36,365 bases of DNA from a virus: positions 1-36,365 of IMG/VR virus record IMGVR_UViG_3300044675_004175, one strand, 5' to 3'. Made by a program: the position numbers and the translations under genes. The notes beneath the pieces are model-generated. The model searched no databases. It was not told where the DNA came from and saw only the letters and a list, made by a program, of their open reading frames with translations. Positions 1 to 36,365 of the stretch are shown piece after piece; position 1 is the first letter of the stretch; each line of letters begins with the position of its first letter.

Positions 1-252
1 CATGCCAAAAATGATCGAGAAGACTTAATCTCAAGAGGTAGAAGTTTCAGGAAAGAAGTGCAATCGGTTCCAAAAGCACTTCAAAAAGCAGGTGCAAAAC
101 CAGGTGATAAAGTTACGTCAGAACCTTCAGGAATTATGAGTGGTGAAGACAAAATAAAAGGAAAACAAAAAAGAGACAAGATCTATACGAAGGTATTGAA
201 AGCAAAAATGAATCCAAAGACTGGTAGGACGATGGGTACAATGAGAGGGTAA
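1..252 (+). CDS. Basic phage protein, 3' end only (left-truncated)
   Basis: The frame is open from the left edge to the TAA at 250-252, giving at least 83 residues. The internal GTG at 58 is not needed as a start because the frame stays open upstream. The visible part is rich in Lys, Arg and Gly (IKGKQKRDKIYTKVLKAKM) and ends GTMRG. It has no membrane segment and no catalytic motif I recognise. It may be the C-terminus of a small conserved cyanophage protein, perhaps nucleic-acid binding given the charge, but this is inference. It is followed by a small hairpin and the first promoter of the small-gene array, so it is probably the last gene of a different unit. Confidence 0.6.
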   Translation, partial: HAKNDREDLISRGRSFRKEVQSVPKALQKAGAKPGDKVTSEPSGIMSGEDKIKGKQKRDKIYTKVLKAKMNPKTGRTMGTMRG

Positions 253-263
253 TTTCTGATTCG

Positions 264-285
264 GTGACACTTGAAGAACTGTCAC
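264..285 (+). terminator. Small hairpin after the first gene
   Basis: GTGACA (264-269) pairs with TGTCAC (280-285) around a 10-base loop. There is no U-tract, so termination is uncertain. The right arm overlaps the TGTCACA box of the next promoter. Confidence 0.3.
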
Positions 286-320
286 ACAATATGTGCACAG
301 CACTCTAAATGGTGTATTGT
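280..320 (+). promoter_or_regulatory. Box-type promoter for 344-697
   Basis: A degenerate upstream box TGTCACA (280-286) lies 35 bp before the -10 TATTGT (315-320). A second box, GTGCACA, is at 293-299. The geometry matches the other box-type promoters in the window, although the distal box is imperfect. Confidence 0.5.
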
Positions 321-343
321 ATCTGTGTTGAGACAAACACCTC

Positions 344-697
344 ATGACTGCAACTCAAACCATGATTCTGTTCGAGACTGGCAACGATCTCTCTGATGAT
401 TTCATGAAAGTTTGTTATCGTCGCATGAAGTCTAATAGTTTTGATGTGTATGAAATGATTGGAAACTCTAAGGTTTCTATCAATCATCGTGCTCGTCGTG
501 GACCTTCTGAACTGATTAAAGAGGATCCTATCAATGGTAACACTTATGTTGCAGGAATCGCTTATGATTCTTTTGATGTTTGGGTGAATGTTCAGGATGC
601 TGATTCTAGCATTGGTCGCCCTGGTTGTTCTAAATGTGTGGCAGAAGATGTTCGCACGTTTGATGATGCTATCTCGATCGCACAAGAATATATTTGA
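344..697 (+). CDS. Hypothetical cyanophage protein, 117 aa
   Basis: I do not recognise this family. The 117-residue protein is soluble and mixed alpha/beta in appearance, with no signal peptide or membrane segment. It contains a short basic stretch (NHRARRGPSELIKED, about residues 47-61) and a Cys pair PGCSKC near residue 95, which might bind a metal, though only two Cys are present there. ATG 344 follows a box-type promoter with its -10 at 315-320, and the leader has no strong Shine-Dalgarno. It is the first member of the rightward small-gene array and appears to be transcribed alone or with the next gene. Confidence 0.75.
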   Translation: MTATQTMILFETGNDLSDDFMKVCYRRMKSNSFDVYEMIGNSKVSINHRARRGPSELIKEDPINGNTYVAGIAYDSFDVWVNVQDADSSIGRPGCSKCVAEDVRTFDDAISIAQEYI

Positions 698-795
698 TTT
701 GTAAAAGGTGGACAGTCTCTAAACTGTCCACCAGACCTCTCAGATTGACCCACACTGCGCTTAGAATGACTTTGTTGAATCAAACCACACACGAC

Positions 796-1014
796 ATGGT
801 TTTTCACTACGTTACCAACTGGAAAGAAGGTGCAGTGCGCCAAATGTTCATTCAAGAGGTTACACCAGAGTTTCAAGAAGGTGACAACAAATATGTTGCT
901 ATTGCTCTCAATCCTGAGAACAATACCAGCATGGTGATGTCAAAACCACGCAGTCATTATGATACACTGCAGTGGGTTCGTAAGTTCTGCGGTTCTTTCT
1001 CTCTTCTGTACTGA
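796..1014 (+). CDS. Hypothetical protein, 72 aa
   Basis: I chose ATG 796 over an in-frame upstream ATG at 766 because 766 falls inside a probable -10 (TAGAAT 762-767). The leader CACACACGACATGG also closely resembles the leaders of the genes at 4575 and 5961. The 72-residue product is soluble, with several aromatics (FHYVTNWKEG near the N-terminus) and ends FSLLY. The function is unknown. Its TGA (1012-1014) overlaps the ATG of the next gene at 1014, so translation of the following membrane peptide is probably coupled to it. Confidence 0.65.
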   Translation: MVFHYVTNWKEGAVRQMFIQEVTPEFQEGDNKYVAIALNPENNTSMVMSKPRSHYDTLQWVRKFCGSFSLLY

Positions 1015-1097
1015 TGGTAACTGTATTTTTAGTAGTGCTTGCTTATTTTCTAGGAGCAGCAAATGTTATTCTTGTTCAACACCTTTTTCGCGACTGA
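1014..1097 (+). CDS. 27-residue single-pass membrane peptide
   Basis: The gene starts at an ATG overlapping the previous stop (TGATG) and ends TGA 1095-1097. The peptide is MVTVFLVVLAYFLGAANVIL followed by VQHLFRD: about 18 uninterrupted hydrophobic residues and then a short polar tail. It looks like a one-helix inner or thylakoid membrane protein. Tiny one-helix proteins are common among cyanobacterial photosystem subunits and phage membrane modulators, but no homology is claimed. The tight overlap upstream and the two-base gap to the next ATG (1100) argue that it is a real gene despite its size. Confidence 0.55.
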   Translation: MVTVFLVVLAYFLGAANVILVQHLFRD

Positions 1098-1099
1098 TT

Positions 1100-1243
1100 A
1101 TGAAGTACATTGTTGATCTCTACGTTGGCGGTAAAGTCTTCAAAGAGGAAGTGCAAGCAACCAATGCAAAAGATGCCCGCGAAACTGCCATGGCGAGGAA
1201 TCCTAAGGCAAAAGTTGTTGGCGTGAATGTGAGTTTCAAATGA
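1100..1243 (+). CDS. Small conserved cyanophage-type protein, 47 aa
   Basis: ATG 1100 follows the previous stop by two bases. The 47-residue product begins MKYIVDLYVGGKVFKEEVQA, then DARETAMARNPKAKVVGVN. The pattern (beta strand, hairpin, strand, helix, strand) looks like a small compact fold, and very similar short proteins recur in cyanophages as far as I recall. No function is known. The last codons overlap the next gene through ATGATGA, so the two are probably translated in series. Longer in-frame extensions would run through the 27-residue membrane gene and were rejected. Confidence 0.7.
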   Translation: MKYIVDLYVGGKVFKEEVQATNAKDARETAMARNPKAKVVGVNVSFK

Positions 1244-1467
1244 TGAACACTACTGAAGAACTAACTATGACAAAATCTTTGCAACTTTTGTGTGATGGAT
1301 TTAAGAATGAGTTTGCTGCTTATGTATTTGCAGAACTCCAAAACACTGATCTTCTACAACAACTTTCATCAGAGTTTGTAGAGTCAGATATTAAGGTGGT
1401 TGATAATGAGCATCAGGTGGAACTTTCAATGATGCTGATTGAAACTCTGGATGTAATTGCACAATGA
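1240..1467 (+). CDS. Hypothetical acidic helical protein, 75 aa
   Basis: The start is ATG 1240 or the adjacent ATG 1243; both overlap the preceding stop. A later in-frame ATG (1267) gives MTKSLQLLCD and is possible. The product is acidic and mostly helical (FKNEFAAYVFAELQNTDLLQ), without membrane segments or recognised motifs. Its stop TGA overlaps the next ATG at 1464. It sits in the middle of a five-gene chain (1014-1888) of overlapping or nearly touching reading frames, so its expression level is probably set by coupling and not by its own ribosome site. Confidence 0.65.
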   Translation: MMNTTEELTMTKSLQLLCDGFKNEFAAYVFAELQNTDLLQQLSSEFVESDIKVVDNEHQVELSMMLIETLDVIAQ

Positions 1468-1637
1468 ATTATCTTTGCCTTGTTGATGGTATTGTTGAAT
1501 ATGGAAGCAATGATCCTACTGCATTTGCACATTATCAGTTGATGTATGCTGAAGATCACAAAGGTGTTGATGTAGAGTTTCTTACTCTCACTGATGAAGA
1601 ATATGATATAATGTTTCCTTGTGAGGATGAAGAATGA
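1464..1637 (+). CDS. Hypothetical acidic protein, 57 aa
   Basis: The ATG overlaps the previous TGA (AATGA) and the stop TGA 1635-1637 overlaps the next ATG at 1634. The 57-residue product begins MNYLCLVDGIVEYGSNDPTA and ends FPCEDEE. It has a Tyr/Asp/Glu-rich composition with strand-helix-strand character and no hydrophobic helix. The function is unknown. Its main support is the overlap on both sides, which keeps three consecutive frames in register. Confidence 0.6.
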   Translation: MNYLCLVDGIVEYGSNDPTAFAHYQLMYAEDHKGVDVEFLTLTDEEYDIMFPCEDEE

Positions 1638-1888
1638 CTCACTCTAACCTTTCAAAGATTCGTCCGAAATTGAGAACAACTGGACGTGTCTCAGGTAATT
1701 TTGGAAAATCAAAAGTTGTTGCAGGATCATCACTTAATGACATTGGTGGTGATGGTAGCATTGGTGCAACACAAGATGAATACCTAAGTCGTCTTTATTA
1801 TGCTTTTGATAACACTTCCGAACCTAAACTTCGTCAGTTCCTTTATCAAGAAATCAAGAAAATCCATATTCAGAGAGGATCCTGGTGA
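1634..1888 (+). CDS. Hypothetical protein with basic N-terminus, 84 aa
   Basis: ATG 1634 overlaps the preceding TGA. The protein has a basic, Gly/Ser-rich N-terminal half (LSKIRPKLRTTGRVSGNFGK) that looks disordered. A helical C-terminal part follows (DEYLSRLYYAFDNTSEPKLR). The basic first half could contact nucleic acid; this is inference only. It is the last gene of the first coupled chain and is followed by the promoter at 1901-1941. No terminator hairpin lies between, so read-through into the next unit is likely. Confidence 0.65.
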   Translation: MTHSNLSKIRPKLRTTGRVSGNFGKSKVVAGSSLNDIGGDGSIGATQDEYLSRLYYAFDNTSEPKLRQFLYQEIKKIHIQRGSW

Positions 1889-1900
1889 CAGTTGTACAAG

Positions 1901-1950
1901 TGGCACAGTAAATGAGCACAGTGCTCAGAATCATGTATTCTTAAAGAGTC
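1901..1950 (+). promoter_or_regulatory. Box-type promoter with palindrome, for 1967-2320
   Basis: TGGCACA (1901-1907) stands 35 bp before the -10 TATTCT (1936-1941), and GAGTC follows at 1946-1950. The 21 bases 1901-1921 recur exactly at 4235-4255 and 4507-4527. A perfect 15-bp palindrome, TGAGCACAGTGCTCA, at 1913-1927 covers the usual -35 position. No TTGACA is present, so a specific activator or altered polymerase may be needed. Confidence 0.65.
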
Positions 1951-1966
1951 AAAGCAATTCAAGCAC

Positions 1967-2320
1967 ATGACTACTGTTTTCTCCGACTTTGTTGTTCAGC
2001 AAGACGCAAAGAATACTATTCAACTTAACATTGTTAAGTATAGTTTGATGTTGTGCGATGCTCTCAAGCAAGACGCACCAGATAATTACTTCTATGAACT
2101 GGATAGTTCTGGTCGTAAGTATCATAAAATTTGGATGTATATTGGAGATCGGCGTGACAGTATTCATGCTTTTATTGATAAGCAAACTGGTTCAGTTCTG
2201 AAACCTGCAAGCGTAAAAACTCCGGCAAAAGGTGAAAGATATAATCTACTTTCTATTCCTTCTCGCGAAAAGTGTTTTGAAAGTGCCGAATGGTCGGGAG
2301 GATACCTCTACTTGAAGTGA
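1967..2320 (+). CDS. Hypothetical protein, 117 aa
   Basis: ATG 1967 follows a box-type promoter. The 117-residue soluble protein begins MTTVFSDFVVQQDAKNTIQL. Its centre, YFYELDSSGRKYHKIWMYIG, suggests a beta hairpin and RRDSIHAFIDKQTGSVLKPA follows. I recall similar short proteins with the phrase 'FIDKQTGSVLKPA' in cyanophages and marine cyanobacteria, of unknown function. It is the last gene before the HNH endonuclease insertion; its stop (2318-2320) lies five bases before the hairpin that covers the HNH start. Confidence 0.75.
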   Translation: MTTVFSDFVVQQDAKNTIQLNIVKYSLMLCDALKQDAPDNYFYELDSSGRKYHKIWMYIGDRRDSIHAFIDKQTGSVLKPASVKTPAKGERYNLLSIPSREKCFESAEWSGGYLYLK

Positions 2321-2324
2321 TGTT

Positions 2325-2370
2325 AGTGGTCTGGTTCATCTTGTATAAATACAATAAACACCAGACCATT
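2325..2370 (+). promoter_or_regulatory. Hairpin enclosing a late promoter before the HNH gene
   Basis: TGGTCTGGT (2327-2335) pairs perfectly with ACCAGACCA (2360-2368). A G-U pair and an A-U pair extend the stem to 2325/2370, directly against the ATG at 2371. The 24-base loop holds TATAAATA (2344-2351), a T4-type late promoter. Read-through RNA would hide the ribosome-binding region. RNA started at about 2357 would lack the left arm and be translatable. This is the arrangement known for T4 I-TevI. Confidence 0.7.
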
Positions 2371-2784
2371 ATGTTATCACCTTATCAATCTAGAATGTGG
2401 AAACTTCACAAAGCATTTGGAAACAAATGCGTTAAGTGTGGTTCTACAGAAAACTTACATTTTGACCACATTGACCCATCTACAAAATACAAATCTATTG
2501 GCACAATGGCGAATAGTAATGGTTTTGATAAGTGTTATGAAGAAGCGTTAAAATGTCAGTTATTATGCTCAACCTGCCATAAGAAAAAATCTATTGAAAA
2601 CCACGATTACACCAGCACTGCTAAAAACCACAGATTGACATTTAAGGATGGAACTATTCTTGAAGTTTATTCATTAGATACTTGGGCATATGAAAATGAT
2701 TATAGTGCCTCACATCTTCGTGCTGTTAGGCGTGGCGACCGCAAATCTCACAAAGGTGTCATAAATGTTGAAACTTACGAATAA
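2371..2784 (+). CDS. Freestanding HNH homing-type endonuclease
   Basis: The 137-residue protein begins MLSPYQSRMW. It carries a zinc-type pair C20-x2-C23, the HNH core HFDHID (residues 30-35; D32/H33 are likely catalytic) and a second pair C66-x2-C69 followed by HKKK. This is the standard layout of HNH nucleases. The C-terminal segment (about residues 92-133, including LEVYSLDTWAYENDYSASHL) looks like a NUMOD/IENR-type DNA-binding helix-turn-helix. Together this suggests a homing endonuclease cutting DNA at a specific site, probably in related phages lacking the gene. It lies between two small-gene units and does not interrupt a recognisable gene, so it is freestanding. An upstream in-frame extension to 2290 would run through the hairpin and was rejected. 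Confidence 0.88.
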   Translation: MLSPYQSRMWKLHKAFGNKCVKCGSTENLHFDHIDPSTKYKSIGTMANSNGFDKCYEEALKCQLLCSTCHKKKSIENHDYTSTAKNHRLTFKDGTILEVYSLDTWAYENDYSASHLRAVRRGDRKSHKGVINVETYE

Positions 2785-2815
2785 TCTTTACGCTCGTTGA
2801 TATAAACTAGATGCA

Positions 2816-2874
2816 GTGTGCCAGTTCGATTTCTGGCACACTCTCTGGTTTTCTCCGCCAAAATCATGTATTCT
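2816..2874 (+). promoter_or_regulatory. Hairpin plus box-type promoter for 2899-3147
   Basis: A perfect 10-bp inverted repeat (AGTGTGCCAG / CTGGCACACT, loop TTCGATTT) closes the HNH unit. Its right arm contains the TGGCACA box (2834-2840), exactly 35 bp before the -10 TATTCT (2869-2874). The -10 region matches the promoter at 1936 for 16 bases. The proximal box is degenerate here. Confidence 0.6.
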
Positions 2875-2898
2875 TAAAGAGTCAAAGGAACACCACTT

Positions 2899-3147
2899 AT
2901 GACTGAGTTTCCGACACTGCAATCCAAAGATGGCACAATGCTCGTAGGTTTTTATCCTATCGAAGATTGTTCCGATCATGTTCTCAAGGTTCTTTCTTGG
3001 AAAGGTGTTGATACTATTTCCAGAAAGTGTCTGACTAAGAAAGATGCTGAACGTGAGATTGATGAACGTTTGGCACTTGATTATGTTATCACTGGTGACA
3101 ACATTGATCTGGTTCAAGAATACAACTTCATGGCAGGTGCTTGCTGA
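2899..3147 (+). CDS. Hypothetical protein, 82 aa
   Basis: ATG 2899 follows a box-type promoter (-10 at 2869-2874). The 82-residue acidic protein begins MTEFPTLQSKDGTMLVGFYP, and contains KKDAEREIDERLALDYVITG in a C-terminal helical part. It has no membrane helix. Three Cys are scattered and do not form a clear metal site. I do not recognise the family. It heads a unit of small genes (2899-4244). Its stop lies two bases before the ATG of a small membrane protein. Confidence 0.7.
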   Translation: MTEFPTLQSKDGTMLVGFYPIEDCSDHVLKVLSWKGVDTISRKCLTKKDAEREIDERLALDYVITGDNIDLVQEYNFMAGAC

Positions 3148-3149
3148 TT

Positions 3150-3278
3150 ATGTTGATTTTAGGTGGGTTTATTGTGACAATGTTCGCGTTTCTATTTTAT
3201 CTTGAAGATCGCTCTGGTGGCGGTCTTTATGATCCTGACCCTTCTGCATCTTATCGTCACAAAAAATCAAAAAAATGA
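3150..3278 (+). CDS. Single-pass membrane peptide, 42 aa
   Basis: The start ATG 3150 lies two bases after the preceding stop and the TGA 3276-3278 overlaps the next ATG. The product begins with a hydrophobic segment, MLILGGFIVTMFAFLFYLED, and then has a polar tail rich in Gly, Ser and Lys ending HKKKSKK. The positive-inside rule suggests a cytoplasmic C-terminus. It is probably an inner-membrane peptide of unknown role. The neighbouring gene also encodes an N-terminal hydrophobic segment, so the two may act together at the membrane. Confidence 0.6.
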   Translation: MLILGGFIVTMFAFLFYLEDRSGGGLYDPDPSASYRHKKSKK

Positions 3279-3415
3279 GAATTGCATTTCTGATTGCTAC
3301 TCTTGCTCTTGGTCTAAGAGTTGGTCTTGCTGCTCATGCTACTGTGAACGAGTATCAAGAACAACAAGCAGATCGTTTCTGCCAAATTAACACCAATTAC
3401 TGCAACGCAAAATGA
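3275..3415 (+). CDS. Small probable exported protein, 46 aa
   Basis: ATG 3275 overlaps the stop of the previous gene (ATGA). The first 22 residues form a signal-peptide-like segment, MRIAFLIATLALGLRVGLAA. It ends in a small-residue stretch AHA, which fits signal peptidase I cleavage. The short mature part contains two Cys (C36 and C44 region, DRFCQINTNYC) that could form a disulphide outside the cytoplasm. If not cleaved, it would be a membrane anchor. The function is unknown. A frame-shifted overlapping ORF at 3202-3390 has Ser/Cys-rich noise composition and was discarded. Confidence 0.55.
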   Translation: MRIAFLIATLALGLRVGLAAHATVNEYQEQQADRFCQINTNYCNAK

Positions 3416-3451
3416 CATTCAACTGATTGCTGACATTATTTCACCAGAATC

Positions 3452-3640
3452 ATGAACACTGCATTTGTGACACCAAAAAGTAAGAAAGCAAGCAACCGAT
3501 TCTGCAATCTTATGAACAAAGAATCTGAATGTGTAATTGAACAAAACAAAGGTGATCGTGTGTTTTTGCGATCACTGAATGGTAAAAACTTCTTCTGGGT
3601 TAATCTCAATTCTGATTCTGATTGGAGCATTGAACTATGA
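3452..3640 (+). CDS. Small conserved hypothetical protein, 62 aa
   Basis: ATG 3452 gives a 62-residue protein with a basic N-terminus (MNTAFVTPKSKKASNRFCNL), followed by beta-rich sequence (KGDRVFLRSLNGKNFFWVNL) and a hydrophilic end. The composition resembles a small beta-barrel or hairpin domain seen repeatedly in cyanophages as an uncharacterised protein. It has no recognisable catalytic motif. Its stop TGA (3638-3640) overlaps the next ATG at 3637. A 36-base gap separates it from the preceding exported peptide. Confidence 0.7.
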   Translation: MNTAFVTPKSKKASNRFCNLMNKESECVIEQNKGDRVFLRSLNGKNFFWVNLNSDSDWSIEL

Positions 3641-3873
3641 ATCTCTACATTATCAATGAAGTTCTTTACGATTACACTGATGGAATGTGTGTAATCGCTG
3701 CTGAATCTCTGCCGCATTGTGAAGAACTTTTTATGAAAGAGTTTGCATCTGGCAATAGTGATTACCTCAAAGAAAATATGCAAAAAGAGTTTAATCAGGC
3801 AACAATCAAAGTGATTGAGAATGTTCCTTATGAGAAGGAAGAAGTTGTCTCCTATGTTTATGGTGGAGGTTGA
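3637..3873 (+). CDS. Hypothetical acidic protein, 78 aa
   Basis: The start overlaps the previous stop (ATGA at 3637-3640). The product begins MNLYIINEVLYDYTDGMCVI, a beta hairpin, followed by AAESLPHCEELFMKEFAS, a likely helix, and ends in a Gly-rich SYVYGGG. I recall similar sequences (INEVLYDYTDGM, then AAESLE) as a common small cyanophage family without assigned function. The Gly codons at its end, GGTGGAGGT, also supply the ribosome-binding site for the next gene at 3875. Confidence 0.7.
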   Translation: MNLYIINEVLYDYTDGMCVIAAESLPHCEELFMKEFASGNSDYLKENMQKEFNQATIKVIENVPYEKEEVVSYVYGGG

Positions 3874-3874
3874 T

Positions 3875-4066
3875 ATGGATCAGGCACAATTGATTCAGAG
3901 CATTGAACAGCAACTCGAAAATCTTGCACACTTCAATGAAGAACTTGCCTATGAATATGAGAATGATTTATATCATTCAGATTTCATGGATGAACCGATT
4001 GTAGAACGATTCACTGTTGAACTTCTAAAAGAACTTGAGGATCTTGTATATGAACTCGACAACTGA
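3875..4066 (+). CDS. Hypothetical acidic helical protein, 63 aa
   Basis: ATG 3875 was chosen because GGTGGAGGT ends six bases before it; an upstream alternative start would overlap the previous gene by about 60 bases. The 63-residue product is strongly acidic and nearly all helical (SIEQQLENLAHFNEELAYEY, then VERFTVELLKELEDLVYELD), possibly a helical hairpin or coiled coil. Acidic, helical mini-proteins in phages often bind host enzymes or mimic DNA, but nothing specific can be assigned. The last 17 bases overlap the next gene. Confidence 0.65.
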   Translation: MDQAQLIQSIEQQLENLAHFNEELAYEYENDLYHSDFMDEPIVERFTVELLKELEDLVYELDN

Positions 4067-4244
4067 TTTCGCTTTTTATTCTGCACAAGAAATTCAGGAA
4101 CTTGATGATTCTGATTTATCATTTGAGATTGCAGATGCTGCACTGTTGAAAACACCAGAAGCAGATGAGTATCTGAATCTATTGATTGCAGAATTGAAGC
4201 GTCGTGAACAACAATATGTGCCACAAATACAAGTGGCACAGTAA
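4050..4244 (+). CDS. Hypothetical acidic helical protein, 64 aa
   Basis: ATG 4050 overlaps the end of the previous gene and follows GAGG (4037-4040) at suitable spacing; a TTG at 4035 is a less likely start. The product is acidic and helical (MNSTTDFAFYSAQEIQELDD, and LNLLIAELKRREQQYV). The final codons GTG GCA CAG TAA coincide with the conserved promoter box of the next unit, so coding and regulatory sequence overlap here. An inverted repeat GTGCCAC/GTGGCAC (4219-4240) also lies within its 3' end. No function is recognised. Confidence 0.6.
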   Translation: MNSTTDFAFYSAQEIQELDDSDLSFEIADAALLKTPEADEYLNLLIAELKRREQQYVPQIQVAQ

Positions 4245-4285
4245 ATGAGCACAGCATCCTAAAACCTGTATATTAAAAGAGTCAA
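4219..4285 (+). promoter_or_regulatory. Inverted repeat and box-type promoter for 4304-4504
   Basis: GTGCCAC (4219-4225) and GTGGCAC (4234-4240) form an inverted repeat with an 8-base gap. The 21-base box block (4235-4255) is identical to that at 1901 and 4507. TGGCACA begins 35 bp before the -10 TATATT (4270-4275), and GAGTC follows at 4280-4284. The right half of the 15-bp palindrome has decayed here. Confidence 0.65.
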
Positions 4286-4303
4286 AGAAAGGAAACCAAT
4301 CCA

Positions 4304-4504
4304 ATGACTGCCAACGATGCACACCTGATCATCATCGGTGAGATGATCACCGCTTCCGTCTTTGAGGATCCTGAGCGCACCTTTGAGAACATTCAGGAGA
4401 TGCACTCTACCATCGAAGGCGCTGAGATGCTCCGCCGCATTGTGAGAGATGATCTGGGTGGTGCTGGTGATGTGATCACCGCTGCTCTGATGGACGATCT
4501 CTAA
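4304..4504 (+). CDS. Small protein, paralogue of 10716-10892 (66 aa)
   Basis: ATG 4304 follows a box-type promoter. The C-terminal half, AEMLRRIVRDDLGGAGDVIT, is almost the same as SEALRRIVRDDIGGAGDLIT in the gene at 10716, so the two are paralogues or share a swapped module. The N-terminal half (MTANDAHLIIIGEMITASVF) is more divergent. It is helical, acidic and soluble, and of unknown function. The codons are GC-richer than those of the neighbours. The gene stands alone, with a new promoter starting three bases after its stop. Confidence 0.75.
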   Translation: MTANDAHLIIIGEMITASVFEDPERTFENIQEMHSTIEGAEMLRRIVRDDLGGAGDVITAALMDDL

Positions 4505-4506
4505 AC

Positions 4507-4556
4507 TGGCACAGTAAATGAGCACAGTGCTCAAAACCCTGTATATTAAAAGAGTC
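4507..4556 (+). promoter_or_regulatory. Box-type promoter with palindrome, for 4575-4862
   Basis: The 21-base block TGGCACA...GCACAG (4507-4527) is followed by the complete palindrome TGAGCACAGTGCTCA (4519-4533). The -10 TATATT (4542-4547) is 35 bp from the box start, with GAGTC at 4552-4556. It begins three bases after the stop of the preceding gene, and no terminator intervenes. Confidence 0.65.
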
Positions 4557-4574
4557 GAAAACAACCACACCGAC

Positions 4575-4862
4575 ATGACCACTGCAACCGCTTCACGCAC
4601 TTTTGTTCATCAATCCGTGAACAGTAGTGCAATCTCTCAACTTTCTGTCATTTCTGGAGAACTTGAAGGAACCTATGATCTGCTGGTAATCTTCAACAGC
4701 AATCCTGATAAAATCTATCAGTATGCTTTTGAAGATGATGGTGAAGCACTGCGTTGGATTGATCTTCTTTCTGATGAAGAAGCACGGAACGCAACATCTT
4801 GGGGTCGCGAATTGCATCGTGCTCTGAAGCATGGTGATCTGGAAGTTATTGCACAAGCATGA
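4575..4862 (+). CDS. KTSC-like domain protein, 95 aa
   Basis: ATG 4575 follows the box-type promoter; upstream in-frame codons lie inside that promoter. The sequence pattern VNSSAISQLSVI, YDLLVIFNSN, KIYQYAF and then RNATSWGRELHRAL fits the KTSC domain: a Ser-Ser motif, two beta strands with aromatic residues, then a Ser-Gly-type helix. KTSC is a small domain first noted at the C-terminus of some lysyl-tRNA synthetases and common in phages. Its activity is unknown. The call rests on pattern memory and is moderate. Its stop overlaps the next start at 4859 (ATGA). Compare 9716-9925, another KTSC-like protein. Confidence 0.7.
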   Translation: MTTATASRTFVHQSVNSSAISQLSVISGELEGTYDLLVIFNSNPDKIYQYAFEDDGEALRWIDLLSDEEARNATSWGRELHRALKHGDLEVIAQA

Positions 4863-5020
4863 AAAACGTTACTTTCTCTCCTTGTTCTGATCTTCAAAAC
4901 AAACAACTGATCTGGGCAATGTATTCTAAAGGTCAGTATCTTGGTTTTAGTAGTTCATTGTTGATTGCAGGAAAGTATGCCGAAAGGTATGCTAATGATG
5001 TCAAAACTGTTACCTTTTGA
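4859..5020 (+). CDS. Hypothetical protein, 53 aa
   Basis: The ATG overlaps the preceding TGA (ATGA 4859-4862) and the TGA is at 5018-5020. The 53-residue product begins MKNVTFSPCSDLQNKQLIWA and ends NDVKTVTF. It has a mixed helix and strand pattern, with Tyr and Ser enriched in the middle (YSKGQYLGFSSSLLIAGKYA). There is no clear membrane helix and no recognised motif. Translational coupling to the KTSC-like gene suggests related expression, not necessarily related function. Confidence 0.6.
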   Translation: MKNVTFSPCSDLQNKQLIWAMYSKGQYLGFSSSLLIAGKYAERYANDVKTVTF

Positions 5021-5027
5021 TTCAATC

Positions 5028-5492
5028 ATGACACAAACCGACTTCTACAATCAGTACAAAGATCGCGTTGAAAAGTTTGGTCTTCTGAATGTATTTGAAG
5101 ATCGTGAAGATCGGATTGCATTCCGTAATGCCGAACGTGCAATTCGAGGTGCAATTTCATTCACTCATCAAAAGAAAAGTTGGACTTCTGGTGTAATCAA
5201 CACCAAGAAAGTTCGAGTGAGTGTAGAGTGGACTGATGCTGAGGTTGACTATCTTGCAGACCTTTATTTGAAGTTTGCAAATCCATCTCAGCAATCTGAT
5301 AATCGTGAATTGATTGTTGAGCAATTCCGACTGAAGTTTGATACTCACAGTGATGATGCTGTTGAGATTGCAATCCGTTCATTTGTTCAGTTAGATTCAT
5401 TTTATCCTGCACTCGGTCGCACACCGAATCAAAGGTATTATGAAGTTCTGAACTCTAAATGTCCTGGACGTTTTGAGTTCAAATTGTCCTAA
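5028..5492 (+). CDS. Hypothetical protein with SANT/Myb-like segment, 154 aa
   Basis: ATG 5028 lies eight bases after the previous stop; in-frame ATGs from 4977 would overlap that gene by about 44 bases and were rejected. The protein is soluble. The section from about residue 66, VEWTDAEVDYLADLYLKFAN, followed by a helix containing IVEQFRLKFDTH and a third helix EIAIRSFVQLD, resembles the three-helix SANT/Myb pattern (W-T-x-x-E at the first helix). That would suggest DNA or protein binding. The C-terminus holds NQRYYEVLNSKCPGRFEF. The domain call is tentative. Confidence 0.65.
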   Translation: MTQTDFYNQYKDRVEKFGLLNVFEDREDRIAFRNAERAIRGAISFTHQKKSWTSGVINTKKVRVSVEWTDAEVDYLADLYLKFANPSQQSDNRELIVEQFRLKFDTHSDDAVEIAIRSFVQLDSFYPALGRTPNQRYYEVLNSKCPGRFEFKLS

Positions 5493-5541
5493 ATCAAGAC
5501 ACTAAACTGATTTCATTTTTGTTCATTCATTTCCTTTTTTG

Positions 5542-5676
5542 ATGATGTCTTCCAACCTGATGATTTCGATGCTTCGCAAATGTAATACAGGTGATGAGAT
5601 TCTGCAGATTCTTGATCGTCTGATTGAAGAAGAAAGTTGTACTGCACAACCAACATCTGAACCGATTAAGTTCTGA
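5542..5676 (+). CDS. Small helical protein, 44 aa
   Basis: The start is ATG 5542 or 5545 and the stop is TGA 5674-5676. The core, LMISMLRKCNTGDEILQILD, is a helical motif I associate with short uncharacterised proteins in marine cyanobacteria and their phages. The remainder is acidic and then flexible. It is the last gene of the unit that begins at 4575 and is followed directly by a strong terminator hairpin (5685-5712). No Shine-Dalgarno stands out; the upstream T-rich stretch is a feature shared with other late-in-unit genes here. Confidence 0.6.
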   Translation: MMSSNLMISMLRKCNTGDEILQILDRLIEEESCTAQPTSEPIKF

Positions 5677-5684
5677 AACTAAGA

Positions 5685-5712
5685 AAGAGGAGTTTAACAC
5701 TCCTCTTTTTTT
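5685..5712 (+). terminator. Rho-independent terminator
   Basis: AAGAGGAGT (5685-5693) pairs with ACTCCTCTT (5699-5707) around a 5-base loop. A run of T follows to 5712. It closes the 4575-5676 unit. Confidence 0.85.
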
Positions 5713-5893
5713 GTATTTGTGTTAAAAACTGATTTTTGTGATTTTTCATTTGAGCACATAAGTCTTTGTACCTGACAAGTGAAATTGCAAGTTTTTCATG
5801 TTTTCGCACCAGTCATACCAATGGTTCTCAGCGAGACGCATTCAAGACAGCACCAGGAACCAGCAGATCCTACCATTGTGCCAATTCTCAGAC

Positions 5894-5940
5894 TGTCCAC
5901 ACAATCAACCGCTGGCACCGAAACCCTGTATATTAAAAGA
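5894..5940 (+). promoter_or_regulatory. Box-type promoter (degenerate) for 5961-7180
   Basis: The -10 TATATT (5929-5934) and the following bases to GAGTCGAAAAC match the promoter at 4542 almost exactly. A degenerate box TGTCCACA starts 35 bp upstream at 5894, and a GGCACC copy lies at 5913-5918. The 180 bases between the terminator at 5712 and this promoter hold nothing else I can support. Confidence 0.55.
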
Positions 5941-5960
5941 GTCGAAAACAACACACCGAC

Positions 5961-6146
5961 ATGACCAACCGAGATTCATTCTTCTCAGCACTGCAATCTC
6001 TACAGCAGTTTGTGTTAGAAACCGATGCTGATTTTGATCAGGCACTTGATTGGATTCTTGACCAATGTAATTGGTCTTATGTTACATCAGCAGAATGGAA
6101 TATGTTTGAAGAGCATTATAATGATATTTTGAAGGAGATTGCCTGA
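5961..6146 (+). CDS. Hypothetical acidic helical protein, 61 aa
   Basis: ATG 5961 lies after the promoter, with the shared leader ACACACCGACATGACC. The 61-residue product is acidic and helical (SFFSALQSLQQFVLETDADF), with several Trp residues (WILDQCNWSY, AEWNMFEEHY). It has no membrane segment and is unrecognised. It opens a chain of seven tightly spaced genes (5961-7180). The next start follows the stop by one base. Two longer overlapping frames (from 5779 and 5798) cross the promoter and were discarded. Confidence 0.7.
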   Translation: MTNRDSFFSALQSLQQFVLETDADFDQALDWILDQCNWSYVTSAEWNMFEEHYNDILKEIA

Positions 6147-6147
6147 G

Positions 6148-6315
6148 ATGTTTACTTCATGGTCAGTTGCTCCAAAGTTCAATCCTGAAGACAAAGAGTT
6201 CTTTACATCAGAACATCATGCAATTGATGTTGCATTTGATTGGTCTGCCCAATGTCACGGAGCACCAATGATTGTATTTTGTAATGATTCGCAATGGATG
6301 GAGATTGTAGCATGA
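6148..6315 (+). CDS. Hypothetical protein, 55 aa
   Basis: ATG 6148 follows the previous stop by one base, with GAAGGAG (6132-6138) upstream as ribosome site. The product begins MFTSWSVAPKFNPEDKEFFT and continues with EHHAIDVAFDWSAQCHGAPM, ending DSQWMEIVA. It is rich in aromatics and His, soluble, and of unknown function. The TGA (6313-6315) overlaps the next ATG (6312). The alternate in-frame start of the next gene at 6294 lies inside this gene and is less likely. Confidence 0.6.
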   Translation: MFTSWSVAPKFNPEDKEFFTSEHHAIDVAFDWSAQCHGAPMIVFCNDSQWMEIVA

Positions 6316-6509
6316 ATTACTATAAAATCACTGAGATTATCTTCGACTTTGATGATGAAGATCTCACTGAAGATGAAATGAATGAGATTGTTGAAGAAGC
6401 AACTTCATGTTTATGGACTTCACCAACTGAAGAGCAGTTGACTGATACAATCACCAACAATACAGGTTGGTGCATTAAATCACTTCAATACAAAATCATT
6501 GAATCATGA
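6312..6509 (+). CDS. Hypothetical highly acidic protein, 65 aa
   Basis: ATG 6312 overlaps the stop of the previous gene, with GGAG at 6299-6302. The 65-residue product is very acidic in its first half (TEIIFDFDDEDLTEDEMNEI), then has TSPTEEQLTDTITNN and a Trp/Cys-containing end. Such an acidic surface may allow binding to host proteins or DNA mimicry; this is inference. It is the third member of the 5961-7180 chain, and the stop overlaps the next ATG at 6506. Confidence 0.65.
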   Translation: MNYYKITEIIFDFDDEDLTEDEMNEIVEEATSCLWTSPTEEQLTDTITNNTGWCIKSLQYKIIES

Positions 6510-6691
6510 TCTCACTTCCAAATCGCAAGAAGATGACTAACCGAACTGAACTTGAGTGGTTTCTGAAAGAAAAGTGTCGTGAAGATGCTGATCTGTTAGA
6601 AACAATCATCAGTGAATATGTTTGGAACTTAAGTGATAGTAAACTTGATGAACTTGAGGACTTTCTCTCTAACAACTTTGGTGATGACTGA
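6506..6691 (+). CDS. Hypothetical acidic helical protein, 61 aa
   Basis: ATG 6506 overlaps the previous TGA. A second in-frame ATG at 6533 (MTNRTELEWF) resembles the N-termini of other proteins here and could be the true start. The product is mostly helical and acidic (KEKCREDADLLETIISEYVW, and KLDELEDFLSNNFGDD). It is not recognised. Two bases separate its stop from the next ATG. Confidence 0.6.
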   Translation: MISLPNRKKMTNRTELEWFLKEKCREDADLLETIISEYVWNLSDSKLDELEDFLSNNFGDD

Positions 6692-6693
6692 TT

Positions 6694-6879
6694 ATGAAAT
6701 TCATCGGTAATTGCATTAACTCTTTTGATGAGTTTGGTGATTGTATCATTCCTTCACTTCCGTTTGCAAATGTTACTGAGTTTGCTCAACTTGTAGAAGA
6801 AAGTGATCATGTAGAGATCAATGATTTCATTATTCAATACAACGAAGAAACTGACGTTCATTCATTCTACTTCAAATGA
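6694..6879 (+). CDS. Hypothetical acidic protein, 61 aa
   Basis: ATG 6694 follows the previous stop by two bases. The product begins MKFIGNCINSFDEFGDCIIP, then ANVTEFAQLVEESDHVEIND, and ends in an aromatic strand HSFYFK. The strand, helix, strand order is reminiscent of small ferredoxin-like folds, but this is not evidence of function. Its TGA overlaps the next ATG at 6876. It is part of the coupled chain 5961-7180. Confidence 0.65.
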   Translation: MKFIGNCINSFDEFGDCIIPSLPFANVTEFAQLVEESDHVEINDFIIQYNEETDVHSFYFK

Positions 6880-7037
6880 AAAACTATCGCGTCAGAGTAG
6901 AAACCAATGATGGATGCACTACAATTTGGCATGAAAAATCAAATGCAGAAAGTGCTGATAAACTGATACTTAATCGTGTCTATAATCAATTGTGTGGATT
7001 GAACATTAAACAAATCTTTGTTGAACTTTCTGTCTGA
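6876..7037 (+). CDS. Hypothetical protein, 53 aa
   Basis: ATG 6876 overlaps the previous stop; the stop TGA is at 7035-7037. The 53-residue product begins MKNYRVRVETNDGCTTIWHE, a likely beta hairpin, then KSNAESADKLILNRVYNQLC, a helix, and ends IKQIFVELSV, a strand. The compact order resembles the small family at 1100-1243 (strand-hairpin-helix-strand), but the sequences are not clearly related. The function is unknown. Its stop overlaps the ATG of the next gene at 7037. Confidence 0.6.
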   Translation: MKNYRVRVETNDGCTTIWHEKSNAESADKLILNRVYNQLCGLNIKQIFVELSV

Positions 7038-7180
7038 TGATTGAAACAACTTTCCGTGAATATGATTGTCATGATGAAGATTCAGAGCATGATGATTATA
7101 TGAGTGCAGAGGATTATGATGTTCGTGAATATAATCGTAATGGATGGGATGAATTAAGATATGAAAGGCAAAGATTCTGA
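7037..7180 (+). CDS. Hypothetical acidic Tyr/Asp-rich protein, 47 aa
   Basis: ATG 7037 overlaps the previous TGA by one base. The product begins MIETTFREYDCHDEDSEHDD and continues YMSAEDYDVREYNRNGWDEL. It is highly acidic and Tyr-rich and ends in a basic RYERQRF, so it is likely disordered or partner-folded. The function is unknown. It closes the seven-gene chain and is followed by TCGTGAATATAA (7182-7193) and then a terminator. Confidence 0.55.
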   Translation: MIETTFREYDCHDEDSEHDDYMSAEDYDVREYNRNGWDELRYERQRF

Positions 7181-7197
7181 ATCGTGAATATAACACT

Positions 7198-7221
7198 GAG
7201 AGGATAACACCTCTCTTTTTT
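7198..7221 (+). terminator. Rho-independent terminator
   Basis: GAGAGG (7198-7203) pairs with CCTCTC (7210-7215) across ATAACA, followed by six T. It ends the 5961-7180 unit. The same GAGAGG/CCTCTC core recurs at 9951-9970. Confidence 0.85.
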
Positions 7222-7307
7222 ATTGTTTTTTAGTACAATATAACGTTAAAATGGTATAAAATTAATTAAAAATGTATTAAAAAACGTATATTGCCTTTCA
7301 AACTCTC

Positions 7308-7356
7308 TTGATACTTATTGTTATTAAAAGGTGATAATGATAAGAATTAGTATCAA
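7308..7356. repeat. Imperfect inverted repeat, AT-rich
   Basis: TTGATACT (7308-7315) is the complement of AGTATCAA (7349-7356). Flanking CTCTT and AAGAG (7357-7363) extend the pairing after a short bulge. It could serve as the terminator of the leftward RNA or as a protein-binding or origin-like site. Confidence 0.5.
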
Positions 7357-7363
7357 TTAAGAG

Positions 7364-7456
7364 GTGTTTATAGTCTTTTAAATGTCTCTGTGTGCCGATA
7401 CTTATGTGTTTTTAAATGTACACAGACCTTGTGTTTATAGTCTTTTAAATGTCTCT
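7364..7456. repeat. Exact 26-bp direct repeat (7364-7389 and 7431-7456)
   Basis: Both copies begin GTGTTTATAG and end AAATGTCTCT and are identical over 26 bases, spaced 67 bp start to start. A third, partial copy (GTGTTTTTAAATGT) lies near 7406. No gene covers them. The 7222-7576 interval holds only this repeat, the inverted repeat and the leftward promoter. Confidence 0.85.
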
Positions 7457-7478
7457 AGGAGTCGTTATCTTAGCGAAC

Positions 7479-7507
7479 ATTATACCCGCACTCCACCAAT
7501 TTGTCAA
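7479..7507 (-). promoter_or_regulatory. Perfect leftward sigma70 promoter
   Basis: On the minus strand TTGACA (7507-7502) is followed by 17 bases and TATAAT (7484-7479). Both hexamers are exact consensus. It is divergent from the rightward promoter at 7577-7605. Confidence 0.75.
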
Positions 7508-7576
7508 CGCCCCGTCATAAAATCCACACAAGTCCGCCAAAAATTACACCAGGACACCATAAATACGCCACAGACC

Positions 7577-7605
7577 TTGACATCCACGCCACAGCATCCT
7601 ACAAT
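7577..7605 (+). promoter_or_regulatory. Near-consensus rightward sigma70 promoter for 7633-7806
   Basis: TTGACA (7577-7582), 17 bases, TACAAT (7600-7605). It is 28 bases from the ATG at 7633. A CATAAATA late-like box also occurs upstream at 7558-7565. Confidence 0.75.
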
Positions 7606-7632
7606 AGTTTCAGAAACACCAGGAGCACACTT

Positions 7633-7806
7633 ATGTCGGTTGCATTTCAACAAGCACAGAAAGTTCGTTATCGCGTGACATTGGATCTTGAAGTTTTCAG
7701 TGATATGGATCCGCACCAGATTGATTGGGAAAAGTTATTCAAACTGGAACCTGCAGAGAGAGTATCAGCGTATGTTGAAGATTTGTCGTGTCCTGATAAG
7801 TGGTGA
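7633..7806 (+). CDS. Conserved small cyanophage protein, 57 aa
   Basis: ATG 7633 has AGGAG (7621-7625) upstream. The product begins MSVAFQQAQKVRYRVTLDLE and contains DPHQIDWEKLFKLEPAERVS, ending DLSCPDKW. I recall closely similar proteins in many cyanophages, where the phrase 'WEKLFKLEPAE' is conserved; no function is known. The near-consensus sigma70 promoter immediately upstream is the best rightward one in the window, suggesting strong early expression by the unmodified host polymerase. The gene stands alone between two non-coding blocks. Longer frames running through the promoter were rejected. Confidence 0.75.
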   Translation: MSVAFQQAQKVRYRVTLDLEVFSDMDPHQIDWEKLFKLEPAERVSAYVEDLSCPDKW

Positions 7807-7822
7807 TTTAACAAATAAGTTA

Positions 7823-8115
7823 TATAAATAAACTCATAGAAACAGTATAATTCTTATACTGAATCAAGTACAATTCTTTCTCAGAGAGCATCAACAGGCG
7901 GTTTACCCGATGAGAATAAGTCTTTCACAGTAGATATAAAGAATTCAATGCTATTTCAGAATCAGAATGATACCTAAGTTCCTATGAGTTTTGTTATATC
8001 AGACACCAGGAGTTTATCACTAGATTCTCCATTCGTCGCATGTATATGAGGTTTAAGTTTAACTAAAAACACTTAAGAATCCGAAAAAGCAGTGAACTTT
8101 TCGGAGGTTTTTTGC
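7823..8115 (+). ncRNA. Candidate structured RNA with late-type promoter and terminator
   Basis: TATAAATA (7823-7830) precedes a gene-free stretch that ends in a clear terminator (8081-8115). Within it are a perfect 8-bp hairpin CAGTATAA/TTATACTG (7843-7861) and a long-range complement AAACTCATAG (7830-7839) with CTATGAGTTT (7982-7991). A GGAG/CTCC hairpin lies near 8008-8030. No ORF with a plausible start exceeds about 30 codons. It resembles no riboswitch or tRNA I know. The TATAAATA could equally belong to nothing. Confidence 0.35.
8081..8115 (+). terminator. Rho-independent terminator in a gene-free region
   Basis: CCGAAAA (8081-8087) pairs with TTTTCGG (8098-8104), followed by AGG and a T6 run. 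No annotated gene ends nearby (the last stop is at 7806), which supports a transcribed RNA upstream. Confidence 0.75.
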
Positions 8116-8130
8116 TGTCTAGATTTATAA

Positions 8131-8234
8131 GAACTCTTTTTTCGTGAATAAGATTCTGCAGGTATCAGAGTTCGTTTGTGGCAGTAGAATTTCATGAAAA
8201 AGTAAAAGTATAAAGAACTCTTTTTTCGTGAATA
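8131..8234. repeat. 20-bp exact direct repeat (8131-8150 and 8215-8234)
   Basis: GAACTCTTTTTTCGTGAATA occurs twice, 84 bp apart, in the non-coding region 8116-8400. The core TCGTGAATA recurs in intergenic DNA elsewhere in the window, often beside terminators. Confidence 0.85.
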
Positions 8235-8323
8235 TAAAGTTTATAAGAACGCAGGAGAAGTGTCGATTGTTGTCGTCATCAGTCCTACATCAGACCTCGT
8301 TAAATTGTAAATTAAACACTCAT

Positions 8324-8380
8324 AGGTGTCTTTGCCTTTGACTCTTATATCATAAGGCATAGAGACGCTCCCAGGCACCT
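8324..8380. other. Potential RNA hairpin before the 8401 promoter
   Basis: Bases 8326-8338 (GTGTCTTTGCCTT) pair imperfectly with 8354-8366 (AAGGCATAGAGAC). AGGTG (8324-8328) and CACCT (8376-8380) may add an outer stem. It could terminate transcripts from the left or be the 3' part of an RNA; the strand is undetermined. Confidence 0.35.
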
Positions 8381-8400
8381 CTAGTGGACAGTTCTTTTAG

Positions 8401-8445
8401 TGGCACAAGGTATTGGCACTGGCGTCTTTTTCCTGTATTCTTAAA
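8401..8445 (+). promoter_or_regulatory. Box-type promoter for 8466-8681
   Basis: TGGCACA (8401-8407) and GGCACT (8415-8420) are tandem boxes 14 bp apart. The -10 TATTCT (8436-8441) starts 35 bp from the first box. Confidence 0.65.
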
Positions 8446-8465
8446 AGGTCAAAGAGATTCACCTC

Positions 8466-8681
8466 ATGATCCTCACTGATAAAGAACAGCAACTGATGAA
8501 ATCTATCATTGAAGGAATGGATGAACCGGGATGTGGTTGGTTGCATGAACTTAATCCTTTCGGTAGTGATAAAGTTTGTGCTGGTGTTCTGAGTGCATTG
8601 ATTCAAAAAGATCTTGTTCGTAGTGACCTCTACCAAGATCGTGATTGTGATGATTGTTATTGGATTGAACTTGTGATCTGA
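8466..8681 (+). CDS. Hypothetical small protein with winged-helix feel, 71 aa
   Basis: ATG 8466 follows the box-type promoter with leader GATTCACCTC. The product begins MILTDKEQQLMKSIIEGMDE; the middle contains DKVCAGVLSALIQKDLVRSD and the end CDDCYWIELVI. The helix, helix, then 'alternating strand' order (ALIQKDLVRSD followed by a short hairpin) resembles a winged-helix or MarR-like core, but it is very short and this is only suggestive. It stands alone in its unit, followed by a hairpin (8694-8722). Confidence 0.65.
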   Translation: MILTDKEQQLMKSIIEGMDEPGCGWLHELNPFGSDKVCAGVLSALIQKDLVRSDLYQDRDCDDCYWIELVI

Positions 8682-8693
8682 TTCTTGATACTT

Positions 8694-8722
8694 AAGGAGT
8701 TGTTTATACCAAGCAACTCCTT
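8694..8722 (+). terminator. Terminator hairpin of cassette A
   Basis: AAGGAGTTG (8694-8702) pairs with CAACTCCTT (8714-8722). It is homologous to the hairpin at 10913-10945. The U-tract is poor (ATTTGATTCTTT). Confidence 0.6.
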
Positions 8723-8731
8723 ATTTGATTC

Positions 8732-8808
8732 TTTATACTTAGTTAAATGTAAAGTATAAAACAAGGATTCTTATTTAATTCTTTATAGTGTTATTTCTTT
8801 GCAGGATG
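8732..8808 (-). repeat. Intergenic repeat cassette A with leftward leader element
   Basis: Bases 8732-8754 are an exact 23-bp copy of 10956-10978. The element CATCCTGC-AAAGAAATAACACTATAAAG (read on the minus strand, 8808-8781) is the most divergent member of the six-copy leader family. No good leftward -10 is visible 13-14 bases before it. The rest of 8809-8913 holds nothing I can identify. Confidence 0.6.
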
Positions 8809-8913
8809 AGTACCTTAGTTGTTGTCGCTGAGGTTTTCGCCTCTCCTTTGCTTGTGATCTTAGTATAGAGCATCTGAGAGGCAATGGAGAGTGTGAGTGT
8901 GCGGTTTGAGAAC

Positions 8914-8963
8914 TGGCACAAGGTGACGGCACAGCGCCAGAATCGGTGTATTCTTAATGAGTC
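8914..8963 (+). promoter_or_regulatory. Box-type promoter for 8980-9651
   Basis: TGGCACA (8914-8920) and GGCACA (8928-8933) are 14 bp apart. The -10 TATTCT (8949-8954) is 35 bp from the first box, with GAGTC at 8959-8963. It lies inside the upstream part of the long open frame and therefore decides the start of the next gene. Confidence 0.7.
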
Positions 8964-8979
8964 GTCAGGAATCAATCCG

Positions 8980-9651
8980 ATGCAAGTCGCTCTCACGATG
9001 GTCTCCAGCAACGTTAAGACTGGACCAATCCCAACTACTACTAGTGAGCGTTCATCGTGTTGGGAAGGATGCGCCTTTTATGATAAAGGTTGCTATGCTA
9101 AATCAGGTCCTCAAGCATTACATTGGCGTAAGGTATCTGAAGGCGAGCGTGGTCTTCCTTGGAATGAATTTGTATCGGCAATCCGTAAGATTGCAAAAGG
9201 TCAAATCTGGCGTCATAATGTAAGTGGAGACCTGCCACATAATGGTCTTGGTGACATTGAGGCAGATAAAACGCAACAGTTAGTGAATGCAAATCGTGGT
9301 CGTCGTGGTTATACTTATACCCATCATCCTTTGAATGATCATAACATTAACGTGATTCGTGAATGTAACTCTAAAGGTTTCACTGTTAATGCTAGCACAG
9401 AATCCGTAGAAGTGGCAGATAAAGTTATGTCAGAGCACGGTATTCCTGCCGTTGCTGTCGTGAATTCAGAAGAATCACGTCGATTCTTTAAGACTGAAAG
9501 TGGTCGTAAGGTTATTGTTTGTCCTGCAATGATTCATGATAGTGTTACCTGCGCCACTTGTGGTTTGTGTCAGAAAGCAGATCGTGAGTTTGTGATTGCT
9601 TTTCCTGCACATGGTACTGCTAAAAAGACTGTGAATAGCATTGTAGCATAA
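8980..9651 (+). CDS. Cys-rich phage protein of unknown function (DUF7227-like), 223 aa
   Basis: The open frame extends to an ATG at 8884, but the box-type promoter lies at 8914-8963, so ATG 8980 (CAGGA at 8966-8970) or ATG 8998 is the start. The protein shows TSERSSCWEGCAFYDKGCYA (Cys at about 27, 31 and 38), GQIWRHNVSGDLPHNG, RGRRGYTYTHHP and a C-terminal cluster CATCGLC (191-197). I recall this pattern from a phage family of unknown function, possibly DUF7227; the name is unverified. The two Cys clusters could bind zinc or an iron-sulphur cluster. The WRH, GDLP and TYTHHP motifs are probably active-site regions. It resembles in style the phage Gp37/Gp68 group. Confidence 0.75.
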   Translation: MQVALTMVSSNVKTGPIPTTTSERSSCWEGCAFYDKGCYAKSGPQALHWRKVSEGERGLPWNEFVSAIRKIAKGQIWRHNVSGDLPHNGLGDIEADKTQQLVNANRGRRGYTYTHHPLNDHNINVIRECNSKGFTVNASTESVEVADKVMSEHGIPAVAVVNSEESRRFFKTESGRKVIVCPAMIHDSVTCATCGLCQKADREFVIAFPAHGTAKKTVNSIVA

Positions 9652-9715
9652 TACTTCATATAGTCCTGAGTATGACTCTAAACTGCTCAACTGTTCCTTA
9701 ATTCTTTTCATCATC

Positions 9716-9925
9716 ATGCCTAAGTTCACCAGTTCCGTGATCACTGCTATCAGCGACGTTGTTAACAATGAGGTTACAATCGAGTTCAATGGCAAACCTT
9801 ACACCTATATGGTTTCTGACATTGAAGCATGGGAGAATGACCTCAACGATGTTATCGAAGAAGGTGAATCTGTTGGTAGTTTTGTGAATAAAGCAGTTCG
9901 TGCTAATGTACTGCAACTCGTCTGA
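9716..9925 (+). CDS. KTSC-like small protein, 69 aa
   Basis: ATG 9716 gives a 69-residue protein. The order FTSSVITAISDVVNNEVTIE, then FNGKPYTYMVSD, then GESVGSFVNKAVRAN fits a KTSC-like layout: a Ser-Ser start, two strands with an aromatic YTY, then a helix with a Ser-Phe/Asn motif. Similar proteins are frequent in cyanophages. The role is unknown. It shares the fold class, not obvious sequence identity, with 4575-4862. It is co-directional with the Cys-rich gene 64 bases upstream and is followed by a terminator. Confidence 0.7.
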   Translation: MPKFTSSVITAISDVVNNEVTIEFNGKPYTYMVSDIEAWENDLNDVIEEGESVGSFVNKAVRANVLQLV

Positions 9926-9948
9926 TTCTTAGATCTTCGTGAATAGAA

Positions 9949-9977
9949 AAGAGAGGTAACATTGCCTCTCTTTTTTT
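9949..9977 (+). terminator. Rho-independent terminator
   Basis: GAGAGG (9951-9956) pairs with CCTCTC (9965-9970), followed by seven T. It closes 8980-9925. A TTCGTGAATA copy lies just upstream (9936-9945). Confidence 0.85.
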
Positions 9978-10083
9978 ATACTTTTTGTTTTTTCGTGAAT
10001 GAATTCGTGAATGAGTCCTAATACCTGCAGGAAAGTAGAATTGCAGATAAATGTGAAAGTATAGTTAATTCTTTTTTTGAGTT

Positions 10084-10128
10084 GTTTATACTATTATTTT
10101 CGCGCAGGGTGAGTGCAAGACCATTATA
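10084..10128 (-). promoter_or_regulatory. Leftward promoter/leader element D
   Basis: On the minus strand TATAAT (10128-10123) is followed after exactly 14 bases by CCTGCGC and the AT tract GAAAATAATAGTATAAAC. The -35 is poor. The 9978-10083 stretch upstream on the plus strand holds two more TTCGTGAAT copies (9993 and 10005 area) and no gene. Confidence 0.5.
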
Positions 10129-10173
10129 GTCATTCTGAGAGGTAGTGGTTGATATTGTGGACAGTCTGATAGG

Positions 10174-10224
10174 TGGCACAAGGTAATGGCACAAACACAG
10201 AATCTGTGCAATTATATAAGAGTC
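10174..10224 (+). promoter_or_regulatory. Box-type promoter for 10241-10453
   Basis: TGGCACA (10174-10180) and GGCACA (10188-10193) are tandem boxes. The -10 is AATTAT/TATATA around 10210-10218 and GAGTC is at 10220-10224. The distance to the -10 is 36 bp. Confidence 0.6.
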
Positions 10225-10240
10225 GAAATCAATTCTTCTC

Positions 10241-10453
10241 ATGACTGTTAAGGAACGTCTGATTAAAGAAGGTTATACTTTTCAACCTGAATGTGGTTGC
10301 TGGATTACTGATGATTCCAAATTCTTGTATTCTTATTTACAGGATCCTGAAAGTGTAGGTGATAATCATATTTGGAATTTTGAGAAGGTAGATCAGGATG
10401 GTAATCTGGTTGAACAACATCTCTTTACAGAGTACAGTTTCATGAATTACTGA
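10241..10453 (+). CDS. Hypothetical acidic protein, 70 aa
   Basis: ATG 10241 follows the box-type promoter. The 70-residue product begins MTVKERLIKEGYTFQPECGC and continues WITDDSKFLYSYLQDPESVG, with a beta-rich aromatic C-terminal part ending EYSFMNY. The first segment suggests a helix and hairpin fold; no motif identifies a function. It is the only gene of its unit, bounded by the promoter and a 12-bp terminator stem (10466-10500). A leftward transcript from element C would run into its 3' end if it passed that stem. Confidence 0.7.
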   Translation: MTVKERLIKEGYTFQPECGCWITDDSKFLYSYLQDPESVGDNHIWNFEKVDQDGNLVEQHLFTEYSFMNY

Positions 10454-10465
10454 TAGAAACTGTGA

Positions 10466-10500
10466 GAGGACTTCGTGAATATAAACCTCACGAAGTCCTC
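10466..10500 (+). terminator. Perfect 12-bp terminator hairpin
   Basis: GAGGACTTCGTG (10466-10477) pairs perfectly with CACGAAGTCCTC (10489-10500) around an 11-base loop. The TCGTGAATATAA repeat forms part of the left arm and loop. TTTACATTT follows. Confidence 0.75.
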
Positions 10501-10556
10501 TTTACATTTAACTAAGTATAAAGAATTAATTAGTGATTCTTAGTTAATTCTTTATA
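10500..10556. repeat. Inverted copy of cassette repeat and 13-bp inverted repeat
   Basis: Bases 10500-10522 are the exact reverse complement of the 23-bp repeats at 8732 and 10956. TATAAAGAATTAA (10517-10529) is a perfect inverted repeat of 10544-10556. The orientation flip shows that these cassettes have been rearranged. Confidence 0.8.
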
Positions 10557-10630
10557 GTGTTATTTTTGCGCAGGGTGCGCTTGCGTTAATTATAGCAGTT
10601 CTAGATCTCTTGTCAAGCGTTTTTCACAAA
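10550..10630 (-). promoter_or_regulatory. Leftward promoter/leader element C (near-perfect sigma70)
   Basis: On the minus strand TTGACA (10616-10611), 16 bases, and TATAAT (10594-10589) with an extended TGC. Fourteen bases later is CCTGCGC and an AT tract. TTTGTGAAAAACGC precedes the -35 and is shared with elements E and F. Confidence 0.7.
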
Positions 10631-10662
10631 CTGACACATTAGCATTGCTGATCGTTTGATGC

Positions 10663-10691
10663 TTGACAGGATCCAGGATCTGCTGTAACTT
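10663..10691 (+). promoter_or_regulatory. Rightward sigma70-like promoter for 10716-10892
   Basis: TTGACA (10663-10668), 17 bases, TAACTT (10686-10691), then AAGTGAGTC as in the box-type promoters. It has no TGGCACA boxes. It diverges from element C. Confidence 0.6.
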
Positions 10692-10715
10692 AAGTGAGTC
10701 GAAAGGTTCTTCACC

Positions 10716-10892
10716 ATGCACCTCCGCACAATTGCCGATCTGCTGATCCAAACACTGACTGAAGATCAGGCGACTGATCTTATCCTTGCCATGCACAATA
10801 CTGAAGACGGTAGTGAAGCACTCCGCCGCATCGTTCGTGATGACATTGGCGGCGCAGGAGATCTTATTACTAATGCACTCTGGTTTCGCTGA
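10716..10892 (+). CDS. Small protein, paralogue of 4304-4504 (58 aa)
   Basis: ATG 10716 to TGA 10890-10892. The product begins MHLRTIADLLIQTLTEDQAT and ends with SEALRRIVRDDIGGAGDLIT and NALWFR. The second half matches the C-terminal half of the 4304-4504 product, with only conservative changes. Both are short, acidic and helical, both stand alone behind a promoter, and both use GC-rich codons, which suggests duplication or transfer of a gene-plus-promoter cassette. The function is unknown. GAAAGG (10701-10706) is a weak ribosome site. Confidence 0.75.
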   Translation: MHLRTIADLLIQTLTEDQATDLILAMHNTEDGSEALRRIVRDDIGGAGDLITNALWFR

Positions 10893-10912
10893 TTAAGTAT
10901 AAAGATCTCTTG

Positions 10913-10945
10913 AGGAGTTGCTGATTTTTATAGTCAGCAACTCCT
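10913..10945 (+). terminator. 12-bp terminator hairpin of cassette B
   Basis: AGGAGTTGCTGA (10913-10924) pairs with TCAGCAACTCCT (10934-10945) around a 9-base loop. It is homologous to the hairpin at 8694. The following U-tract is weak. Confidence 0.65.
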
Positions 10946-10955
10946 TAGTTTATTG

Positions 10956-11037
10956 TTTATACTTAGTTAAATGTAAAGAATCAACTAAGGATTGCTATTT
11001 AATTCTTTATACTATTATTTCAGCGCAGGATGAGTGA
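10956..11037 (-). repeat. Intergenic repeat cassette B with leftward leader element
   Basis: The exact 23-bp repeat at 10956-10978 is followed by the leader element (11004-11032; minus-strand CATCCTGCGC then TGAAATAATAGTATAAAG). A leftward -10 TACAAA lies 13 bases before it; the -35 is not recognisable. It aligns with cassette A over about 80 bases. 11038-11147 holds nothing else I can identify. Confidence 0.65.
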
Positions 11038-11147
11038 CCTGTTTTGTATCATCACGCCGCCCGCGTTCCTTTGCTTGTCTTCTACAGTCTACCATGCCAG
11101 GCGCTCAGATCGCCAGGATCAGAGACAAAAAAAACCAGTTCGCTAAC

Positions 11148-11198
11148 TGGCACAAGGTAACTAGAAAGGCGCTGGATCTGTGCAATTATATAAAGGTC
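11148..11198 (+). promoter_or_regulatory. Box-type promoter for 11215-11448
   Basis: TGGCACA (11148-11154) lies 36 bp before AATTAT (11184-11189), with TATATAAAGGTC following. The second box is degenerate (ACTAGAA). The -10 region matches that at 10210 almost exactly. Confidence 0.55.
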
Positions 11199-11214
11199 GA
11201 GGTTGATTCATTCA

Positions 11215-11448
11215 ATGTTCAGCAAATTCGCCACTCCTGAAGACTTCCAACGTTGGGAGGATCACGCTAAAGTTTGCGACGCATATACGCTGAAATATAT
11301 TATCAAAGACTGTCAACAGGCAGAAAAGGCAATGCGTGGATTTGATCCAATTCGCGAGGGTTACTATATTGATCAGGCGTGCACTTACGGCATGGAATTA
11401 ACACGTAGGAACCGCGAACTGCCTGCTGGTTTGCGTCACCGAATCTAG
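11215..11448 (+). CDS. Conserved small cyanophage-type protein, 77 aa
   Basis: I chose ATG 11215 because in-frame codons upstream belong to the promoter leader. The product begins MFSKFATPEDFQRWEDHAKV, contains YTLKYIIKDCQQAEKAMRGF and REGYYIDQACTYGMEL, and ends in a basic tail (RRNRELPAGLRHRI). It is all-helical, with a basic end. Very similar sequences occur in cyanophages as I remember them, without assigned function. The positive tail could bind nucleic acid or acidic partners. The next gene starts 58 bases downstream. Confidence 0.75.
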   Translation: MFSKFATPEDFQRWEDHAKVCDAYTLKYIIKDCQQAEKAMRGFDPIREGYYIDQACTYGMELTRRNRELPAGLRHRI

Positions 11449-11506
11449 GTGATTTGACCTGAGTTATGTCACTAAACTGACTCACCAGTTCTTTACACTT
11501 TTCGTC

Positions 11507-11686
11507 ATGTTTGAGATCTTTGCATCTATCACTGATGAGTTTGGTTCAAGGAGTGGCACAACTGGACGTGGTTTTTATAGCGAATCCTCAGCATATAAAG
11601 AGATGAAGATAATGCAAAAGAGCGAACCTGATTGTGAGTTTTATGTGGAGTATGTTCCTGCTGAGGATGAATGGAACTGTTACTGA
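11507..11686 (+). CDS. Hypothetical protein, 59 aa
   Basis: ATG 11507 to TGA 11684-11686. The product begins MFEIFASITDEFGSRSGTTG, then RGFYSESSAYKEMKIMQKSE, and ends AEDEWNCY. The organisation suggests a strand, a Gly/Ser-rich loop with an Arg, a helix and a final strand (EFYVEYV). It is unrecognised. It is probably co-transcribed with 11215-11448, with no promoter visible between them, and is closed by a terminator. An upstream T-rich stretch (TTCTTTACACTTTTCGTC) replaces a normal ribosome site, as also seen before 5542 and 9716. Confidence 0.6.
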   Translation: MFEIFASITDEFGSRSGTTGRGFYSESSAYKEMKIMQKSEPDCEFYVEYVPAEDEWNCY

Positions 11687-11710
11687 CTAAGTAACACAAA
11701 CTCGTAAAAG

Positions 11711-11736
11711 GAGTTAGTTATACTAACTCTTTTTTT
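11711..11736 (+). terminator. Rho-independent terminator
   Basis: GAGTTAGT (11711-11718) pairs with ACTAACTC (11722-11729) around a 3-base loop, followed by seven T. It may also stop the leftward RNA from element E. Confidence 0.85.
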
Positions 11737-11741
11737 CTATT

Positions 11742-11822
11742 TGTTATACTATTATTTCAGCGCAGGATGCCTCTAGAGGTATTCTACACGATCTAGATTC
11801 TGTGTCAAGTGTTTTTCACAAA
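11742..11822 (-). promoter_or_regulatory. Leftward promoter/leader element E
   Basis: On the minus strand TTGACA (11808-11803), 16 bases, TAGAAT (11786-11781), 14 bases, CCTGCGC then TGAAATAATAGTATAAC. TTTGTGAAAAACAC precedes the -35. A predicted RNA of about 65 bases would end at the 11711-11736 hairpin. Confidence 0.65.
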
Positions 11823-11875
11823 TGTTCATATAAAAAATCTTATGTGACAGATAAGCAAAACTGATTGTAAAATGC

Positions 11876-11904
11876 TTGACATGGTACGCGATCGGTGCAA
11901 TTAT
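11876..11904 (+). promoter_or_regulatory. Rightward sigma70 promoter for 11930-12241
   Basis: TTGACA (11876-11881), 17 bases, AATTAT (11899-11904), within GTGCAATTATA as at 10210 and 11184. No TGGCACA boxes are present. Confidence 0.55.
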
Positions 11905-11929
11905 ACCTTTGTTGAAACGGATTCGACCG

Positions 11930-12241
11930 ATGCGCCAAATCGAACGCCAGATGAATCAAGCGATCCAAAATGAGATCGACTGGAAGAAAGACAACACTAA
12001 AGTTGTCTATGAAGAAGGCGTATCTCTTGTCTATTTGTATGACAATCTCATCGCAATGGTTGGTGATACGTGGTTGGAACTGTTCGATGCTGGACATCAA
12101 ACTAACACCACAAAATCGCGCCTGAACGCTATTCTTGAAAAGCATGGCAATGGTGAGAGAATCTATCAGAAAGATTACCAGTGGTTCCTGTCAACTAAGG
12201 AAGGAGGTGTTGAGTTTAATGGCACTGCCAGACTTGACTGA
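11930..12241 (+). CDS. Conserved phage/cyanobacterial protein, 103 aa
   Basis: The open frame begins at an ATG (11876) inside the promoter, so ATG 11930 is the likely start. The product begins MRQIERQMNQAIQNEIDWKK, followed by NTKVVYEEGVSLVYLYDNLI, GHQTNTTKSRLNAILEKHGN and IYQKDYQWFLST. The pattern 'NTxV..., Y-D-N-x-I-A, H-x-TNTTKSRLNA, QK-x-x-W' recurs in cyanophage and cyanobacterial proteins of unknown function. The conserved TNTTKSRLNA suggests a ligand- or nucleic-acid-binding helix start. It is soluble and is followed 70 bases later by another small gene. Confidence 0.75.
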   Translation: MRQIERQMNQAIQNEIDWKKDNTKVVYEEGVSLVYLYDNLIAMVGDTWLELFDAGHQTNTTKSRLNAILEKHGNGERIYQKDYQWFLSTKEGGVEFNGTARLD

Positions 12242-12311
12242 TTAAGTTAACCTAACTGTCCTGAGCAAGATATAAAACTGCTCACGCAATCCTTCCTCTT
12301 AAGTATCACCA

Positions 12312-12476
12312 ATGCCTGACGCAGTTTCCTATCCTGAAGCGTTCAATTTCGCAGTTTGCTGTAACTTAGGTGAGGAATTCATTGATACTTACGGCACTGC
12401 AATTTCATGGACTAACTGTAAAGTAGATGTCGGAGAGTTAATGAACTGGATTGAGCAAATGTTCAACGATAACTAA
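12312..12476 (+). CDS. Hypothetical protein, 54 aa
   Basis: ATG 12312 to TAA 12474-12476. The product begins MPDAVSYPEAFNFAVCCNLG, then EEFIDTYGTAISWTNCKVDV, and ends WIEQMFNDN. It has three Cys (two adjacent at 16-17), is acidic, and has no membrane helix. It is unrecognised. It is likely co-transcribed with 11930-12241; the intergenic 70 bases have no promoter I can support. A GC-rich hairpin (12487-12517) follows. Confidence 0.6.
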   Translation: MPDAVSYPEAFNFAVCCNLGEEFIDTYGTAISWTNCKVDVGELMNWIEQMFNDN

Positions 12477-12486
12477 CACAAACTCA

Positions 12487-12517
12487 TGAGTGCGCTAATT
12501 AACACCTAGCGCACTCA
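12487..12517 (+). terminator. 11-bp hairpin after 12312-12476
   Basis: TGAGTGCGCTA (12487-12497) pairs with TAGCGCACTCA (12507-12517) around 9 bases. CAGTTCTTT follows, so the U-tract is weak. Confidence 0.6.
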
Positions 12518-12547
12518 CAGTTCTTTATACTAACTGTGCGCTCTTAA

Positions 12548-12627
12548 ATGATACTGATATTTTCGCGCAGGGTGCGCCTGTTGGTAGTCTACTCGATCCG
12601 GAGAATACGTCAACCGGTTTTCACAAA
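12548..12627 (-). promoter_or_regulatory. Leftward promoter/leader element F
   Basis: On the minus strand TTGACG (12613-12608), 16 bases, TAGACT (12591-12586), 14 bases, CCTGCGC then GAAAATATCAGTAT. TTTGTGAAAACCGG precedes the -35. It is the rightmost copy of the family. Confidence 0.6.
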
Positions 12628-12683
12628 AAAACACATTCGGATCGCTTATCAGTCAGATCAGCAGAACTGATCAGTCACCGCAG

Positions 12684-12720
12684 TGAGAATCCGCCAGATC
12701 TGCTGTAGGATGGCGGAGCA
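12684..12720 (+). promoter_or_regulatory. Weak rightward promoter for 12736-13488
   Basis: The -10 TAGGAT (12706-12711) is followed by GGCGGAGCA in the position of GAGTC of other promoters here. The -35 (TGAGAA, 12684-12689) is poor. Inverted repeats CTGATCAG near 12648-12675 may bind a regulator. Confidence 0.35.
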
Positions 12721-12735
12721 ATCCGCAATGGATCC

Positions 12736-13488
12736 ATGCCTGCCACCACCACCGCACGCCACAATGAGACCGACGCGCTGCTAGAGCGCGTGCTGCGCGG
12801 TCTGCATGGCACAAATCCTCAGGCAGCAGCAAACCTAGAGTATGATCTCGCGCAGTGTGAAACTGAGCGTAAAGTGCAGCAGTTTAGTGTCACAACTAAG
12901 CGTGACGGTTTGATTAACTTTACCTCAGATCTTACTGATGCTGAGGTTCTGCAATCCTTACGTTCGCAACGTTCTAGTTTCGCACAAGATCTTGCTGCTA
13001 AGTTTCACAAACTATCACCTGCTCAGTATGCTTGGTCGCATAAGTTGGCAGTTGATCATAACGCTAAGCAACAGAATGTTGCCAAGTTCGATGATACTCA
13101 GGTATCGCAGTTTGAGGCACTGTTTAATGCTTTCGAGGCAGCAAAAGCAAAAGGTGCTAAGCGTCTGACGCTGCGATTTGACGGCGTTAATGTGAAACCA
13201 AACCGTGATCTTAGTGCTTTGTGGATTACATCACAGACTGAAAAGGAGGAAGGTAACTATGGTTTGCAACCTAAGTACCTTGGCAAAGTGACACGTATCG
13301 GCATGGATTCTCGCCTCTCCGATGATGTTAAAGAGGTGATCATGTCAGCGTCTAAAGATCCTCTCACCGCTGCAATCCGCTACGGTAAGGTATCAGGTGA
13401 GTGTTCATGTTGCGGTCGTGAATTAACCGATCCTCAGTCAATTGAGCGTGGCATCGGTCCTATCTGCGCCACTAAGTTCGGATGGTGA
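12736..13488 (+). CDS. DUF6011-like zinc-finger protein, 250 aa
   Basis: ATG 12736 begins MPATTTARHNETDALLERVL. The first two thirds are mostly helical (including FEALFNAFEAAKAKGAKRLT). A beta-rich segment follows (LRFDGVNVKPNRDLSALWIT), and the last 28 residues are CSCCGRELTDPQSIERGIGP then ICATKFGW. This Cys cluster (about 223, 226 and 244) plus 'RGIGPIC' is the hallmark I associate with DUF6011, a presumed zinc-binding domain common in phages and actinobacterial proteins. Nucleic-acid binding is likely but unproven. The first about 120 bases are strikingly GC-rich compared with the surroundings. It is the last gene of the cassette-type array. Confidence 0.78.
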   Translation: MPATTTARHNETDALLERVLRGLHGTNPQAAANLEYDLAQCETERKVQQFSVTTKRDGLINFTSDLTDAEVLQSLRSQRSSFAQDLAAKFHKLSPAQYAWSHKLAVDHNAKQQNVAKFDDTQVSQFEALFNAFEAAKAKGAKRLTLRFDGVNVKPNRDLSALWITSQTEKEEGNYGLQPKYLGKVTRIGMDSRLSDDVKEVIMSASKDPLTAAIRYGKVSGECSCCGRELTDPQSIERGIGPICATKFGW

Positions 13489-13501
13489 TATAACTAACCG
13501 T

Positions 13502-13530
13502 GCGGACACTAAGTATAATTTAGTGTCCGC
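13502..13530 (+). terminator. 11-bp hairpin after 12736-13488
   Basis: GCGGACACTAA (13502-13512) pairs with TTAGTGTCCGC (13520-13530). There is no clear U-tract, so it may work as a processing or Rho-type stop. 13531-13776 holds no gene. Confidence 0.6.
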
Positions 13531-13578
13531 CGTCAATTATATCATTAGAAAGATGTTTCGTGTATTATAATTAACGTG

Positions 13579-13624
13579 TAATCGTGAATTGACAGTTATT
13601 GTTTATAGTGATAATCGTGAATTG
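13579..13624. repeat. 13-bp direct repeat of the TCGTGAAT family
   Basis: TAATCGTGAATTG occurs at 13579-13591 and 13612-13624. TTGACA (13589-13594) overlaps the first copy and is 17 bases from TAATCG in the second, a possible weak rightward promoter. The flanking GTTAT/ATAGTGA bases are also repeated. Confidence 0.6.
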
Positions 13625-13734
13625 TCGTTATAGTGAATAGGCAGTATGTGCGATTATTTTGTTATTGTTTATATCGGGCGTAGCGGTTATAAAAACGTCC
13701 AACTACCTTAACCTACAGAGGTGACAAATCGACC

Positions 13735-13742
13735 TCTAAATA
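13735..13742 (+). promoter_or_regulatory. Possible late-type promoter box
   Basis: TCTAAATA resembles the T4-type late box (TATAAATA) and lies 35 bases before the GTG at 13777. This is weak support alone. Confidence 0.3.
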
Positions 13743-13776
13743 TCAATCTCAAAAAAATTTTCCGGAGGTATTCCAA

Positions 13777-13893
13777 GTGTTTGAATGGATTCATAAGAAC
13801 GGTAAGAGTCACCCCAACAAAAATAAACCAAAAGGTGCAGAAAGATCTTGCGCACAAAAAAATGATGCAAGAAAGCAAAAGAAGAAAAAATGA
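13777..13893 (+). CDS. Very basic 38-residue protein (GTG start)
   Basis: GTG 13777 has an excellent Shine-Dalgarno, CGGAGGT (13763-13769), seven bases upstream, stronger than those of most neighbours. The product begins MFEWIHKNGKSHPNKNKPKG and ends AERSCAQKNDARKQKKKK. It is strongly cationic and presumably disordered, so it may bind nucleic acid. I recall small proteins beginning MFEWIHKN in cyanophages but know no function. Its stop overlaps the next ATG (ATGA, 13890-13893). A longer frame from GTG 13721 through this region was rejected. Confidence 0.6.
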   Translation: MFEWIHKNGKSHPNKNKPKGAERSCAQKNDARKQKKKK

Positions 13894-14027
13894 GATATTA
13901 TCGGAGGACACCATATTGGAATTTCTGGAAGGTTGTCCTAGCTGGTTGGATGATTCGTTATCCACGTCCTTTTTTTATCGCACTAGGATTTTGTATGATT
14001 GTGATATATAATGCAGTGACAAAATAA
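13890..14027 (+). CDS. Single-pass membrane protein, 45 aa
   Basis: ATG 13890 overlaps the previous TGA; TAA is at 14025-14027. The product begins with a basic segment MRYYRRTPYWNFWKVVLAGW, then MIRYPRPFFIALGFCMIVIY and NAVTK. One strong transmembrane helix (about residues 27-41) is preceded by an amphipathic or half-membrane helix (10-22). Arg residues at the N-terminus suggest a cytoplasmic start. It is translationally coupled to the basic 38-residue protein. The two may work as a pair at the membrane, though this is inference. Confidence 0.55.
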   Translation: MRYYRRTPYWNFWKVVLAGWMIRYPRPFFIALGFCMIVIYNAVTK

Positions 14028-14059
14028 GACTGAAAAAAAAATTCCGGAGACATTTTTTT

Positions 14060-14260
14060 ATGACGGCAACTGAAAAATTGTATCACATTTATGCAAAGAA
14101 TAAGTGTTTATTTCATTCATTAAAAGAAGAAGAATTTAAAATCACTTGGAGTACTTTAAATAGATTGATTGATATACTCGATACCAGATATGCAGGTGAT
14201 GATTTAACTTACGAAGAACTGTTAGTAAACAAGCAGGCAGTTAGAGAATCATCATATTAA
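14060..14260 (+). CDS. Hypothetical helical protein, 66 aa
   Basis: ATG 14060 is preceded by TTCCGGAGA (14042-14050), nearly the same leader as before 13777 (A-run, TTCCGGAGG). The spacer to the ATG is T-rich. The product begins MTATEKLYHIYAKNKCLFHS and continues KEEEFKITWSTLNRLIDILD, ending AVRESSY. It is helical and soluble, with no motif that I recognise. The shared leader suggests that it is regulated with 13777-14027. Confidence 0.65.
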   Translation: MTATEKLYHIYAKNKCLFHSLKEEEFKITWSTLNRLIDILDTRYAGDDLTYEELLVNKQAVRESSY

Positions 14261-14264
14261 TGAA

Positions 14265-14294
14265 TTGACAAGAGCATATATAGACTGATAAAAT
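14265..14294 (+). promoter_or_regulatory. Sigma70-like promoter for the glycosyltransferase unit
   Basis: TTGACA (14265-14270), 18 bases, TAAAAT (14289-14294). It lies 24 bases before ATG 14318. Confidence 0.5.
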
Positions 14295-14317
14295 TGATCT
14301 GAAGGTTAATTTAACTT

Positions 14318-15085
14318 ATGGCAAAAGGATTTACTGTAAAAGCAACAGCACCAACATCCAAAAAAGAAGACTGGGATATTGATGCGATTAAAGAAAGGAT
14401 GCGAGGAAAGAGTATTGTATTCTGCCTACCTGGACGTGGGTGCTCTTTTATTTTTCTGAAGAACTTTGTACAACTGTGCTTTGATATGGTACAGAATGGA
14501 ATGAGTATTCAGATCTCTCAAGATTATTCATCAATGGTTAATTTTGCACGTTGCAAATGTTTGGGTGCAAATGTACTTCGTGGACCAAAGCAAATTCCTT
14601 GGGATGGTAAACTGCAATATGATTATCAACTTTGGATTGACTCGGATATTGTCTTTGACACAAACAAATTCTGGCAACTTTGTGATCTTTCTCTGAGTGA
14701 AGATGGCACTGAGCGTGAAATCACTGCTGGTTGGTATGCTACAGAGGATGGACACACAACTTCTGTCGCACACTGGTTAGAGGAAGATGATTTCCGCAAG
14801 AATGGTGGAGTGATGAATCATGAAACCGTTGAGTCTATTCAGAAGCGTCGGAAACCTTTCACTGTTGATTACACTGGTTTTGGTTGGGTACTCATCAAGA
14901 AGGGTGTCTTTGAAAACCTCGAATATCCTTGGTTTGCTCCTAAGATGCAAGTCTTTGAGTCTGGTCAAGTTCAAGATATGTGCGGTGAAGATGTTTCATT
15001 CTGTCTTGATGCTAAAGAGGCGGGGTTTGAAATCTGGTGCGATCCTCGTATCAGAGTGGGGCATGAGAAAACTCGTATTATCTGA
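14318..15085 (+). CDS. GT-A-type (GT2-like) glycosyltransferase, 255 aa
   Basis: The product begins MAKGFTVKATAPTSKKEDWD, a charged lead, then KSIVFCLPGRGCSFIFLKNF, where the glycosyltransferase fold probably starts. YDYQLWIDSDIVFD (residues 101-114) has the DxD-type metal motif (D108-S-D110), and CGEDVSFC (222-229) has the Glu-Asp acceptor motif, then GFEIWCDPRIRVGH. This is the usual order in GT-A enzymes of the GT2 type, which transfer a sugar from a nucleotide donor. The target could be a virion protein, host lipopolysaccharide or modified DNA; nothing in the sequence decides. The stop overlaps the next ATG (TGATG). Confidence 0.82.
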   Translation: MAKGFTVKATAPTSKKEDWDIDAIKERMRGKSIVFCLPGRGCSFIFLKNFVQLCFDMVQNGMSIQISQDYSSMVNFARCKCLGANVLRGPKQIPWDGKLQYDYQLWIDSDIVFDTNKFWQLCDLSLSEDGTEREITAGWYATEDGHTTSVAHWLEEDDFRKNGGVMNHETVESIQKRRKPFTVDYTGFGWVLIKKGVFENLEYPWFAPKMQVFESGQVQDMCGEDVSFCLDAKEAGFEIWCDPRIRVGHEKTRII

Positions 15086-15249
15086 TGACAAAAAAACTCT
15101 ACAATCTTTTATATAAAGGTCGTAAAATTTATACAAATCTCACTATGGAAGACTGTAGTGAGATTCTTGAAGACTTCTCAGAGCGTTTCTACTCGGGAGA
15201 AGACATTGATCCAACTTTAATTGAAATGGAGGAAATTACAAATGGCTAA
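15085..15249 (+). CDS. Hypothetical acidic protein, 54 aa
   Basis: The ATG overlaps the stop of the glycosyltransferase gene by one base, and TAA is at 15247-15249. The product begins MTKKLYNLLYKGRKIYTNLT and continues MEDCSEILEDFSERFYSGED, ending MEEITNG. A basic N-terminal hairpin is followed by an acidic helix. I recall short cyanophage proteins with 'YKGKKIYTNLTxEE' but no function. The last eight bases overlap the next gene (15242), which supports coupled translation. Confidence 0.65.
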   Translation: MTKKLYNLLYKGRKIYTNLTMEDCSEILEDFSERFYSGEDIDPTLIEMEEITNG

Positions 15250-15385
15250 AGGTGGAAGTAATAAAGTACTGTTTCAACCAGGAGCACCGAAGAAGACACG
15301 TCAAGGACGTTCTCCACGTACATTGTTGAGTGCAACCTCTCGTAATGGACGTAAAAAGAAATATCGCGGACAAGGTAAAGGTTAA
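15242..15385 (+). CDS. Small basic conserved phage protein, 47 aa
   Basis: ATG 15242, with GGAGGAAAT (15231-15239) as a strong ribosome site, ends TAA 15383-15385. The product is MAKGGSNKVLFQPGAPKKTR followed by a Ser/Arg-rich segment and ends KKKYRGQGKG. It is highly basic and probably disordered. Short proteins of this type, with a KGGSNKV start and a YRGQGK end, seem conserved across T4-like phages. I suspect the small uvsY-adjacent family, but cannot confirm it. It may bind nucleic acid. A strong terminator follows. Confidence 0.7.
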   Translation: MAKGGSNKVLFQPGAPKKTRQGRSPRTLLSATSRNGRKKKYRGQGKG

Positions 15386-15395
15386 TATTATAGAT

Positions 15396-15423
15396 AAAGC
15401 AGGAAGTAATTCCTGCTTTTTTT
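15396..15423 (+). terminator. Rho-independent terminator
   Basis: AAAGCAGGAA (15396-15405) pairs with TTCCTGCTTT (15410-15419), with a T-run to 15423. It separates the glycosyltransferase unit from the baseplate-proximal genes. Confidence 0.88.
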
Positions 15424-15433
15424 GTTAGGTGTT

Positions 15434-16129
15434 ATGGCATATTTAAATCACAATCTTCCAACAATTACTTGTTATATTCGTAATGAATTTCTCTACAATC
15501 ATAAAAAAGGTCACGGAGAGGTAACTTTATGCGACGTACACTCTGTAGCGTCCTTAGAGAAGCATGTACCTCTCTTTGAAGCATTTTTAGAAAATGGCGT
15601 TAACTGGACTCGTAGACCTATTCATGCATTTTGTTGGAAATCTGATGCTCCAGTTCCAGAGTTAGAAGAGTGTATGTGGTGGGATTGCTTTTCTCCTTAT
15701 GTTGATGTTCAAGTTCGTTCAAGATTGGATGGAAAACGTGCTGAACTTATCAATTACAAAGGAGAAAAGAATGAAGGAACTTATATGTTTACTCTTGATT
15801 GGTCATGGGAGTCAAAATCTACATTGAATACTAATTTTAGTGAGACTCCAGAGCATAAATGTGCTCATTTTTTCAAGATGGATAATGGAAATTTCTATGC
15901 ATACCCTAATAATAAGATATTATGGTATGATGATGCGTGGACAAAGAATAGAATTACCAAAAATCCAGGTTATGAAATTGATTTGACCGAATATTCCGTC
16001 GAAAATCGTCGCAAAATTGAGACATCTGATGATTTTATGTACGAAATCACAAATATTCGGGATAGCAACCCCGTAAAAAGTTCTGATTTAACAAATCAGG
16101 AGCAAAAAAATGACCAAACAAGTGGATAA
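15434..16129 (+). CDS. Conserved cyanophage protein, 231 aa
   Basis: ATG 15434 is favoured over an in-frame TTG at 15422 inside the terminator T-run. The protein begins MAYLNHNLPTITCYIRNEFL. It contains EVTLCDVHSVASLEKHVPLF, NWTRRPIHAFCWKSDAPVPE, ECMWWDCFSPYVDVQV and DWSWESKSTLNTNFSETPEH. It is rich in Trp, with few charged clusters. A similar sequence ('YIRNEFLY', 'WTRRPIHAFCWK') sits near baseplate genes in many cyanophages, as I recall; its function is not known and it may be a virion or assembly protein. The last 20 bases overlap the next gene. Confidence 0.72.
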   Translation: MAYLNHNLPTITCYIRNEFLYNHKKGHGEVTLCDVHSVASLEKHVPLFEAFLENGVNWTRRPIHAFCWKSDAPVPELEECMWWDCFSPYVDVQVRSRLDGKRAELINYKGEKNEGTYMFTLDWSWESKSTLNTNFSETPEHKCAHFFKMDNGNFYAYPNNKILWYDDAWTKNRITKNPGYEIDLTEYSVENRRKIETSDDFMYEITNIRDSNPVKSSDLTNQEQKNDQTSG

Positions 16130-16364
16130 AGATCAAAATTTCATGAAAAATGAGTGGGGAACTCAGTATTTGTCCTCAGAATATGGTTGGGAATCCAAAA
16201 TTGACAAGCAAAAAATGCTTCGTGAGATCTCAAATGATGATTTGACGCCTAAAAAGCATGATTTTTTCCATCAAAATGAAATTCATTCACAAATTCGCAA
16301 TGATAATGACTATGATGACTGGGAATATGGCACTGAACCACTCTATGAATCAAAAAATCTCTAA
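16110..16364 (+). CDS. Hypothetical acidic protein, 84 aa
   Basis: ATG 16110 has CAGGAG (16097-16102) at suitable spacing and overlaps the previous gene by 20 bases. The product begins MTKQVDKDQNFMKNEWGTQY and contains LSSEYGWESKIDKQKMLREI, ending DDWEYGTEPLYESKNL. It is hydrophilic, acidic and probably largely disordered, with several aromatic residues that may dock to a partner. It lies immediately before the gp25 promoter. It is unrecognised but conserved in position next to 15434-16129 in similar phages, in my recollection. Confidence 0.65.
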   Translation: MTKQVDKDQNFMKNEWGTQYLSSEYGWESKIDKQKMLREISNDDLTPKKHDFFHQNEIHSQIRNDNDYDDWEYGTEPLYESKNL

Positions 16365-16370
16365 TAAATA
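16362..16370 (+). promoter_or_regulatory. Late-type promoter for gp25-gp6-large tail gene
   Basis: TAATAAATA (16362-16370), starting in the stop region of the previous gene, resembles cyanophage late promoters (NATAAATA). It is 22 bases from the gp25 ATG. Confidence 0.65.
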
Positions 16371-16391
16371 AGACAGAATTACTTATTTTTC

Positions 16392-16793
16392 ATGCCCGCT
16401 GAAAGGATAAGCAAGTCATTTAAAGATATTAGTTTATCCTTTCAGGTTAATCCTCTGAATTATGATCTGATTGCGATTAAAAATGAGACGGCTATTGCCA
16501 GATCACTTCGCAATCTTGTTTTAACTCAACCAGGTGAAAGATTTTTTAACCAAAATCTTGGTTCTAGGATTAATCAGTCTCTTTTTGAAATGCTTGATGA
16601 TATAAGTGCCTCTGTTATAAGAGACGAAATCAAAAATACAATTGAAAATTATGAACCAAGAGTGAGTTTAATTGACGTTGAAGTAACTCCAAATGATGAA
16701 AATTATGAATTCAATGTAACTATTAAATATTACATCGTTGGTGCTGATGTATTACCTCAACAATTATCATTTGCATTACAACCAACACGATAA
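16392..16793 (+). CDS. 25: Baseplate wedge subunit gp25
   Basis: The 133-residue product begins MPAERISKSFKDISLSFQVN and carries the GPW/gp25 signature TQPGERFFNQNLGS (about residues 46-59), then SLFEMLDD. The length matches T4 gp25 (132 residues). gp25 forms part of the core bundle of each baseplate wedge with gp6 and gp53, and it is related to the lysozyme-like gp25 family of contractile systems, although it is structural. It is followed directly by gp6, whose ATG begins at the base after its stop, as expected for the wedge gene order. The preceding late promoter fits virion expression. Confidence 0.93.
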   Translation: MPAERISKSFKDISLSFQVNPLNYDLIAIKNETAIARSLRNLVLTQPGERFFNQNLGSRINQSLFEMLDDISASVIRDEIKNTIENYEPRVSLIDVEVTPNDENYEFNVTIKYYIVGADVLPQQLSFALQPTR

Positions 16794-18707
16794 ATGGCAC
16801 TAGTCAACTTCACTAACTTAGATTTCGATCAAATTAGGATTTCACTTAGAGATTATCTAAGATCGAATTCAAATTTCACAGACTATGATTTTGAAGGATC
16901 CAATCTTTCAGTCATACTAGATGTTCTTGCATATAATACATATATTTCCTCATATAACGCTAATATGATTAGCAATGAGGTGTTTATTGATAGTGCGACT
17001 CTAAGAGAAAATGTAGTATCTCTTGCAAGAAGCATTGGATATGTTCCGAGATCCAGAACTGCATCAAAAGCCAATGTTTCTTTCTTTGTAGATACAACTA
17101 CTACTACTTCTCCACAAAAACCTCTTACACTTACACTTAAAAAAGGAATTGTTGCGACTTCAACCGGAACATTTAGTGGAATAAGTTACGTTTATTCAAT
17201 TCCAGATGATATTACCGTTCCAGTCAACAATGGTATTGCCGAATTTAATAATATAGACATTTATGAAGGAACATATATTACTGAGACATATACTGTAGAT
17301 TCATTAACGCCTAATCAAAGATACATTTTAAATAATGAAAATGTTGATAGTTCTTTAATTAGAGTAGATGTAAGAGATGGTCAACTTGGACCAAGAAAGA
17401 AATACATTCAATCTAATAATATTTTATCAGTAAATTCTGATTCAAAAATATTCTTTATTCAAGAGATTGAAGATCAAAGATATGAGTTATTATTTGGCGA
17501 TGGAATACTCGGAAGAAAACTTGTTAGTGGTGAAATAGTAGATATTTCTTATACTATAACAGGTGGAGAAACTGCAAATGGAGTATCTTCATTTACTTTC
17601 AATGGAACAATTGTTGATAATTCTTCATTTAATATAATTAGCGGGATTTCTTTAATTACTACAAATATTGTTTCTGGTGGAGGTAGAGAAATTGAATCCG
17701 TTGATTCAATCAAAAAATATGCAACTAAAATCTATGCAGCACAAAATCGTGCCGTAACTGCAAGTGATTTTGAGGCGATTATACCTCAGATATATCCAGA
17801 GGCGGAATCGGTTTCTGCTTTTGGTGGAGAAGATTTGAGTCCTCCACAATACGGAAAGGTTTTTATTACAATTAAACCAGAAAATGGATTTTTTGTTCCT
17901 AATAGTATAAAGGATTCTATCAAAGAAAAATTAAAGCAATATTCGGTTGCTGGAATTATTCCAGAAATAATGGATCTTAAGTACCTCATACTAGAGATAA
18001 ACTCTACAATTTACTATAATAATAATCTAGCACCTTCATCAGAATATATTACAAGTACAGTTTCTAATAATATCAAAAAGTATGCGAATTCATCGGAGTT
18101 GAATAAGTATGGAGCAAGGTTTAAGTATAGTAAATTCCTAAAGATTATTGATGATGGTCATGAATCAATCACGTCTAATATTACAACTGTTCAAATGAGA
18201 CGTGATTTAAAACCAGAGTTAAATAGATTAGCGGTATACGAAATATGTTTTGGAAATGAATTCCACATAAAAGATCTCAGAGGATTTAATATTAAATCTT
18301 CTGGTTTTAAAATTCCTGGTGTACAAGATACAGTTTACTTAAGTGATATTCCAAATGAAGGTAAACTTACTGGCACTATTTTTATTTTCAAATTAGATTC
18401 AATTCAGGGGTCCAAAACAATTAAAGCAAATGCAGGAACAATAGATTATGTAAAGGGCGAAATAAACTTAAGTGCAATCACAATTGAATCTACGAGTAAA
18501 GATAGTGGCGGAGAACCAATTATTGAAATCTCTGCAATACCAGAATCAAATGATGTAATCGGACTACAAGATCTTTATTTGAATTTAAGCATTGATAATG
18601 TAACGTTAAATACTTTATCAGACAAAATATCTTCTGGAGAAGATCCTTCAGGGTCTACCTACACAAAAACAGCAAGCTATAGCAACGGAACAATCGTAAG
18701 AGAATAA
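16794..18707 (+). CDS. 6: Baseplate wedge subunit gp6
   Basis: The ATG directly follows the gp25 stop. The product is 637 residues (T4 gp6 is about 660). It begins MALVNFTNLDFDQIRISLRD, then LSVILDVLAYNTYISSYNAN and SATLRENVVSLARSIGYVPR, the highly conserved N-terminal helical region of gp6/baseplate J-like proteins. A middle region includes YELLFGDGILGRKLVSGEIV, then KKYATKIYAAQNRAVTASDF, typical of the J-like fold. gp6 dimers connect wedges into the ring around the hub. The C-terminal 200 residues are less conserved. There is a one-base gap to the next gene. Confidence 0.93.
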   Translation: MALVNFTNLDFDQIRISLRDYLRSNSNFTDYDFEGSNLSVILDVLAYNTYISSYNANMISNEVFIDSATLRENVVSLARSIGYVPRSRTASKANVSFFVDTTTTTSPQKPLTLTLKKGIVATSTGTFSGISYVYSIPDDITVPVNNGIAEFNNIDIYEGTYITETYTVDSLTPNQRYILNNENVDSSLIRVDVRDGQLGPRKKYIQSNNILSVNSDSKIFFIQEIEDQRYELLFGDGILGRKLVSGEIVDISYTITGGETANGVSSFTFNGTIVDNSSFNIISGISLITTNIVSGGGREIESVDSIKKYATKIYAAQNRAVTASDFEAIIPQIYPEAESVSAFGGEDLSPPQYGKVFITIKPENGFFVPNSIKDSIKEKLKQYSVAGIIPEIMDLKYLILEINSTIYYNNNLAPSSEYITSTVSNNIKKYANSSELNKYGARFKYSKFLKIIDDGHESITSNITTVQMRRDLKPELNRLAVYEICFGNEFHIKDLRGFNIKSSGFKIPGVQDTVYLSDIPNEGKLTGTIFIFKLDSIQGSKTIKANAGTIDYVKGEINLSAITIESTSKDSGGEPIIEISAIPESNDVIGLQDLYLNLSIDNVTLNTLSDKISSGEDPSGSTYTKTASYSNGTIVRE

Positions 18708-18708
18708 G

Positions 18709-21700
18709 ATGGCAGATACAAGAATTAAAATTGGTTCAATCGTACAAAATCAACTTCCCGATTTTGTACTAGAAGAATATCCTCTTGTTAGTGAATTCCT
18801 TAAGGAGTATTACAACTCTGTAGAAGGTCAAGGATCAACACTTGATATTCTTCAAAATATTGATCAATATTTAAAAGTTGATGAACTTTATAAATCAACA
18901 TTTGCCAGAACAATTACTGTAAAACCACAATCTCCACAAACTTTCTTTGAAATTAGTGGTGGTTATTCGGTAAATGATCTTATTGTCTTAAAAAATGGCA
19001 CTAAATTACTGAAAGATACTGACTATTTTGCTACAGATGGATCTTCAGTAATACTAGTTACTCCTGCTGTTCCCGGTGATGTTTTAGAGTTTGTTGTAGA
19101 ATCTCCATCTTCAACTATTTTGACAAGTGATGTTGAATTTGTAGACACTACGATTAACGTCGCATCTACATATGGATTTCCCGATACCAATGGAATTATC
19201 CAAATTGATTCGGAAATCATACTTTATTCATCAAAAACTTCTACTTCCTTCAAAGATTGTACTAGAGGGTTTAGCGGTATAACTTCTTATAGAGCAAGTA
19301 ATCAACCAGATCAACTCGTATTTTCAACATCTGAAATTGCAGAACATACCTCAAAAACAACTGTTGCAAACTTAAGTTCTTTATTCTTAAAAGAATTTTT
19401 AACAAAAATAAAATCACAATTAGTTCCTGGATTTGAAAATAGAACGCTTGCAGAAGGTCTGGATGAAAGAAATTTTATTAAAAATGCAAAGAGTTTTTAT
19501 TCATCAAAAGGAACTGATGATTCCTACAAATTACTTTTCAAGGCATTATTTGGACAGGAAGTAAGTGTAATTAAGCCAAGAGATTATTTACTCAAACCAT
19601 CTGATGCTCAATATAGAGTTGTTAGAGATTTGGTTGTTGAGTCTATTTCTGGAGATCCAATGGATCTTGAGAATAGGACTTTATATCAAGACCAAGTTGG
19701 AGACTATAATAAGGCTTATGGATCTGTTACTAAAGTTGAGAAAATTCAAAGATCTGGAAGAACCTTTTATGTCTTAAGTCTTGACTATGATTATAATAAA
19801 GATCTTACTGTTAGTGGATCTATTTACGGAAACTTTTCAATACATCCGTCTACAAAAGTAATTGCAGGAGTATCTACTAGTAGCACTGTTATTGATGCTG
19901 ATTCTACTATTGGATTTCCCTCAAATGGACAATTAGATTTTAATGTAAATGGAATTGATTATACTATTTCATATTTCAACAAAAATACCACTCAATTTTA
20001 CATTACATCATCACCTTCTATTTCTATTCCAACAGGAACTGATCTAAAATTAAATCAGTATGCTTATGCTAATGTTGGTGTTTCAACTGTAAAGGTTAGA
20101 ATAACTGGTGTTCTATCTGAAGTCGATTATGACTCAAGAAACACATTAATGAAAAAAGGCGACTCACTGAGTGCGGTTTCTTTAGGATATAATCCAAAAG
20201 GTATATTAGCAAATAATTGGATTTTTAATCTTGCTACAAAGTATAACGTCAAAACTATTAGCGGACCTAATTCTTCTAATCTAATAACAAATGTTTTTAC
20301 TTACGAAGTAACTACTTACGATCCACATTCATTTTCACTTGGCGATAATTTAAGATTAATAAATCCAAATGGCGATAAAGATAATTATAAAGTTGTAAGT
20401 GTTAGTAATGAATATTCGATTGTAGTAGAAGGAGTAAAGATTAATAATCTTACTCTGAAGTATGTAATTGAGAGGATTTTGAAAAAACCAAAATTCACTA
20501 ATTACACAGATGTCAATTCATACTCTGCTAATATTCAAAATGTCTATTTAAACAATGAAGACGAAATATATGTCACATCCAATTCATTGCCAAATTATTT
20601 GGACGAAGATGTAAATACAAAGAATACTAATGTTATTTTCTCTGGAATTTTTAATGGAGAAACTTTAGATTTAAGTTCTGGAAATCCAACCAATTTACAT
20701 GGATTTATCACTGGTGATGCTATTGTTTACAGTAGAAATGCTTTTAATCCAGATGAATACTTGAATATTTCTGAAAAAACTTATTTTGTAAAAAGAGTAG
20801 ATAATACTACAATAAAAATTGCAAGCAGTAAAACGGATTTATATAAAAATAAATTTGTAACTGTATCTGGAACTGCAAAAAATAATATTTTTAAAAGATT
20901 AAAATTTAATATATCACTGCTATCACAGCAAGGTTATATAAAAAAAATATCAAAACCTGTTTCTGCAGATGTAGTATCAGAGACTCCAACAGGTCCAGTT
21001 GGAATATTTGTGAATGGTGTAGAAGCTTATAGTTATAAATCTGCAGATAAAGTTTTTTATGGTGGAATTCAATCCATAAATGTCATTGGTGGCGGAGAAA
21101 ATTATGATGTAATTAACACACCTACTGTATTGGTAGAAGATAGTGTTGGTTATGGTGCATCTGCTTTTGCTCACGTTGTCGGAAGATTAGAAAAAATAGA
21201 TGTAATAGATGGTGGATTTGATTATCTTGAAGATCCAATTATAACCATAACAGGTGGAAATGGATATGGAGCATATGCTAAACCTAATATGACTTCATTT
21301 AGGCATAGTGTATCATTCAATTCAATTCAAAGTTCTGGATTTGTTAATCTAACTACTAATACAATTGGTTTTTCATCTTATCATAAATTTAGAGATTATG
21401 AAAGAGTTACATATCTAACTGAGGGACAAACTGGAGTTGGCGGATTATCAACAAATGCACAGTATCATGTTTCTGTTCAAGATGCATATAATGTTAGGTT
21501 GCATAAAACTTTAGATGATGCTGTTTCTGGTATAAACACAGTAGATTTAACTTCTTATGGTGTTGGAATTCATCTAATAGAATCCACACTATCAAAGAGA
21601 AAAATATCAAATGTTAGTGTATTGAATTTAGGTTCTGGATATATTAATAAAAAAATTTCTTGCACCATCTCCGGAATTCACACTTCATCAAATACTATTA

Positions 21701-24700
21701 AAATAATTGATCACGGTTATAAAACTGGAGAAATTGTTGTATATAATTCGACAGGTTCTGCAGTTGGCGGATTATCAAATAATCAATCATATTATATTAC
21801 TGCAGTAAATAAAGATGAATTCAAATTATCTCAAGTTGGAATTGCTACTACAAATAAAGATTTTTATTTTAAAACCAAACAGTTTATAAATCTGACTTCG
21901 GTAGGATCTTCATACCATACATTTAACTACCCCAACATAGTTGTAAGTGTATCTGGAAAAATTGGCGTATCTACACTAACTGGACAAGATTTTAGTGCTA
22001 AACTACAACCAAGTTTTAAAGGAGAAATTAGCAACATCTTTATTAAAGATTCTGGTGTTGGATATGGGTCTTCTGAAATCATTAATTACGAAAGACAACC
22101 AAAAATTACTTTGGGTATTGGATCAGGAGCTCAACTTTCACCCGTACTTAATGGAGGAAGAATAACAGAAGTTATAGTTCTCAATAGTGGTAATAATTAT
22201 ACTTCCGCACCAAAAATTGAAGTTTTGGGAATAGGAACCGGTGCAGTTTTAACTCCTATTGTAAATTCTGGTAAAATTGTTGAAGTAAAGGTTGTTAATG
22301 GCGGAGTCGGATTTAATACTACGGGAACTTTCTTAAATATAGTTCCTTCTGGAAATGGATTCTCACACGAAGTAAAAATAAAATCTTGGACTATTAACAC
22401 TGTAGAAAGATATTTAAATGATGAACAAATTGTGGATGATGATGGTGTAGTTGAGGTCTCTTCATATACTGTAAGTGGTTCACAATATTGTCATTTATAT
22501 GCACCAAGAAAGTTAAGAAGAAGTGTATTTGGTATTGATTATGTAAATGGGAACAAAGTTTATGTACCAGATTTAAAATTAGTAAACAATAGAGAGGTAG
22601 TTTCTACCACACACTCACCTATAATTGGATGGGCATACGATGGAAATCCAATTTACGGACCATATGGTTATAGCGAAAAAACAGGAGGATCTGTAAGAGA
22701 ACTTACATCTGGATATATTTCATTACCTTCTAGTGATAGACCAGATCCAATTTCTACTACAGGACAAAGAATATATCCAGAAGGATTTTTTGTTGAAGAT
22801 TATCAATATAATGCAAGTGGAGATTTAGATGAGCATAATGGAAGATTTTGTGTAACACCAGAGTATCCAAACGGAACTTATGCATATTTTACTACAATTA
22901 ATAATGGATTAACAGAAACTGCCGGTGTCTTCAGGAATTACAAAAAACCAGTTTTCCCTTACATAGTTGGTAATACTTTTAAATCTACTCCAATTGATGT
23001 AAATTATGATAGAAACATAAACCAAAATAATTTTAATTATACAGAATCTGGAATTTGGAGGAACACTAAACCATACAATCTAAAAAGCAATAACTCTGGA
23101 TATGATTTCGTATTTGATCCATTAAAAGTTAGAAAACCAGTAGTTACTGTAAGATCAACTTCTGTTGGACAACTATCTAATGTTGGAGTTGTTACTGGAG
23201 GTTCTGGATATAAAGTAGGAGATACTATCAATTTTAATAATACTAATTCTGGTGGATTCAATGCTTACGGACAAGTATCGTTTGTAAAAGGAAAAGAAAT
23301 AAAATCAATTAGTTTTGCTTCTACCTACACACAAGGAGTTGAATTTTATCCATATAATAATGGAAATAAACTTGTAGGATTTTCTTCATTACCACATAGT
23401 TTTATAAGCAATGATATTGTTTCAATATCTGGTTTAAGCACTTCTGTTAAGATTTTTAATTCGTTTTTTGTAGTTGGAGTTAATACTCACACTTTAGTTC
23501 TATCAAAAGCAGTAGGAAATTCTACATCTACCGGAATTGTCACTTATTTTGATATAAATGGATCTTTAGACTTCTCATATATTAGAGAAAATGACGTTTA
23601 TAAAGTTGAAAATGAAAAGGTTAAAGTTCTTTCTGTAGATGAACTTTCCTCTAGAATTAAGGTTTTAAGAGGATATGATTCAACTGTAGGAGTTTCTCAT
23701 ACAGCATCTACGGTTTTATATGAACAAACAAGAAAATTTACCATAGGATTTAGAAATAATAACAGCAATTTTAACTTTAATTTTAATAGAGAACTATATT
23801 TTAATCCAACAGAGTCACTCAGTCTTGGTACGACTTCTGGAGTGGGAATCGGATCAACTTTATATTTTTCAAATCCAGGTGCTGGAATCACTAATATTTT
23901 TGTTCCGACTAAAACAATATATCTACAATCACATTCATTAAACACTGGAGATGAGTTAATTTACTCTAGTAATGGAGGATCTCCATTCTTTGTTTCTGAT
24001 GATGGTGCTTCAAGTTTCCAATTACTTGATAATCAAGTAATTTATGTTGCAAAAGTATCTGATGATTTAATCGGTATTTCTACAAATAAAGTTGGATTAG
24101 GATCAACAGGATCATTTGTAGGAATAAACAGTAGTATCTTAACATCAACGGTTTATTTTACAAATGTAGGATCTGGTGTTAATCACAGTTTTAAGACAAA
24201 TTACTCCAATGTTCTAACTGGAGAAGTTTTAAGAAACACAGTTACTGTTGCCACGGCTTCAACTCATGGATTAGAAAGAGGTGATAGTATTTTTATTGAT
24301 TCTCTTCCAGGAATTACTACCAATGTAGTAATTAAATATAATGATGAAAACAAAAGACTTCTTGTTAACCCAAGATCTTTCACTGCATCCGCAGTAAATT
24401 TATCAGACAATAAGATATACATTGAAAATCATGAGTATACTACAGGACAAAAAGTAGTTTATAGTGCGACAACTTCAATTGGAGGTTTGGAAAATGATAA
24501 AATTTATTATGTTGTGAGATATAATAAAGATTACATTAAATTATCTTCAAGTTATTACAATGCGACTAAAGAAGTTCCAGAAATTATAGATTTTACGAGT
24601 GCTTCTGAAGGATCTATTTCATTAGTCAATCCTAGTATTCCTATTATTCCCAATCAAACAATAAATTTTGATCTATCAGATAGATCACTTTCCTTTACAA

Positions 24701-27700
24701 AGAATGCTAATTTATATTCAGCATTTGATTTTGTAATCTATTCCAATTCTAACTTTACTAAGGTTTTTGATAAAATTGAAGGGTCTTCTAATTTTAATGT
24801 AATAAAAACAGGAAAAATTGGTATTGATTCTACTTCTTCTGTCAAATTAACTACCTCTGGCGTAGAGACAGATTTGTACTATCGTTTGGTTCCTGTTGAT
24901 TTGTTCAACAACTCAACGGTTAAAAAGGAAATTATAATAGACGATGAGAATGTAGATTCTAATAACACATTAAAACTAACAAGAAGTTCATACTCTGGTT
25001 TTCATAATGTAGTTGGAGTTGGACAAACGACTTTCACATTCAATATAATTGATTATCCAGAAAAAACATCCTACACAAGTTCTGATGGACTTTTTGAATA
25101 TTTTACAGACTCTAAAACAGCAATTGGTGCAATTAGTGAAATTGATTTATTGTCCGGCGGTAAAAATTATCAGTCTTTACCCGGAATAACTTCAGTATTT
25201 TCAGAGATTGGAAGAGATGCAATTTTAAATCCAAACACTAGTTCAATTGGAAACATTAATCGAATTGACATTGATGATATTGGATTTGATTATCCATCAG
25301 ATATTACTCTGAGTCCATCTTCCAAACTACCTCAAGTATTAAAAGTTAAACCACTTTCCACTTTTGATAACATCGGCGTTTCTTCCGTTGGAATTAACTA
25401 CACATTATCTCCAAATTTAGTAGTTATTGATTCAGTTACAAATAAAGTCGTTACTGATGTTGATTTGAAATTTAATATAAAAACAAAAGAAGTTGATATT
25501 ATAAAAAATACCGATGGAATTAATAATGCAACACCACGTATTGTGCCTATTAATAACTCAAATGGAGTATCCATTGACAATGTAACATTTAACAATTCCA
25601 CAAAAGATGTAACTATAGAACTTGGTGTAAACTATAGTTTTGGTCAGACTTTTCCATTTAATGTTGGCGATAGAGTTCTGGTTGAAAATGTAAGTGTTGG
25701 CATAGCAACAACTGCAAAGGGATATAACTCAAAGAATTACGATTATGCATTATTTACATTAACTTCAGTAAGTCCACAATATGGAGGATCTGGAGCTTCT
25801 ATTACATATAATCTTTCAAATTACTTATCTGGATCAGAAATTCCCGGAACATTTAATGCAGAAAATTCTGCAGGCATCGTTGTTCCTGAAAAATACTTTC
25901 CAGTTTTTAATCCTGTATTGAAACCAGGTGCATTTATAGTAGGTGAAAAGGTTACTAGCGAATCTTATTCTGGAACTGTATTGGAGTGGAATTCTGACAC
26001 AGAACAGCTTAAAGTTTCTTCTTCAGATTCATTTGATCAAGGTAAATTTATTAGAGGAGAAACTTCAAACGCCAAAGGAACTATTGGAGATGTGCAAGAT
26101 TTTAATGCTGTTTATTTAATAGGCCCATCTGCAGTAGTGAACAAGGGGTGGAATAAAGAAACTGGATTCTTAAATAATGCACTACAAGTAACTTCAGATA
26201 ATAATTATTATCAGTATTTTTCATATTCTATTAAATCGAAAGTTGATTATGAAACTTGGAATGAATCTATTGGTAATTTAAACCACACAGTTGGTTTCAA
26301 AAAATTTGGGGACTTGGAAATTGAGTCTATTGATGCATCTTTTACGGGAATATCTACTGCACAAAACGAAGGAAGTTTTATTGGCATATCAGATTTAATT
26401 CAAGAAATAGATCTAAATTGTATTAATGATTTTGATCTTGCTAGAGAAAAAACCATAAAAATTTCTGATAGTTATATTTCAAATGAAATTATTCTCAATA
26501 CAGTCTCTCTCCAAGATGAATTCCAATCACTTGGAAATAGAGTTTTAATGATTGATGATTTCAGTGATCAGTTTTCAAATGTTCCTGCAGAAAACAACTA
26601 TGCAAATGTTGATACCTTTAGACTATCTGATATAAGATCTAAAAAATATGTAACTTATGTAAGAGACAAAAGATTTACTGGTCTGAGGCAGGTCTATCTA
26701 GTTTCATTATTACATGATGGACTAGAAGGTTATTTGAGTCAATATGCAAGAGTTGAAACTAATAGAGATTTAGGATCTTTTGATTTTTCTATTTTTGGAT
26801 CTGAAGGAACTTTAAGATTTTATCCATTGAACTTCTTAGTTAATGATTATGATATTAGTGTGATGTCTTATGGAATTACTGATATTATTTCTGGAATTGG
26901 AAGTACATCTCTTGGAAATATTGTTGAATTAAAATCGTCCACTGCGACCATACCATCAGGAACTTCTTCACAAACAACTATTGTTGGTATTGGATCAACA
27001 TATAGAGCATCTAAAGTATTAGTAGAACTTTCGTCCACAAACGGAACATATTATGAATTTAACGAGTTGACTCTTATTCATGATGGAAATAATGTAAGCA
27101 TTCTTGAATATGGACAACTTTCAAACGAAAGTAGAGTTAGATATGTTGGAGATGGAATAGGTTCTTACACCGCTTATATTTCTGGATCCAATATAAACTT
27201 AGATTTTACTCCAAATGTTGGATTAGGAACAACATATATTGCCAATACAGTTAGAGTTTCTGTAGCAAGCACTATAGGAACTAATACGGGATCATTGACA
27301 TTTAATACCGGTCAAGTCCAGTCCAGTTATGTTTCAATATCATCGTCTCCCACACCAACACAAAATAAAATTTCAACTTATAGTTTGGATCATTCTGGAG
27401 CATATTATTTTGTAGTAGTTGAGGACAAAACAAATAATACATATCAAGCATCAGAGATTACAGTTGTTGATGATGATACTGATGCATATCTTGCTGAGTT
27501 TGGTATAGTTGAGTCTTCCTCTGGACTAGGTACAATGGGAGTTGGTGTTGGTGCTACAGGAACCAGTTTGTATTTTACACCAAATCCAAATATAAATGTT
27601 GATGTTAGAGTTTATCAGCACGCTATGCGCGTTGTTGATGTAGATAATTCTTTTGAATTCTATAGTTTGGAAAATGCAAGAATTGATTCCAAGTTTACAA

Positions 27701-30700
27701 GTTATCAAGGAACTTATAATTCAATTAAAAAATCATTTAACTTATATCATCAACAAAATCCTATTTTCCAAAGAGCATTTAATGCTTCAGATTCTACAAT
27801 TGTAGATATTACAAAAGATACAATAAGAATTCCTAAGCATTATTTTGTTACCGGAGAAGAGTTAGTATATAGTGAAGGTGACGGATCTCCAATTGGAATT
27901 GCAACTACAACTATCACTGGAATAGGAACAACTGATAAACTACCATCAAGTGTTTTTGTTGTTAAGATAAATGATCTTAATATTAAATTGGCATCATCGG
28001 TTGAAAATGCTTTAAAGAGTGTTCCAGAAGTATTTAATTTGACTTCGGTTGGTATTGGAACTACGCATAAATTAACTTCATTAAAACAAAATGCAAAAGC
28101 ATTAGTTTCTATTGACAATCTAATTCAAACACCTATTGTATCAACTTCAACAACTACATTTTTGTCAAATTCTGCTCCATTAAATGAAAATATTATTACT
28201 CTTTCTGGAATAACTTCAATATTTGGTGGAGATTTGCTTAAAATTGAAAATGAAATCGTAAAAGTTAATACTGTAGGTTTTGGAAGTACTAATGCTCTGT
28301 TAGTTGATAGAGGATGGATGGGTACTGATCCAGAAACTCATTCAGGTGGATCATTAGTAACGAAGATTACTGGAAACTATAATATTATCGACAACACTAT
28401 ACATTTTGTAGAAGCACCTTATGGAAATTCTCCAATAGGAACAATTACAAATAAACCAGATTCTAGAGACTATACTGGAATTACAACGAGATCTACATTC
28501 AGCGGAAGAGTTTTCTTAAGATCTGGCATTGAAAACGGAACTTCTGAAACATATAATAAAAACTATATTTTTGATGGATTATCTGAAGAATTTACAGGAA
28601 TCACTACTCAATTTAGATTAACTTCAAATAAGTCTAATGTAAATGGAATTTCAACAGGTTCTATAGTTCTTCTGATTAACAACATATTCCAAGAGCCACA
28701 AAGACTTGGATCCATCAACATTCAAGGTGATTACAAGATGTCAGATAGTGCTGGAATAACTACACTAGCATTTACTGGAGGTATTTCATCAACATCTTAT
28801 GATATCAATACCGCAAGTATACCTAGAGGTGGAGTAATTGTTTCGGTTGCTTCTACTCAAGGATTTGGTTATCAACCATTAGTATCTGCAGGAGGAACAT
28901 CAATAGTTTCATCTGGAGGAACAATTGCTTCAATTAGTGTTGGAAGCACTGGATCTGGATATAGAGGTCAATCAAAGTATGAAATAATCACACAAACCTC
29001 CACTTCAATTAGTGCTGGATCTACTGTCATTCCTATCGATAATTCAAATGGCGTTCTTCAAAAGTTAAGTCTGTCTTCATCCAACACTATTGGCATAGGA
29101 TCCACATTCATAGACGTTCCCATAGTTGGTGTGGGAGCATCATATGTACTGATAGGTAGTGGAAATACATCATCACAGGGAATCACTGCAGATTCCACAG
29201 TATTGATAAGTCTGAATTCACCAACTGTTGGGTTTGTGGATGTTGGAGTAAAAACTGCAAGCACTGGAAATGTTAATTATGAATTTATCGGATTTGCAAC
29301 CATTTCTTCTGGACATATTTCCAATAATGTTACTATCACTAATCCTGGTTCAGGATATACTTCATCCAATCCTCCTATAGTAGTATTTGATTCTCCATTA
29401 AGTTACTCAAATATTCCTCTGATATATGCTTCTGGATACTCAGGTATTGGAACTGCAGCAACTGTAAACGTTGTTGTTGGTCAGGCATCTAGTATTACTG
29501 ATTTTGAAATTAAAAATCTTGGATATGCTTATAAGGTCTCAGAAGTACTGACTGTACCTACTGGAGGATTAACTGGAATACCTACTGATCCTTCTAAACC
29601 GTTTAGAAATTTTGAATTATCCATTGATCAAGTATTTTCTGATGCTTTTTCTGCCTGGTCAGTAGGAGACCTTCAAGTAATTGATAAAATAGAAAACTTA
29701 TTTAATGGAACAAGAAGAACGTTCCCAATAAAGATAAATGGAACACAAACATCAATTAGAGCAAGAGTTGGATCAAATATTGACGTTCAAGCAACTTTAT
29801 TAGTCTTTATTAATGATGTACTGCAAGTTCCAGGATCTGGATATATCTTTAGAGGTGGTAGTATTGTAACGTTTACAGAAGCTCCAAAGGAAGGAGATAG
29901 TTGTAAGATCATTTTCTATAAAGGAACTGAGTCCGTAGATGTTCTCTTTGCCGATATTTTAGAGACTATAAAAATTGGAGACGATGTAAGACTGAATAGT
30001 GATAATACTCTGCTCAAAGAAGAAGATAGACTTGTTACCGAAATAGTTGCTTCTGATACCATTCAAACAAATTCATATCCAGGACCAGGATTAACACTTG
30101 ATGAAAATCTGTCTAGACCACTTATTTGGTGTAGACAAACTGAGGATAAGATTATTAATGGAAAGGAAGTTGGAAAAGATAGAGAGTTATATGAGCCACT
30201 CATTCAACCATTATCAAATATTATTAGTAACGTTGGTATTGGTTCAACTGAGATATTCGTACAAAGCGTAAAGATATTCTTTGATGATTCTAGAGAAAAC
30301 GCAACAATACCATTCAAGACGAAGATTTTAGTAACTTCTCAGGACACTATTGTAGGTGCTTCAGCAACCGCAATAGTATCTGCCGCAGGAACAGTTTCCT
30401 CTATTTCTCTATCTAATGGTGGATCTGGATTTACAACTACACCTTCAGTTACTATCTCAAATCCAATTGGATTTGGAACTTCTGTAGGAATAGGAAGTAC
30501 TGCTTTAGTGATTTCTTCTATCACTTCTGGTATTGTTACTTCATTTACAATTACAAATCCTGGATCTGGATATACTTCATCCAAACCACCTCAAGTTTTA
30601 ATTGAGTATCCAGCACTTAATTATGAGAAAATTGAAGATGTTACTTATGAAGGTGATTTTGGAATTATAGTTGGTATAAAAACTACCACTGTTGGTGTTG

Positions 30701-31203
30701 CATCCACTGGAATTGTATTTGATTTATTTGTTCCAACAGATTCTTACTTAAGAAATACTAATATTAATGTTGGAATTGCAACAACTGGTATTAGTGGTAT
30801 TAAGACAGATTATTACTTTACAGTTTTCAATTCTAATATTGGATTTGGTATTACTTCTCTAGATTCCAACTCATCAATTGTTGGCGTTGGTACAACTTGT
30901 TTAGATAATGTTTATAAGGTTGCATCAGTTTCTATAGCATCTACAAGCGTTCCTGGAGTCGGCGTAACTAACGTTTCAAGAGTTGTGGTTAGTGTCTTGA
31001 ATTATAATGGATTGACTGGAACTGGATTTAGTAATTTCTATGGTGAATTTAGTTGGGGCAGAATAAGTGTTCCTACAAGAAAGAATCCTACAATCTTTAC
31101 AGCATATACTCGAAATGGCATATCTGGTCTTTCTACATCACCAATTGTTCAAAGATTAAATCCATTGAGATACGTTGGATATTCAACTACATTACAACAA
31201 TAA
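18709..31203 (+). CDS. Giant baseplate/tail structural protein with YHYH-type segment, 4164 aa
   Basis: ATG 18709 lies one base after gp6. The 12.5-kb gene encodes 4,164 residues, occupying the place of T4 gene 7 (about 1,030 residues), though homology is not claimed. The N-terminus (IVQNQLPDFVLEEYPLVSEF) is a segment I associate with cyanophage wedge proteins. Residues about 1300-1400 contain IIGWAYDGNPIYGPYGY and NGRFCVTPEYPNGTYAYF, matching the YHYH domain pattern. Other parts recur in cyanophage virion proteins: AKALVSIDNLIQTPI with RGWMGTD (about 3128-3210) and VFINDVLQVPGSGYIFRGG (about 3700). Many short 'GSGYTSxPP' repeats and 'GIGST/GIATT' motifs occur throughout, suggesting stacked beta domains. 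It probably forms a large baseplate-peripheral structure and may touch receptors. No stop or shift interrupts it. Confidence 0.88.
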   Translation: MADTRIKIGSIVQNQLPDFVLEEYPLVSEFLKEYYNSVEGQGSTLDILQNIDQYLKVDELYKSTFARTITVKPQSPQTFFEISGGYSVNDLIVLKNGTKLLKDTDYFATDGSSVILVTPAVPGDVLEFVVESPSSTILTSDVEFVDTTINVASTYGFPDTNGIIQIDSEIILYSSKTSTSFKDCTRGFSGITSYRASNQPDQLVFSTSEIAEHTSKTTVANLSSLFLKEFLTKIKSQLVPGFENRTLAEGLDERNFIKNAKSFYSSKGTDDSYKLLFKALFGQEVSVIKPRDYLLKPSDAQYRVVRDLVVESISGDPMDLENRTLYQDQVGDYNKAYGSVTKVEKIQRSGRTFYVLSLDYDYNKDLTVSGSIYGNFSIHPSTKVIAGVSTSSTVIDADSTIGFPSNGQLDFNVNGIDYTISYFNKNTTQFYITSSPSISIPTGTDLKLNQYAYANVGVSTVKVRITGVLSEVDYDSRNTLMKKGDSLSAVSLGYNPKGILANNWIFNLATKYNVKTISGPNSSNLITNVFTYEVTTYDPHSFSLGDNLRLINPNGDKDNYKVVSVSNEYSIVVEGVKINNLTLKYVIERILKKPKFTNYTDVNSYSANIQNVYLNNEDEIYVTSNSLPNYLDEDVNTKNTNVIFSGIFNGETLDLSSGNPTNLHGFITGDAIVYSRNAFNPDEYLNISEKTYFVKRVDNTTIKIASSKTDLYKNKFVTVSGTAKNNIFKRLKFNISLLSQQGYIKKISKPVSADVVSETPTGPVGIFVNGVEAYSYKSADKVFYGGIQSINVIGGGENYDVINTPTVLVEDSVGYGASAFAHVVGRLEKIDVIDGGFDYLEDPIITITGGNGYGAYAKPNMTSFRHSVSFNSIQSSGFVNLTTNTIGFSSYHKFRDYERVTYLTEGQTGVGGLSTNAQYHVSVQDAYNVRLHKTLDDAVSGINTVDLTSYGVGIHLIESTLSKRKISNVSVLNLGSGYINKKISCTISGIHTSSNTIKIIDHGYKTGEIVVYNSTGSAVGGLSNNQSYYITAVNKDEFKLSQVGIATTNKDFYFKTKQFINLTSVGSSYHTFNYPNIVVSVSGKIGVSTLTGQDFSAKLQPSFKGEISNIFIKDSGVGYGSSEIINYERQPKITLGIGSGAQLSPVLNGGRITEVIVLNSGNNYTSAPKIEVLGIGTGAVLTPIVNSGKIVEVKVVNGGVGFNTTGTFLNIVPSGNGFSHEVKIKSWTINTVERYLNDEQIVDDDGVVEVSSYTVSGSQYCHLYAPRKLRRSVFGIDYVNGNKVYVPDLKLVNNREVVSTTHSPIIGWAYDGNPIYGPYGYSEKTGGSVRELTSGYISLPSSDRPDPISTTGQRIYPEGFFVEDYQYNASGDLDEHNGRFCVTPEYPNGTYAYFTTINNGLTETAGVFRNYKKPVFPYIVGNTFKSTPIDVNYDRNINQNNFNYTESGIWRNTKPYNLKSNNSGYDFVFDPLKVRKPVVTVRSTSVGQLSNVGVVTGGSGYKVGDTINFNNTNSGGFNAYGQVSFVKGKEIKSISFASTYTQGVEFYPYNNGNKLVGFSSLPHSFISNDIVSISGLSTSVKIFNSFFVVGVNTHTLVLSKAVGNSTSTGIVTYFDINGSLDFSYIRENDVYKVENEKVKVLSVDELSSRIKVLRGYDSTVGVSHTASTVLYEQTRKFTIGFRNNNSNFNFNFNRELYFNPTESLSLGTTSGVGIGSTLYFSNPGAGITNIFVPTKTIYLQSHSLNTGDELIYSSNGGSPFFVSDDGASSFQLLDNQVIYVAKVSDDLIGISTNKVGLGSTGSFVGINSSILTSTVYFTNVGSGVNHSFKTNYSNVLTGEVLRNTVTVATASTHGLERGDSIFIDSLPGITTNVVIKYNDENKRLLVNPRSFTASAVNLSDNKIYIENHEYTTGQKVVYSATTSIGGLENDKIYYVVRYNKDYIKLSSSYYNATKEVPEIIDFTSASEGSISLVNPSIPIIPNQTINFDLSDRSLSFTKNANLYSAFDFVIYSNSNFTKVFDKIEGSSNFNVIKTGKIGIDSTSSVKLTTSGVETDLYYRLVPVDLFNNSTVKKEIIIDDENVDSNNTLKLTRSSYSGFHNVVGVGQTTFTFNIIDYPEKTSYTSSDGLFEYFTDSKTAIGAISEIDLLSGGKNYQSLPGITSVFSEIGRDAILNPNTSSIGNINRIDIDDIGFDYPSDITLSPSSKLPQVLKVKPLSTFDNIGVSSVGINYTLSPNLVVIDSVTNKVVTDVDLKFNIKTKEVDIIKNTDGINNATPRIVPINNSNGVSIDNVTFNNSTKDVTIELGVNYSFGQTFPFNVGDRVLVENVSVGIATTAKGYNSKNYDYALFTLTSVSPQYGGSGASITYNLSNYLSGSEIPGTFNAENSAGIVVPEKYFPVFNPVLKPGAFIVGEKVTSESYSGTVLEWNSDTEQLKVSSSDSFDQGKFIRGETSNAKGTIGDVQDFNAVYLIGPSAVVNKGWNKETGFLNNALQVTSDNNYYQYFSYSIKSKVDYETWNESIGNLNHTVGFKKFGDLEIESIDASFTGISTAQNEGSFIGISDLIQEIDLNCINDFDLAREKTIKISDSYISNEIILNTVSLQDEFQSLGNRVLMIDDFSDQFSNVPAENNYANVDTFRLSDIRSKKYVTYVRDKRFTGLRQVYLVSLLHDGLEGYLSQYARVETNRDLGSFDFSIFGSEGTLRFYPLNFLVNDYDISVMSYGITDIISGIGSTSLGNIVELKSSTATIPSGTSSQTTIVGIGSTYRASKVLVELSSTNGTYYEFNELTLIHDGNNVSILEYGQLSNESRVRYVGDGIGSYTAYISGSNINLDFTPNVGLGTTYIANTVRVSVASTIGTNTGSLTFNTGQVQSSYVSISSSPTPTQNKISTYSLDHSGAYYFVVVEDKTNNTYQASEITVVDDDTDAYLAEFGIVESSSGLGTMGVGVGATGTSLYFTPNPNINVDVRVYQHAMRVVDVDNSFEFYSLENARIDSKFTSYQGTYNSIKKSFNLYHQQNPIFQRAFNASDSTIVDITKDTIRIPKHYFVTGEELVYSEGDGSPIGIATTTITGIGTTDKLPSSVFVVKINDLNIKLASSVENALKSVPEVFNLTSVGIGTTHKLTSLKQNAKALVSIDNLIQTPIVSTSTTTFLSNSAPLNENIITLSGITSIFGGDLLKIENEIVKVNTVGFGSTNALLVDRGWMGTDPETHSGGSLVTKITGNYNIIDNTIHFVEAPYGNSPIGTITNKPDSRDYTGITTRSTFSGRVFLRSGIENGTSETYNKNYIFDGLSEEFTGITTQFRLTSNKSNVNGISTGSIVLLINNIFQEPQRLGSINIQGDYKMSDSAGITTLAFTGGISSTSYDINTASIPRGGVIVSVASTQGFGYQPLVSAGGTSIVSSGGTIASISVGSTGSGYRGQSKYEIITQTSTSISAGSTVIPIDNSNGVLQKLSLSSSNTIGIGSTFIDVPIVGVGASYVLIGSGNTSSQGITADSTVLISLNSPTVGFVDVGVKTASTGNVNYEFIGFATISSGHISNNVTITNPGSGYTSSNPPIVVFDSPLSYSNIPLIYASGYSGIGTAATVNVVVGQASSITDFEIKNLGYAYKVSEVLTVPTGGLTGIPTDPSKPFRNFELSIDQVFSDAFSAWSVGDLQVIDKIENLFNGTRRTFPIKINGTQTSIRARVGSNIDVQATLLVFINDVLQVPGSGYIFRGGSIVTFTEAPKEGDSCKIIFYKGTESVDVLFADILETIKIGDDVRLNSDNTLLKEEDRLVTEIVASDTIQTNSYPGPGLTLDENLSRPLIWCRQTEDKIINGKEVGKDRELYEPLIQPLSNIISNVGIGSTEIFVQSVKIFFDDSRENATIPFKTKILVTSQDTIVGASATAIVSAAGTVSSISLSNGGSGFTTTPSVTISNPIGFGTSVGIGSTALVISSITSGIVTSFTITNPGSGYTSSKPPQVLIEYPALNYEKIEDVTYEGDFGIIVGIKTTTVGVASTGIVFDLFVPTDSYLRNTNINVGIATTGISGIKTDYYFTVFNSNIGFGITSLDSNSSIVGVGTTCLDNVYKVASVSIASTSVPGVGVTNVSRVVVSVLNYNGLTGTGFSNFYGEFSWGRISVPTRKNPTIFTAYTRNGISGLSTSPIVQRLNPLRYVGYSTTLQQ

Positions 31204-31204
31204 C

Positions 31205-31212
31205 TATAAATA
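31205..31212 (+). promoter_or_regulatory. Late-type promoter for gp8
   Basis: TATAAATA (31205-31212), a perfect T4-type late box, is 17 bases before the gp8 ATG (31229) and directly after the giant gene's stop. Confidence 0.75.
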
Positions 31213-31228
31213 GATAAAAAACGGTAAA

Positions 31229-32785
31229 ATGTCTGCAATTATAACTGATCAACTTAGAGTATTAAACGCAAAGAATTTTGTCGCAGCAGCTACTTCAACC
31301 ACAAGTAGCTATTATACCTTTGTAGGTCTTCCAAATGCATCAAATTACGATGCAAATTGGGATTCTGTTCCCCCAGCACCAAAAGATTCTTTTGATGAAC
31401 AGAATGATTACTGGGATACAATGATTGCATTGAAGAAAATTTTGAGTAGTGATGTTCGTCAAGTGGTTAGAAAAGTCACTTGGACAACAGGAACAATTTA
31501 TGATATGTATAGGCATGATATTAATAGAACTAAAGTATCAGTACCATCAAATTCCACAAATTTATATTCAGCAAACTACTATGTAGTTAATAGTGATTAT
31601 AGAGTTTATATTTGTCTTTATAATGGTGTTGATCCAGAAAATCCTAGCGGAAAACCATCTCTAGATGAGCCAACTTTTACTGATTTAGAACCAAGATCAG
31701 CGGGAGACAGTGAAGACGGTTATATATGGAAATATTTGTTTACAATTAAACCAAGTGAACTGGTAAAATTTGATTCTACTAATTTTATTCCTGTTCCTTC
31801 TGATTGGGAAACAAATTCAGATTATTCTGCAGTTAGAAATAATGCGCTAACAAGTGGTCAAATTAAAATTGTAACAGTAACTAATAGAGGCGTAGGTTTA
31901 GGAACTGCAAGTAGAACTTATACCAGAGTTCCTATTTACGGCGATGGCGCTGGAGCTGAGTGTACTATTACAGTCAATGCCGACTCAAAAGTAGGATCTG
32001 TAATAGTTACAAATGGTGGTTCTGGATATACTTATGGAACAGTTGATTTAGTTTCTGGAAATGTTCCAACTGGATCATCTAGTCCAGTTTTTGATGTTAT
32101 TATTCCACCACAAAACGGACATGGATATGACATTTATAGAGAGTTGGGTGCGTACAGAGTTTTAGTTTATTCAAGGATTGAAAATGATAATGAAAATCCA
32201 GACTTTATAACAGGAAATCAAATAGCAAGAGTTGGAATAGTACAAAATCCTTTGTCTTATAATTCAGACTCGGTTTTAAATGAGAGTAAAGCTAGTTCAC
32301 TATCTGCCTTAAAATTAGTAGGAACTGGATATAGCACCGCAAATTTTGTTGCTGACAGTTTAATATCTCAAACTATTGGTGTAGGATCTACTGCAGTTGG
32401 TAGAGTAGTTTCTTATGATAAGAATACTGGAGTATTAAAGTATTGGCAAGATAGAACTTTGGTTGGATTTAATAGTGATGGATCTAAAAATCCAGATACG
32501 TTGTATGGATTTAAATTGCATAGATTTACAGCATTTCCAGAAACAGGTGGATCATTGACAATTACAGCATCTGGAGTTAGTGGTCTTGGTATTGATACAT
32601 CATTTACAGGTGTCTCTACCACAATAAATAATAGAAAGTATTACCTTGGGCAAACATTTTTTAATGGAACCTCAAATCCAGAGGTTGAGAAGTATTCAGG
32701 TAATATAATTTATGTTGATAATAGACCTTCCATAACTAGGTCATCTAATCAAAAAGAAGATATCAAAGTCATTTTGCAATTCTAA
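31229..32785 (+). CDS. 8: Baseplate wedge subunit gp8
   Basis: The 518-residue product begins MSAIITDQLRVLNAKNFVAA. It shares with T4 gp8 the pattern of an N-terminal beta-rich part with YWDTMIALKKILSSDVRQVV and then SEDGYIWKYLFTI (residues 161-173; T4 has a 'DGYVWEYLFEI'-like segment). Its end, NIIYVDNRPSITRSSNQKED then IKVILQF, matches the T4 end with 'MENRPPI' and 'INILFTF'. It is longer than T4 gp8 (334 residues), owing to an insertion around residues 215-400 that includes NGGSGYTYGTVDL, like the repeats of the giant protein. gp8 is a dimer in the T4 wedge, binding gp7 and gp10. Its own late promoter precedes it. Confidence 0.92.
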   Translation: MSAIITDQLRVLNAKNFVAAATSTTSSYYTFVGLPNASNYDANWDSVPPAPKDSFDEQNDYWDTMIALKKILSSDVRQVVRKVTWTTGTIYDMYRHDINRTKVSVPSNSTNLYSANYYVVNSDYRVYICLYNGVDPENPSGKPSLDEPTFTDLEPRSAGDSEDGYIWKYLFTIKPSELVKFDSTNFIPVPSDWETNSDYSAVRNNALTSGQIKIVTVTNRGVGLGTASRTYTRVPIYGDGAGAECTITVNADSKVGSVIVTNGGSGYTYGTVDLVSGNVPTGSSSPVFDVIIPPQNGHGYDIYRELGAYRVLVYSRIENDNENPDFITGNQIARVGIVQNPLSYNSDSVLNESKASSLSALKLVGTGYSTANFVADSLISQTIGVGSTAVGRVVSYDKNTGVLKYWQDRTLVGFNSDGSKNPDTLYGFKLHRFTAFPETGGSLTITASGVSGLGIDTSFTGVSTTINNRKYYLGQTFFNGTSNPEVEKYSGNIIYVDNRPSITRSSNQKEDIKVILQF

Positions 32786-32791
32786 AGAATT

Positions 32792-35700
32792 ATGCCACAG
32801 CAAACTAACCTAAACGTATTTCCATATTTTGATGACTTTGATCGAGAAAATCAATACTATAGAGTTCTTTTTAAGCCAGGTTATCCAATACAGGCTAGAG
32901 AACTAACAACATTACAATCAACTCTCCAAAGTCAAATAGAACAACTTGGAGATCACTTTTTTAAAGAAGGATCGGTTGTAATTCCCGGAAATATTAATTA
33001 CATTGATAACTATTATGCTGTAGAACTTCAAGAAAATTATCTTGGATCTTTAGTTATAGATTATTTGCCTTATTTGATTGGCGCAAGAATTAGAGGATCT
33101 AGTAGTGGTGTTAGAGCTCAGGTAGTTGGAATTTTAGATTTAACTAATTCGGAAAGAGGAAATAATACACTATATGTAAATTTTTTAGGATCAGATACTG
33201 CTACTAATAGTTTACAAGGTTTTGCTGCGGATGAAATTTTAATCGTAGAAGACGGAATATTTGAAACAAGTACTATAAATGAAGATAATTCAGTAATTAT
33301 TCAACCCGGAGATGGATTTGCACTGACTATAGGTGGAAATCCAAATTCAATTGCCTCTTCTGCTCACATATCTAATGGTGTTTATTATTTAAGAGGACAT
33401 TTTGTAGATGTTGAAGAACAATCAATTCTTCTAGATCAATATGGAAATAAACCAAGTTATAAAGTTGGTTTAGAAGTTACAGAAACTATCGTAAATTCCG
33501 ATTTTGATATTGATATTAATGACAATGCTCAGGGATTTTCAAATTATGCGGCACCAGGTGCTGACAGATTGCAGATTCAGGCAATACTTACAAAAATACC
33601 ATTAGATAATACATCTTCAGAATTAACTTCTAATTTTGTACAACTTTTAGAAGTTAGAAATGGAATTTTACAACAACAGATTACCAATCCTGATTATAAT
33701 ATTTTTGAGAAGGAGCTAGCAAGAAGAACATATGACGAATCTGGAAATTATTATGTAAAACCACCAACTCTTGTTGTTAATGAAACTCTAGATGATCTAA
33801 AAGGAAATAATGGTGTGTTTAGAGATGGACAATTAACATACAATAATAATAAAGCATCTGATGAGTTAGGAACTTATGTTATATCCCCATTAAAGGCATT
33901 TGTAAGCGGATATGAAATAGATGTAGTAGGAACAACATATCTTGATTTTGAAAAACCAAGAACTACAAAATTACTAGAAGATCAAAGCGTAAATTATATT
34001 ACAGGACCAACTTATACTCTCAACAGAGTATATGGATCACCATCACTTGGAATTTCAACTTCATATGCATTAAGTTTAAGAGATCGTAGAGTAGGGTCAA
34101 ACCAGACTAGTGCTGCAGGAAAAGAAATAGGACTAGCAAGAGTATATGATTTTGCACTGGAGTCTGGATCTTATAACACTTCCACTCCAAATGCTAATGA
34201 GTGGGATATTGCTTTATATGATATTCAAACTTATACTGAAATTTCTTTAAATGAACCAATCACACTTACTACACCAACTTATATTAAAGGAAAATCTAGT
34301 GGGGCAACTGGTTTCCTAAGATATAATGCTTCCAATTCAGGTATTATAACAGCATATAATACGAAAGGATCATTTTTAGTTGGTGAAAAATTTATATTTG
34401 ATGGTATAGAAAATACAAGAGTTTCCACTGCTCTCACGGCATATTCTACAAATGAAGTAAGATCTTTGTATGGAATAGTGGGAAGTGGATCAACATTTAC
34501 TGCAGATATTAAGCAGTCTGTATTAGCAAATGTTGGACAAGTAAAAATAACTTCCACTGGCGGCGGGATTAGCACTGTAACCTCCTCTGACTTTATCTTC
34601 ACAGGAATTGCAACTGTTGGAGGAACTGTTGCATTTTCAAATCCAGGTCTATCGGTAAATACCTTTGCTAAAATAGAAACAGTTTCTCAGAGTTCTATTA
34701 CAATTTCTGGTGTAACTACAGTTTCCGGTGTCTGTGATGGTGGACTACCTACATCTGACATTAACCCAAGTGACTTTAGAGTTTTATATTCTAATTTCCA
34801 GTCATCAATTGATAATACATTATATACAACATTACCAAAGAGAAATATTTCTTCAGTGGACTTGACGGACTCATCATTAACCGTAAGAAATCAATATGAT
34901 GTAACTATTACTGCCAATTCTACGAATACAGTTTCTGCAGAATCCACTGAAACTTTCTTACCATTTGATGAAGAAAGATATGTACTTATCACTAATTCTG
35001 GTGTTACTGAGAGTTTAAGTTCAGATAAACTTGTATTTTCTAATGGTGGTAGAGAATTAACGATTAATGGATTACAAACTACTTCTGGAACAGGAAGATT
35101 AATTGCAACATTAAGAAAAACAAATATTAAGTCAAAAGTTAAGAATAAAAATAGAGTAAAGACAATTGTAGTTGATAAGTCTAAGTATGCTTATTCCGGT
35201 GTAGGTGCCACTACGAATAATGATGGACTTACTTATGGAACTTATCCATATGGAACAAGAGTTCAGGACGAAGATATTTGTTTACTTGAACCAGATGTAA
35301 CAATACTATATGGAATATATGAATCAAATGATACATCTGAACCAGAACTTCCAAATCTAACACTTTCTTCAATTATTAGTCCAACAGGAAAAACTGATGA
35401 TTTGTTAGTTGGCGAAGAATTTGTAGGATCTACCAGTAGTGCAGTTGGTGTTTATGCAGAAAAACTAAATGCAACAAAAATATCATATGTGGTATTGAAT
35501 TCTAATAGATTCCAAGTGGGTGAAATAATTACATTTAAAGAATCAGGCATAACAGCTACTGTCACTGCGTTTGATGCTGGTGATAATAACATCACTGCAA
35601 ATTATACTTTTGATAATGGTCAAAGAAATACAATTTATGACTACTCTAGAATTACAAGAAAATCAAATTCAAAGGAACCAGTTAGAAAACTAAAGATTGT

Positions 35701-36365
35701 TTACGAATCTGCAAGTTTTTCAACTTCAGATACTGGAAATATTACCACTGCAGATTCATATAATCAATTTGATTATTGCGACATTCCAAGTGTAAATGGA
35801 ATTAGAAACACAGATATTCTTGATATTAGACCAAGAGTTTCAAACTTTGCAGTAACTACATCGGCATTATCTCCATTTGAATTTAATGCTAGAAGTTTCA
35901 CATCAAGTGGAAATTCTGCTTCTAATGTTTTAGCATCCGATGAATCTATACTGTTAAATTATTCTTATTACTTACCAAGAATTGATAAAATTTATTTAAC
36001 AAAAGATGGCGTATTCCAGCTAAACAAAGGAGAACCTGCAGATAATCCACAACCTCCAGTGGATATTGATGATGCATTAAATATCGCAACTATTACATTA
36101 CCAGCATATCTCTGTAATGTTAATGATGCAAGTCTAAATCTTGCAGAACACAAGAGATATAGAATGAAGGATATTCATTCTCTTGAAAATAGAATCAAGA
36201 ACTTAGAATATTATACTTCACTTTCTCTATTAGAAACTGATACTTCAAATCTATTCATTAGAGATGTAAATGGTCTTAATAGATTTAAGTCAGGATTTTT
36301 TGTAGATGACTTCTCAACAACTTCTGCACAGAAAAAAGTAACTATAGTAAAGAATAGTATTGATA
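32792..36365 (+). CDS. DUF4815-type virion structural protein, right-truncated
   Basis: ATG 32792 lies six bases after gp8 and the frame stays open to the right edge (at least 1,191 codons). The N-terminus MPQQTNLNVFPYFDDFDREN then YYRVLFKPGYPIQARELTTL, followed by IEQLGDHFFKEGSVVIPG, is the DUF4815 signature, found at the start of many cyanophage virion proteins. Near the right edge are YYLPRIDKIYLTKDGVFQLN and RYRMKDIHSLENRIKNLEYY, typical of the family's later region. It probably attaches at the baseplate periphery (T4 gp9/gp10 position), but the family function is unknown. The remaining length cannot be seen. Confidence 0.9.
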   Translation, partial: MPQQTNLNVFPYFDDFDRENQYYRVLFKPGYPIQARELTTLQSTLQSQIEQLGDHFFKEGSVVIPGNINYIDNYYAVELQENYLGSLVIDYLPYLIGARIRGSSSGVRAQVVGILDLTNSERGNNTLYVNFLGSDTATNSLQGFAADEILIVEDGIFETSTINEDNSVIIQPGDGFALTIGGNPNSIASSAHISNGVYYLRGHFVDVEEQSILLDQYGNKPSYKVGLEVTETIVNSDFDIDINDNAQGFSNYAAPGADRLQIQAILTKIPLDNTSSELTSNFVQLLEVRNGILQQQITNPDYNIFEKELARRTYDESGNYYVKPPTLVVNETLDDLKGNNGVFRDGQLTYNNNKASDELGTYVISPLKAFVSGYEIDVVGTTYLDFEKPRTTKLLEDQSVNYITGPTYTLNRVYGSPSLGISTSYALSLRDRRVGSNQTSAAGKEIGLARVYDFALESGSYNTSTPNANEWDIALYDIQTYTEISLNEPITLTTPTYIKGKSSGATGFLRYNASNSGIITAYNTKGSFLVGEKFIFDGIENTRVSTALTAYSTNEVRSLYGIVGSGSTFTADIKQSVLANVGQVKITSTGGGISTVTSSDFIFTGIATVGGTVAFSNPGLSVNTFAKIETVSQSSITISGVTTVSGVCDGGLPTSDINPSDFRVLYSNFQSSIDNTLYTTLPKRNISSVDLTDSSLTVRNQYDVTITANSTNTVSAESTETFLPFDEERYVLITNSGVTESLSSDKLVFSNGGRELTINGLQTTSGTGRLIATLRKTNIKSKVKNKNRVKTIVVDKSKYAYSGVGATTNNDGLTYGTYPYGTRVQDEDICLLEPDVTILYGIYESNDTSEPELPNLTLSSIISPTGKTDDLLVGEEFVGSTSSAVGVYAEKLNATKISYVVLNSNRFQVGEIITFKESGITATVTAFDAGDNNITANYTFDNGQRNTIYDYSRITRKSNSKEPVRKLKIVYESASFSTSDTGNITTADSYNQFDYCDIPSVNGIRNTDILDIRPRVSNFAVTTSALSPFEFNARSFTSSGNSASNVLASDESILLNYSYYLPRIDKIYLTKDGVFQLNKGEPADNPQPPVDIDDALNIATITLPAYLCNVNDASLNLAEHKRYRMKDIHSLENRIKNLEYYTSLSLLETDTSNLFIRDVNGLNRFKSGFFVDDFSTTSAQKKVTIVKNSID

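Follow-up and report, generated by a model that had tools for sequence, protein, structure and literature searches.

The window, as we call the whole stretch of 36,365 nucleotides that was analysed (virus record IMGVR_UViG_3300044675_004175), carries its named genes on the plus strand, opposite to the element considered here, as a preliminary description of this DNA had stated. That description also reported six intergenic minus-strand copies of CCTGC(GC) followed by an AT tract, and these can be seen directly in the window. The six-copy element is real and beyond chance: TTATTTNNGCGCAGG, with up to three mismatches allowed, has 17 matches in the window against 6.9 expected, and none of 100 shuffles reached 17. 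What had been missed is that the intact element is a structured RNA of about 72 nt, that C, E, and F, tidy as they look, are shortened forms of it, and that copies A and D, which had seemed to possess incomplete promoters, are actually full-length. Together with a seventh, diverged copy not previously listed (copy 0, in which both the stem and the AAATA tail are degenerate), the window holds three full-length (0, A, D) and four shortened copies (B, C, E, F), all on the minus strand (Table 1).

Table 1. Element copies, promoters and terminators of the cassette region; transcription starts of the shortened copies were placed 7 nt past the -10 box.
Feature	Position	Strand	Basis
Full-length RNA copy 0	8240-8311	-	covariance model R2, E=1.5e-8 (window search, filters off)
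Full-length RNA copy A (CCTGC 8805-8801)	8790-8858	-	R2, E=0.0025; stem GAGG/CCTC read directly
-10 box TATACT, copy A	8862-8867	-	sequence; offset to RNA start matches 57/97 copies
Shortened copy B, predicted leftward RNA 5' part (CCTGC 10108-10104)	10086-10116	-	core and fixed -10 distance
-10 box TATAAT, copy B, without TTGACA	10123-10128	-	core scan; spacing in relatives
GTGGACAGT...GGTGGCACA element between leftward and rightward promoters, cassette B	10157-10180		second occurrence 8384-8407
Shortened copy C, predicted leftward RNA 5' part (CCTGC 10574-10570)	10552-10582	-	core and -10 distance
Copy C promoter TTGACA-16-TATAAT, 12/12	10589-10616	-	promoter scan; kept in relatives
Rightward promoter of next gene, TTGACA-17-TAACTT, back-to-back with copy C promoter	10663-10691	+	read from sequence
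Full-length RNA copy D (CCTGC 11029-11025)	11014-11081	-	R2, E=1.5e-5; stem ACGC/GCGT
-10 box TAGACT, copy D	11086-11091	-	sequence
Terminator hairpin of the gene to the left of copy E, with plus-strand T-run	11706-11734	+	hairpin scan
Similar plus-strand terminator hairpins	8693-8723, 9945-9976, 10910-10948	+	hairpin scan
Shortened copy E, predicted leftward RNA 5' part (CCTGC 11766-11762)	11744-11774	-	core and -10 distance
Copy E promoter TTGACA-16-TAGAAT, 11/12	11781-11808	-	promoter scan
Rightward promoter of next gene, TTGACA-17-AATTAT, TG before -10 (cassette E)	11876-11904	+	promoter scan
Shortened copy F, predicted leftward RNA 5' part (CCTGC 12571-12567)	12549-12579	-	core and -10 distance
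Copy F promoter TTGACG-16-TAGACT, 9/12	12586-12613	-	promoter scan

The leftward promoters are conserved in position. A -10 box exactly 14 nt before CCTGC had been ascribed to copies C, D, E, and F; this is right for C, E, and F, and B has one too, but in D, as in A, the box lies about 57 nt upstream. The TTGACA or TTGACG with a 16-nt spacer claimed for C, E, and F was found by the promoter scan, and TTTGTGAAAA is, as described, common to all three upstream regions. In related viruses, 44 cores were collected by pattern scans that made no promoter requirement; TANNNT stands at exactly 14 nt in 33 of them, against 0.76 expected per offset, and 24 of these 33 shortened copies have a -35 box of the TTGAC- or TTTACA-type at 16-17 nt, while the surrounding bases vary. 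In full-length copies the end of TANNNT falls precisely 3 nt ahead of the RNA model in 57 of 97 cases (at most 7 in shuffles). Sigma70-type -10 and -35 boxes 16-18 nt apart are present in copies C, E, and F and in the majority of the shortened relatives; copy B and the palindrome-type copies have no -35. The GTGGACAGT...GGTGGCACA element of cassette B is the reverse complement of a GTGCCA...TGTCC site in the relatives. Of 96 copies, 38 have this site ahead of the RNA, the distance to the RNA start being 50-54 nt in most of them (0.07 on average in shuffles). The AT tract was judged by eye not to be a T4-type late promoter, its letters disagreeing with TATAAATA.

The CCTGC/AAATA core is the 3' tail of the RNA. 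A sigma70-type promoter of its own precedes this RNA, which begins with a purine-rich 5' end and continues with a hairpin of 5 bp whose loop is G-rich, then a second, weaker stem, and lastly a conserved tail that stays unpaired, of consensus CNAC-N4-CCUGC-NAUR-AAAUAAU. RNAalifold, given a MAFFT alignment of 19 copies, found the hairpin unaided, with all hairpin cells paired and both-side changes in four of the five pairs. In the set of 106 distinct copies, pairing holds in 98.2% of the hairpin cells, and the whole-structure covariation score is 0.435, against 0.144 when shuffled and no more than 0.107 on sliding. Of the alignments used, A3 had been fitted to the model structure and A2 had not. 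The second stem shows little covariation, its cells pairing at 80% in the 19-copy set and 73% in the 106 copies. In the first MAFFT alignment, of 55 copies, the stems were not in register and a consensus structure therefore failed to emerge; covariance model R1, built on that misaligned set, had no structure and was dropped. The proposed leftward direction of the RNA is borne out by the hairpin, which covaries when read in that sense: G-U pairs make up 76 of its 505 paired cells and would read as A-C on the opposite strand. The element accordingly displays the conserved secondary structure with compensatory changes that marks a small noncoding RNA gene. Two ideas considered by eye were rejected: that the G-rich loop pairs with the CCUGC tail in a pseudoknot, as near relatives with AGAA, AGAGA, or CGAAAA loops keep the same tail, and that a small peptide is encoded at the tail, given in-frame stops in several copies (L101 2800 and 548, among others) and no conserved start codon.

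The RNA family looks large. Contigs of related cyanomyoviruses carry it at over 100 places, with one to about ten copies per virus, between genes; the covariance search gave 119 matches on 94 records, and two pattern scans each listed at least 120 matches, unrelated ones among them. BLASTN of full-length copies against phage isolates led to the Synechococcus phages S-SRM01, at 90136-90208 and 88584-88658 on the minus strand, where no feature is annotated, and DSL-LC03, at an equally unannotated place (82227-82298, minus strand, E=1.1e-14); a shortened copy found no match among the isolates by BLASTN. When six isolates were searched whole, only DSL-LC03 was positive, and DSL-LC02, S-CREM1, S-B43, S-SZBM1, and S-WAM1 were negative. 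No Rfam 15 family reached its gathering score, and at E up to 10 there were just unrelated weak matches, in L203, L190, L132, and L193. Present in two isolates and missing from Rfam, the RNA family is previously uncatalogued. As far as sequence comparison can, these data establish the family together with its promoter, strand, orientation, and copy number, and we think it quite probable that small noncoding RNA genes, forming a multi-copy family in the intergenic cassettes of cyanomyoviruses, account for the element.

Full-length copies are antisense to both neighbours in 59 of 89 cases and to the gene they run towards in 77 of 89. In line with the latter count, it is conceivable, if unlikely, that the leftward promoter serves mainly in cis, as a source of polymerase that enters the upstream gene from its 3' end, where read-through would be blocked or the 3' end paired and each small gene so made an independent unit. 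The RNA had been supposed to end at the preceding gene's hairpin, for which there is no support, the T-run there sitting on the gene strand. Among 28 such hairpins, at least five of the 8 nt that follow are T in 16 cases on the gene strand and in one on the leftward strand, so that they look like gene terminators. Terminator-like sites number 13 in the region, against 4.7 expected. On the RNA strand, near relatives have no intrinsic terminator after the RNA, and a discrete product of about 75-120 nt is therefore not guaranteed. Cyanobacteria are described as lacking Rho (PMC13289151), which also fits an action in cis, since transcripts may then run on. Such an action, however, leaves unexplained the covarying hairpin and the invariant CCTGC/AAATA tail, as well as the copies in tandem with a downstream gene (L101 7816+, L099 565+, L088 7808+) and the two consecutive copies of L101 (7351/7218).

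The retention of the core in hairpin-less copies, the palindrome-like sites nearby and the shuffled look of the cassettes between viruses could also indicate a DNA-level element, with the core serving for binding, for recombination or as a cassette boundary and the promoter being incidental. We consider this improbable, as it is at odds with -10 boxes at fixed spacing and with a hairpin that covaries and tolerates G-U in one sense only. A riboswitch-like 5' leader of an mRNA is more improbable again: L099, L101, L088, and L097 each have a plus-strand copy upstream of a DUF6011-family gene, homologous to window positions 12736-13488, but most copies have no same-strand downstream gene, and the tandem-case gene appears, by eye, to have its own promoter past the RNA. 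Plus-strand terminators do adjoin the core, but that a leftward promoter is mimicked by something on the plus strand, whether the terminator of a gene, a site for a protein or a short reading frame, is very improbable indeed, the core lying beyond the T-run, the G-U pairs agreeing with the leftward strand and the -10 boxes being fixed relative to the leftward RNA.

Cassettes termed PeSLs (promoter(early)-stem-loop) have reportedly been described in T4-type phages, by Arbiol et al. in 2010 and Comeau et al. in 2014. PeSLs are not known to comprise more than a terminator and a promoter in the gene direction. They stand between small unrelated genes, as a stem-loop terminator with an early-type promoter (PMC4503421). 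Judged by this description, the window cassettes are alike in repeating along the genome, apparently shuffled between relatives, in the stem-loop terminator after the upstream gene (8693, 9945, 10910, 11706), and in the sigma70-type promoter in the gene direction (by scan in cassette E, by eye in the others). They differ in adding an outward promoter and a structured RNA, and so in holding a further, putative gene. Of the structured RNAs known from such phages, manA, wcaG, and glnA are cis-regulatory leaders and CfrI is antisense to psbA, whereas the new RNA is multi-copy and mostly without a downstream gene. T4-like cyanophages have manA, wcaG, glnA (the glutamine riboswitch), PhotoRC-II, CfrI, and abiF (PMC9964418, PMC2864571). 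These are likewise small structured RNAs of cyanomyovirus genomes, but their Rfam models give no match at the loci studied here. The cyanobacterial small RNAs Yfr1 and Yfr2-5 have an unpaired conserved stretch and several loci per genome. The new RNA shares both traits and differs in sequence and structure, again with no Rfam match.

If the element is indeed a family of small RNA genes, it would ride on promoter-terminator cassettes like those of T4-type phages. The intact unit comprises a -10 box of the sigma70 type, in many cases accompanied by a palindrome-like site that replaces the -35, and then the RNA. It usually faces away from the promoter that serves the next gene, so that the promoters are divergent and the RNA is antisense to both neighbours. 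In the lineage of the window, some copies have lost the hairpin; a TTGACA- or palindrome-type promoter lies 14 nt before CCTGC in them, and their transcripts would begin some 8 nt ahead of the tail that they retain. We infer that the host polymerase transcribes the RNA in early infection. More tentatively, the tail may be the working part, acting in trans on an RNA or protein common to all copies, since it is the sole part kept in the shortened copies; these lack the structured part, and not every copy can therefore work through the hairpin. Duplex energies of the tails with the window's own mRNA leaders did not clearly surpass those of shuffled tails (z from -2.7 to 1.6 over 63 pairs). We see a serious possibility, rated somewhat below even, that aquatic cyanomyoviruses reprogramme a host or phage target by means of a small RNA that is specific to phages, acts in trans through its CCUGC/AAAUA tail, numbers from one to about ten copies in each genome and is switched on by a palindromic regulatory site of its own.

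That a strongly covarying RNA of 72 nt, equipped with a promoter of its own, recurs throughout the stretches of small unknown genes points to a common function there that gene-centred annotation has overlooked. With the isolate S-SRM01 and its host, the RNA is directly testable.

The 36,365-base virus record encodes T4-like baseplate wedge proteins, and the phage records nearest to it are cyanomyoviruses of Synechococcus and Prochlorococcus. A single open reading frame of 4164 aa (18709-31203), flanked by baseplate wedge genes, occupies the position where relatives have their very large baseplate wedge initiator genes. The six minus-strand CCTGC copies (A to F) lie in the window sequence where the preliminary description placed them, and the TTGACA/TTGACG with a 16-nt spacer that it gave for C, E and F was found by a promoter scan. 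Its claim of a -10 hexamer 14 nt before CCTGC in four copies holds for C, E and F and fails for D, the true fourth being B through a slip of lettering.

Public viral contigs were scanned with the core alone (CCTGC and its AAATA tail), the promoter being no part of the pattern, which led to related contigs; 14 loci of close relatives, the window included, supplied 44 distinct cores. TANNNT stood exactly 14 nt before CCTGC in 33 of these (0.76 expected per offset), 24 of which had a -35 of TTGAC- or TTTACA-type at 16 or 17 nt. Among relatives the -10 appears as TAGACT, TAGAAT, TATAAT or TATACT with T1, A2, A4 and T6 invariant, varying, to judge from sequence, as in a functional -10, and the column profile of the cores of close relatives peaks at the boxes, CCTGC and AAATA and is lower in between.

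A profile search, with inspection of copies lacking the 14-nt promoter (such as A and D), revealed a longer element, of which one further scan gave about 30 additional copies. The intact element is a predicted RNA of about 72 nt, beginning just after the -10 box, with a single hairpin of 5 bp in which the two arms vary together (GGUGC/GCACU, GGGCA/UGCCU, AGAUCU/AGAUCU, GCGT/ACGC and others), a GGGGUA-like loop in many copies, and the 3' tail CNAC-N4-CCUGC-NAUR-AAAUAAU. From 19 copies aligned by plain MAFFT, RNAalifold predicts exactly this hairpin; all its cells pair in the alignment, and both sides change in four of the five pairs. The covariance model built from this alignment and hairpin gave 119 matches (E up to 0.01) across 94 records; in the 106 distinct sequences 98.2% of hairpin cells are paired, and the whole-structure covariation score is 0.435, against 0.144 when shuffled and at most 0.107 in slid controls. 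The leftward strand is probably the RNA, because 76 of its 505 paired hairpin cells are G-U pairs that would read A-C on the other strand. Of 97 copies, 57 have a -10 box ending exactly 3 nt ahead of the RNA model; shuffled sequences gave no more than 7. Whole records searched that had at least one match carry 1 to 4 copies, and the richest single locus (L101, on a related contig) about ten.

In the window, the hairpin is missing from B, C, E and F, shortened copies in which the promoter stands immediately ahead of the tail; it is TTGACA-type in C, E and F, and TATAAT without a -35 in B, which has GTGG/CCAC repeats upstream. For copy 0, a seventh, diverged copy, the promoter is uncertain, TTTAAT near where the RNA begins and a more distant upstream box both being candidates.

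Copies of the RNA and promoters of shortened copies in the window and in two Synechococcus phage isolates
Feature	Position	Strand	Detail
Full-length RNA, copy 0	8240-8311	minus	covariance model E=1.5e-8
Full-length RNA, copy A	8790-8858	minus	covariance model E=0.0025
Full-length RNA, copy D	11014-11081	minus	covariance model E=1.5e-5
Promoter of C		minus	TTGACA-16-TATAAT, 12 of 12
Promoter of E		minus	TTGACA-16-TAGAAT
Promoter of F		minus	TTGACG-16-TAGACT
S-SRM01 copy	90136-90208	minus	no annotated feature there
S-SRM01 copy	88584-88658	minus	no annotated feature there
DSL-LC03 copy	82227-82298	minus	no annotated feature there

In each window cassette the gene is followed by a plus-strand terminator and the core, then by a leftward and a rightward promoter ahead of the next gene. 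By crude gene calls, 77 of 89 full-length RNAs are antisense to the gene towards which they run and 59 of 89 to both neighbours. Copies in some relatives share the direction of the next gene, which then seems to have its own promoter, and tandem copies occur (L101, 7351 and 7218). Many relatives have a palindrome-like site, GTGCCA...AACTGTCC or ...TGGCAC, some 50-54 nt ahead of where the RNA begins; it was found with 38 of 96 copies (0.07 expected), at a distance that may suit a class II activator.

Other repeats accompany the cassettes. Near-palindromic ACATTAGCATTGCTGATC / ACATTCGGATCGCTTATC (10636-10653 and 12633-12650) separates the back-to-back promoters of C and F, with similar sites in relatives. 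An AT-rich palindromic block, TTCTTTATACTTAGTTAAATGTAAAGAA, lies between core and terminator (8722-8767, 10499-10554, 10942-10991) and faces either way in different cassettes and relatives, as though the central part were invertible. Left of copy-B type cassettes is a conserved plus-strand block, AATACCTGCAGGAGAATAGAATTGCAGATAAATGTGAAAGTATA (10018-10066; in relatives L083 136, L089 460, L090 4106, L091 4415 and L024 2828). Rightward mRNAs have in common a 5' leader near GGUCGAAAGGGAUUCAACCCAUG (in front of the genes starting at 10241, 10716 and 11217, and in relatives L006 and L092), possibly with a small hairpin directly ahead of the start codon. Many intergenic sites from 7131 to 13620 carry the short plus-strand sequence TCGTGAATAT / TCGTGAAT.

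That the RNA stops at the hairpin of the preceding gene, as had been proposed, is doubtful: on the gene strand 16 of 28 hairpins have at least five T among the 8 nt that follow, compared with one of the 28 when the RNA strand is read. Rho is absent from cyanobacteria according to PMC13289151. As a guess, the RNA could be processed at its AU-rich AAAUAAU tail.

At the level of sequence, the comparison shows promoter, RNA structure, strand, orientation and family size; function is the weakest step of the mechanism. Host RNA polymerase would transcribe the RNA early in infection. Since shortened copies retain the tail alone, we tentatively favor a model in which the tail is what works, in trans; the less likely alternative is that leftward transcription has a local role only, as antisense or insulator. 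When duplex energies were computed with the mRNA leaders of the window itself, no convincing pairing emerged. The layout of the cassettes is similar to that of PeSL cassettes in T4-type phages, on the second-hand account given in PMC4503421. Unlike manA, wcaG and glnA, known cyanophage RNAs present in Rfam, the RNA matches no family in Rfam 15, an absence from that catalog alone, as the literature may differ. We therefore call the cassettes PeSL-like, additionally carrying an RNA family uncatalogued in Rfam.
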